64,000 nt of DNA from Sipunculus nudus (Eukaryota; Annelida; Sipuncula; Golfingiida; Sipunculidae): the NCBI GenBank assembly GCA_026874595.1, contig CM049307.1:55325870-55389869 (forward strand), given 5' to 3'. Positions 1 to 64,000 of the stretch are shown here, piece after piece. The position numbers and the translations under genes were made by a program. Below the pieces are notes generated by a model, which was given only the letters and a program-made list of their open reading frames with translations, was not told where the DNA came from and did no database searches. Positions within the stretch are counted from its first letter, which is position 1, and each line of letters opens with the position of its first letter.

Positions 1-447
1 CTTTTCGCTTGAAATTTGTTTTGTGTGTGTAACAGCGCCATCTATTGAGAGCTTTGCGCGATGGTTAGAAAAGTGTGTGTGTAAGCCAGGGATGTAAGCC
101 GGTCCTCAATAATATGTTAAAAATGGTTATCAAAGTGTGCTTGAAGTCTGCAAATGAACGTCCTCGCAAGCTGTCCTGGTAAGATATGCGCTAAGTCAAC
201 GCATCGTTTCTTTAAAAAGAGTGTGAGATGATATATGCGTCTTTTACTGGGGTTTTTTTTATCTCAGTAGAACCTCTTCCTCAGTGTAGCGGAACTGCTG
301 GTCCTCGGAAGTGCGTTGTTAAAGCTAGGTCCTCGCAGGTTTGTTTATCCGTGTGTGTGTTTATTCTCAACTCTGATAACCTTCTCACGCCTGCGATTCA
401 CCCCCCCCCCCCCTTCATATCTTTGAAGACGCCACTGAAGGACTTAC

Positions 448-620
448 CCAGTATTACTAGCTGTACAACTCTCGTTGAAGATACATCGGCATGGCGGATA
501 GTAGGGATTGTTTGTGTCCACGAACCGAACTTGCTTACTCCCGAACAACAGCATGTTGTCGCTTGCTGACACTCCCTTGCTTTCCACTTTCATGTATTGT
601 TCACAGCGAACCGCGGATGT
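448..620 (-). CDS. Gene B exon 4
   Basis: 173 nt coding TSAVRCEQYMKVESKGV and NPYYPPCRCIFNESC, one codon shorter than gene A exon 4. The acceptor is GTCCTTACAG and the donor GTAAGTC. It ends with two nucleotides of a codon, so it needs a terminal exon like 11973-11751. Confidence 0.7.
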
Positions 621-663
621 CTGTAAGGACAGATAATGCACGCCTTATCTCTCTGTCTGTCTC

Positions 664-755
<92 letters not shown>

Positions 756-3700
756 CAGGGTTGGGGCCAATTCCATTGAAAAGTTATCATCACAATTACT
801 TCCAAAAATCCCAATAACATTACAATTACAAATTACTTAAATTTCAAAATGTAATGATTAAATTACAATTATTTTTCAAATGTAATTAATTACTCTCAAT
901 TACTTTATACAAAATCTACAGTTCATAGCATGGTTCATGAAAAGTATCACTCATACTAGAAAGGAGAACTTATAGAAATATGTAAAGGGAAAACTACAAA
1001 CACACATGAAGTCTGATGTCACGTATTAAAGTGAACGAGATCTTTACCAAGGATGATCATATATGATGGCATCATATTCCTCAAATTTCTTATGGATAGG
1101 CAAAACTGATTGCCAGTACACATATATGAATATCGTTCTTTTTGCTTGTAGATTAAGGAGTTGTAACTTTTTTAATTAGATTTTTTACATTAAGTAGAGT
1201 ATCTGAAAGCATATGTAGGTAAACCATGTATTTTCTTGAAGTCAACAACTATCACTTTCAAATATCATATGTGTAAAAAATCATTTAAAATTCTTTAACC
1301 ACATATTATCCTTTACTGAACAAAGGTATACTTAACCACATATTATCCTTTACTGAACAAAGGTATTGTTTCCAGACAACATCGGCACTAATAAGATCAC
1401 CTGTTTAAACAATTTTTGGTTCAAACCTCTGATAAACTAAAATCCTTAGCAACTGATACTTTACAATAATCAACATGTAGATCCTAGAGTTTTAACTTAC
1501 AATGTCAATGCCCATTAAAGATATATCGTTAATACTGTAATTTTTAATACAATGTTATTTTCACGACACTCAGCAATGTTTATATTTTATATAAGTATAA
1601 ACATGCTGAATATATAATATATTATAATTTGATGCTGTGAAGTTAATTATAGGAAAAGTGAGTGAAAATTCAGTACATTTACCATGGTTATTTTCTGTAT
1701 GAATGATAAATAGTATACATTGTCCGGAGTCCCCAGGGCATGTCTGTCACAGGAAACAGTGGAGACAGTCAGCTACAGTCAGCCAACTGAGACAGCCTTG
1801 CTATCTTGATAGCAATCTCTATTTACCTCATGGACCACCCACTGGAGGTTATTCTGGTATCAGCCATCCTAGATCATTAGCCTCATTTGTCCCTGTGACT
1901 CTCAAAATGTCAGTAATTTAGCAGATAAACACTGATGTAATCAGATCAGTAGGAGTATGTTACGGCCAAATAATCGTTCATTTTTCTATTAAAACCATTT
2001 AAATTTAACTGAAATTGAAAGCACCTTTTAATTTTCAGCACCACAAGGAAGTTGTGTGCCAAAATTCAGTCCAAATAAGTCCTTCATTCTCAGTTAAAAC
2101 TAAAAATAAAGTGAGAGCCCAAGTGAACAGTTGCAGATATTATGTGAAACTCCATGTTGCCCAGTAACGCCCCCTGGTATTTATAGTTGCACTCGGTCTT
2201 TAAGTGAAAGTGTTAAATGCAGCAAGACCCCTACTAGTCCTAGTGTAGCTCTAGACGTATGTGTGCATTATAGAAGTCTATTACTTCATCTAGATGGCAG
2301 TAGAGGTAGTTGCAAAAAAAAGAATGCCTCAAATGGCCTACTACTTTAGTAGTTCCACTCTTTATTACACACTTATAATCCTTACCCAAGGGTGTCTTGA
2401 TAAACAGTACAGATGAATGAAGATTTTGGTACAGTGCTTTGTCATGAGTTTTGAAAATGATTGAAAAGTAATTGAAATTACATTTATTTTCATGTTTGTA
2501 ATCACACAATTACAACTAGAATACGGGTAGTCGACAAGCGACTACGTGTATCCGCCAAAATCAGAGGACGGATGAAGTAAGGCATGGATTGAGTGGCAAG
2601 GGGATATAGAGTTACATGTGTTACATATTAGAATGGATCTCTGCCACATTAACATGATTGTAGGTGGCGCCACCTGTTATTTGAAACTATCCAAGATATA
2701 TACACAAGCAAAATTTCATGTGGAAAAGTCAAACCACTGCAGAGATATGAGTGATTTTATCCCACAGCAGACAAACAGATGGACGCTGTGCAAAAATGGC
2801 TGCAGGTGGCGCCACCATTATTGTGTATGTTATAAAGCTATCCAAGGGTTACATTTGTGTAAAAAAAATTTCCTGATTGGTTGAATGAGTCCGGAGATAT
2901 AAGCATGGATGTCTACAGCGTGAACGTGAATGTAGGTGGCGCCACCTGTCATAAAATCAAGAAAGCTATGCGGGATGTATAAGCATGCTGAATTTCAGGT
3001 AATTTGGACAAACCACTGCAGAGATATGAGTGATTTTAACCAAAGGCAGACAAACAGATGGACGCTGTGCAAAAATGGCTGCAGGTGGCGCCACCATTAT
3101 TGTATATGTTATAAAGCTATCAAAGGGTTACATTTGTGTAATTTTTTTTCCTGATTGGTCAAACGGTTCCCGAGATATGAGCTTGGATGTCTGCAGCGTT
3201 AACGTGAATGTAGGTGGCGCCACCTGTCTTAAAATCAAGAAAGCTATCTAGGATGTATATGCATGCCGATTTTTAGGTGAATTAGTCAAACCACTGCAGA
3301 GATATGAGTGATTTTGACCCCAGGCAGATGAACAGATGGACACTGTGAAAACATGGTTGCAGGTGGCGCCACCTTTTGTTGTGTATGTTATAAAGCTATC
3401 CCAGGGCTACATTTGTGTAAAAAAAATTTCCGGATCGGTCAAACGGTTTCCGAGATATGTGGGTTTATGTGTGGAAACAGACGCACAAACGGACGCTGGG
3501 CAGAGACGAAAGGTCAGAGGTCAAGGTCACTTGGTTAGGCACCAGTTCACATGTGACCCGATAATTTGTGTAAGTTTCGGAAAAATCTGTCCAGTAGTCT
3601 CAGAGGAGTTTTTCGGAAACGAACGCAGCTTCGGCGGCGGAACCTGGTCAAAAACATAGTATCCGCAAAACTTCGTTTTGGCGGATACAATTACTTCTAA

Positions 3701-6700
3701 TTGAATTTTGCCCAATTACAATTTACATTCAATTACTTGAAAAATTGTAATTAATTACAGGTAATTACAACTTCACATTACAATTAGACCAACCCTGTCT
3801 GTGTCTGTCTGTCTCTCTTTCTCGTGCAGACCTAGACATTTTCGCATATACCTCTTTATGATAAAACTTTATAAAATTGACGTTTTTGTTCTACATAATT
3901 AGTCAAATTTCATTTTGAAATAAAATTTTGCTAATATTGGTTGTAATGATTATGTAACATTACTTGTAACGTTATATTAAGCCTATTTCTCTCTTACCAT
4001 GGCTTTCTATGATTAGAAAGACTACGACCAGCGTACGTTACGTCAGATTTCCTCTGTATCTTGCATACTGGACGAAAGCCGTCTTGTACGTGGTACAGGA
4101 TAGACTGGGTACCATAGAGACGGATTTTCAGTTTGGTTTGTAAGTTGCCTAATGTTAAGATTATTGGCTGTTTACCACGATATCAATTTAACGGGATGGA
4201 TGACCATGGAAGTACATTCCCCCGTATGCCTTGTATGACGACTCAAGTTAGACTTTCCAGCCCAGTATAAGTGCTTACTGAGTCAATCATTCACGGTTCA
4301 CCAGCGCCATAACAGAACTTAACGTGGCCGTAATTGATTGTAATGAAATTGTATACCGTGAATTCGTGATGTTTGCGGCACATTCTTTCCACGGTATTTC
4401 ACGTTAATCTGCGGTACTGCTACGGCATTGCTACGACTAAACTGAGGAATTCTTGAAGTATTTTTTGGTGGAGGTGTCAAAGGTCGGTCTGTTAAATTTT
4501 AAGCAATTTTCCCAAGGGGCCTTCTGTATTTTATTTCTAATAATTTAAGGTAATGCAAGTTTTGCATAATTATAAGGTAAACTCATATTTTGCTGAAACT
4601 TTATTATTATATAAGGTAGATTATTTCCTGTATATATTTCTTGTACAGTATCTTGAAGAAATACATCATTAAACCATCAAATTTTATCGGACAGAATTAT
4701 GAAGATTGCCAAACATGTTTAATTAATCTAATTTGCAAATTAATATGCATTAAAGAAATAACGATACAACACGACTTCATGAATTTCAAGTATATCTGAG
4801 ATTCATTCAATGTAGCCTATGCGTGGATAAAAGGAAGAAAGAGTATGACACCCAAAATCATGAAGTTCACTCCAGGGTGCACATCAATTATCCAGTGTTG
4901 TAATCGAGTCCATACTATCCGAGTCCGAGTGCAAGTCCGTGTCCAGGCCACTCGAGTCCAATTCCAAGTAAGAGTCTTTGTGCTTCGACACCAAGTCCAC
5001 CTTCTTGGAGTCCAAGTAATTTGGAACACGAGTCCAAGTCCTTGTCCGAGTCCAGAACAATTTTATTGTAAGCATCTTAAAATTCAAATTGAGATCATCA
5101 TGCGCATTTTAAGTAAGGTTATACAAGGTTTTTAATTTATTATTGAATTGTATTTAACTTCCAATGCAAAGATTGAGTTTGGTGCATAGTATAACCTTGT
5201 TTTTTAACATTCTGTCATTGTCTCGCGCAAGTAAGTCTTTATGGTGGAATTTCTAATGTTAATGTCAGGCCTTAAAAGACAAGAGTTTTTTTCTGCTGGA
5301 CTCGACACGGACTCGTCCTGATTTCTAGAGTCCTTCACTGTGAGTCCGAGTCCAAGTCCAAGTCGAGGACCCACGAGTCCCATTCCCTGAAAAAAAATTT
5401 ACTCCGGACTCAATCCCTGCATCAATTTATTTATGTGAAAATGTCAAAGAGACCATGGAGTACGCATGACCACCCAAAAATATTCACATTACAAGGTGTC
5501 CCATGACAAGAGCCACGTGCTACCAAGTTTTCCTATGTATTCAAGAACATGGTGGACAATAGAAAAAGGGTGTACAGGCCCTAAAGGCTTGGACATGGAC
5601 ATTTAAAAGGCTATAACGAATCATCAGTGAACCAACACACATGGCGAAACAAAGTCAAATATCTCACCAGTATCGTCAGATATCCCTGTATCGATACGCT
5701 GACGATATAAAATAATCCAACTAAAAAAACTAAGTCTGGCATTTGATAAAATTTAGGGACCCGGGGTGTTTAGGTCGAGAAACGTCATTGGCCAGAAATC
5801 AATCGGCATCTGATTCGCTAAACTTGAAAAGTAATTTTACTGCAGAATCGGAGAGGAACAAATCTGAATTATAAGACTAATACAGTGAAACCTCTCAGAG
5901 GCGGACAGTCACGGGACCGGACGATTTGTCCGTTATAGCGGGGTTTTCCACCCCAGAGGGGGTGGGCCCAGGAACTCCGGTTAAGATTAAGTATGGGACT
6001 AAAACAACCACGAAAGCCGGTATTTTTTATCTAATATTTGATCTTACATATATGATATATATGTGAATAAATTTTATTGCAACCGGGTGTTGTGTTTTAT
6101 TTTTTAATCTTAACAGGAGTCTGTTATTATTATCTGGAACATTATCGTCATTGCTTGTGGGAAATTAATATTCTAACATTGATCGACATCGACTGGACTT
6201 ACTTGTGGGCGTCTCAACGTATTTCTGCACTAGGTCCGAACATTTCTTAATTACTCACTCTTTCCTTGATATTAAAAGAATCGCTTATGAAATAAATTAA
6301 TTTCTGACATCTCGTTCAAGTTCTACGTGATCTTAAGCAAACGTGATAAATAAATATATGATATCATATGCGCCTTATTATAGGTAGATGGGACTCGTTT
6401 CCGTGATGCAAAGGTTACAGGATCGGGGATTGGCTCCCGGCCCCGACAAGAGGTCATGACCCGTGACAGTAATGGTCTGGGTGCGTTATTGTGAGTTAAT
6501 CATTTTGAGCAATGACTGACCGCATAAGTCGCGATACAGGTACATTATAAACGTCTTTGATCTATAGCCCAGCTGAGCCCCCGTCCAGGCGAGAGGTCAT
6601 GACCCGTGACTTTTATCGTCCGGATGTGTTACAGGTACGTCATTATCCTCGCTCCTGGGCCTATCTTAGAAAATGTGGCCCGAATTCAGAATGAATATGT

Positions 6701-9700
6701 AGCTTCTCTGAAAGCTCGGATCTAGAGAAAATCCGTGAAATCTGTCATTTTGTGGGCACTGCTATGGATAAAAGGGAAATACCTTTAAATGATCCAACTG
6801 AAAAATAAGGTAAATTGAGTAAAACTAGCCCAGGTCTTACAGTCTGAGCGACATATGCCTAAATAATAAGAACATTTAAGTGATATGAGGCGGAAACAGA
6901 CCATATTTGCAATTTCAAAGTATTTCTGCCGACATCGATCGGGGTGGCCGCTTGGGTGTCCGTTAGCCGGGGTGATTTAAGCCATTGGGCGGACAAGAAG
7001 TGTCCGTTGCCCTGATTAGCGGGTTGTCCGCTCCAAAAGTCGGTCCAAATACTGTCCGTTAGGCGGGGTGTCCATTCCAGAGGGGTGTCCGCAGCCCGGG
7101 GTTTCACTGTAGTAATTAATCTCATTGTATTGTGCATAGAATCGTGAGAAAAATCTCGCGATTCATAACGTATTGTTATATACTGCATTGTAACAGCTCT
7201 GATGGATCAAGTAACTGACTGATATTGCCCTAAAAATTTGGCCACTCGAGTTATTGAGCGAATTGATATATTGGCAAATATGTTGCAGTATCCAACAATA
7301 CACACGTACTTGGTATATTTAGATTTCCCACGTTGTATGATAGACGATTTCATGAGCCCGCGCAGTGCGCGTTATGGTCGTATGTCGTGTTCGGGCCCAA
7401 TAAGCTAGCATGGTAGGTGTTGTCTGGAGAAACTCGATACGCACCAGAGATTATCAGATATACCTCACCATGAAAGATTAATTTTTTTTTACATTTTAAC
7501 TCGTAATAAAAATATATATAAAAAATAATCCTTTCATTGTCTCTAATAAATAATATAACACTCAGTTTTCGTGGATCCCGACAGATGTCGCTGGTGTGGA
7601 GGAAAAGGTCTATTAAACACACGTTAATGGCCTCGCAGTAATGGCATACCGTACACAACTGTTACCGTTTGTAGCGTCTTAAAATGTATTTCACATTGGT
7701 ACTCTTACTCATAAGCACAGTAATACACACCAAGGTATCTGAATCCTGCAAAATAAAAGTAGAATATGCTTAAAGATATCATGTGATATGAACTATAGAC
7801 TGTTCTGACCTTCAAGGCTGTCAGCTGCGTCCCAGTGACGCCATATTTCGGGTGGGCTTGATAGGAACCCATAGCTTCATATCCGGTTACGTGACGGCGG
7901 TTCTCAATGTTGTGATGTACAACGGTAACAGCCTCAGACGAGCTCGACATCTCACACTGTATGTATGCTGGGGAGACTGTGTAAGGAACAAAGTTATATG
8001 TGAATCACTTTATTTTTATTCAAAGAGTGTAGTATTTGTTAGAAGTCCAATTATTTATTTATTTTATTATTTTATTACTTTAATTGTTATTTTATTTGTT
8101 ATATTATTTTACTCAATTTTATTTTATTTTTTATTTTATTTATTTATGTATTCAATATTATTATTATTATTGTTTATTATTGTTATTATTATTATTTTTT
8201 TTGTTTATCATCATTATTACTATTTTTAGCTCGTTACTTATTATTATTCGTTATTATTGTTTATTGTATCCGCCAAAACGAAGTTTTGCGGATACTATGT
8301 TTTTGACCGGTTCCGCCGCCGCCGCCGCCGAAGCCGCGTTCGTTTCCGGAGAACTCCTCTGAGACTACTGGACAGATTTTTCCGAAACTTACACAAATTA
8401 TCGGGTCACATGTGAACTGGTGCCTAACCAAGTGACCTTGACCTCTGACCTTTCGTCTCTGCCCAACGTCCGTTTGTGCGTCTGTTTCCACATATAAACC
8501 CATATATCTCGGGAACCGTTTGACCGATCCGGAAAAAATCTTTACACAAATGTAGCCCTGGGATAGCTTTATAACATACACAACAAAAGGTGGCGCCACC
8601 TGCAACCATGTTTGCACAGTGTCCATCTGTTCATCTGTCTGGGGTTAAAATCACTCATATCTCTGCCGTGGTTTGACTAATTCACCTAAAATTCGGCATG
8701 CATATACGTCCTAGGTAGCTTTCTCGATTTTATGACAGGTGGCGCCACCTATATTCACTTTAACGCTCCACACATAAACCCATATATCTTGGGAACCGTT
8801 TGACCGATCCGGAAAAAATTTTTACACAAATGTAGCCCTGGGATAGCTTTATAACATACACAACAAAAGGTGGCGCCACCTGCAACCATGTTTGCACAGT
8901 GTCCATCTGTTCATCTGCCTGGGGTTAAAATCACTCATATCTCTGCCGTGGTTTGACTAATTCACCTAAAATTCGGCATGCATATACATCCTAGATAGCT
9001 TTCTCGATTTTATGACAGGTGGCGCCATCTACATTCACGTTAACGCTCCACACATTAAACCCATATATCTTAGAAACCGTTTGACCAATCCGGAAAAATT
9101 ATTTACACAAATGTTGCCCTAGGATAGCTTTATAACATACACAACAAAAGGTGGCGCCACCTGCAACCATGTTTGCACAGTGTCCATCTGTTCATCTGCC
9201 TGGGGTTAAAATCACTCATATCTCCCATGGTTTGACTAATTCACCTAAAATTTGGCATGCATATACATCCTAGATAGCTTTCTCGATTTTATGACAGGTG
9301 GCACCACCTACATTCACGTTAACGCTGCAGACATCCAAGCTCATATCTCGGGAACCGTTTGACAAATCAGGGAAAAAAATTTACACAAATGTAGCCCTTG
9401 GATAGCTTTATAACATGAACAAAAATGGTGGCGCCACCTGCAGCCATTTTTGCACAGCGTCCATCTGTTTGTCTGCTGTGGGATAAAATCACTCATATTT
9501 CTGCAGTGGTTTGACTGCCCACATGAAATTTTGCATGTGTATATATCTTGGATAGTTTCTCGTTCAAATAACAGACGGCGCCACCTACAATCATGTTTAT
9601 GTGGCAGAGATCCATTCAAATATTTAAACATGTAACTCTATATCCCCTTGCCACTCAATCCATGCCTCACTTCACCCGTCCTCTGATTTTGGCGGATCAC

Positions 9701-10118
9701 GTGGTCGCTTTTCGACTACCCGTATTCTAGTTATTATTATTATTATTGTTACTGTTACGACTACTAACACATCTAATTATTATTGTTTTTATTACTATTA
9801 TTATTATTATTTATAGTTCTACCTATTATTTTTAGTTTTTCAAATGTTTTAATGGTCAAGCTCCATCCTGTTTAACCATCTTTGATTAAACAGCGACCCA
9901 CACTGTCTAACAAAGAGCATTTACCTTTACCTAAACCAAAGTCCAATCATTTCAAATATTCATAAGCCTATTCAGGAACGTTCGAATTGAACAAACTGCC
10001 TGTATAGATATCCGAGCTCTCACGTCACTTTCTGTAGTTAAGAGGGAGTTAAAACATTTTCTATGTCTTGATACCGGGTAATTAGGACAAATACTGTAAA
10101 TTACAAGTATTTTTCTTG

Positions 10119-10170
<52 letters not shown>

Positions 10171-11612
10171 CTATGTCTTGATACCGGGTAATTAGGACAA
10201 ATACTGTAAATTACAAGTATTTTTCTTGTTTTAATATATATATATATATTTATATATATATATATATTATTGTATGATTTATAAACGTGGTTATCGAGTG
10301 ATTTGTGATATACGTTTCGCATATGATTTTTTTAACATTTTTAGATAAATCTGTGTATAGTATCATGTAGGACTTCTTTTTTTATATTTCATTGAGATGT
10401 CTTATTTTACACCTTTAGTCGTTATCACTAGTCACTGTCTATTCATAAAATCTATAAACCACTTTTTATTATAATCAATGTGGAATTTTCACATGACCCC
10501 ACTTAAAAACAGCTTCGCCTTGAACGGGCTTCCCTCGTATAATGCATTTGTGATATATAAATCAATAATAAATAATAAATATGCTATATAAAAAGAACAT
10601 ATGCGGGAATTTCACCCACTTCTGGTTGAAAGAGGATGCCAACACCTGGCTGTGTTAGAAACGTAGGCCACAAATTACACACATTATAACCCACCTTTTT
10701 CTCACACCAAAATTGCGTGCTAACTTTGAGCTCTTGAAGTGAATGTTTGCAAACAGTCAGCAGGTCTTTGAAATTCAAAGTTGGTGAACAGCGGTTAAAG
10801 TAGCCAACTGTTTAGAAAACCCAAGCTACAATTAAAAATCTGCATTCTAAGGAACGCAAGCCTTCACCTTGTTGGAACAGAGGCCCCTTTTGTGGGATGC
10901 TCACAAAACCGTGTTTGCATTAACATTTTGGCCCCATTTCCCCAAATTTATTCGTGTCAAAGTGACCTTACATTTAAGATAACGTTCATGAATCCGGATC
11001 ATATGCCGGACTAACACTATAATTTATTATGTTCCTCATTGGCACATTCCAGAAATGGCCTGAAATTTTCATGAGAATCCGTTCATGATCGCGTCATTTT
11101 TGGTTGTGCACAAACACAGACACACTAAACACACACAGGAACGCTTATCATCAAGGAGGCAACCACAGACCAGGGTGGTAAGCGAATTAACCCTGCCCCT
11201 TAGCCATGTTTTATGATTGAAAGCTGACGGGCTCTGTGTAAGTATGTTCTTTTCGTCACTATTGGGCTCTCAAAAACAAGGAAAATGGATACAGTCCCTC
11301 TAAAATTAGGTATACGTGCTCACCTCCAAGACCTTCAGGGTCGACGATGTACTCCGTATTCGTCTGTAATATCCCCGCCACCGCCAAGTCACCACAATGC
11401 TTATGGCTATCTAGAAAACAGATATATCGGTACCATACAAGGTAAGGTATATAAAGGCAATTATCTATCTTTTGGTTTAAAAAAAGACTGCATATAATCA
11501 ACGTATACAATAGAAGTATTGGTTTACAATAACCTGTAAAGCAGGCGCTGTGTGCTCGATATACAGAGTTCCGCCCACCCCAGAATAGCGGTACGTATAT
11601 AAACAAGTTCAT
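448..11612 (-). CDS. Gene B: tandem paralogue of gene A, 3' end outside window
   Basis: Visible exons are 11410-11324, 7976-7810 and 620-448, plus a probable first exon 11612-11534. Phases agree with gene A at every junction, and exon 3 has the same 167-nt length. Residues include HCGDLAVAGILQ, CEMSSSSEAVTVVHHN, VTGTQLTALK, VRCEQYMKVESKGV and PPCRCIFNESC. The last exon (CAGF...GPLRC in gene A) is not found in bases 1-447 and should lie beyond the left edge. Start of gene B is only about 140 bp from the stop of gene A, so this is a compact head-to-tail pair. Its first two introns total about 10.7 kb and are filled with transposable elements. Role inferred: secreted binding or immune-type protein; unproven. 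Confidence 0.65.
650..753. repeat. (TCTG)n then (TC)n microsatellite
   Basis: Roughly 100 bp of TCTG and TC repeats in intron 4 of gene B. A hAT-like element is inserted at its right edge; more TCTG units resume at 3798 on the far side. Confidence 0.95.
1295..1366. repeat. 37-bp tandem duplication
   Basis: The stretch beginning TTAACCACATATTATCC is present twice in a row with a 37-bp period and almost no differences. It lies inside the hAT-like element and is probably recent replication slippage. Confidence 0.85.
2514..3686 (+). mobile_element. GGTGGCGCCACC element, copy 1
   Basis: Flanked on both sides by ACAATTAC (2506-2513 and 3687-3694), a probable target duplication. It begins CTAGAATACGGGTAGTCG and ends in a hairpin-prone ATCCGCAAAACTTCG/TTTTGGCGGAT. 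Near the left end ATCCGCCAAAAT is inverted relative to the right end. The middle is a tandem array with a period near 279 bp (GGTGGCGCCACC at 2805, 3084, 3362, with further palindromes between). No transposase. Short frames across it are repeat translations, not genes. Class unassigned; a MITE or a Helentron-like element with central repeats would fit. Confidence 0.7.
4885..5400. repeat. GAGTCC/AAGTCC word-repeat region
   Basis: Two blocks (about 4905-5060 and 5290-5390) are built from loosely repeated GAGTCC, AAGTCC and close variants, with plain AT-rich sequence between. They produce overlapping Thr/Arg or Asp/Ser-rich frames on both strands with no codon structure. Likely the two ends of a degenerate repeat element in intron 3 of gene B. 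Confidence 0.6.
5883..7109. mobile_element. TA-flanked MITE, Tc1/pogo-like
   Basis: The left end is CAGTGAAACCTCTCAGAGG and the right end GGGGTTTCACTG, giving a 10-bp perfect terminal repeat (CAGTGAAACC). TA lies directly outside both ends (5881-5882 and 7110-7111). TA target duplication and CAGTgAAACC termini are typical of pogo/Tigger-like Tc1-mariner elements. Subterminal parts are rich in 'gcggggtgtccg' words and pair with each other. No transposase frame. Confidence 0.7.
7810..7976 (-). CDS. Gene B exon 3
   Basis: 167 nt with acceptor CCTTACACAG and donor GTCAGA. It codes SEAVTVVHHNIENRRHVTG and KYGVTGTQLTALK, clearly paralogous to 15649-15815. A second acceptor 9 nt further in would also keep frame; the one chosen matches gene A in length. 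Confidence 0.7.
8040..8267. repeat. ATT-rich low-complexity tract
   Basis: T-rich TTATT/TTA repeats run up to the edge of the GGTGGCGCCACC element. Similar TTATTATT sequence resumes at 9733, so the element inserted into a simple-repeat tract in intron 2 of gene B. Confidence 0.8.
8268..9732 (-). mobile_element. GGTGGCGCCACC element, copy 2 (inverted)
   Basis: Same family as 2514-3686 in opposite orientation. It starts ATCCGCCAAAACGAAG and ends CTACCCGTATTCTAG. GGTGGCGCCACC occurs at 8589, 8869, 9150 and 9427, a period of 277-281 bp, so this copy has one more internal monomer. Near the left end CCAAGTGACCTTGACCTCTG carries the TGACC words common to other repeats here. No coding potential. Confidence 0.7.
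9836..10085 (+). pseudogene. Relic of a non-LTR retrotransposon reverse transcriptase C-terminus
   Basis: In one frame the plus strand reads FKCFNGQAPSCLTIF, then after stops LFRNVRIEQTACIDIRALTS and LSVVKRELKHFL. The order 'K.fng.aP.yL ... R ... iR ... SlsvfK+.LK.fL' is the end of many non-LTR reverse transcriptases. Several stops make it dead. Identification is by pattern only. Confidence 0.45.
10050..10272. repeat. Tandem duplication ending in (TA)n
   Basis: A unit of about 110 bp beginning near AAAACATTT(T)CTATGTC and ending in a TA run occurs twice (first about 10051-10161, second about 10162-10272). The unit includes the end of the retrotransposon relic. Confidence 0.8.
11324..11410 (-). 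CDS. Gene B exon 2
   Basis: 87 nt coding HKHCGDLAVAGILQ and EYIVDPEGLG, aligned with gene A exon 2 but three codons shorter. The acceptor is TGTTTTCTAG and the donor GTGAGC. Same phase as the gene A exon. Confidence 0.65.
11534..11612 (-). CDS. Gene B exon 1, tentative
   Basis: An ATG at 11612 opens 26 codons plus one nucleotide before CAG|GTTATT, exactly the length and phase of gene A exon 1. The residues start MNLFIYVPLFW, hydrophobic but a weaker signal peptide than gene A. The GTTATT donor is weak. The assignment rests on phase, length and position. Confidence 0.4.
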
Positions 11613-11669
11613 ACATCCATCACAACGGCGTTATAAGATTTTTTTATAATAGGAATTACCTGGAATTCA

Positions 11670-11677
11670 TTTATATA
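11670..11677 (-). promoter_or_regulatory. Possible TATA box of gene B
   Basis: TATATAAA on the minus strand lies 58 nt before the proposed gene B ATG, in the 138-bp gap between gene A's stop and gene B's start. Placement fits a core promoter. AT-rich surroundings make a chance match possible. Confidence 0.35.
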
Positions 11678-11750
11678 TCAGCAGAGTAAGTCAGAAATCG
11701 TATAGTTTTTTTTAAAAAGGAATGTGAATAGCTTGGTTTAAGTTTTACCG

Positions 11751-11973
11751 TTAAACTGTTAAAATATTACAGATAACGTAGCAACAAAAAGATTTACTCT
11801 TGATGACGGGCACCCGGTGGTAACAACGTAGTGGCCCCAGGGTAACATACATCTCCTCAATAGAATGGCCAGTATCCCCTACTGCAATGGTCTTAACGGG
11901 CAAAGGCATGGCGTCCGAATCGTAGAGGTAACCTTCACTTGTACCCCACTGTGTAGTGTCAAAACCAGCACAT
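11751..11973 (-). CDS. Gene A exon 5, terminal
   Basis: Acceptor ATATTTCAG. The exon completes codon GG|A and then reads CAGFDTTQWGTSEGYL, PVKTIAVGDTG and YVTLGPLRC before a short tail and TAA at 11751-11753. 'GDT' and 'GPLRC' are the closing landmarks of the Caspr fibrinogen-like region. No canonical AATAAA is visible in the 110 nt that follow. Confidence 0.7.
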
Positions 11974-14900
11974 CTGAAATATGTAATAATAATAATAATA
12001 ATATTGATAATAATAGTGATGACAATAATAATACTATTGGGAATAATAATAACAATTTTGAATATTTTTATTATTTTTATTTTTATTATTATTATTATTA
12101 TTATTATTGTGCATGTTTAAATATTGCAGATTTGTTTGAATTAAAGTTTTCAAATATAGGATATCTGTAAACTTGATAACTGTATATCTATAAAAATTAC
12201 ATGTTTATTCGAATTTCAAATTTTTAGTTATATATTTCAGACTTCGTGGAGAACAGGTTACATTTTGAGCCAAATAAGGGTTTACAATCAGTCCCAACTA
12301 GAAAGAAAGAATGTGCATCATTATATACTTTCTGTCTCTATCACTTGAAAACTTGGAGAAAACAGATAAGTTGCTGCATACACAACTGCTACATCAACTT
12401 TCATGTTATTTTGAGATCGCCAAGTTTACGACAATGATACGTGTCTTTTTATTTAGTTGTGGTTTCTTATATTGTCTTATTCACTTTTCATATATAGTCA
12501 TAAAAGGTTTTAACAAAAACCCTTTCGAACAGAAACCCTCTGTTAAACAGTTCTTTTCCCGAAATGGTTTCTTTTAGTTAGTGGAAACCTTTTCTTAAAC
12601 AGAAACCCTTTCAGAACCCTTTGAAAACCCTTTTTTTACAGTGTTATGATACATGATATGATTATTGACCATGGTAATTTTAGTTATTTCTACTTGTATT
12701 TTTATATTGCCATATTACATCTGTCGTGTTATTCTGTTATCAGAATTGCATAATTCACTGATTGTCCTGCAATTTCGTGTGCTTATTATAGGACATAGAT
12801 GAGAAATAGCAATGAAAGTATGTGTAGATCGAAGCTTTGCCTTTGAGCCCCAAATTAAAACTCTGCCGAATACTATGTTATATATTCCTGTCATCCTGCA
12901 CAGTTTTAGGAAAATTTCCCAAAAAAGATCTTCAGGAATTTGACATTAATAAATATTCAGTACAATCGGCCCTTTAATTTTGAGTACAGATTTCTAATTA
13001 AACATCAATTTACCGGAGAATTTTTGCACTTATTGCTTCGAAATTTGTTCTGTATTTGATTTTATATCTTAGCCCTTTCCATTTAATGACACCTGCGATG
13101 TAATCTAACATAGTTTTTACTCTTTGTCTTGCCTGTTTGAAGGTTATGTGTGACTAGGTACCACAAATATCAGTAATGTCACAGGCGTAGCTCCTTTTAC
13201 TTCAGCAATTATATTTTGCCTCAGACGACCAAGTAACGTGCTTTTATCAGACATACATATTTCTATCATTATACCAAGTTTCAATAAAATTGGCTATCAT
13301 GTTTTATAGAAAAAAATTTGACTAAAAGCTGAGAACGTCAGCTCTTAACATCACAGGTCATGCATGTCAGCTGAGCATAATGACCCGTGGGTCACTTGGT
13401 CACGTGTTTAAGAAGTTAAACGTTGGGTTCTTAATGCTATTGAGTGTTACTAATGGGGGTAATGGGTAATCGTTGCACCTATACACCACGATACCCAGTC
13501 AGATATTGTATCGGTATCGTTAGATGTCCCCATTATCGACCCATTAAAGGTATTTAAAACCAACTTGCGACATTTAAATCTTATCTCTAAGGGTCATGAA
13601 ACGCATCTATGGTTGAATTTCATTGTTTAGAAACGAGATGAACCGGATCTGAAGGGCTAATGGTTTGGACATCATTTTTTATTAATGGTACTGAATTACA
13701 TTTTGTGTGAGTGCGCTTAATAACTTTTCTAAAAACAATTGGAAAATCGGCTTTGAATCTAAATTACAGCATATTATATACAGCAAAACCTCGCCTAACG
13801 ACCGCCTCTGTTTAGCACCACCTAAAAAGAAAGACCATTCTTTCACCGTCACAATTCATGAAACAGAGGCCAGAACGGCCCGATGAATCAAGGTCTGCCA
13901 CAGTGGTAGTAAGATGATGCAAAGGAACTTAACTCTGTACTTACCCAGTATTTCCAGTTGAACAGCTGTCATTGAAAATACATAGACATGGCGGGTAGTA
14001 GGGGTTATTAGTGTCCAGGTATCTAACAATCTGATCGTTCTGCAATACTAACCAGTTGTCGCCGGAAGAAACCTCTTTGCTTTCAACTTTCATGTACTGT
14101 TCACAGCGAACGGACGTTCCCTGCAGGTACATACACGTGGAAATATAAATTCATGTATTAGCAAGTGAATGAGAGTCACCCTTCCGATAGAGTTAGTTAT
14201 TGAGGTCAAGCAAACGTATTCCAAATCTCATTATATTATCATATAACATAATTGGTCATGAAAAAAATATTAATATAGATTTTACATAAAATGAGCCCAA
14301 TTCCTGGAGGAAAACCTTTTTTTCAATATATTTTTCCACTAAAAACATGAGGTTGTGTGATTTGTTCAAAAACTATTGGCACACCTATGAGCACTGTTTA
14401 CTCGGCTGTGATGTGACACAATGGGAAATCCCTTGTGACTAAATATTATAGATCTCGGTCAAAGCACGGTATTTCTGCCACTGTCAGTCCCAAATTTTCA
14501 GCTGAGAATAAAAACAACCCGCATTACTAGATCTAAGTTATTTAAAAAATTCAGTCCATGATGTCACATGTGTACATGCAGCCAAACAAATCAGGGCAAA
14601 GTCTTGGATCTGGATGAAATCCTCCATTCACACAACAAACGCAGGCGGAACAGGTTTACTTAACCTTATATTCGAAACGAATCTCTTCTGTTTGGGCAAT
14701 GCGGGACGGCCGGAACTACTTGTCTCAACTGTCAAACTTTAAAATAAAAATTTATGACATTTCAAGGAAACACCTTTTATTTACATTCCACATGCGCATG
14801 CTTACAAAATGTTACTTATTCCGTAAATTCCCTGAAAACCACCATGTTTGTGTTATTTGTTTTAAAAGAATTCTTATCCAACACACTTCAATGGACTACA

Positions 14901-17900
14901 TTGTCCGAGTCAGATTTTGAGTCAAACAATTCTTAAACAGTAGTGCTGTGAGTCAGAGTCTCCATAGTGTGAAAGATTTTTTTACAGTCGGAGTTACCTA
15001 AGAAACAGTATTATTAAAAAATATGAGAAAATGTTTCTTCATATTTTTACATATCAGTTCCGACAATAGAGGTCAAGGTTATCAATTTTTTTTTTTGGCG
15101 TCAATTTTTCATCCAGAGGGGGTGCACACACACACACCATCTCACACACACACTCACACACACACATATATGTGTGTATATATATACACCTTTTTAGCGT
15201 ATTTATGACACATTTCAAATTTATATATTTAATCACATTTCAAATATATTACAATTAATTATAAGGTACCCCCCTGCATTGACGCCCCTAAAGGTCGTTT
15301 TTCACATGCAAAACAACCTCATATGACAGTTACCGTCTGGATAATGTAATGTATTAACTAGAGGTGCGGACCTGACCGCTTGGACCAGTCCGGTCCACAA
15401 TTTTGAACTGGACCAGATAACACAAAATACCGGAGCTTTGATTCTTAAGTTATTTTTATATGAGGCGTGTTTTAGATGAATTGTATGGATTGCATGTACT
15501 ATATGGATGCATTTGTTGTGTTTGATAAATTTCAACTGATAATCTAACCCTTATTATAGACAAGGTGTTTGCGTCTGAAATTAGTTTCTTAAAGAAAGAC
15601 CCATTAACCACAATAGATGTTTTAAAACACTAAAAAGGATGGAATTACCTTCAGGGCTTCCAGCTGCTCTCCAGTGACAAAATACGATGGGGTAAGGTGA
15701 TGGCCGCCCGGTGTTTCATATCCTTGCAGATGTTGGCGCGACTCCATGTTGTGCTTCACTATGGTAACAGCCTCAGAAGGACCCGACCTTTCACAATATA
15801 CGGACCTCCCGCTAGCTGTTAAAAGGACATTTTTGTGAATCCTACAGGAGGACACATCTGTATTTCTCGGTTCCGTCATATTTCAATTTTAGATTAGTAT
15901 TGCAGTTACTTTAATCAAGTGCGTTCTTATGACCTATTCCGCTGACAGAGATTCAGTAATCTTGAACTATTTGTTTTAAGAACACAGTTTTCAAAACAGA
16001 ATCAGTTACATAAAACCCATTTTCAAATTTCCCCTTAGTTCTGTGTGAATTATTTTGTGTAAAACTATTAAAGTTAATCATTCTTGAAGTTCTCATTTTG
16101 CTGGAAGGTGAAAACGCATGATCTTTATCCCCCGTCAGCTATGATAATGATTCAGATTTTCCCGACAGGACCAACGGTTATGGAATGTTTGCCAAATCTG
16201 CCCCTCAGTCAATATTGCTTACTTTTTTCCACCTAGAAGTGGTTTTGATGAAAAAATTCTGTTTCATTACCATTCCAAATAATCAGCCCAGCTAATGATG
16301 GAGGTTCGATTAGATCTCCTTTTAGGGAATGACGTAATTGTTAGGATAATAAATGTCTGAAATTCACAACAACAAATTTACCTTCATTAAGAAATAATTT
16401 TGTAAATAATACTCTTTAAAAAATGATTTGTTGTCAACCGCCAGTTTGTGCCCACTAAGAGACACCTAAAGAACTCACTTTCATTTTTTTTTACATTTGG
16501 AAGTAACGATATATTATTGAGTTTAATGCGCATAGTTTTTTTTTCTGTAAACGTGTGAGGCAATTCTTTTTACAATTGTCGATGTCTGTACAAAATATTC
16601 TAACATGAAGAAACCATCGAATGAATCTATTTAACAATGTAATAAAAATCGTATAGACGCTTTATGCTTTTTGTCCCCGGCTTCCTCGGAAAGGATTTTT
16701 TTGTTCCAAATTGGAATTGATTTTGGTCTGTCTGTCTGTCCGTCCGTCAGGTTTTCGTTTCCGTGCGAAAACTTTCCTATATATTATCGGATTTCATTCA
16801 AATTTGGGTCAGTGATTGCTCTCATGCTTACCTTGGTTGGGATTAGTTCTGGAGTGTCTGTCTGAAAATTCATTATCGCAAGCTCAATATTTGTTTCCAA
16901 TTCACAACTACAATTATGACATGTGGAACCATCTTCAGGGGGACAATGAAAACTAAAACACAGCTAATATGACATGTGGAGACATCTTCAGGGGAAAATA
17001 AAAACTTAAACATATTGAGAAGACAAGCCTGAAGATCACAGGAAGCTAAAACAATAACAAGAGGCGGAAACGGGGCACATAAATTGTTTTATGTATACTT
17101 GATTTGTAGTTTGCACCTCGCTGAAATGAAGTACTTTTTTCAATCTATTTTTAGCCATTTCTTGAGTTGTATGTATGTAATGTACAGGAATTGAGATGTT
17201 TTTCCGGTGTTTCACTGAGAACTAAAACTGTAAGGGACTTAATAGACTGAGAAGTTACACATATATATATAGTATTTATTAACGTGTATTAATGTTTATT
17301 AACTATATTAAAGTAAAATGTCAAGGATCATGTAGCTAATTGGTCATTTTCCCATGGGAATTTCTAGTTTGTTCGTTTTGAAACAACAATTCTCAACTGT
17401 TTCATCTTATATAGTTTTGAGAAAAAATGTTTTAGTAGGTTTGATATGATGAATTTGATACGCATATGTTAATATTTTCAATATACATGTAGGCTGAATG
17501 TGCATTGGTATTGCAAGAGCAATCCCCGCTTCATTCCCGTATGTTAACAATTTCATCTTTCATGGATTTCAGATCAAAGTATTTTTCTTTACGTTGTCAC
17601 AATTAAATGTTTGTTTTTTAGGGCAAAACTGCTCCGTCCGGGCTCATTATAATAATCCGGTTTTTCGTCCGTTCTTAATTTTTGCTGTCTGTCGATCCAT
17701 CCGTTCATGCGACTGCTGTGTAAATTTTTCCGAATCATGACACCCTAGAGAGAGGATGTGCTCTGTCGAATTCAGTTAAACTAATGAATATGTGTTGGTG
17801 TGTGTGTGATTGTGTGTGTGTGAGAGAAAAAAATATGTTATTGATGAAGAAACGGCTGTTTCTGTCAAATAGCCATATTGATCCTGTAATAGTTAACTAG

Positions 17901-18446
17901 ACTATATATTACTGATGATATATTGATGAGAAACGGCTGTTTCTATCAAACAGCCATAGTGATCCTGTAGTAGGTAACTAGACTATATATAACTACTCAC
18001 TCGCATGACCGTCCGGATATATGGAGTAAACCACGCCTTGCGATTGAAACTGTCCGGTTGCCACCAAGTCCCCACAGTGCCTTGGTAAAATGTCTGCTGT
18101 AAAAAAGAGTTATTTTTATCATAAAAATGTGTAAAAAATCAAAGAATAACAGATTAAAAGATGTTTGTATGCATAGGTGGCGCTGTTAGAATGCTTTAGG
18201 TTGAATATATCCACGGTAAAGTTTAATCAGATGATAATACATGCTCATGTAAGGAATATTTGAATATGTAAAAGAGAAATTCAAACAATGTCTGACCTGA
18301 GTTTATATGGATTTTTTATTATTATTCATGAACGCGCTGATTGAAACCAAGCTCTGTGACAACTTACCCGGTGACGTCGCCTTTACATTCGTTGATGACG
18401 TCATAAGGGCGACTCCAACCACCAGGCATAGCTTTAAACCAATCAT
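11751..18446 (-). CDS. Gene A: secreted Caspr-type fibrinogen-like protein, five exons, complete
   Basis: Exons on the minus strand are 18446-18368, 18096-18001, 15815-15649, 14120-13945 and 11973-11751. All have GT donors and AG acceptors, and the phases close exactly: 741 nt, 246 codons plus TAA. Exon 1 gives a signal peptide beginning MIGLKLCLVVGVALM. The mature part has CGDLVATGQ, VYCERSG..AVTIVKHN, RCEQYM, a PPCLCIFNDSC cluster, CAGF, VKTIAVGDTG and LGPLRC, in the order seen in the fibrinogen-like region of Caspr/neurexin-IV proteins. There is no laminin-G domain or membrane segment; the frame stops about 23 residues after LGPLRC, with a Cys-rich tail (SFCCYVIC). I infer a small secreted protein; its ligand is unknown. 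A spliced continuation from a possible GT donor (AAGAGTAAAT) in the last exon is possible. Gene B downstream is a tandem paralogue. Introns contain AAT repeats and MITE debris. Confidence 0.75.
11985..12112. repeat. (AAT)n and (ATT)n microsatellite
   Basis: AAT repeats change to ATT repeats partway, forming an inverted simple repeat that could fold back. It starts about 12 nt upstream (in gene A's direction) of the terminal-exon acceptor, inside intron 4 of gene A. Confidence 0.9.
12113..13944. other. Intron 4 of gene A; repeats only
   Basis: No exon-like frame is seen. GAAACCCTTT-type words recur at 12505-12640. A pogo-like terminus, TACAGCAAAACCTCGCC, stands at about 13780-13797 without a recognisable partner. 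The remainder is ordinary AT-rich sequence. Confidence 0.5.
13945..14120 (-). CDS. Gene A exon 4
   Basis: 176 nt coding GTSVRCEQYMKVESKEV and a Cys cluster PPCLCIFNDSC. The donor is GTAAGTAC and the acceptor TACCTGCAG. The 'CEQY' and 'CxC..ndsC' pattern matches the middle of the Caspr fibrinogen-like region and the paralogous exon at 448-620. Confidence 0.75.
15116..15187. repeat. (CA)n/(TATA) microsatellite
   Basis: CACACACA with CACACTCACA interruptions leads into TGTGTGTATATATATA. It lies within intron 3 of gene A. Confidence 0.9.
15649..15815 (-). CDS. Gene A exon 3
   Basis: 167 nt, exactly the length of gene B exon 3. It codes VYCERSGPSEAVTIVKHN and VTGEQLEALK. The segment resembles the 'VYC....WTIV.H' stretch of Caspr fibrinogen-like regions. 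It ends in phase 0 at a GTAATT donor. Confidence 0.75.
16660..18000. repeat. Repeat-rich part of gene A intron 2
   Basis: TCTG/TCCG runs near 16728 and 17625-17700 are fragments of common dispersed repeats. A tandem duplication of about 60 bp (ATGTGGA..CATCTTCAGGGG) lies at 16918-17005. Another of about 80 bp at 17845-17995 has each copy carrying GAAACGGCTGTTTCT and AACAGCC, which can form a hairpin. No exon is seen. Confidence 0.6.
18001..18096 (-). CDS. Gene A exon 2
   Basis: 96 nt coding DILPRHCGDLVATG and VVYSIYPDGHA, the N-terminal Cys motif and 'yPDG' turn of a fibrinogen-like domain. The acceptor TTTTTTACAG and donor GTGAGT are clear. It enters after one nucleotide of a codon and leaves with one nucleotide, matching exons 1 and 3. 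Confidence 0.7.
18368..18446 (-). CDS. Gene A exon 1, signal peptide
   Basis: The exon codes 26 residues plus one nucleotide. It has a short basic start, a hydrophobic core LCLVVGVAL and a polar TSSTNVKATSP end, which is a standard secretory signal. The donor GTAAGTT is strong. A pyrimidine-rich stretch ending in CCGTAG lies 6 nt before the ATG, so a 5'-UTR exon may be spliced on; a candidate donor, GAAGCTGAG followed by GTAAGC, lies near 18807. A TATAAA at 18494-18499 is the alternative for an unspliced start. Confidence 0.65.
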
Positions 18447-18452
18447 AGCTTT

Positions 18453-19139
18453 CTACGGAGAGAAAGAAAAGAATAATTTAATATGCCGAAGTATTTATAT
18501 TGTTTATGATGCCTTATCAGAGACACAAAACACCACCATTATAGTGAGCCTGTTCAAAATATTAAAGGTGCCCATTTACTTACCTTTTGAAAAAAGAATT
18601 GATGTAATTTCTGGCTTCCTCTGTGTATATGTAAATGATCTAAGGGCAATTTTGGTCGTGAAAAGTTCTTATAAGGCCTCCGTCAAGGATGTATGAACCT
18701 GCTTATCTACGACATGTTTGTAAACACAGCAATGTGACAAACGGAAAAAACATGTAACCAAAGGTGGTAGGTTGCATACGATCATGGTATTGTCATACAA
18801 ATGCTTACCTCAGCTTCTTCTTCCGTTAGTTTGCGTTTCTTTCGTCAGGCCAGGACATGAGCACATGTCCTGTGTGTGTGAGAGGGACGATTATTGGTGA
18901 TAGTTATTAAATATACAGTCCAGTTGCATTCAAGAGCGTAATATATATTTCATTGGAATCCAGTCACTAATTCAAGTCGGTCCTTTGGGACTTCGAGGGG
19001 GCACTTCCGTACACAATAGTAACCAAGACACAGCTAAATATTGTTAAACGGGCTGGTCGATCATATAATAACCCATTATTTGTCAAATTTCAATAATTGT
19101 TCTACAATCCATTATTTTCATTCGATTTTGATTATTAAT
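18453..19139. other. Upstream region of gene A
   Basis: A possible 5'-UTR exon of gene A ends at a GTAAGC donor near 18807 (minus strand). Otherwise no coding signal. The plus-strand open frame at 18307-18696 is antisense to exon 1 and has no family features. Confidence 0.4.
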
Positions 19140-19332
19140 CAGTGGCTGATCTAGGATTTTTTTTTAAAGGGGAGTGACCAACCTAGGAAGTGTAATAAAA
19201 ATAGATAGGAAAAGGTCCCCAGACCTAGAATAGGGGTGGGGTCCAGGCCGGAAATATTAGCTGACAACCCTGAAAAAAGGCTGTTGCGGCTCAAAATAAG
19301 GGCGACCGGACCCCCATCTGGATCCGCCACTG
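19140..19332. mobile_element. Short MITE with CAGTGGC termini
   Basis: The left end CAGTGGCTGATCTAGGA and right end CATCTGGATCCGCCACTG are imperfect inverted repeats. Element length is 193 bp and it is non-coding. No clear target duplication is visible. Confidence 0.6.
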
Positions 19333-19860
19333 TATTTGCAATCAAATATGGAATAGCGCCATGTCCGTGATCACCAACAGAACCAAAGGAGTCTCATTGG
19401 GCTATAACTTTCCTGGACTCCCAGTTATCTTTCGGGTAACAACTAACCCCCCCCCCCCGCCCCACAACCACCAGAAAGAAAAGACACACTGGGAACCGTA
19501 TAAGTTCAATAATTCAGCGAGCCGTTCTAGCGTCTATTTCATAACTAAAATGAACAAGGCAATTGTACTAATCAATGACTGGCGAGCATTTGTTCTGCGC
19601 GACCGCCGTGCATGGCGCGTTTAGTGCTGAACCTGGTTGAAACTAGGCATCGAAAACCTAACCAGTCAAATACAGCCATATAAACCTGTCCCGTTACTGG
19701 TGGCCTTGTTCAGATGGCGTGTGGACAGTGTATTGTTTACATTCTTTTCTTTGGATTTGATTGGAAATTGTTATTGCGGCCAGAACATTTGAAGACAAGG
19801 TGACTGCTAACGTAGAGGTTAGATCCTTGCTGGTGAAATTCAGACGGCTAATCATTAAGG

Positions 19861-20408
19861 ATGTGAGATATTATCAATATATCGGTATATCGCTATACGG
19901 TGATTTGCATATCGAATTCATATTGATATTTCTCGATATTTTATTGACGTGCCTAACTATGTTTTATAATCAAATTAGAAATCTATAGGGTTTGGGATTA
20001 ATGACAAGCAATCAGTAAGTTTTTTTTTATAATAATTATTCTTTAATATTCTCTCCATACATTTTATGATAACTGCAGGAAGATCAGCTTAACAATATTA
20101 TTGTTACAGAAGGGAACCTTGCGATGTGGTATATGGCTGTGATTATGCACACCATATTTCGTGTTTGAAATAAAATTATCTCTATAATTTTTATAGTTTC
20201 ATTAAATTTACCTTGATAAATAATAATAATAAAAATAATAAAAGTAATAATAATATATATGTATATATGTATATATATATACATATATATAAAACACATT
20301 TATTTCCAATAAATTCAATACAGTGAAAATATCACAATATGTATCGCAGTACGGTACCACATACCGCAATATGTTGCAACACAAAATTTGTAGGCGATAC
20401 CCGGGGCT
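19861..20408. mobile_element. hAT-like MITE family, copy 1
   Basis: Opens with ATATTATCAATATATCGGTATATCGC and closes with ATTTGTAGGCGATACCCGGGGCT. The same end-motifs and internal words occur at 22281-22955 and 25928-26432. An AAT/AAAAT/TATATG microsatellite lies at 20220-20290 in the middle. 'GGGCTGGGTATCG'-like termini are common in hAT MITEs. No coding sequence. Confidence 0.55.
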
Positions 20409-21036
20409 TATAATCATTACGTGCTGTCGATTGATCTCCCATATTGCAAATTCCCTGTAGATTTAGTTTTATGAATATTATTGGCATGCCACATTTCTAA
20501 CAAGCACTTGTTTGACTAGATCAAACGGCTGGCTGTGTAAGTATATAGGACTGGTTAGGAAGTTGGATTGAAATAAAGGACTTTCGGGGCATAACGCCTG
20601 ACTAATAGCAAATGTGCTCATAATTGATTGTGTTATTGTGTGTGTGAATGAGAGATTATTGTGTGACACGCAGCAGGAGGTTAATGTTGTAGGGATCGTC
20701 GGATAATGCCATCAAACGCGTAGCCTATATATAGAAATTAGATTGGGCCAGTGGCGTCAATTTATCTTCCAGGGTGTGGGGGTGACTCGCGGACAACCAC
20801 GCCCCCCCCCTGCCAACCAGGCCACCACATATATACACACATATATATGTACTTTGGTATATGCACCTGTACCCTACAAAATACTATTTTAAATTGAGTC
20901 CGATAAATGCGAGGTCGATAACAAGCATTTCAATTTAAACTGTAAAGTCGTATGTGTTATCGAACCCTGACAGGCGTATTCGTTTAAGTTTCTAGATCTC
21001 GAAACTGCTCATGTGGGCAGTTATTTGTGTTTGTAT

Positions 21037-21089
<53 letters not shown>

Positions 21090-22280
21090 AAAACATGGGA
21101 GTGCGAGTTTCATGTCGAAATTATTGGTATACCGCTAGTAAGTCGAAATAATAGGGATATATTGAAATTCTACAAAGAGATATGTTCTGTTATCGAGTCT
21201 ATTATATATCAGTGGGTTAATACGAGCTTTCTACTAGAACGTCATTGACTATTTTTATAGTTATTTATAGACAATTGACTATGTTACTTAAAGACAAAAT
21301 ATGTTAAAATGTCGTTTGCTGGAGAGGTCCTCCAGTGCTTATTATATCGACCCCCTCCCCCCCCCCCCCCCCAAAAAAAAAAAAAAAAAACAGTGTTTCA
21401 AGTGTTGTTTTTTACACAAACATGTGACTTTCTTATATATGTATTAATATTTATATAAATTATCGTCCGACGACACCGTGATATCTCAATATACGTGATA
21501 ATGATTAAGGGAAAGTAAAATAAAGCTCATGTGCTGCTACAAATTATACAGGAGAAATTGAAGGAGGTAATGGACTAATCCTTATCTGGAAAAAATAATG
21601 CGGTCACGAAAGTGACGATAACGTCCTCCCCAGAATATATATCAACGGTTGAATATTAGCCATGACAACATGACACTCAGGCCTTTTAGAATAACTGAAT
21701 GGGGCCTGCGAGTCATGATACAATTAAGTTATAAAGGGCCATTCTAAGGGTCGGATCAAAATAATTGCTGTGCTGTAGTATTTACAACAGAGGCTTATAT
21801 GGTCGTGTTATATTTGGTAAATAATGAAGAAACATGTTGTTACATAAAATTAATATCTTAGTTACCTCCTTACTTCCCTATTGCACCGATTTACACAAAG
21901 CTGTCAAGCCATGCATCATGACATACGCGGAGACAAACTTTAGCGAGTAAAACCTCGTTATTAATAACTCTTTATTAATAACTGCTGCATGAATATTCGG
22001 AAGTAAACCGTGAATGTAATATTTATTATTTTTCCCCACAGGATAACGTCACTTAATATGTCGTACTTCGGAAAAATAACATTTCGACAAGCAGATGAAA
22101 AAGTATTTTTAGAAATGGCGTGCAAATCTGCATGAACTAGAATTGATACTAACCCGATAGCTTCCACTGCCATCCCAACGTCTTTAAATGATTAAAATTC
22201 GAGGTTTGGGTGGCAGGCTGCCGCTAGGTCAAACAGGCAAACGGGAACGAATGGACACTCGTTATTATTTACATGTATAA
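20409..22280. other. Non-coding, simple repeats
   Basis: Contains (AT)n at 21035-21081 and a C-run followed by an A-run at 21351-21390. The sequence before the C-run (CAGTGCTTATTATATCGACC) is repeated at about 41775, so it belongs to a dispersed family. A 'CAGTGGCGTCAATTT' MITE-type end is at 20751. I see no gene. Confidence 0.5.
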
Positions 22281-22955
22281 AGAGCTGCGCGATATTATCG
22301 CTATATCGGTATGGGCAATTTTCAAGTTGGCCTGATAAACTTTAGATCAAAGATCCGTCCCAGAAAATGTCCATGTCTGCTTAGTGACTTCTTGGTATAT
22401 GAGAAATATTTCCATAAAACAAAAAGAAAAAAGTACTGAATAAGGGTATAATAATTAATCATTCATTATATATCGTCTCCTCACATCTTATGACAACTAC
22501 AGGAAGATCAAGTGTCAAGTTAACTATTGTGTAAGAACGGCAGCCTTTGGAGGTGGTACATTCCTTGATTGTACAGGCCACCTATACCTCTTTGTGCTAT
22601 AAGCCACAATCCAGAATTCTCTAAGTGCAATTTAAGACCTAAATAAAACTTTGATCCCGAAGGTTACTTTAAGGTACGTCAACAACAAGTAAGTACTTTA
22701 CTAAGTAAATCAGTAAGGAGTTTGCCATATTTCGTGTTAGAAATATAACTTTTACAGCATACCTTTTATTGTGGCATGATTTAACATTAAAAAAATTATT
22801 AATAATAATATTAATAGTTTATATATAATAAAGATAACACACTATTATTTCCAGTGAATTAAATGCAATGAAAATATCGCAATACGTATCGCAATACGCT
22901 ATCACATATCTCAATATATATTGCAATACGAAATTTGTAGGCGATACCCAGCCCT
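22281..22955. mobile_element. hAT-like MITE family, copy 2
   Basis: The most complete copy. The left end AGAGCTGCGCGATATTATCG matches the inverted right end AGGGCTGGGTATCGCC. Internal landmarks shared with the other copies are GTCAACAACAAGTAAGTAC, 'catatttcgtgtt.gaaat' and the AATAAT tract. It is non-coding. Confidence 0.6.
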
Positions 22956-23260
22956 ACTCGTTATAACCCCGTAGCATGTGCAACAGCCCAATCCACGAGC
23001 CAGAAGTCTCCGGCACGTGCCTTCCTGTACAAGCTGGTCCGCAATCTTCGGCGCAGTTCGCTCCATCTGGTTAAAGGCGGCCTGACAAAGCACCCCACCT
23101 GTGTAACGGCCAACGGACAATCTGTCCTCTCCGTAACAGCGGCCGGTCGTTCATCTGACGAGATGGCGCGGGTCATGAACGAGCAAACGACTCCCGAGGG
23201 AAGCTCGTTACGTCATCAAGTTTTCGTCTTAGTGGAAGGGGAAGGGTATATATGTTACGC
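22956..23260. other. CpG-rich stretch, no gene assigned
   Basis: Distinctly richer in C+G and CpG than its surroundings, with open frames on both strands (up to 71 codons) that match nothing I know. TATATA near 23248 and the palindrome cluster that follows could make this a promoter-like or transposon-terminal region. Confidence 0.3.
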
Positions 23261-23261
23261 G

Positions 23262-23402
23262 CCATCGGTCGATCAAGCCCATCGGCCGATGGGCTTGCGC
23301 CATCAGTCGATCGACCGATGGGTTGCCCATCGGCCGATGGGCTGACCCAACGGCCGATGGCGCAAGCCCATCGGCCGATGGGTTCGCGCCGTCGGTCGAT
23401 AT
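23262..23402. repeat. Cluster of CCCATCGGCCGATGGG palindromes
   Basis: Perfect 16-bp palindromes occur at 23278-23293, 23326-23341 and 23367-23382, the first extended to 22 bp by flanking AAG/CTT. Half-sites (CCATCGGTCGAT, CATCAGTCGATCGACCGATGGG, AACGGCCGATGG) fill the gaps. About 140 bp in all, and GC-rich within AT-rich DNA. Confidence 0.85.
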
Positions 23403-23760
23403 AAAATATCACGCTGTACAATCCATGTACCATGAATATTTATTTATTCAGATAAATATTATTCATACATCTAGTTTCCAAAATGTTACCTATAGTAACA
23501 AAGATATCATAAAACTTGACTAATAACTAAAAAATAAATCTACTAACTAATATCATATATGTAATCTCCGATATGAGTCTTTGAGTCACAGATTATAACA
23601 CCTTATTGTGCATATATACATATCTCAAAACATACCTATATATAAACATACCTAGTGAACGACTTGTATATATTACTTAATCGGCGGGTAGCGCTGTTTG
23701 CAACAAATCAAGTCGTATTAATTCTATTTTGCGAGAAAGTTAGCTGATTTCAATTATGGC

Positions 23761-24378
23761 CTAATTCCTGAACGTCCTCGGAAAACGGACTGTGATTGCT
23801 GCTGGAAATGGAGGGAGGTTCCCGCTAGGCAGATGTGTGGCCAGATGACATCTAGGATAAATATAATTCTGGCTACAAGGATCATTGCCCACAAGGAGGG
23901 TTTTAGCATAGGCTAAGGCTAAGACTCCACAGTCACTGGAGTTGGTTTGTTTGTGAACATTCATAACTTGAAGGGTTAATTTATCTGGACTAATCTCCAT
24001 AAATTTCGCTATGAGCGTTTTGGTTGAAGCGGATGGTTTCTTACACAAAGAGTCATACACGTTGACGGTACTGCCTTCCTCTCCGATGTTAGATGCTGTT
24101 ATCCAATGGTCCCTATTCACATGAAAAATTTGAACAAACTCTTTTGTAGGTTTGGCCCCCCATTCTCTTCGTTGTTGAAGTACAGTGTCTTTCAGGCCAT
24201 CGTACTCTGGATGATCCTGGCGCATGATTTGACTTGCTGTCAACATATGTTTGTCATTTAACCATCCGTTAGAGCGGGACAGAGTCCTGACGTCTCTCTC
24301 ACCAAGTTTGGCCGCAAACGATGCTGATTTTCGTACCGATTTGACTTCAGGGGGAGTGTCTGCTGACGATTTTACTGA
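23761..24378 (-). pseudogene. Ulp1/C48-like cysteine protease domain, in frame behind the integrase stop
   Basis: Directly after the integrase TAA (24379-24381) the same frame continues SVKSSADTPPEVKS, then SNGWLNDKHMLTASQIM, the start of a Ulp1-type fold. From the ATG at 24246 (residue 1) the catalytic elements are H47-W48 (RDHWI), D65 (VYDSL), Q100 and C106 (QTNSSDCGVLALA), all present. The end (GNLPPFPAA) also fits transposon-borne Ulp1 proteases. The domain is uninterrupted to its own stop at 23761. It is either the C-terminal part of a polyprotein cut by a nonsense change, a readthrough product, or a separate short ORF starting at 24246. Confidence 0.65.
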
Positions 24379-26832
24379 TTAAGAGGCATCCACACATCCC
24401 TGTTGATCGTTCTCTTTGTTACAGCAATCACTTTCTGGATGACAATGCGTGGAGCACGATATACCGTTAGTACGGCAGGTGCACCTCTTCGACGTTTTGC
24501 AACCCGTGGTGCACTTGCAAGAATTTCTTATAAAGTGATTTCTACCATTTGCTAGCTTCGCGGCCTCACGAAGGGACAACTTCTTTTCGATGTTGAACTC
24601 CTCAAGTTCCCCACTATATTCCTGCAAGTCACCAGCGCGGAATTTCGCAGATAGAATTCCATAAGTACAAGCGATCGTGTACGTTTTTAACTTATTTCCG
24701 TGCGATTCAATTATGACACCAGGTAAATGTGGTAGATCTGTCGAAGACCGGTCAATCTTCGGAATGGCAACAGACACTCTGTCCTCAACAGTGAACTCTC
24801 TCGTAACAACACGTTTCTTTCTATTGTACGCGTCAGACATCCGACAAGCTGCCTTGTACGAGCGTTCTCTGGCCTTTTCTCGAATCTCCTCATGTGAGGC
24901 CATGCAAACGTTCGACTCGATAGAAGTGTCTTGCGTAGATGCGAAAGTTTGACTTGACGGAAGTGTTTCGTCTTTCTCCTCTGTATCCTCTGGCGGTGCA
25001 GGCGGCGACATGGGTTGCGGCACAGATACACAAATTTGAGTTGGTTCTCCTGTTGTCTCCAGAGGTGAAGATGTTTCTGTCTCCGTCTCATTCAACTCCT
25101 CTTCATCAATCACGTGAACAGGTGCTTCCGGGAACAACGGAGATTTTGGGTCTTTCCCTGTTACCAGTTTGTAAGGCGTTTCTCCTGTGGTTTCTGACGG
25201 TTGCACGTTCATGTGATACATGATTCGCGGCAGCCACGAAGCCCAGGGACATGGAGAATCGGGTTCCGTACACAACTCTTCCTTCAGGGCACTGATCCTC
25301 CGCTCTACAACCTGGTTTTCACGTTCGATTAACCCCTGAGACTGGGAATGACGTGGGCGTCCTCTTACTAACGTGATATCACCGCCCCAAATTTCAAACA
25401 GGGAATGCAGTACTTGATTGACAAATTCACGACCATTGTCGGAATGGAATATACGGGGCGGACCCAGGTATGCTAAGACACGCTGCTCGAGCATCTCAGC
25501 TACTTCATTAGCGCTCTTCGTTCGAAGCGGGAACAGAACATGGAACTTGGAGAAATGGTCCATGAAGTGGCCGATATATTTGAATTCATTATCAGGCATG
25601 TGGCGAAGATCGATCAAATCCATTTGTACGCGGTCAAGGAAATCATTGCAAACTATTGGTCTCAAAGGAGGGCGCGTGGTTTGAACCTGCGAAAGCTGGC
25701 ATTTTGGGCAGTTCTTACAGTATTCCTGGATATAACTCCGTGTGATGCCGAAGTAATGCTTGTAAATCTGAAAATAAAAACAACTTCACTACAACTGGAA
25801 TATTCCAAATATAACTTAGCAAGTCTGAATTTTTAAAAGTCTGAAACGGATAATGGCTATGTATAAATGAAATAACTCAGTAAATTTTCCAGTAGTATGA
25901 CTCCGTATTATTTCAGTACGACTGTGACATTTTGGCGCTGTCAACAACAAGTAGGTACTTTACCAAGAATATCAGTAAGTAATATAACCATAATTCGTAT
26001 TTGAAATAAACAAATCTGCATAAACTTTCATTGTGATTAGGAAATAATAATAATAAAAATAATAATAATAAATAATAATAATAACACTAATAACAATGAT
26101 AATAATAATTATTATAATAATAATGATAATAATAATTATTATTATAATGAAAATAATAATAATTTATTTATGTTCATATATTACAGAAAACGTTATGTAT
26201 TATAGAAAACGGATCTTGGTGTCATTTTATGCGCCGATAAAAATATTCCTTCATTATGAGTATACACATAATCAACATTCAACTGGTTATCCCCTTCACG
26301 TAATATTTGAACAAACCCACTACCTATAAACCTATATTTTTGTCTTTATATAGTTACGCAAAAAATGTTAAAATGCACTCCAATTCAATACAATGAACAT
26401 ATATTGCAATATGAATTTTGCAGGCGATAACACTATATAAACAAAATAAATAATTCATGTATTATATAGTAATTAATTCTGACTTACGTAATGTGCGCAT
26501 TTCTTGTAGCCCGCATGGTCCATTTCAGTTTCGTGTACCGATTTTACCACGTCGAACATGTTGTCAGTCGAAACTACCCTTAGGAACTTTGTTGTCGGTT
26601 CTCCAAATTTTGATGGGATGATAAGAGCATCTTTTATTCCTAGAGCAGGGAAATCCATTAGACCGTACTCCCTTGACTTGACCCAGTGTCTGAAGTGAGG
26701 ATGAACTGACTTACTCTTGTCTTTCAGGTGATCGACAATTTGGTTGTACTTTTCTGCAGATATCATGGGTGTACGTTGCGTTGCCAATACTTTATGGACA
26801 TGGTTGTCCAAGATTTCTCGGTGTCTAGCCAT
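24379..26832 (-). CDS. KRBA2-like integrase transposase, two exons
   Basis: Exon 1 is 26832-26488 (115 residues) and exon 2 is 25767-24379 (462 residues), joined by a GTAAGT...TTTTCAG intron in phase 0. Joined order: N-terminal MARHREILDNHVHKV; a zinc-binding H..H / EYCKNCPKC segment across the junction; and an rve-type integrase core with QMDLID (D165), HSDNGREF (D225) and LIERENQ (E263), i.e. the DDE triad. A linker follows, then VEDRVSVAIPKIDR and a Cys-rich tail (CKCTTGC, CTCRTNGISCSTHC) resembling a tesmin/TSO1 CXC motif. Such integrases occur in many animal genomes as 'KRAB-A domain-containing protein 2-like' and are related to Ginger/Gypsy-type integrases. The intron holds a MITE copy. 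The frame ends at TAA, with a protease domain following in the same frame. Confidence 0.8.
25928..26432. mobile_element. hAT-like MITE family, copy 3, in the integrase intron
   Basis: Shares GTCAACAACAAGTAGGTAC, the AAT microsatellite (26046-26165) and the end ATTTTGCAGGCGATAAC with copies 1 and 2. The left end is degenerate. It lies wholly inside the 25768-26487 intron. Confidence 0.5.
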
Positions 26833-29110
26833 GATTTGCGTGTAGTTTAAAACTTAACACTTTTTTTATATTGTTTTATAAAATCAAATCATGTACAATC
26901 ATATTTACAGAGATCACCAACCATCTTGGTGTTGACATGCATAATACAAAACAATCATAATGCATATATATGCATAACCAAAAAGTCCACAAACCTGAAG
27001 GAAAGTAAAAAAAGCTTACGAAAAATGTCCAAGTATATGTATATACAAATTATATACAAACATATACCTGTATATACGATTTATCATTTTGAGTCCATAA
27101 CCTGAAAAAGAAGAATTCATGACAGCTTATTATATACCAGAGACCATGCACTGAATACAGGAAAACAATCCCGCATAATACTAAATAAAGCCCAACCCTG
27201 AATCAAATCAAAATGTCATTCCAAAACAAAACCAAACAAAACCCTGCCCATAAAAACCTAACACCAACATAGTAGTTCATATAACCCGAGACTAGTTAAA
27301 CCCGTCTCCATTTAAAGAATCTTTGTTGACTTAAAACTTACCAAGGCGCTAACCTATATTACAAAAGGGTATCCCAACTTTCCCGAGAAAACCAAAGAAA
27401 GAAGGACCCAAAACTATGCACAATACAAAATACTCTAGGAGCGCCACCTAGTGGCTCGCAACTAACATGCAACATATATGTACAGATAAGAAACAAAATT
27501 GTAACTAACAGCCACAAGGAAGAGGAAACAAACAAACATAAAACAAACAAAAAACAAATTTAACATAAGAATCCCATATTTGTATGTAGACATAAATACC
27601 TATATTTGCGCTCCTTTAGACAGCTGAAAGAAAGAAGTAATGACGTTGAACATAGCAATTCCTCTGAAAAATTATCTGTGTATAAATAAAATTCACATAA
27701 ACCTTGCTATACATACATATTTATATATATATATATATCCTATATAGCACACACCTGTCAAAACGCATAATCTCAAACGAATATTTGAAGCAATCAAAAC
27801 ACTTTATGAGGCTGTATTCTAACAAGGATCTAACTATGTAGGCATCGGTAAAAGACGTAAGGAAGGAAGGAAGAGATGGAAGAAAAGGAGAAGAAGGGGG
27901 AAGAGAAGGGGGGGAAGAAGAGTTACCACTTAACAGATTCAGTGGTCAACACCAGTGTTGAAGGGAAACGTCAGAAAGGAAATCAAGATTAAAACCCACT
28001 TACTCACAAACAAGTACGAAGACATCGCCTTCTGGCGGCAAAAATGTACAATAAAAATCTCGGCCCTCTGTGAGGATATCGTCTGGCAATAGGTTAACTT
28101 AGTAGGCGTAGGAAGAAAAGGACATGGGGTAGAGGAGAAAAAAAACAGTTGTACGTTTACAAATAACATAGCAAATAGTAAACCGGAGTATACAATTAAT
28201 GAAAAGGAACATCAGAAGGGAAATTTAAGCTTTAACTTCACACTAGCGGAAGCAACCTGCTCCACTTTTTCATCTTATGCTGCTTAACAACATTGATATA
28301 CACATACAGACGAAATCGTAATATTTGTTACCCCTACCTTGCTTAACGCAAGAAGTACGAAACAACTGAATGTTTGCTAAATGCCTGTCACCCTAGCGCC
28401 ATCTGTCTATGGTTAGAATCACTATATCGAGAAGGCCTCAATAAAGGAGTTTATGTACCTAATGTGTATATATATATATATATCGAACAATTTATCTACC
28501 TATGTATATTTATACATACATTAGCAGAAGCGCATGGAAAGAATATCAACCATAAATCGAAATAATTACCTAGCATTTAATTGAGGTCTCGACTCAATCA
28601 AAGCTAGCCTTCAATTTCCCTTGAAGGTGGGATTCTTAACTAATAATAATATGTCATATCAGAATTCACAGTTTTTCTGAATTATTGAACCCTTATTATT
28701 AATAAAAACGGAGAGCATCTTCTTCTATATCCACTTGACTCAAACATCACAACAACTGAATTTTTGTACCATGGTCATGTACCATCAAGCGCCATCTGGC
28801 GCCGCCCAAGCTAAAAAAAAATTAGTCAATCTACCTCAAACCGAAGTCTCTAGACAAAGGGAAAATTATATACATATACATATATATATACGCATCTATA
28901 TATGTATAGACCTCTATGTATGCATAGTTGTTATTCTATATCCTCTATATCAAAATTTAGACGCAGAAAAACCTTGTAGACATGGTACAGTTTAACAGAA
29001 AAGGAAAGGGAGGAACAGAATACCAAACCCAACACCCATGTATTGAATACATTTGATCATGATCACATTAATCATTCAAGTTCTCATAATAAAATGGAAA
29101 GAGCAAAGTT
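26833..29110. other. Non-coding; simple repeats
   Basis: Holds TATATA tracts (about 27720, 28470, 28865), a polypurine run of A/G at 27858-27922 and isolated GCGCCA words. Frames are short and compositionally biased. No promoter or gene is identified for the integrase beyond its ATG. Confidence 0.5.
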
Positions 29111-29115
29111 CTCGT

Positions 29116-29691
29116 CTACAGTACATAAAATATTATTATGGCACCACAACGTTCTAAAAACATCTCTACCCTCTGACCCTTTACACTCACTAGAAAATGT
29201 TCTTGGCGAATTCTATTAATGACAATATTCTGAAACATAGTAATGGGGTTAAATGGACGAGATAAAATCGCTTTATTCCGATTACTCCATAGCACATTTT
29301 TACCAGTTATTAATAAAAAATCAAGTAACTGTAAGGACGTTTCAGACAAATCTCTCCATTTGTGGCCGAACCCATAACAAATTGTGTACATATTTACCTT
29401 GACGTTTTTGCCCGCGATTCCTTGAAATAAATAATTTATATCCATCCAAAATTTAAAGGCCGTTGGACAGTCTGAAAAAAATTGCAAATTACTTTCTGTT
29501 TCATTACAAACATGACATGAATTGGTAGCAGTGATTTTGCATTTAAATAAAAAATCATTTGTTGGCAACACAAGATGTAGAAATCTCCAGTTAACATCAA
29601 GCTGGTATTTATCATTTAAACCTCTATAACAGTTTTTAAAAACATGTTTCACGTCTAGTACATTTTTAAAGATACACCTCCATCTTACCAT
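29116..29691 (-). pseudogene. C-terminal zinc-knuckle segment of the LINE
   Basis: 191 codons in a third frame relative to the RT. It contains CHVCNETESNLQFFSDC followed by a Trp-rich region, as in the C-terminus of L1/Tx1 elements. The LINE's 3' end is near here; no clear poly-A tail is seen beyond it. Confidence 0.7.
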
Positions 29692-29749
29692 ACATACAGG
29701 TTCACTATTTCCAATTACAATATTATATATAGACTTCGTGGAAAACTTC

Positions 29750-31550
29750 TCAGATTCTATAAACTGTCTCCGAGCCTTTCCTTAACACGGAAACCCATTC
29801 GGATGGAAAACAATTAATCAACTTTTTGTACCTGGTCCTAAACCAATCAGTATGTGGAATTTTATACTTTCTCACTACCTCATCAAACATGTCAAAATAA
29901 CCGATTCGTCTGTTCCAAATATGTTTAACTAATATGCATCCATTTCGAATAAAGTCTGTTAACATAAACATTCTCTCCTTTTCATCTACTAAAAGCTTGT
30001 TTAAAAACAAAACTTGATTCAAAATTACCCCTTTATCCATCTTACCTGGTTTACAAATATTATTTAAATCTTTACATGCTTTTAGAGTCTCTTTATAAAC
30101 AGTCGGGTGACCTTTGCAATTTTTCCGGTTTATGTCATAAGTACAGCTCAAAATATATTTCCCAAAAGTAACGTCTTTGTACCATCCAATGAAATATTCC
30201 GCTAATATACGACATCTGTGCCGCATATTAAAAACTTTAAATATCCAATTGACTCTTTGGGCTGATATCTTTGCTGAAATATTTACCAGACCTTGACCCC
30301 CTTTATCCCTAGACAAAAACATAACCTCCTTTTTGACCAAGTGTTTCCTAAAATCCCAGAAAAATTTTAATAGTAACGCTTCCAGCTTTTCAATTACCCA
30401 GTGTGGCATACTAATAATATATGAAGAATACCATAATCCACTTGATATAATAGAATTTAGGACAACGACTTTCCCAGTATATGTTAATTTACGTTGCCCC
30501 CATAAAAAGAGCGTATTTTGAAATTTTGTAATCTTAGGGTTCCAATTAACTTTGCTTACGTCATCATTACCCAAATAAAAACCTAAAACTTTAACATGTG
30601 ACGAAGACCATACGATACCTCCTGGTTTATCATGCCGCCCTATATTGCTACCCAACCACAGACCTTCCGTTTTCTCTTTATTAATTTTGGCTCCAGATGC
30701 ATCCTGAAAGATAGTTAAAATATTAAAACATTTGGGTATGGAATTTTCATTTGAAACAAATAAAGTAGTATCATCCGCATATTGCTGGATTTTTAGCTCA
30801 CTTTTATCTGGTAATGTGATACCTTTTATATATGTATCATTACGTATTACATTGGCTAGAGTTTCAGCTGCTAAAACATACAATAATGTACTTAAAGGGC
30901 AACCCTGTCTTGCACCTCTATGCAGATTAAAAGAAGATGAAACATATCCATTCATTTTAATACAACTTTGTATACCTGTATAACATAAACGAACCCATGA
31001 AATAAACTCTGTCCTGAAACCAAATTTACTCAAACATTTAAACATAAAATCCCAATTTAATCTATCAAAAGCTTTTTCTTGATCTAGGCAAATCATTGCC
31101 CCTGGTAATCTGTTAATTTTCATATAAGAGATGGTGTCCCTAATTACACTGGCTGTTTGGAAAATCGAGCGACCTCTGACTGAACAAGTTTGACCTTGAT
31201 GAATAATATGACACAAAACCCCCCGCATTCTATTACTTAAACATTTGGTTAAAATCTTGTAGTCCATATTTAATAAAGTGATAGGTCTCCAGTTTTTCAA
31301 TAGCAATCGGTCTCCTTTTTTAAAAATTAAAGAAATAACTCCTTTCTTCTGTGAAGATGACAATGTACCATGTTGGAAGGAAAAATTTAGAACTTTAACT
31401 AAATCAGGTCCAATTAGCTGCCAGAAATGCCGATAAAATTCAACGGTTAGGCCGTCCAGGCCTGGGCTTTTACCTAACTGAAATCCTTTAAGGGCGCGTG
31501 TCGCTTCATTAAAAGTAATCTCTCCTTCACACGAGTTTGAATAGGACGGA
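29750..31550 (-). pseudogene. Reverse transcriptase segment of the LINE
   Basis: The longest open part, about 590 codons counting the stretch before the first Met at 31363. RT boxes are intact, including YADD. It ends in YRI* at a frame change before the zinc-knuckle segment. Two in-frame stops upstream in the endonuclease make the element defective. Confidence 0.8.
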
Positions 31551-32880
31551 CTTAACAGAATTGTTCAACAGAAACACTTTCTCCGCTTCGGGGTCTGTCC
31601 GTTCGTGTGTGTACAGCTTTTGATAAAATGAAACCCCAATCTTTAGCATTGTAGTTAGGTCTGAATGAACCCGCCCCTGGGAGTCTTTCAAAGAAATAAT
31701 AGCCCGCTTAAGTCCCCTTTGTCGCTCTAACCCCACAAAGAATTTAGACAAAGACTCCCCCCACTCCCGATATTCAACCTTGCACCGAATAGCCGCTGCC
31801 CTGGACTGTTTCTCATTCAAAATGTTAAGCTCATGTTTTAGATTTAAAAGTTGTTCTGTGTCGGCCCCCGTCCCCTGTTCGTGCTTTAACAACTCGGAAT
31901 TATAAAGAAGTTCTAAATTTGACCGGTACTTTTCTTCGGCCTTGCCCTTTGCTTTACAATAGCCCCTGGTTATTTCCTTTAATTTGAATTTCCCCATATC
32001 CCACCATAATAAAATATCCGTATTATACAATGAATCTTTTCGCCAAAATTCCCAAAAGGCACATATGGTTTCATTATATTTCTTATTGTCTAAAATGGAA
32101 CAATTAAAATGCCAGTAGCCTGGACCCTTGGAGATGGTAGTATATTCGATTTCAGTTACAACCATGTCGTGATCTGATAAAATATTTCTTGATATAGTAC
32201 ACATTTTTACCTAAATCAGACGGCTTATATATATTCTATCTATTCTTGTATGAATGTTTAAATGTAGATTATGAAATGTGCACATTTTTCCTGCGGGATT
32301 CACATGGCGATAACTATCAATCAACATATGTTTGTCTTTAATTACACTGAATTTATTTATTCCGACTAAGCAATCTTTTAAAGTAGTGCTGCCTCCCTGT
32401 TTGTCTAAAGTAATATCTTCTACGAAATTAAAATCACCAGTAACTATGAGTGGGTATTTAACAAAATCATCATTTAACAGGTATTCTGGTATGCTTTTAA
32501 GGAACTTTCTTCATTCATGTCTTTCCGTAGGACAATATATATTAATAATGTTAAAACTGTATTTATCAAAGGAAAGAAGTATACTCACAATTCTACCTTC
32601 AGCATCCGTAGCCGTATGTAGTACATTAAAATCTGGTTCGTCTGACAACCAAATTGCAACCCCGTTCTGACGATTCACACAATCACTGGAAATAAATCTC
32701 CCACCCCATTTTTTAGTTATATTATTAAATTCTAACTGGTTTAAAAAGATTTCCTGCAAACACAAGATATTAATTTTGTTTCCTATAATTTTCTGATGCA
32801 CTGAGTCCTGTTTACTTACTGAACCAAGTCCTCTTATATTAAGAGTGGCAATTCTGAAAATGATGCATAAGATAAAGTAA
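31527..32880 (-). pseudogene. Endonuclease and linker segment of the LINE
   Basis: The endonuclease reads through two in-frame stops (32511-32513 and 32211-32213) without other frame loss, then a Lys/Glu-rich linker up to about 31555, where frame shifts into the RT. Confidence 0.7.
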
Positions 32881-34480
32881 TGCCTATAGAATTTTAACTA
32901 CAGGATATGGTCGGCTCATGGTCCGTGGGCGTAAGGCGGCGGTCATCTGAAGGAGAAGGAGAAGCATCTGGTTCTGTAGTCCGTGGGCTTGCACAGGTAG
33001 AAATCTGGGTGGCGTTGACAGATGTTCCCGTAATGTGCACCAGTTGCCTGGCGTATATAGCATATGCCCTTTATACACATATCGAAATGAATTGCATGAT
33101 GGTTGGAAAACCCAGGAAATTCCCGTCGGAATTTTTTCTTCCCTATAGGCCTACCGGTACGCCGTGCTGTGGATTTGTTTGATTTTAACTATTCACTATT
33201 CGGTTCTGATGTGGTACCGGTATGATGTATGTATTCGAACACAAAACATAATTTTTTCAATTGCTTTGTTAATAATAGCCTAATATTATATATTACAGTG
33301 TGAAAGAATTACCTTCCGCGTATTAATATTGGCATATCGCGGTGATGACGCGACGCCATCTCGGATTGGCTGTTGGTCGGAGTGTGCATAGCGTAATACA
33401 ATAGCTAATTTTATAGTTGCAATATGTATGAAAGATCAATTTTTATACCACTCAAACCTTATGTTAAAAAATAAACAAATTTGACTTTTGTATTGTATAA
33501 ATTGTCGTCTGTAATGTCATCACAACATGTTCTCAAAGCACTATGTTTTTTACGTCACCGATGGCCACAGGATCAGAAAGCTTGCAGCTATAACGAAAGT
33601 AGGCCGCCAAACCCTCTCTTTTGAAGCTAAGTGTTATCAAATGAGACACAACACCTGTAAGGACGGTGACCGAACGAGTTCACGGTGAGATTTGTTTGTC
33701 AGTTTTTATTCACGCGTACCGGGGTACTGGGCCGTCACTGTAGTACTTTTTAGTTAAGTTAACGGATGGTTTGGCATGAATATCACTCTCAGCCCAATCA
33801 CTCTCCCGCCTGATACATATCCCTCCCCATGTCTTGTGGATATCCGAGTGGTGACTGGCGAGGCATGTGTCAGAGGGATATAAAAGAGTTCCACTTACAG
33901 TCATACAAAATAAGGGTCAATTCTGACAATTTCCCTTCTCTTTTGAAATGATTAACATGCTTAAGTCAGATCTTCAAGGTATAATCATGTGTTTACCACA
34001 AAGTAGCATTGTCCCTGTGAACACTTATACTGCTGTTAAGTGGGTGATTAGCAGTTACCACTAGGCTGTCACAGCCCAGGTTGTCAATCCAGCCCTGGAT
34101 TGATACAATATGGGGAGCGTCTCAAAATGGTAGTTCTGACGGAGAACATTTATTGTGAATAATCATTATTCCATATATTGCAGTAATATTGTATAATTAT
34201 TTACTGGCCCCTAATATCTAAATCACGTTTTAAATGACCCGTAGATAACCCAGCACATGGTGAGTGTTGGCAAGTTGCCTCTCAGTATCATTTTAATGGT
34301 ATCATTACACTGATACAGTGAACATGCTGTTTCTCTGACCTGACTCTATGAATCATTAACTTTAATCAGAGACTGTGCCCACTTCAAAATTTCTTTCCTG
34401 TTAACATTCCTGTTAGTATTACTAATCTATAGCATGTGTTTGTGGTTATATATATCGCAGTAGCGAAGGAAGCGGGAGCA
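32881..34480. other. No gene recognised
   Basis: Frames of up to 91 codons exist on both strands but lack family motifs or splice structure. No repeat family stands out. Confidence 0.4.
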
Positions 34481-34493
34481 TGCCCGCCGCCCG

Positions 34494-34537
34494 CCCCCCC
34501 CCCCCCCCCTCCCACTTAAAAAAGTGGGGGGGGGGGG
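34494..34537. repeat. Poly-C/poly-G hairpin
   Basis: Sixteen C, then TCCCACTT, a four-base A loop, AAGTGGG and eleven more bases of G run. The arms are complementary for at least 7 bp and continue as C:G after one mismatch. It lies beside a CAGTAGCG-type MITE end (34458). Confidence 0.8.
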
Positions 34538-34915
34538 CAAACCAGTGGTGGAGCGGAGGGGGGTGCAATTTTTTTCGGGTTCATGAAAATTGTAAATTAT
34601 ATCAATGTATTCTGGATAAAGGTACTTTTTACCTTTTCTTTAATAATTTCTTGAAACACCCAAGGAAAAAACAGTGTAAGAAATATTTACTTGTCACATG
34701 AGTATAAATGCTGAGGAATGAAGCCTTAAATCATCTATACTGTGTCCACTAGAAGCTAGTTCCTGTACTGGCTGCAACATGTGATAAACTCCAGTACACC
34801 AGTGTCACGACCATGCATACCATGTACCAGCAGTTCACAATTGGTATTACAAGGTGACAAATGATGTTTAACTGTAAGACCTTTCTGACAAACAGAAGTG
34901 ACAGTGTGTTGTGTG

Positions 34916-34918
<3 letters not shown>

Positions 34919-34961
<43 letters not shown>
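34919..34961. repeat. (TA)n microsatellite
   Basis: An uninterrupted run of about 43 bp of TA. Confidence 0.95.
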
Positions 34962-34962
<1 letters not shown>

Positions 34963-34964
<2 letters not shown>

Positions 34965-36885
34965 GCTGATAAACCCGGTATATCGGGCTTTTTACCGGGT
35001 TTTGGGGATGTATTAACGGAGATGAGGAATGTTGGCTCATTTTTGTTTATTCTAAAAGTTAAAAGAAAATATAGATTTTCAGTTGGATAATTTCTCTCAA
35101 TAAGATATGTACTAATCATTTTTTTATTATTTTGTTGCGCTGTGCTCGTGGCAAGAAATTCATACACCGGTATGTTTACCTTGAAGACCTGGTCAGTGAC
35201 CAAGAATATAGGTTGATGTGAGAAACAGGTTGATGTGAGGAAGACATGAAAGATGAATTAAATGTACGTTTTAAGGCAAAGACACAGTTCCTGAAGAAAG
35301 AAACGGAAATATGAATACCTCGTTAGTAGCAGAAAACGGACCCTAGGAGAGTACGCCGCAACCTTATTTAATCGTATCAAGACCAATTTTGAGGACTAGA
35401 ACCCCCAACCCACCCTACCCGTTTCCGTAAATGAGGACCTTGTATTAGGTTTTTCCATAAATCCTGGTTGGAGCCCATCTTCTCAGAAAGCGAGAGTTAT
35501 GTGTTTTTCACATGCATTTACTGACCACGCACGTGGGTCAGAGCCTGGGTCAAATGTAAGGCTAAACACGCTTAATTCCGTCCCCGAAAGCAGGGTATAT
35601 TCATATGCACAAAAGTCATTAATTCTGTGCTGGAGGCGACCACACTGTCAGGCAATCCGGTCTTTGCTGAAGGCATTTCGGCTGTATTCGACGGTATTCT
35701 CCACGCACATCATAAACACGAAAAAAATCACCCAAAATGATGTGTACATGAAAAATTATTTTTTCGCATATCGAAAACAATCACCTTTAAATTGAGATAT
35801 GGCACAGTCATAGGCAACGCGGTTTCAGAGAACATTGCGAACACAGGTGGACTCAATTCCTTTTATAAGTATTAAATAAAACATATATCCCCTCGGTTAA
35901 GCTCCCTGGCGAATTCTGTCAGGGTATACTGGTTAATGTTTTTGAACGGGATAGCATATTTGAAATCTTTTGTGCGGTACACAAATAGCAAAGTACATAT
36001 GTGTGAATGTTATCTCGTTTAATTTACTTTATTCATTTACTTGCAAAGGCTGCACTTGCTATATTCATGCGACCATCTACTTCAAAAGAGTATTTAACTT
36101 GATGGAAAACCATTACAATTTTTAATATTGAAAAAGGTAAGGACAAAGGCTTTATTGTTGTTACTTGTTTTCTGATGCAACAATATTCGTTACTAGCTAA
36201 GCTGACTATAAGTCATCTGAGCAAATGTCATTGTCCTTTGTCCGTCCGTCCGGCCAGCCGACCGTTAATAGGGCATGTTTTGAAACGGTTGGACCTACGA
36301 ATCCAAAATTCTACCTACAGTTAGATGTCCCCATGTTCTCCTACCAAACCAAAAACTGGGTCCCTGTGACTACGTTCCTTTGAGAAATTATTGTTATTGT
36401 TTGTAATGTATTTCCTTAATTGTAAAGCTGCTTCCACTCCGTTGTTCAAACATGTCAGTCTTGGTACAGAACTTTACTGGTGGACCTAGAATCTTCTGTC
36501 TTGACATCCAGGGATGGCCTTCACAGATGCGGATAGTCTTTTTAGCTCAGCTAACTGCACACATGAAGGCTAGATTTCATGGGAATGACTAAACATATTA
36601 TCATGAAACTTTTTCTTCTTGTTGATTTTGAAGAAATTTAATTGCTACAATTAAATGGGGATACCACCTATAAAATTTGACATTAAGATGATAAAATTCC
36701 TCTTGTGAATGTCTTCCTAGTCTGCTCTGCGTCATGACCCACGGGTCACTCGTTTCCTTTATTTTGAGACTGCCAAATGATATTTATACTGTGAGATTCG
36801 CAACTGTGGTTCATCTCCGTTCTGAAACCTTGTGTGTTGTTAGGACACCGCTTGAATAAGCGAATACCCTATATCAATCGCACTG
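34963..36885. other. No gene recognised
   Basis: Ordinary AT-rich sequence with a TCCGTCCGTCCGGCC patch at 36240, typical of dispersed repeats. No supported exon. Confidence 0.4.
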
Positions 36886-36889
36886 TCCG

Positions 36890-37290
36890 TCCGTCTCTTC
36901 GTCTTTCTGTATGTCTGTCAAATTTGTAACCTGGTGATAACTCCAGTTTGGATTGACATATGGATTTCAAAATTGACTTATATATGACCCAACTACCATG
37001 CAAGAAATCTATTGATTTCGGAGTCATGAAGTCATAGGTCAAGGTCAGAGGACCCACTTTTTTAGAAAGCCTGTGGAAATATTTAAAGCCATACTTTTCG
37101 CAAAACCTTCCGTCTTCCACAAGTCGCTCACCTGCCCATATGGGAAGTTTCCTTTCGAATTTGGAGTCAATAGGTCAAAGGTCACAGGGGCCACCCATTC
37201 ACAAATTAGTTTATGGATGATTACTCCATTTTGGGTAGACAGGTTGGCTTCAAACTGTATAATCATAGGGTCCATATTTAAAAAAACCTG
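36890..37290 (-). repeat. Inverted, diverged copies of the 288-bp array monomer
   Basis: In reverse complement, 36960-37060 reads CCTCTGACCTTGACCTATGA then CTTCATGACTCCGAAATCAAT and TGGGTCATATATAAGTCAA, matching the order of words in each monomer of the 58.2-60.3 kb array. A second partial monomer follows to 37290. It ends about 250 bp upstream of the OLD-like pseudogene start. Confidence 0.7.
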
Positions 37291-37537
37291 ATAAACATGT
37301 CCTTATAGATAAATTCAGCTGAGCGTTGACACCCATGGGTCCCTACTTTTCTACTGTTAACAAATTTTACCTCTTTTTTAGAGTGCCAAATTACATCAGT
37401 GGTATCTGTTTCTCAACTGTGATTTCATCTAGTGTCCGGAAACCTGGCGTGTTTATTGGTCATGACTATTTCATCCGTAACTGAAGACTGAAGTCTTCTT
37501 GTTAATTCTTTTGAACGTGATTTATGTTTTCCAGAAA

Positions 37538-39897
37538 ATGCTGGCCTCCTTCAAATTTGGAAATTTGGGGCTGTTTGCCGAAGACCAAAGCCTGGACTTC
37601 AAGCCTGCAAAGGATGCAAAAGGAAATTTTGGAATTTTGATAGGGGCAAATGCAACCGGCAAGAGCAGTTGTATTGACTTCATAGGGCTCTGTATGTCAA
37701 GTAACGTCATAAACAGCAAATCCAGAATTGATCTAGAGAAACTTGGATGGGCACTCGCCTGTTTCAAAGTTGACAGAGATACATTGTATACGTGTGAAGG
37801 CCGTAACACCATTGAAGCAGCATTTGGGAATCTAGGAGTAGATAACAATGTACTAAGTCTGTGGACAGGTGTTATCTTCGACGACAGATTCAATCGTACA
37901 GTACGATTTATTCAGCTGGATAAACATGTTGGCCCTGTGTGTCTAACAGAGGTGGTGACTTCACTGACTGGCAAAGAACCAAGAACCATTTATCAAAGCT
38001 ATGAAAAACCCATTGTGGTTAATGGAGAAATACCAATGCCATATCCAGATGACCTATTGGACAGTGACGAGGCACATGACCAAAGCACGGGGGATATATA
38101 CTCATCGTTACTAGATGTGATAAGTGTGATCACCTGTAGGTTTGATCACATGGGTGTATGGGTCACAAACAACACAAGAAATACGCAGTCCTTTGTCCAA
38201 AATGAAACGTGCAAAACCAGTGAAGCATTAATGTTGGATCTCCTACAAAATGTGGATTTAAATAGAAAAGAACGAAGTATGAGAAACTTGCTGCAAGGCT
38301 AACAATTTCCAGTGACTGGAAATTTACTGTCAACAACTTTGGGCAGCTGAAGGTGTCCAATTTGTCTGAACGCCGTTCCGATTTGGGCAGAGTGCCAACA
38401 GGGGTGTATCAGGCCCATCTGATTGCCTTGTTGCTGACCACAGCAGATGATTTTTCAACTGTTATAATTGATGACCCTAGGGTGGACCCAGAAATGACTG
38501 AAAATCTCAGAGAGACAATTATTGACTTTGTAAAGAAGAATCATGTCTCGGTCATCATAGCTACTCATGCAGAGCAGTTTGTTTCACGGGCAACATGGCA
38601 ACATGTTTATCGTTTTGGCAAATGTAATTCACATACTTTATTTTGTCATGACTTGCCAGCAACTGAGTTAGATGAACTGAGGGCTTTCTGCGTAGATGAA
38701 GTCCGCAAGTGGTTCTGTTGCCGTTCTCTGATTTTAGTCGAAGGCATCACAGATAAGATTGTCCTTGAAGCTTTGCTATGCATTCTGAGAGAAATGGATA
38801 AATACCAAAAACTAGCAGGTGCTAAGGTTGTTCAGTGTAAAGGAAATGGGAATTTGGGAAAGGTAAATGAATTTTTGAAAGAATTTAGAATTCCTACGCT
38901 CAGTGTGTATGATGCTGATGCACTTGGGAAAAAGGCAAGTGAGAAAATGTGGGTGATGGAAAACACTCGTGCATTCATTAGATTATGTGAAAAGGATGGA
39001 ATGCCAGAAGTAGTCCAGGTCGACATTGGGAAGGGCGTTGGACAAGCCATTCGAATAATGTTAAACAAATCCTATGTGAGACAAGAAAGACATCCTGAGA
39101 TATTTTGTTTCGAAGCAAATACAATCAAGCATTTTGAGAAAAAATCAATCAAGGTAAACCAATGTTATATTACATTTGGACGAAATTAAATGAGTGTCCT
39201 GAAAGTAAACATTTGTGTGAGGCTATTCAATTTGTTTTGACGCGAGGTGGCCTCCTCCAGAAAGAATTAGCTGACAAGTTACCCATGTACGACTCAGACC
39301 AGATTGCTAAGGAAGTTGCCCAAATGGTCAAAGCGGTAACTGACACAGACCGTTATAATTACAACATGTCTGAAATCAGATATCTGCTTGTTGTAGAACA
39401 TTTGTTGTCTGCTGTATGGACAATCAGAAGCAATGACTCGGATGAACAAAATGGCGTCCGTGACAGTAAAACATCCGGTGTACCTGATGGATGTTCCAAC
39501 AGTAAAGGACAGAAGGATCAGAAAGAACGCCCTTTTTACTGGGGATGTGGAACCATTGAAGATGTAATAAATATTACACTCAGAAGAAAATATCATTATT
39601 CGGACCCTCCCAGACCGTGGCTGATTCAGTCCTTAGAGACTGAAGGGACCTACAAGAGACAGAATTGTATCTGGTTCTGTCAAAAAAGCACTTTAGGGAA
39701 AATAGATGCTCTCAGCCATGCAGACTTGACTGATCTGTGTTACATGTTGATAGGTGATCAGGAAAACCAATATTTTCAGAAATTTTTGGAATACCTCTTG
39801 GCAAATTACCAAGGTAATGATGCTCGAGGACGGGGATGAGGCTTATGAAAGTGACAAGGAACATGAAGCAGGTTATGAAAGTGACGACTGCGAATGA
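37538..39897 (+). pseudogene. OLD-family ATPase/TOPRIM paralogue, frameshifted
   Basis: The start ATG at 37538 directly follows a splice acceptor (TTTATGTTTTCCAG|AAAATG), as in the intact gene. Segment 1 (to about 38275) has FGILIGANATGKSS, the Walker A. A 1-nt frame change then leads to KYEKLAARLTISSDW. Segment 2 (to about 39165) has a weak signature (RVPTGVYQ), Walker B STVIIDDPRVDP with Asp in place of the usual Glu, VSVIIATHAEQF, and TOPRIM motifs SLILVEGITD and LSVYDADA. A second frame change near 39160 leads to MLYYIWTKLNE. Segment 3 holds FYWGCGTIEDVINITLR and CIWFCQKS. A possible third shift near 39815 opens an acidic tail (GDEAYESDKEHEAGYESDD) ending at 39897. Most likely a young pseudogene, since motifs are preserved; sequencing error is the alternative. 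AATAAA is at about 40500. Confidence 0.75.
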
Positions 39898-42800
39898 TTG
39901 TAGTGACCAGGACTGCGAAGATGACGGTGAAAGACGACATTGAATTGATGACTTGGACGAATGGGTAACAATTACTGGATTTAAGAAATTTTGGTATTTG
40001 TCAGTATTGATTAATTTAATTCGGGAATAGTAGGAAAGCCATCATAAATGAGAGGACATATTTAATCATTATACAATTGGTATCATCTGTTTATATTTTG
40101 AACAGTCATTTTGTTTGATTTTTGCTTTACTGGCAATTCTCCGAGTCTTTCAAGGTAATATATTCCATAAACAATAATTTCATTTTAGTTTTCGATATAG
40201 AAGTAGGAAAGTGATTTGTTGACTTAAGCAAAGAAGGTTAAAATATACAAATTCAGTGGTTCAGTGTAAAGTTATAAGATCATACTTCATTTAGATAGAA
40301 TAACAGCTTCATATTACGTGACAGGGATCGAAATGAATTAGATTTTATAGCTTGCAGCTCGAAATGTTATCGTAGTGGATAAAGTCAGTATTATGCTTAA
40401 AGCATAGACCATGCAAAGCAGTGTCCTCGGGAATTAAATAAATTCAGAACATATCAAAAACTTATATTTTCAACTGCATGCAGTTTTTTTTATTTTATGA
40501 AATAAAAGATTTATTTGACAAACAAAGGCGTGTGGCTTTTTTGTGAAATTGAAGAAAAAAAACAATGTTGCAGCTGTGTCAGGTAACAGCTGTTTAGTCT
40601 CTCAAGCAGTGGTTGCAGATGTCACTGATGGATGGGTAACAAAGTCCCAAGGTTTGACCATAATCATAAGGATATACAGTAAAAGTGGGACCTGTGTAAT
40701 AAGACTACCCCTGGGGCTGACGAACAGTGGTCCTAATTCACAAGTGATCTTTTCAGGCAGGTCAGCCAACGACAAAAAGTGGGAATATTTTATGTATGGT
40801 TGTGTGTTTGCCATATGATGAACACCTGTCGCGTGACCATTCGTTGGCAAAGTTCAGGAAGGTGATTATACTATCCCCATCTACTGGCAGTTTTGTGTAT
40901 TATGTTCATTTCTTCAGACTTAGGGCTGGCTGACCACGGACGATTGCATATAGTAACTGGCTTAAACGGTTTTCCATAAACTTTATAATTAAACATTACC
41001 TTTATTTGTTTTATTTAGCGAGGCATTTTTTATTTAGCGGTACCCTGCATCCATTCAGTGTAGACGTGCACAAAACATTTTATAACCAACAACTCTTGAA
41101 TTCGGTTCCGCAGAAAGTTGGAAACTATACCATTTATAATATTCTTCACATGGTTGTTATAAGGTAATTGCCTAAACACCAGCATTGTTAATTCATCGAA
41201 GATGTCTACTGTCCACTTTTTTTTAATTATTCTGGTATATGACAAGGGCAGACTTCATTGGACAACACGGAAAGATAAGTTCGGATTACTGTTTAGAATA
41301 AGTAATTAAAGTGATAGATATGCTGGATATTTGTAGCAACAAGGGATGATTAATTTGTTCTGTTAAACAGGAAATAAAATTATTAATTTGAAAACTATTT
41401 TAAAATATTAATAATATTTATAGTATCAGCGTCATTTTGAATATGATGCTGTATATGATAAAATATTTCATGACTGTCTTTGATGATATACCAAGTAAAA
41501 ACAATCTCATTCTACCATCTCTAGATGTTAATAAAATCAGCAGTCATCCAGCAATTAGGTTTACAAAAATAATTAAAATTGCAGTTGTTACGGAACCTAA
41601 TAACAACAGATCACGTAGTCGTGACGAGCATAAATTTTGTTCCGGAGATAAATAAAAATCAGATTCTGTAACACTAGGCAGCGTGAATTTGGCTAAATAG
41701 GCACTCCCGATAAGGAAAACCAGTTAGATTTTAGATAAGATATGTTCAAATGACGTTAAGGGGAGTGGGCCGTCAGTGCTTATATTGACCCCCCCCCCCC
41801 CCCCCAAATTGTGTCAGCTGGTCTGCTGGTGAGCAACATCGTCAGATATTTGGGAAAAAAATAATAGTATGATAGATAATTGATTGCTCACTTTTTATTC
41901 CCTCACATACCTCGGACAATAATTGGACTGAATAATGGCCTAGAATTCAAGTATGATGACCTTTTTCATGATTTCGGGCGATACGTCTTAGCAGGTACAT
42001 GTATTTAAATTTCAGTGACTGACAGCAACGCCATCTTGCGGCCCCTTTTTACATTCCGGTTCGGTCTTAAAATATGATTGGCGGTGTTCTGCTGCACTTA
42101 AAAAGTGAATAATATACATCTACGACTGATCATATGTACAGAACAAGCAGATTTAAGTTATCAAGAAAGGACCTGCACGTGGGATCCGAAAGGCCCTGTA
42201 TACTAGTATATTTACTGTTTATAACATATATTAATATCATAATTACTTTCACTGTCTGAATTTCTAATTAAACAAATCCGCCCGAACTCTTTTATTTACA
42301 TTTATGGTATAGGTTCTGCCAAGTTTTAAACTTTAATATGTTTTAAATAAATGCTGAGATTTATAGATATTGTATTATGGAATTCGATATATATTTAATA
42401 TCGTGAACGCCGAAAAAGTCGCATGTAGGAAATAACGTCACTACAATTCAAGTCACAAAAAAGAAAAGCTAAAAGTCACATTTATTAAAATGAATTACCC
42501 TAATACACCAAAAGAAAACGGAAAATTTCCACAGAATTTGTGGAAATGCTTCAAAGTGAGTGTTTACGTATATATATGGCCATGTGAACCCTGCGGATTG
42601 ACTTATTCATAATTTTGATAACTGATACACATATTGTTGGAAAACACTAGCTGTTGTTGTTTTGTACACTATTGTTTTAATTTATTGCTGAATATTCAAA
42701 TCAATTTATATTATTTTTTCATTCAAATGAAGTCATTGAGTACTGCAGACTTTATATTAATTTGTTGTTTGTTAAAAATATTGGAATATGTTGAATTTAT

Positions 42801-43336
42801 TCTTACTGAAAATATTTAAAAGGAAATACGAAGGCAACATTAATGTTCAAGTTATTGGTATTTCCACTTATGCCATTGGCAGTAGATAATTGTAGTTTGG
42901 TAAGTGGTAACTATAGGCATCATTCAGCCCTGAACAACTTGATTAAAAAAAAACTGGAAAGGTCATACTACCAGCAAAACATGGTACTGTCTTCCATTCA
43001 CAAAAATGGTCATTCATTATATATATATAAAAAAAAAAACTCCGATTTTTTTTTAATAGTTTCATTTTGATTTTACCTTTAATTCATTTGCGGGTTGAAG
43101 GTGGGCTGAATTTTGGTAAAATTGCAGTGCGGGTCGGGTGAGGGCTGAAACCTAAATGTGCGAAGTGTTTCGGGGCGGGTTTTTTTTTTCAACTGAGGGG
43201 TGGTGCGGGTTTTCCTACATGCGGGGAGGGGCAGTCTCGGGATGAAGGCTTATTTTGCGGGGCGGGTAATATAAATTATATATTTATATAAAATTATATA
43301 TATACGTACTTATGATTTATTAATCATATCACTGAC

Positions 43337-43378
<42 letters not shown>

Positions 43379-44249
43379 GTCTGCTTTTAACCTGAACAAA
43401 CCCAAGCTGTCCATATTTATAAATGTTAAACCACTTTATTTAAACTTTAAGTTATAAACAGCACTTTTTTCATTTTTGAAAATTTTATTTACTTAAACAG
43501 AACGTATGAGCCCATCCTCATTCATAAAATAATTATTGCTTACTATGTTTGATTACACCACTACCCGAGGCAAAAGATATTATACAATGTGGATTGCATA
43601 ATATAAATTACTCAATAAAGCATAAACTAGGCAGCAAAGGCATCAAATCTATGTTTTAGCGAGTTTAAAACGCCAGTACTCAAATTGCAGTAAAATATGA
43701 AAAGTTATATAAAGTGTATTTTTACTGCTCCGAGTTACTAGGATGCATATATCATTTATGATTAAAAAAAAACTACTGATTTATTCTGACCTTACACGTC
43801 AGGTGCCTGTGCATGCCACCATCCTGTCCACCTGGTTTTTTATATTTAGAAAATGCGTAATTAAATATTTTGGAAATAATATCGTACCTCGTTTCCTGTA
43901 AGCAATTTTAAAGCGTTTTATAAGAAATTAGTCTTTTCTGTAGCGACATATTACAACCAACATATGAAAGGTACATGGCAGGGAACAGTGACGACGTCAT
44001 AATAGACGTTAAGCAAAAAAGAGGAACCCAAATTTACGGGAGCAATGACCAAGGGCTGCCGCCCCTGTTTACAGTTAGACTTGAATTCTTCTCGTGCATG
44101 CGCTCCATTGTTATATCATTACTTCACATCGATATCCAGAGAGGATAAACAAAGATCACTTGTTAGGGACGCCATGAACCACGGATAAATATGAGACATG
44201 TCAACCAGGCCGTAAAGTGAATAATACCTATATCACAAGTAGGTATGGT
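39898..44249. other. No gene; AT-rich and repeat fragments
   Basis: Contains the C-run repeat seen also at 21340 (here 41775-41806), a GCGGGT-word region at 43085-43270 and (AT)n at 43342-43376. Frames are short and AT-biased. Confidence 0.5.
43085..43270 (+). repeat. GCGGGT/GGGGCGGG word-repeat tract
   Basis: G-rich strand with at least eight GCGGG or CGGGT words over 185 bp, several in runs that could form G-quadruplexes, in otherwise AT-rich DNA. It is non-coding. Confidence 0.6.
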
Positions 44250-44352
44250 ACTAAAATTATACGCTCCCGAGGCAGCGGAAATCTTGCGCTTCTAAAGAAG
44301 CTACAGATTTTCGCGATGCCTGCTTTGACCGTTTATGATGCACTTAAACACC
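44250..44352 (+). pseudogene. Relic of a third OLD-like gene (TOPRIM segment)
   Basis: One frame reads TKIIRSRGSGNLALLKKLQ then IFAMPALTVYDALKH. This lines up with the pseudogene's AKVVQCKGNGNLGKVNEFL and FRIPTLSVYDADALGK, that is, the Gly loop and the DxD strand of the TOPRIM domain. The second Asp is lost (YDAL). I find no homology on either side. Confidence 0.5.
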
Positions 44353-46877
44353 AGGTGGTGCACATGGGCCTGTCTGCTGGAAAAAAAACTGCTGATGTGA
44401 CAAGCAGCCAACCAAATGCAAGTCAACAAACACTCGACAGGCATCAGGCTCCGCCCAGAAACCACGTGCGGGGCAATTCTCTCTGAGATTGTGACCTGTT
44501 CAAACGGTCGCCGGGGCGATGAGCTGTCACTTAAAACGAAATTAACAACATTGGCTCCGTGTATTCCTCGCTTGGCTGGTAAACCGTGTTGTCTTCCGCA
44601 CAGGGTCTCATCTGATTGGACCAAAATACAGTGCTCCCCTCTGGTGTAGAGATTTAGGATATAAGGTCATAACAAACAGCGCTTACGATTTAGGTAGTTG
44701 GTCTATGGGTAACGCGCTGTGTAAAGAGCGTACTAAAATTACGCATTTTCCTCTTTCAGCAAGTGGTGCAAAGTTTGTGTGGCAAGTTTGTCTTACAGGG
44801 AGATAATCGCGAAAAGTTAGATTGACAGGGGTGGTGGAACGGACTATAGGAACCTACATTTTTTCATCGTATTTAATCAGTTTACATACTAAATTACAGT
44901 ACTACCCTTATGAATACACTTCTATGCACACTTTCTAACGATCTCGCGCAGCCCTCAACAGGGGGCGCTGTCACACACACACACACAAAGCTCCAAACTT
45001 CAAGAAACACAGCAGCGGACTAAGGTGGGGTCGGGAAGGCGGGCGGCTCATATTGCTCGTGAAATAACTTTCTCGTTCGGCGTGAATTCCTTGGTACAGT
45101 ACCATCACAGAGCTGTATTCGGTGTAGTTTCTTTCAATTGCGATAACAAGAGGTGGAATTGACAGGGCATTTATGTGTTCAGTTTCGGAAAAAAATATGT
45201 CACTCAGCAAATAAAGTCTGAACCAAAGTACAATTTTGGATGATCATAAATCGTGTGAACACGAAAAACGAAGTTACCAAATTGCATGTAAATCCTGCAG
45301 TAAAATTATATTTTTCTAGTTACGGAGCACTCCATAATGAACATAACTGTTTGAAGCCAGAGAGATGTTTTGGTTTACCTTAGCAAAGAGGAGAATGTTC
45401 TTGAATGTGTGGCAAAAATGTCCTTTCAATGAATTCATTGATATAACTTAAAGTCTATTTTTGCACAAGCTGTCCAGTTTTGGAAAATTGTTTAGAGGGG
45501 CGGCAAATTCTGCGACCGCCCCAGACGGCACAAACGCTATACACCGCTTAGAAACACTACAACAAATCATAGCACATAAATATATATAGGGTGACCTATT
45601 TTTATTTACATAGAAAATTTACCAGAATATGTAGGTACACGGAGTAAGAACATCCCGGTCTAACGGGATTTGTACACTGCGATGCATCAATTTGTTTGCT
45701 GTAGATTGTGCAAAACCGTGCGTGCCAGTGGGTTATCCTGGATTAATACAGTGAAACCAAGGCGGTTACATATTGGTTAGACAAATATGAAACGTCAATG
45801 TGGAAACTACTTTTAAGCTGTAATCAACATGTACATAAAAAGACACTTGATCAAAAGGTGAAAAAAGTCATTACATTAATCATACACATAAAAAGTAATC
45901 ATCACGTATGGCAATAAATTAACTAAGAAGTACCAAAGCGCCATTTTGAAAAATATATTTTGTTTCAGTTTATTATCTTTTGGCTCTATTAACCCTGAAG
46001 AAGAGTAAACCTCAAATGAAAGCAAAAGTTTTAATATTTCCTGGCCTGAGAAGGATGAATATGATCATTACAATTATTATCGAAGATATTTAAAACTCTC
46101 AGAGACTTACTCAGCATACATGAGGCCTCCGTAGCTTAAACTGACAACCTAATATAAACGTAGCGCTCATGGCCAAAGAAGTCACTAAAATTCAAATATT
46201 ATGTATTTTATTTTAATCGTAAAAAATATGAACAGCAGATTTTAAAGTTCCATAGTAGCTACAGTTTGAGTATTTAACTCAAAGGTTTAAAACTTCAATT
46301 ATTACGAAGAACGTATAATGTTCTCTCAAGAGTATATTGGGTGGTCATTTTTTAAATGCAGCCCACAAAAGGAAAATAATTCTGAACCTAAATATATCTA
46401 TGCAAGTTTATATCAAAACATGCACTGTCACATGATTTGAAAATCCAGCTAATTTCAATCACATTGCATCTTCCAATACCATATGGATTAACTTTCCTAA
46501 TTGAACTGGTAGAATAATTCACAACAAACCTGACTTATTCTGATGATCTACATGATATTACATAACATACCATTAAGGTACCTGTTCAATTATTACAAAT
46601 ACATGTACATCATCAAGAAAGACCGTTTTCCAATGGAGACTTACGTGTTCAAACATTGTTTCAATATTCATTTACAATTATTTAAATTTAAGGTACAAGT
46701 CAGCACGAAATCTTACAGATTTTCATGTCTATTCTTGTGACATTTACAAGATTACACCAGCCACAACAGTTCAAAAGTTTGCAATTGAAAGTTATATATC
46801 ATTGTTTTAAATTTTTTTCCCTACAATATCTTCAATCCATATGAAATTAACCTAATTAGTCCCATACAAATTTCCCT
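44353..46877. other. 3' flank of the intact OLD-like gene; no gene seen
   Basis: Includes a short (CA)n at 44972-44989 and ordinary AT-rich sequence. Two frames of about 80-110 codons near 44300-44650 have no recognisable features. No canonical polyadenylation signal stands out after the gene's stop. Confidence 0.4.
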
Positions 46878-49565
46878 TCAATAACGCTCAACATTTTTCA
46901 ACAGAAAATGTTCAAAGTCTTTCATATATGGATTTATATCTGGATGCTTTAATATCAGACCTGCGAGTTTGTTCACCTCCTGGAAACTTAGTTTCTCAAT
47001 AATCCCTGGGGATTTCTTTTGACAGTACCAGAGATACTCATGTTTTGTTTTTACTGGCGAACCATTTTGACCTTTCCCTGCTTCAACAACATACTTTCGA
47101 CATGTCCATGGTTCTAGCTTAGTATCTGATAGAAGTAAATTTCTTAATGTAACATTGACAAAATCTTCAATACATCCACAGCCCCAATAAAACTTATCTT
47201 CTGCATGGAGTTTAATCTCAGACTGGTTGGTTTTACCATTAGGCTTAAGGAATTTATCATCAAACCCAAGATGAAGGGATATACCTTCAGCCAGGGTTTT
47301 GCCATCGACATCAGGAAATGTACCTTCATCCTCACAGAATGTATCTGTCTGCGGAATATTACCCCCAGGTTGAGGAGGTTTACCTTTAGGCTGTGTGGTA
47401 TTGCCGTCTGGTACAGATAATCTGGCTTCAGTTTCAGAAGCTTTACTTCCAGCCACAGGGCATGGGACTTCTTCCTGTGTGGTTTTACCTTGACCCTGGA
47501 GAAATTTATCCATGGTCCGGGTTTCATCTTCATTTTCAAAAGTTTTGGTTACAGCTTCCATCATGTATTTCTCTTCGCCCTCAAGAGGAGTATCTTCATT
47601 CTTGGAGGAATCCCAAACTGGACGAAAGAGACTCTCTAACACCACAAGATGTCTGATATCATCAAAAGAAATAGTTTCATGTTTCGTTTCTTTTTCTCCT
47701 ATGACGAATTTAAGATCACCTCTATCATCTTCTTCCCTAGACAAGGGAAGATGTTTGGATTGTTGTAAGGCAAATGTAAGAGCTTCACAAAATGCCTCTC
47801 TTTTCTTATATTTACATCTCTTTGTTTTTTCTAATAAATAATAAATCATAAGTTGTCCATCTTTAAGTGATAACCGCAAATCATAGAGCTTTTGTGCATC
47901 GCACAGGAAGCTGCTAATCTCATTTACATTAGCTCCCTCCACTTCAGTTCCCTCTTCTTCATAATATGTTGTATTCAAAAGTTTGCGTATGTTCTCTGCA
48001 ATTTTATATCCTAGTTCTTTATCCACTACTGGGCGAAAAAGTTTTCCATCATCCAAAATATTCTGAGTCACCCAAAATCCTAGTGTTTTTCTCTCTTTAT
48101 TGGCATCGGCGTCATACACACAGCAGACTTTGACACCAATGGTTTTGAAAATAGAATAGAGCTTTGGTATTTTGGTGCTACTACCAGCTCCAACAATCTT
48201 GGCGTTTGCAAGTCTTAGATATTGGGGATCTGTACCTTTCATATTGCTGAACTTCTTTACGATGGCTCCAATGAGGATAGCATCAGTCACGCCCTCCACT
48301 AAAATCAGCCAGCTGCTGAAAAGCCATCCTCTTATTTCCTCTATGTGATATCCTTTCAGCTCAAATATTTTTCTAGGCAAATATCTACAACATAAAGTAC
48401 CTTTTGATGCACTTCTATTGAAACGAAACACATTTTTCAGTGTTTCCTGTGAGACAAACTGCTCAGCATGTGTGCTTATTACTATGGTCACATTTTTTCG
48501 GTGAACAAAGTCAACAAATTCCTCCCGAATTCTCGTAATCATGTCAGGATGCATTCCCAAGCTGGGCTCATCAATAACAAGTGTGGTATAATTGTCTATC
48601 AAAGTCAGAAGAAGTGCTATGAGACAGGATCCTAATATACCAGATGGTAATTTGAGTGTTTCATCTGGAGAATTAGGTGATCTCTTATTGCACACTTTCA
48701 ATTCATCACCTTCTACCTTGAAGGTAAAGTCTTTAGTGGCTGCTAATTTGGCAAAGAGATAGTCGAAGTCTTTTTGTTTCTGCAGTTTATCAACTTTTTT
48801 CACCATTTCAGTAATCATCTTGGCCCTCTCTCGAGTGCAGTGATAATTTTTTTGGCCCGCTCCTTCATCTAATTCAAGACACCTCGTGCTGGTTACAGCT
48901 CCAATACCACGTTGGTCAAATACAAAAGTCACCAAACCATTAATACCAAATAAAGAACTGTATACCTCTTCAAATACTTCTTCAGTCAGTGTTTCCCCAT
49001 CAGATTGAATGTTTGTCATGAATTCACCATCTTTGACAATGGGCCCATCATATCTGTTGAAAGTGACACTTGATCCTCCGCTTGATCTTTCGTTTGTGGC
49101 ACGAGTCCGCTCTGTCACTAAAGTTCTTCCAGTTATGGCCTTCTGCCATTTATCACCATCACCATCATCCACATCTAGCTGAATGACTTTAATTTTATAA
49201 CCATTTTTGAACATCACGCCTGTCCACATATAGAGTTTATCGGTGTTTATATTGTTCAGATCATCAAAAACATTTTTCATAAGTGTGTATCCTACATATT
49301 TATACAAGGTCTTTTTGTCAATTTGAAAATGTGCCAGAGCCCAGGCTGGATTCTTAGTTTCATAAATTTTTGAGTTACTGTGGTTGATTTCCGCCGACAT
49401 ACAGCGCCTGAGAAACTCCAGGCAGCTACTCTTCCCTGTGTTATTTGGTCCCACTAAAATGCCTAGACGCCCTTTTCCTTTTCCATTTTTCTCCACTTCA
49501 TGGAAATGCAGATTTTGTTGATCTTGAAAGTCTCCAAGATTTCTAAACCTGAAGGATGTCAGCAT
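46878..49565 (-). CDS. OLD-family-like ATPase/TOPRIM protein with long C-terminal extension, intact
   Basis: A single uninterrupted 895-codon frame starting ATGCTGACATCC, 3 nt after a splice acceptor (TTTTTTATTTCAG|AAA). Residues 1-400 form an ABC/SMC-type ATPase: Walker A GPNNTGKSS (39-47), signature-like LPSGILG (306-312), Walker B LVIDEP with SLGMHP (329-340) and H-loop VISTHAEQF (His366). Residues 420-490 carry TOPRIM landmarks ILVEGVTD (Glu424), the Gly loop VGAGSSTK, and VYDADAN (Asp485, Asp487). This order defines OLD-family nucleases, which are usually near 600 residues. The extra 300 residues comprise a helical part, a low-complexity linker (about 655-790) rich in Gly-Lys/Pro/Asp/Glu, and a block FYWGCGCIEDFVNVTLR (792-808) ... 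LWYCQKK (845-851) that is conserved in the pseudogene. No signal peptide or membrane segment; predicted nuclear or cytosolic. All catalytic residues are present. Function unknown; nucleic-acid cleavage is inferred. Confidence 0.85.
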   Translation of the reverse strand: MLTSFRFRNLGDFQDQQNLHFHEVEKNGKGKGRLGILVGPNNTGKSSCLEFLRRCMSAEINHSNSKIYETKNPAWALAHFQIDKKTLYKYVGYTLMKNVFDDLNNINTDKLYMWTGVMFKNGYKIKVIQLDVDDGDGDKWQKAITGRTLVTERTRATNERSSGGSSVTFNRYDGPIVKDGEFMTNIQSDGETLTEEVFEEVYSSLFGINGLVTFVFDQRGIGAVTSTRCLELDEGAGQKNYHCTRERAKMITEMVKKVDKLQKQKDFDYLFAKLAATKDFTFKVEGDELKVCNKRSPNSPDETLKLPSGILGSCLIALLLTLIDNYTTLVIDEPSLGMHPDMITRIREEFVDFVHRKNVTIVISTHAEQFVSQETLKNVFRFNRSASKGTLCCRYLPRKIFELKGYHIEEIRGWLFSSWLILVEGVTDAILIGAIVKKFSNMKGTDPQYLRLANAKIVGAGSSTKIPKLYSIFKTIGVKVCCVYDADANKERKTLGFWVTQNILDDGKLFRPVVDKELGYKIAENIRKLLNTTYYEEEGTEVEGANVNEISSFLCDAQKLYDLRLSLKDGQLMIYYLLEKTKRCKYKKREAFCEALTFALQQSKHLPLSREEDDRGDLKFVIGEKETKHETISFDDIRHLVVLESLFRPVWDSSKNEDTPLEGEEKYMMEAVTKTFENEDETRTMDKFLQGQGKTTQEEVPCPVAGSKASETEARLSVPDGNTTQPKGKPPQPGGNIPQTDTFCEDEGTFPDVDGKTLAEGISLHLGFDDKFLKPNGKTNQSEIKLHAEDKFYWGCGCIEDFVNVTLRNLLLSDTKLEPWTCRKYVVEAGKGQNGSPVKTKHEYLWYCQKKSPGIIEKLSFQEVNKLAGLILKHPDINPYMKDFEHFLLKNVERY

Positions 49566-50080
49566 TTTCTGAAATAAAAAAGAGAAAAAGTCAGTACATT
49601 TTTATAATTAATTAAATTACGCATAACTGTTGCAAATTAGCAAGAAAACGAACAAATTACTCATGGGCCATGGCTATCAGTGAATACAATATCATGTGAC
49701 ACTATCATCATTTATGCATTAAGACCAAAAAAAGCAAAATCTGTAAAACAAACTCTAAAATTAATCATTATGTAATCTTATGTCACAGTCAGTGCTCTGA
49801 CTGAAAACTAAAAAGGAGAATACTCAATGGTCCATCCACAATTGGGCATCAGCGACCTATAAACTTAAGCTTGAAAATTAAAAGCAGAAGGGTTTTCAAA
49901 ATATGATTATTATATGGATTGTATTTTATCAATTTCAAATTATATATGTAAACTTTTTAGTATTGTAACTATTGTTTTCTTCAAAGTTGTTTTGACATTA
50001 GCTACCTAGGAATGAGACAAATGGCCCATGACGCTAATCTGAATTTTACATTAGATAAAGAGCATTGCAGATAAATATGG
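49566..50080. other. Upstream region and putative 5'-UTR intron of the intact OLD-like gene
   Basis: The acceptor polypyrimidine tract is CTCTTTTTTATTTCAG (49569-49584 on the minus strand). The upstream noncoding exon and promoter are not identifiable by eye. Confidence 0.5.
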
Positions 50081-52340
50081 GTCACAGTGAACTATTTGGG
50101 GATTTGCAAGTAAAGCTTGAACTAAAACAAGTGACCCATGGGTTATGACGCTCAGCCGACTTACATGTTGGCAATATGTTCTTGCACAGACAACTTATTA
50201 AGATAATGTAGGTGGCATCATTCATTCTTAACTTCATCAAGACCCATAGGCACACAAAATTTAATTACAAGCCATCCAGGCTTTCCTGTGTAATCTGGTA
50301 ATTTGTATATACTTGTTACAATATTTCTGGAGTACTCAAACACGCCCCTTAACTCGAAGCATATAGGTCACAGTGACCTAATTTCAATTTTCTGAAAACA
50401 TTTGAGGAACTCTCAGGATGCAGAGGTTCATGATTTTAGCCTTTACGGATTCGATTTGTGCCTTGTTAACAGACCTAGTGTTCTAAAATATACAGGTAAA
50501 TATCGTTAAGATTAAGATAATGCAGGTGGCGCCACCATATATGCCCAAAAGCTTAGGTTCATTAAGACCCAAAAACATACCAAATTTAATGAAAAACCAT
50601 CCAGCCGTTCCTGAGAAATCTGGCAATTTGTGTGTAATATACATTATTTCTGGGGTGCACAAACACCCCCGTGACTTTGAGAATATAGGTCACAGTGACC
50701 TGATTTAAAGTGTCTGAGGAGAACTTTTAAGGAACTCTCAGGATGCAGAGATTCATGATTCTAGCCTTTTCGGGTATGATTTGTGCCTTGTTAACAGGTA
50801 CAGTGTTCTCAAAAATACAGGTAAAAATTTGTAAAAATTAAGAATATGCAGGTGACGGTACCATTCATGCCCAGTAGCTAAGGTTTATTAAGACCCATAA
50901 GCACACAAATTTGATTACAGTCCATCAAGCCGTTCCCGAAGAGTCTGGCAATTAATGTGTATTTTTTAATCACTGGGAGGGGGGGAGAGTAAACAGGCTC
51001 CGTAACTCTAAGAATATTGGTCAAATTGACCTTATTTCAGGTTTCTGAGGAGAAATTTGGAGGACCTCTCAGGATGCAGAAGTTGATTCTAGGCTTTATG
51101 GTTACGATTCTGAGTCAACTGTGCTGAAAATGCGTAAAAATTCGAACAAATAAAGCTGGCGCCAGATTGCAGGAACTGATGAAACACTCCATGATTAATA
51201 TGCATGCAATGAATCATGACGATCAATGTATTATTATTCAAATAATGGAGCTTTTCTATCAAATATCTAAATATCCTGGGGGTACTTATAATCCCCATAG
51301 CCCTGAGACTATGGGCAACAGAGAACTAATTTCAGGTTTCCAAGTAGATTTTTCAGGGACCTCCCTGGAACCAAGATTCTAGGTCCAACGGTTATCATTT
51401 TTGTCCTGTTAACAGACCTGTTACAGGCCTGATGGGGACCTGCGCAATGGGATATACATCAGGTATAATGCTTCCATGCCATGTCTGCCATGTAAACATG
51501 ATTATAGGTTGCACCAATTGAGGCCAATACTGCAAATCACTCCTGAGAAAAGGGCATTAATTTATTCAACATAAACGGAAAGGTAAATGGCGCCACCTGT
51601 CTGGTTTACGAGAAAACTTTCCAAGATGGATGAATATGCCAAATTTCAGACCAATACCTTGACCAGCTCCTAAATATATTAGAAATTTTCACCCAAAGTA
51701 CATGTACTAATAGACGCCATGGGAAAACGATTGTAGATGACGCCACCAGTCTTGAGCACAAGAGGGAATAGCCCAAGATCTATGGATATGCACAACTTCA
51801 GGCCAAAACTGCAAATCACTCTTCAGAAAAGGGCATGAATTTATTGTATGAAAACCAGAAGCTAATTGGCACAACCTATCTGGTTTATGTGACATTTTTC
51901 CAAGATTGATGAACATGCCAAATTTCACAACAATACCTTGACCCACTCCTAATATATATGCAATTTTCACCCAAAGTACATGTACAGATTGACGCCACAG
52001 GAAAAATATTGCAGATGGCGCCACCAGTCTTAAACCCAACATGGAGGCGTCAAAGATCTATCGATATGCACAATTTCATGCCAATACTGCGAATCACTCC
52101 TGAGAAAAGGGCATTAATATTTTCTATGAAAACGGAGAGGTAAGTAGCTCCACCTGTCTGCTTTACGAGAAAACATTCCAAGATGGATGAACATGCCAGC
52201 AGGGTAGTGTCACAGAACAGCAGGCGACTGCAGACAGCTAGTGTCACAGAACAGCGCGACATTTCCACAGTACGGTAGTGGAAACTGCAATGTTCCTTAT
52301 ATGCCACAGGGCATGTGAGTATTACAGAACTATTTTGCAT
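50080..52340. repeat. Degenerate tandem repeats with GGCGCC cores
   Basis: From 50080 to about 51400 a unit of about 335 bp recurs. The landmark ACTCTCAGGATGCAGA is near 50410 and 50745, with a variant near 51068; each unit also holds 'ataggtcacagtgacc'. From about 51440 to 52200 a different, roughly 300-bp unit recurs (CACCCAAAGTACATGTAC near 51690 and 51968). Cores GGTGGCGCCACC (50525), TGGCGCCA (51160), TGGCGCCACC (51589, 52016) echo the 2514 and 8268 elements. It lies in the upstream region of the intact OLD-like gene. Small frames here are repeat translations. Confidence 0.65.
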
Positions 52341-53750
52341 CTCAAGACAGGAGAACTGTGTGGAAGGACAGTATAAGACAGTGGGAAGTTAGTGTCTAAG
52401 GACAAAAGAGTAGTGTCACAGGAGAGTAGAGGACACCTTTCTGTACGCTATATGTAACAGTGAATCAGGACATTAGGACAACACAGCCTGCCTTTATGGA
52501 TTTATTTGATACTACATATAACATTTCCAAAGAAATTTCTTTTGAAGTTACACATTAAGGAGTATGGATAACAGTTTTCATATGAAATACAAATCATATG
52601 AGTACTTGCTGGTTAATCAGTCTTCGCTCCATTAGTTTAATTTTAATGGTTTAAATCAGTAAAAATGGTTAAAATGATCCTTTTAGCAGTATTGTAACAT
52701 AATATTCTAAATTGGCCAAAAGTTCTACACAACGGAAATCAAATATTAAGAATGACTGACAGATGGCCTTTAATATGGATTCTTCTAATAGCAATAGGAA
52801 ATTGAGCTTTTAGGTTATCATGTTCTGTTATCATCAAATTGTGCCTGCTCTTCGGTTTTTTATAAAGGTTTTAATTTTACTGTTAACGCATCTATTAACC
52901 CTCTCTTTCTGATCTTCTGATAACAAGTAATCTATTAAACACGGCAGGTAATTATCGACACGAAATAAAGAGGCATTCTACTAATTGTTCCATCTGACCT
53001 GTTACTTAGTTCTAAATGTAAGACTCTGAATGTCTCTCAAGTATGTGTGAAAAACCATTTGAAAGATGTTGCGTTATACAATTATTTTACATTAGGTTAT
53101 CGATAACAGGAGAAGGAGAAGGAACCATACATTTTGAAGAGGTCGGAAAACATTTTAATGTGGAACTGATACTTATTTGTGCAGGTGTAAGTGGAAATTG
53201 TGCAGCTGTAATTCTGGATTTGCGCACGTCTAAGATTTAAAGTCTCCTCCTTGTTGCAGACTGTAAAACTAGGCTTAAGCACATGAGTATATAATGAAGG
53301 ATTGGACAGATCACACACACGAAGGCTATTCACCATACAGTTGGCTGAGACTTGGCTCTGGTGTGACTATGCAAATATTCTGTATATTTTGTTATTTGTA
53401 TACTACGTATAATATTCATACAATATAAAAAGAGATATACACAAACTCTAGATCAACACCGAATGGATCCATCTTAAAATTTTTTACGGCCTCTGTCTCT
53501 GGCTACCCTTGGTACACTAGCCTTTAAATGCTTTACAGGCGTGCAATGCTGACGGGAAATGCTTGATAACAAGTGAAGTTCCAAAATTTCTTTATAAATA
53601 AACTCTAGGTATAGTGTCATATAGGTTGTACGGAGATGCAATACATCCAAATTTTCACATAATTTGCTCCCCGGCTAAACATTTGGGGCGTGCTCAGACC
53701 TATTTAAGCGAAGAATGTGTATATGTGCAGATGTACACTGAACAGTTCGC
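52341..53750. other. No gene recognised
   Basis: AT-rich, with no repeated structure or exon-like frame that I can support. Confidence 0.4.
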
Positions 53751-53876
53751 ATTCCTGAGATCACATGATATCAGACACCGAGGTGACATTCCTGAGATCA
53801 CATGATATCAGACACCGAGGTGACGTTCCTGAGATCACATGATATCAGACACCGAGGTGACAATCCTGAGATCAAA
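53751..53876. repeat. 37-bp minisatellite, 3.4 copies
   Basis: The unit starts ATTCCTGAGATCACATGATA and repeats at 53751, 53788, 53825 and 53862 (partial), with single-base differences. Each unit contains TCACATGATATCA. Confidence 0.95.
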
Positions 53877-55729
53877 TTACGATTGGGATCTGGTCTCGAC
53901 AAGACCAAAATCAAGCATGTCAGGTGTCCTGATTTCTTTACAAGTGTAAAACAATAACTTATTTAATATGAGCCAAGAATGATTTGACAGAATATTTTAG
54001 CAATTTGTTGTATAAAGGTTCATTATTTATAATATTATTTAATATGTCAAACACACAAAACACACAAAAGAGAGCATTCTAAAATTACTGGGATATTTAA
54101 TGGCAGGATGTATGTTATTATACCCGATCTCGTTTACCTCCAAATGACTGTTATATATACTATTCCGTTAATTTTTATGTGTTGCATTTATGGTATATAT
54201 TCAAGTCATATTTCTTCAAAAGTTGTTCACACTTCATGTAAAGGAAGTGTTGTCTTCAGGAATCTTAACACATTTTCTGATTATTAGGGATACTTGTCTG
54301 TAACAATCCACAAGTTGAAGAAATATAGGCTCAAAATATGTAATGTCATACACACCTTGTGGCCAGTCTCACAAACACAAAAGAAATCCTTTGATTCACA
54401 AGGATCAAAGAGAAACAAACCACCAGCAGTGTGTGTACTCAATCAGTACTCAATCAGTTTGGTCAGTTAATGAGTAGCAAAAAAAAGAATACTCTGAAGG
54501 TTAAATTATTTATGCTTGCACAGGGCCATAATTATGAGATGTGTAACTAAACGAATACCAGTTACAATATGTTTCTTAAAAATACAATGTAATCGTAAAT
54601 AAAATCAATATTATATCTCAATAATAAACATATATCTAAATTATATGTAAAAAAATTAATGTCTCATAAAGAGAATAGATTTAAGAATTTAATTTTTCTT
54701 ACCACAATGCAGATAGGAAGTACTAAATATATTGACCAAATATACTGTTAATATTTAAAGAATTATTTTAAAAATAAACATAAACTAACAAACATAACTG
54801 AAACTTTATGAAATTCAAATCACATGGCTATACCATAAGTATATATAATATATATTTATATATATATAATATACAATATATATATTAACATGAAATATAC
54901 TTCTTATCATATTACACAGAAAACATTTGAATCTAGTCCAGATCCCAATCACAGTCTGGACTAGTCCAGTTTTGAGTGAGTCTCGACCAGAATTAAATTG
55001 AGGAGGATTTTGATTTGGCCTAGACAAGATTACAATCGCAATCTTGACTAGTATAGGTTAGAATTGGCCTAGACCAGTGCCCAAAATGTGATCTGGAAAA
55101 GGGCCAGTTCTTAAATGGACTGGATTTAGATCTGGCGTACGACATATATATATATATATCCTAGTTTTTAGTTACAATGTAGCTTAGCAGAGCGTGTTTA
55201 ATACTGATATATATATATATATTAATCTACTATATAAGTGTGTGTAAACAGTGTATATATATATATATATAACTCATCCTTACTTCCAACAATCAAAACA
55301 ATAATTCTTAACTTGAAGACCTTATAGAATGAGAATATATTGTGGATAAGAACTAGCCTGATTTCAAATTTGTCCCCGACAACAGGGAAACGTGTACCCA
55401 GAGATGGATACCAACCATACTGTCCACTGACATGATCAGTATGGGATTCAGATACCCCATGGGTGATTACCAGATAATGTTTTTTCAGTTGGACTCATTC
55501 ATATCAGTATAATAACATACTCAGGTTCTTTACAGCTTTCACCCAAGGGTATAAAAGAACTGTTTTTACATGACGTTAATTAATGTTAATAAACGGTGTA
55601 AACGACATAAAAAATAATTATTTGTCAGAAGGCCCAAAATTTCATTTATGTTAGCACAACTACAGAGAGTCTGAGAAATGTCATTAATCATGGGTCAGTA
55701 TCAGCTAATGTAACAATCATATATTCTTC
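53877..55729. other. Non-coding; TA tracts and CTAGTCCAG words
   Basis: TA-rich tracts occur at 54838-54890, 55144-55160, 55206-55222 and 55252-55270. Between 54930 and 55140 the words 'ctagtccag', 'gatctgg' and 'ctagacc' recur in both orientations, resembling a degenerate word-repeat element. No gene seen. Confidence 0.5.
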
Positions 55730-57060
55730 CCATACATGCCATTTTGCCAGCTTGACTTGAGCTATCACAAAACCTTCAGCATGCTTGACTTAAATAAATG
55801 GGCAGCAGTTGAATAGTGTATGATGGAGCTCCTAACCTTTCAGCTTCACTATCAATGATAAACAAAAATTATAAAAAAAAATAGCTTACCATTATTAAAC
55901 TAAAGGAACCGATTTGTAATTTTACAAATCACATGAAGATAGTGCACAGACTGTGACAAAATGTAAATTACTATAGTCCATTTCACCACCTGCTGTCCAC
56001 CTGTTTTTGTAGATGATTTACTTAAAAGTTAATATTTTTCAATATTTTCCAAGAAAACAACATATGGAAGTGACAACCTAATATGGCAGTTAAGAATTTT
56101 ACAATAAATCCCCCATTTATGTTTCACAACATTTTAGTCTCTTTATCATGATCTGGCAGACGTGGTGTGTCCCTCCATAAGTAGCCATCTTTGTTTTAGC
56201 TGTTTATATTTTTTAGAGTGTTTACATGAGATCATCCAATCAGCAGCTGTCAGCTGAGGCTGTTTTTGCATGTGACTAATGACCTTGACCACCATAAGTG
56301 GGTCTCATATGTTGTAAAATGTAGACTGATTTCTCATATTTTCAGAAAATTCTGTTACTCAAATAAGGTATAAGGTAGGAATTTAGTTACCTTGTTGAAA
56401 ATTAGGTTCTGTAATCCTCTCCTTTACACTATAATTGTTTCCCTTGAAATGTACCTATTAAAAATTTTCATAGCAAAAAACAGGTGGACATGAGGGGATG
56501 AAACGGACTATAGAGATAAAATACAGATAAATATTCAGTGGAATTGACTGAGAGATTCTTAATATAGCAGATAGTTACTACTGGAAATATACAAATTAAA
56601 AAAATAATATCTCATAGTACTATCCCATTTTTAATCAAACATCACAAGACCAATGGGTACCATTAGCGGGTTTGACGTATGCCAAGATCTATTTTAATAG
56701 TTCATGTGGAATTGTTTTAGCTTTGCTCTCTTTAAAAGATGAATTTATATTCATGTTACAAACTGACTACACTATATGAAACTGAAATATATGAAACTTG
56801 ACCACTGGCTGATCTACCTTTTCTTGTTGACGAAGGACACATCCATTGATTATATTTTTTTAGTTCCCAGTCAAATAGAATACCCCATGGTTGTAGTTCT
56901 TTTAAATCCCAGAAGAAGATGATTCCTGGACAACCCTGATTCAAAAGAACTGTATTCATAAAGTTGATAGCTTACAAGATCAATGTCATAATGTATGTAA
57001 TTTATAAATAAATTTTGTTGAGTGCAAGTTTAACTATGTATCTAATACCAAAAATAGAAA
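55730..57060 (+). repeat. Diverged direct duplication, copy 1
   Basis: Shares ordered words with 62905-63760: AGCATGCTTGACT, 'gggcagcag.t.aat.gtg', GACTGTGACAAAATGTAAAT, 'aataatatctc.tag', and 'atgtatgtaattt' through TTTAACTATGTATCTAAT. I estimate roughly three quarters identity by eye, with indels. The frames inside are not conserved between copies, so it looks non-coding. Confidence 0.6.
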
Positions 57061-58240
57061 CTAAAAAGAACATGACCCTATGTAATCATCTGCTCAATCC
57101 GTACAGTTCTTGGCAAATAATTTCCCCATCATGAATGGGTTTAATACAATAAATAATTTATAACTTAGTGATTCAGAGTTATATACGGTATGTTGAGATT
57201 CTGGCAAAGATTGAAGGCAATTGATAAAGCTGTCCAATGATATATTTTGCATATTAAAGTTCCCATTTTGCATATTTTACTTATATACCTAGTACCTATA
57301 AGTGGATACTTATAGCCTCCGAAGTAATTTTTGTGATCAGTTTATAAACAAATAAAGTCAATTTTAAATTGAATCCAGTGTGTGGATATGGGATATACCA
57401 TTGTTTTAGATTGAAATAAAGTAAACTCATGCTTGTGCTTACCATCTAGTTTACATGAAAGATATGAAAACTTTCCATTTATGTCTACAAACTTTAAACA
57501 AGGTACCTAACTTCTAAATTCACTAGCTGATCTTTAATTTGGCCACTGCGTGGACTGACCACCTGAAATGGCCTCTAAGTGAAAAATAGCTAGTTGGAAA
57601 ATAAAAAAGACTTGTAATGTGTTCTGTTGAATGATAAAACACAAATGCAGTGCTGGTCATTGAATATGACTTGCAAAGCTTCTTGTTTTCCTTCAGGACC
57701 AGCTAGATCTCTTCAAAGGTGACTGGTGTAGGTCTTTACAACTTTGTTTAATCTGTTCTCAAAATGTGACAAAGGAATCACATGTCACATGTCAATCAGC
57801 GTGTCATAGCCTATATTATCTTTAAGTTGCCGATCGGTTTTTGTGAATAAAGGTTGTTTGAAGTGCTTCAACAGCAACCAGGAAGAACCGATTTTCTGGT
57901 AAATATGACAGAAGCTGACACCACGTGGTGTTGTTTTGAAAACTGTAAAAATTGCTACATTTCAGCTGCGCATAGTAAGCGTCTGTAAATAACTTAATAT
58001 TGGTGCAGTATCTAAGATTAACGTATATATATTTACTGTGAAGCATCAACGCTTCGTGATATTGGCCCAAGAGAAAACTAGACATTTCTTGGCATTTCTA
58101 GAATCCCCAGACATAGTAGGGCCCCCCCCCTACAAGAACAAACCCCCATTTTCAGCAACATATACTGACACTTGGCATATTTATTGTTTCTTCCATCTAA
58201 CAATCCACAATCTTGTTGAAGATGTTGGTCCTGTGACCTT
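57061..58240. other. No gene recognised
   Basis: AT-rich single-copy-looking sequence up to the start of the 288-bp array. Confidence 0.4.
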
Positions 58241-60320
58241 GATCTTTTAAAGATGTGTCCTGTGACCTTGACCTTTGACCTCATAACCCCAAAATCAATT
58301 TGGGTCTTGCTATTCCAATGGGACATATGCAAGTCAAGTTTGAAATCTATACATCAATAAAGCAGGAATTATCATCCAGAAACTTATTTTTGGACATATG
58401 ACTCCTGTGACCTTCACCTTTGACCTGGTGAACTCAGATTTGATAGGGGTCTTCCACTCTTGGCAGGTGAACTATATGTGCAAGATGAAAGATCTGAGAT
58501 GAATTGTTTGGCTGAAAATGCATCTACAATCTTTTTAAAGATGTTTCCTGTGACCTTGACCTTTGACCTCATGACCCCAAAATCAATTCGGGTCTTGCTT
58601 TTCTAATGGGTTAATAACAAAGCCAAGTTTGAAATCCATACATCAATAAAAGAAGAAATTATCATCCAGAAACTAATTTTTGGACAGATGGCTCCTGTGA
58701 CCTTCACCTTTGACCTTGTGACCTCAAAATTGATAGGGTTTTTCCTCTCTTGGCAGGTGAACTATATGTGCAAGATGAAAGATCTGAGATGAAATGTTTG
58801 GCTGAAAATGCATCCACATCTTTTTAAAGATGTGTCCTGTGACCTTGACCTTTGACCTCATGACCCAAAATCAATTTGGGTCTTGCTTTTCCAATGGGAC
58901 ATATATAAGTCAAGTTTGAAATCCATACATCAATAAAAGCAGGAATTATCATCCAGAAACTAATTTTTGGACATATAGCTCCTGTGACCTTCACCTTTGA
59001 CCTTGTGACCTCAAAATTGATAGGGGTCTTCCACTCTTGGCAGGTTAACTATATGTGCAAGATGAAAGATCTGAGATGAATTGTTTGGCTGAAAATGCAT
59101 CCACAATCTTTTTAAAGATGTTTCCTGTGACCTTGACCTTTGACCTCATGACCCCAAAATCAATTCGGGTCTTGCTTTTCTAATGGGTTAATAACAAAGC
59201 CAAGTTTGAAATCCATACATCAATAAAAGAAGAAATTATCATCCAGAAACTAATTTTTTGACAGATGGCTCCTGTGACCTTCACCTTTGACCTTGTGACC
59301 TCAAAATTGATAGGGTTTTTCCTCTCTTGGCAGGTGAACTATATGTGCAAGATGAAAGATCTGAGATGAAATGTTTGGCTGAAAATGCATCCACATCTTT
59401 TTAAAGATGTGTCCTGTGACCTTGACCTTTGACCTCATGACCCAAAATCAATTTGGGTCTTGCTTTTCCAATGGGACATATATAAGGCAAGTTTGAAATC
59501 CATACATCAATAAAAGCAGGAATTATCATCCAGAAACTAATTTTTGGACATATAGCTCCTGTGACCTTCACCTTTGACCTTGTGACCTCAAAATTGATAG
59601 GAGTCTTCCACTCTTGGCAGGTTAACTATATGTGCAAGATGAAAGATCTGAGATGAATTGTTTGGCTGAAAATGCATCCACAATCTTTTAAAAGAGGTTT
59701 CCTGTGACCTTGACCTTTGACCTCATGACCCGAAATTCAATTCCGGTCTTGCTTTTCCAATGGGTCAAATACAAGTATAGTTTGAAATCCATACATCAAT
59801 AAAAGAAGGAATTATCATCCAGAAACTAATTTTTGGACAGATGGCTCCTGTGACCTTCACATTTGACCTTGTGACCTCAAAATTTATAGGGGTCTTCCTC
59901 TATTGGCAGATGACTTATATGTGCAAGATGAAAGGTCTGAGATGAAATGTTTGGCTGAAAATGCATCCACAATCTTTTTAAAGATGTGTCCTGTGATCTT
60001 GACCTTTGACCTCATGACCCCAAAATCAATTTGGGTCTTGCTTTTTCAATGGGACATATATAAGTCAAGTTTGAAATCATTACATCAATAAAAGCAGGAA
60101 TTATCATCCAGAAACTAATTTTTGGACAGATAGCTCCTGTGGCTTTGACCTTTGACCTTGTGACCCCAAAATTTATATGGATCATCCACTATTGGCAAGT
60201 GGGCTATATATTCAAGATGGAAGACCTGGGATGAAAGTTTGGCTTAAAATGCATCCACAGTATCTTTTAAAATGCCAGTCCAGTGACCTTGACCTTTGAC
60301 CTCATGACCCTAGAACCTAT
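58240..60320 (+). repeat. 288-bp satellite-like array with two-monomer higher-order period
   Basis: The marker TGTGACCTTGACCTTTGACC (or a near match) begins at 58261, 58549, 58838, 59126, 59415, 59703, 59992 and, diverged, 60292. Spacing is 288 or 289 bp, then 300 at the end. Monomers alternate: type A has GATGTGTCC and 'ccaatgggacata', type B has 'tttcc' and 'aatgggt.aa'. The best match of a monomer is therefore two units away (577 bp). Each monomer carries TGACCTTTGACCT, a perfect inverted DR1 nuclear-receptor half-site pair, and a second near-perfect one, TCACCTTTGACCT. Small frames here are not genes. Confidence 0.9.
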
Positions 60321-62904
60321 AGGGTTCTTACTTTAGTGGTGGGCCATACATAAGTCATGTTTGAAATCCATATGGCTATCAACACTGGAGATATCATAAG
60401 AGGTGTGTGATTTTCTCCATATATGGCAATATTCAAGGTCAAGGCCACTATCATAGGAAAGGTCATGACCCCAATTTAAATAAGCATCATCCCATAACCC
60501 ATACCTATGTATATGCATAATATAAAAGAAATCTGTCCATTAGTTTTTGACTTATAATGCTCACAGTACTGTAAGGTGGCAATTTTGGGGGTATTAAACG
60601 GCACGAAAACAAGTAAAGAAAAATAGGTGGCGCCTTTGTCTGGGGATACAATAAAGACGGGGTTAATGTAGCACCTATTACAGGACCGCGGAGACATAAA
60701 AGTGTAACATACGGCGGAAGGCGGAGTAATCCTATGACCCACGAGGAGGTGTGAATGAGGTCTTTTGTTTTGATTTAACCGAATTGATTTTGAAAAGCCG
60801 AAGCGTCGTGAATGATATCAGCCATGTTGACCTCATTCATGAGAAGCCACGTGGAGAAAGCATGGATTAAATGGATGCCATTAACAGGCCACGATTTAAT
60901 GTTATATATTATATGACTGTGCCTGATTTATGAGACAAAACACCAAGTTATGTTTTCTCACAGTATACCTTTTACGATCAGATATGACACAACCTTTAGT
61001 ATATTTATTACCACAAACAGACACTGACCTCTTAATGCATTACTCAATCACATGCAGGAATTAAGCAACCAGACTTGTCTAGATTTTTGCTGTACCTACA
61101 TGGGCTGCGATATTCGAGGACCGGGAGCAGGAACACTAGAGCATCTGTAGTTCTGTAATTGATACTCTGATCCGTTAACCTGTTAACAGGCGATATTGTT
61201 TAAATATTGACACTAATACACACAAAAATATTGAGCTATCTCGTCTGAAGTAAACCATACCTCTGTCTCTGGTTGTTGATGAAAGGGTAATGTTGACGGT
61301 AAATGACTCTTCAATCTTCTAATAGCATTGTATAAATTTATGTCGTAGTGCCAGCACTGGGCGGGAAGTTAAAGGCCGTGATTGCGCGGTACCGTCTGTC
61401 CTGTACGACTAACCTGCCTGTATAGCCCCCGAGCATAGAGAATGTTCTAGAGGTTTTCATCCACGACAGAGACTGGGCCCTGATGTGATTGGCTGGTGCA
61501 AAGTGTGACGTCACAGGTAAAATTTAGAAATGACTTAAATCTAACAGTATATATTTTTATTCTTACCTGAAAATATAAAGCTAGCAGTGTGAGAAATACT
61601 AAGCTTTTGATGAGATTAAGAATTTTTTTACACAGGGGATTTCCCTTTTTGTGACGTCACTGCCGAGTTGACAGGGATAGATGGGCAAATAGTATTTCAA
61701 CAAATCACACAACCACATTTTTGTTTGTGGAGAACTAAATAGAAAAATTGAATCGGGCTCACTTTATTAAAATCTATATTAATATTTTTTCATAGGCAAT
61801 CGTGTTATATGATAATATGATGAGATTTGGAATACGTTTGCTTGACCTGAACCAAACAGTGGATTCTCTTTCATCATTCACTACACTTCACCTGTTCGAA
61901 ACCAGTTCGGCTGAGTCAAAACAAACGTCCTCATTCACAATTCCTGGGGAGTCTTCCGTACTATGGTACAACCATATTAAGGCATTTAGTGAACTATCAA
62001 AGTGAAGAGGCCATGAAAGTCCAGTGCAATTATTTCGTATGGCATGCATGATATTATAATGATTAACGATATAACTGACATTTGATAGCAATATACTGCT
62101 TGAATACATGCTACACTTAACTTTAATGATTATAGAACGGATAACATTAATTTATTGTTTTTAAAGAAGGCACTGAATGTTTTGCAGTGCCAGGTGCAAA
62201 GTAGCAGCACGGTTTATCAGCTTATACATATATAATGCTATACGTTACATTTTATTTGCACTCTAAGTCTCTGGTTTAGACTACATAAGAAACTAAACAG
62301 TCACAGCTCAACCATCACCAGGACAAACCCCCTAACACTCCCTTTTTAATCAATCAAGTCCTACTTTTTTCTGTAATTAATATGTAAATAAATATTCATC
62401 TTTAATTCCAACAATCAGTACTAAAACCCTGGTTCATCAGATACCCAGGCTTGTTAGATTACCCTTTATATGTAGAAAATGTTGTAAATACAATGTCTCT
62501 GATTTGTACTGACATGAGATGCTATAATGTAATTGGAACAACATAAATACCATGTATGTTTTGACTATATTTCTTCCTAGGGAGAAAATGGTGGGACGAT
62601 AGCATTTCTTTCTTCATATTCGAAAATTTGCTTTTTCAAATCTTCCAGTTTGTCACCTTGTAGTAGGTATTTGTCATTAAATGCTCATTAAGTGGGGAAC
62701 TTTACTTGAGACTTTGCCGAAAGTGTCTGATGACTTTTACAATGGTAGTAACAGTTCGTAGATACAGAACTGTTCTTGCAGTTAAGGTGAGCCAGAGAAA
62801 GTGGGAAGTTCAATACAATAAATAAAACAATGATAAAAATTAGGATAAGGTATGTCAGTGAATGTACAACTGACAGAAACTGCCTAAAAGCCAGTGTGTG
62901 ATTT
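60321..62904. other. No gene recognised
   Basis: Starts with the decayed edge of the array, then a GGTGGCGCC word at 60625 and ordinary AT-rich sequence. No exon-like frame is supported. Confidence 0.4.
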
Positions 62905-63760
62905 TGAGCTTGACTTCAGCAATCATAAAATCTTTATAGCATGCTTGACTGAAATAATTGGGCAGCAGCTAAATGGTGCACATATGATATACCACTTACT
63001 CTTTTAGCTTCAGTGAGAGTAATCAACAACAAAAATAAATACTAGTTTACCATTATATAACTAAAGGACCCAGTTTTTAACGTTTACAAATTATTTAAAG
63101 AGAATGCAAAGACTGTGACAAAATGTAAATACTACAGACGGAATACAGACAAATATTCATGGAAAATCACTTGGCGTTTGAATGATTCTTATTTAAGCAG
63201 ATAAAGTCATTACTGAAAGCAGATTTTAATTTGAATAATATCTCGTAGAATTCTCAAGGTTTTTATTCAAACAGTACACGACTAGGTACCATGATCTGGG
63301 TTAATGTATGGTAACATCTGTCCTAACAGTTGCGATGCCAGGAATCGTTTTTACCTTTCCTTTTTTTTTAAAGACGCATTGATATGCATTTCACAAAGTG
63401 ACCACACCATATGTAGCTATACCTTATATTCATTTTATAATATTAAATGTACTGCGCCTTCTTTTCCTGAATTGAAATGTATGAAACTCATTTACTCTTT
63501 CTTTATATACTTTTCCTTATTGATAAAGGACAAATATACAGATTTTTTCCATTCCCCTGTCAAATAGTTTATTGCAGGGTTGTATTTCATGGTAATTCCA
63601 AATAAGGGATGTTTCCCTTGGGACTCCCCACCCAGGTATATCCCAGACAACCCGGAGCAAAGGAGAATATTTTATTCATAAAAGTTGAAAGCATACAAGA
63701 TTAATATATCACAATGTATGTAATTTTTGTTCAGTATAAGTTTAACTATGTATCTAATTT
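62905..63760 (+). repeat. Diverged direct duplication, copy 2
   Basis: Partner of 55730-57060 about 7 kb away in the same orientation, more compact and with its own indels. It continues less clearly to the window end. Confidence 0.6.
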
Positions 63761-64000
63761 AAGCAATCATCCGCTTAATTCGTACAGCTATTCGTAGATA
63801 ATTCCTATCATGAATGAGTCTAACACAATAAATTATTTATAACCTTGTGACCCACAGTTACATTGAGAAATTTTGGGCAAGGTCCAAGGTAATTGCCAAA
63901 CATGCCAATGATATATTTTGTATATCCAATTCCCATTTTAAAGATTTTACTTATATACTTGACACCTATAGCTGGTTTATAAAAGCTTTGTGACTCGTCA

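Follow-up and report, generated by a model that had tools for sequence, protein, structure and literature searches.

The genome of the annelid Sipunculus nudus contains a resident animal branch of the OLD family of ATPase-TOPRIM proteins, a branch which is real and, as far as our search of the literature reached, new. The member from which the family was recognised, referred to here as copy A, is an intact gene of 895 codons, and it is probably a working gene of a family of animal OLD-type, ATP-regulated nucleases, which may serve in cell-autonomous genome defence. OLD-type enzymes are known from bacteria and their viruses, where they serve mostly in defence. The available text of the survey which founded the OLD classes from 833 homologues gives the family as 'absent in eukaryotes' (PMC6755086), the family tree described in the available part of a more recent paper sampled bacteria and archaea only (PMC12796447), and the main text of a review does not contain the string 'eukaryot' (PMC10568477). 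The literature searched, for the most part outside subscription journals, yielded no account of an OLD family in animals; automatic database annotations may exist.

Copy A is encoded on the minus strand of the window (the whole stretch of 64,000 nucleotides that was analysed, C2:55325870-55389869), with its ATG at 49565 and its stop ending at 46878; the plus strand over the same interval contains many stops. The frame coordinates of the original prediction are exact, the strand being minus, and a letter-by-letter check together with alignment bears out both its residue numbers and the order of the diagnostic OLD elements that it had listed, namely Walker A, signature, Walker B with its Glu, H-loop His, TOPRIM Glu and DxD (Table 1). 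Beyond what had been noticed before are the extra genomic copies and a C-terminal motif that matches the metal-B motif of OLD. Profile searches, which had been proposed as a check, match copy A to AAA_21 (E 2.9e-13), OLD-like_TOPRIM (3.7e-10) and AAA_15 (2.1e-9), all above the gathering score, and the best PADLOC model is Old (E 4.3e-25), followed by the AriA, AbiLi and GajA models. These searches give copy A no placement in another ABC family without TOPRIM, the outcome that had been named as counting against the assignment.

Table 1. Positions of copy A, its motifs, its relatives and neighbouring features (numbered within the window unless a contig is named).
Feature	Position	Strand	Basis or detail
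Copy A, intact 895-aa OLD-type ATPase-TOPRIM gene	46878..49565	minus	single open frame including stop; own-genome search
Walker A GPNNTGKS, residues 39-46 (G39-S46), K45	49428..49451	minus	alignment, letter check
Signature-type loop LKLPSGI, residues 304-310, G309 invariant; not LSGGQ	48636..48656	minus	alignment
Walker B TLVIDEP, residues 328-334, D332 and E333	48564..48584	minus	alignment
D-loop GMHP, H339 aligned with P2 OLD H306	48546..48557	minus	alignment, letter check
H-loop STH, H366 aligned with P2 OLD H332	48468..48476	minus	alignment, letter check
OLD-like TOPRIM domain, PF20469, residues 414-486	48108..48326	minus	Pfam
TOPRIM VEGVTD, E424 (metal A) and D428 (metal B position)	48282..48299	minus	alignment, letter check
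TOPRIM DxD, D485 and D487 (metal A)	48105..48113	minus	alignment, letter check
Linker, about residues 655-785, longer than in other copies, mostly of low model confidence	47211..47603	minus	alignment; pLDDT <50 at 678-787
C-terminal motif FYWGCGCIE, residues 792-800	47166..47192	minus	alignment, letter check
Acceptor-like pyrimidine tract and CAG, ending 3 nt before copy A ATG	49569..49585	minus	
Copy C, broken paralogue, inverted relative to copy A	37538..39839	plus	open stretches 37538-38302, 38266-39189 and 39138-39839 in three frames
Acceptor-like site before copy C ATG	37518..37534	plus	
LINE-type retroelement: endonuclease, reverse transcriptase, zf-RVT in different frames	29116-32897	minus	
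Element with integrase core (rve) and Ulp1-type C48 protease frame	23761-26853	minus	
Copies A, B and broken C	C2 55.31-55.38 Mb		
Copies G, H, J and K	C2 80.86-80.99 Mb		
Copies D, E and F	C5		
Copies I and L	C14; L at 19.566 Mb		

A reference for the active site is the P2 OLD protein, in which, according to the available part of the work of Schiltz and colleagues, the positions mutated were K37, D299, H306, H332, E398, D453, D455, E402, D541, E543 and K550 (PMC7049728). Eight of these 11 are identical in copy A, as K45, D332, H339, H366, E424, D485, D487 and E800. P2 E402 is replaced by D428, and Asp is likewise found at this position in the OLD protein of T. scotoductus, as described in the accessible text of the same paper (PMC7049728). 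P2 D541 is replaced by C798, a Cys which the alignment also places in some bacterial class 1-like proteins (L047, L051, L052, L076 and L099). For P2 K550 the nearest basic residue in copy A is R808, one column off, at a position where P2 (K551) and seven of the eight other prokaryotic rows of the same alignment have Lys; an alignment of 20 class 1 rows has an invariant Lys at eight residues beyond the C-terminal Glu. The pattern W..G.IE is also invariant in that alignment and is present in copy A as W794, G797, I799 and E800, such that, within the FYWGCGCIE motif, the W, the G and the I-E pair are common to class 1 OLD proteins and E800 aligns with the P2 metal-B residue E543. The assignment of E800 is that of a short motif aligned by MAFFT, since the profile-profile alignment of hhalign with prokaryotic OLD covers only residues 285-490 (probability 99.0%, E 3.8e-18, 199 columns).

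The conservation of these positions extends to the other copies described below. E424, D428, D485, D487 and E800 are kept in all seven intact copies, and the position of the third metal-B ligand (P2 D541) varies among them, reading C, T, N, E, N, N and D. Individual departures are found at other sites: Gln takes the place of the D-loop His in copy G, copies I and J have no basic residue at 808, and the OLD-type TOPRIM domain scores above the Pfam cut-off in seven of the eight open copies, copy J falling below it.

The predicted structure of copy A has a whole-model mean pLDDT of 53.7. An insert is present in the ATPase, much of it at pLDDT <50, and it gave no profile alignment to OLD. Modelling is likewise poor, and profile alignment with prokaryotic OLD lacking, in the dimerisation region and over the greater part of the C-terminus. 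The sequence profile matches the T. scotoductus OLD structure (6p74). The structure comparison covers residues 1-417 and barely reaches the TOPRIM domain; the ATPase part matches the heads of SMC and Rad50. No OLD entry appears among the 50 matches listed in the VIA-align fold comparison, a result which excludes nothing, and a single-sequence search of the PDB with copy A gave no OLD match, finding only ABC transporters and other ABC-type proteins. Copy A encodes an ABC ATPase head of the SMC/Rad50 kind fused to an OLD-type TOPRIM domain, and most of the catalytic positions are kept.

Own-genome searches with copy A, PF20469 and copy J place the family at no fewer than 12 loci on three large contigs, counts which are lower bounds. 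Seven copies are intact (A, B, D, F, G, I and J), one is open but has a degenerate TOPRIM domain (E) and four are broken, of which C, H and K have disrupted frames; several stop codons appear in the search rows of the fourth, L. Copy L is known from those rows alone and is left out of the counts made over 11 copies. The intact proteins are 695-895 aa long and 21-42% identical to one another, with the metal-binding residues kept. The decayed paralogue that had been noticed beside the gene is copy C, spread over three frames, whose matched pieces are 30-34% identical. It lacks the D-loop His and has Asp for the Walker B Glu. As the latter change is found in both copy B (L032:3153-5459) and copy C (38266-39189), it suggests an origin that predates their split. 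Copy E (L034:4345-6066) retains an open frame of 574 codons with an intact ATPase, but K, Y, H and E occupy the metal positions of its TOPRIM domain and it has no C-terminal motif; it may be decaying or may have turned into an ATPase-only protein.

The window lies within C2, a contig of 98.5 Mb in an assembly of 1.43 Gb (1,426,538,692 bases in 153 contigs). Myosin head pieces, read as exons, occur on C2 at 44.8, 52.5 and 59.4 Mb, from which C2 is taken to be an animal-type chromosome, and the view that the gene is resident in the genome is upheld. At C2:44837703-44856291 several of the myosin head pieces match the same part of the family model and are possibly alternative exons. The LINE that had been reported from the region is present in the window as endonuclease, reverse transcriptase and zf-RVT domains. 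Elsewhere in the assembly, COX1-family matches occur on nine small contigs (C60, C61, C62, C66, C72, C74, C75, C89 and C123; L044, L045); at the two inspected, C60 and C123, the frames alongside suggest bacterial contigs, and an operon on C123 resembles, by eye, that of a cbb3-type oxidase. As a further clue to the host phylum, a mollusc haemocyanin family was searched for, with no positive control, and gave no match.

Purifying selection has clearly acted over much of the history of the family. A codon model fitted to the seven intact copies at 558 codons free of gaps gives an omega of 0.103 (0.119 earlier in the same run), the pair A/B has a ratio of 0.20 (dN 0.56, dS 2.85), copy B against the two larger pieces of C has ratios of 0.36 and 0.29, and J against pieces of K has 0.22-0.32; all such estimates are made rough by saturated dS, as seen for D/F, for G/I and for B against the third piece of C. 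A dN/dS near 1, which had been named, together with an absence of transcripts, as telling against the gene, is not what the estimates give, at an omega of about 0.1 with dS saturated. Constraint is in part weaker within the recent pairs in which one member is broken or degenerate, with ratios of 0.56 for D/E and of 0.29 and 0.69 for pieces of G/H. CpG depletion was considered as a sign of germline methylation: the observed/expected ratio is 0.405 in copy A against a window mean of 0.720, but 28 of 280 sliding windows match or undercut this value and the remaining copies show no uniform trend, for which reason no such sign is claimed. Separately, a CpG-poor stretch at 53600-61700 (sliding windows at or below 0.405) holds the lowest ratio of the window, 0.12. 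Repeats occur in it at about 58.2-60.2 kb, and inspection of its frames by eye revealed no recognisable host gene.

Immediately upstream of the coding regions there are sites that resemble splice acceptors, the one feature with a bearing on the introns that had been reported from the region. Of the 11 copies examined, 10 have a pyrimidine-rich [CT]AG whose end lies 3-8 nt ahead of the ATG, the exception being copy K, which has ACAG and fails the criterion; the background is 226 of 6200 ATGs in the same DNA, for a criterion that was fixed after the sites were first seen and for paralogues that are not independent of each other. That a non-coding site of this kind is kept at a protein identity of 21-42% suggests that the genes have a spliced 5' exon and were duplicated at the DNA level. 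A search for the upstream exon gave no convincing candidate, the only similarity upstream of A and C being of 39 bp.

Where the family came from was approached by phylogeny and by genome-scale searches. Of 93 loci taken from scans of genomes and viral contigs, 52 went to ORF extraction and 42, with frames of at least 520 aa, into a tree; with eight animal rows and four from phage and plasmid records, the tree has 54 rows. The animal rows are gathered into one clade (support 100/99), the stem of which measures 3.26 changes per column. It is a clade which persists in a 49-row tree without five long or gappy rows and which stands, in the best tree, beside L057 and L065 (support 94/81). Approximately unbiased tests reject the union of the animal clade with the P2 group (p-AU 0.026) and do not reject its union with all class-1-like rows (0.383) or with the L047-L099 group (0.125), for groups that were named after inspection of the tree and with long branches in play.

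A close prokaryotic donor was sought and not found among the genomes sampled, the matches listed being distant relatives. Among 84,980 species genomes at least 112 stretches were confirmed, the best 80 of which are 20-40% identical in their best segments. A profile of the animal proteins reaches 89 bits at best in four chosen genomes. In one phylum 162 of the 395 genomes sampled matched, and in a second 76 of 387, with two candidates scored per genome; the top eight rows reach at most 61 and 46 bits, respectively, over profile positions 235-555 of 727, and nothing in either set exceeds the 89-bit match. In a tblastn search of 50,697 phage records only P2 matched (two records, the Old gene; E 4e-7, residues 327-487). 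This points to an early acquisition or to a donor that has yet to be sampled.

Set against known systems, copy A resembles the class 1 OLD proteins (P2 Old and T. scotoductus OLD, 6P74), with which it shares an N-terminal ABC ATPase with the Lys/Asp-Glu/His/His set, the TOPRIM E and DxD, and the C-terminal W..G.IE with its metal-B Glu. Class 1 OLD has no helicase or reverse transcriptase partner, and none is seen near copy A among open frames within a few kb, where intron-split partners would be missed; no other frame longer than 131 aa overlaps 44000-52500, again with spliced genes escaping such a count. The identity of copy A to P2 Old varies with the alignment used, from 21 to 24%. The animal copies differ from class 1 in their length (695-895 aa when intact, against 586 for P2 Old and 528 for the T. 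scotoductus chain), in a motif of their own in the insert (RGIG and neighbours), and in forming a deep, separate and multigene clade in a eukaryotic host. Class 2 OLD, or GajA of Gabija, has the same ATPase-TOPRIM order, and several GajA models match, but each scores below Old in all eight open copies, the closest case being copy J (Old 40.3 against 37.4 bits); GajA also has an adjacent UvrD-like helicase, GajB, whereas none is found among the open frames near copy A, a comparison to which spliced genes are invisible. The class 3 model (the retron Eco8 effector) gives copy A 24.4 bits, below the cut-off of 250, and an Rfam search over the window has no match above the gathering score. A class 5 protein, the archaeal Cran1, is an OLD protein conserved in a cellular lineage according to the available text (PMC12796447), and is likened here by description only. 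SMC and Rad50 have a head split by a long coiled coil and no TOPRIM domain, whereas copy A has TOPRIM in the same chain and its model, at low confidence, has no long helix pair or coiled coil to be seen.

Several explanations other than a defence family have to be weighed. The assembly does include bacterial-looking contigs, and bacterial contamination or an artefact of assembly might be suspected on that account; its probability is nonetheless negligible and the explanation was rejected, since the gene lies in a 98.5 Mb contig that carries myosin exons, has a GC content of 39% in a window of 37%, and is one of a dozen loci, 11 of them its relatives, spread over three large contigs, with no prokaryote examined being close. 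No family match was listed on the bacterial-looking contigs. It is also very improbable that a mobile or viral element which spread in the genome brought the genes as its cargo or left them as its remnants. Such an origin would fit with dispersal over three large contigs, with coding regions in single frames and with the repeats and retroelements of the neighbourhood, but in nine loci of 10 kb no companion gene recurs among frames of at least 140 aa, a single RT-like frame (by eye) being present at one locus. Only in the pair G/H can the flanks be aligned along their whole length; elsewhere the pieces in common reach about 680 bp and lie at varying distances, except for 867 bp downstream of D/E. 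Scans of viral contigs gave no close relative, two being empty and two having matches of 26-34% identity, and the acceptor-like sites argue against retrocopying. Without a recurring companion, common borders or a close viral relative, this explanation too was rejected.

Two further readings concern what the proteins do. One is that they are regulatory proteins for which the ATPase is what counts, the nuclease being in the course of loss, as might be read from copy E, which stays open for 574 codons despite four changed metal positions; copy E, however, also lacks the C-terminal motif and looks decayed, and the five metal-binding residues stand in every intact copy, which leaves this reading with little chance of being correct. 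The other, a real rival even if on balance an unlikely one, is that the family was recruited to genome maintenance (DNA repair, replication or cell cycle) as an SMC/Rad50-type machine with its own nuclease. The structural match of the ATPase part to SMC and Rad50 heads speaks for it, as does the precedent of Cran1, which in the available text acts in cell-cycle progression and for which its authors found no antiviral role (PMC12796447); a function in defence is, because of this precedent, not the default for an OLD protein. Conversely, the copies diverge strongly and cluster, and four of the 12 are broken and one is nuclease-degenerate, unlike a conserved single-copy maintenance gene.

It is this pattern of duplication, divergence and loss, together with the precedent of OLD itself, that makes a role in defence plausible by analogy. 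By extension from the P2, Thermus (T. scotoductus) and Burkholderia (B. pseudomallei) OLD proteins as described in the available parts of PMC7049728 and PMC6755086, the protein would dimerise through the insert in its ATPase, ATP binding and hydrolysis would control whether DNA reaches the TOPRIM site, and cleavage would be carried out by two metals, one held by E424, D485 and D487 and the other by D428 and the C-terminal E800. The least certain step concerns the substrate, which would be foreign or aberrant DNA, such that the family might serve cell-autonomous genome defence. A bolder form of the proposal, possible but somewhat doubtful, is that the dozen loci constitute a distinct animal OLD class of ATP-gated nucleases which may recognise viral, transposon or bacterial DNA, forming a cell-autonomous arm of immunity parallel to, and separate from, cGAS-STING and other inherited bacterial defence modules. 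If true, a resident, selected and expanded family in an animal would lengthen the list of immune-type modules common to bacteria and animals, and it would turn into a testable question whether an ATP-gated TOPRIM nuclease is directed at foreign DNA in animals.
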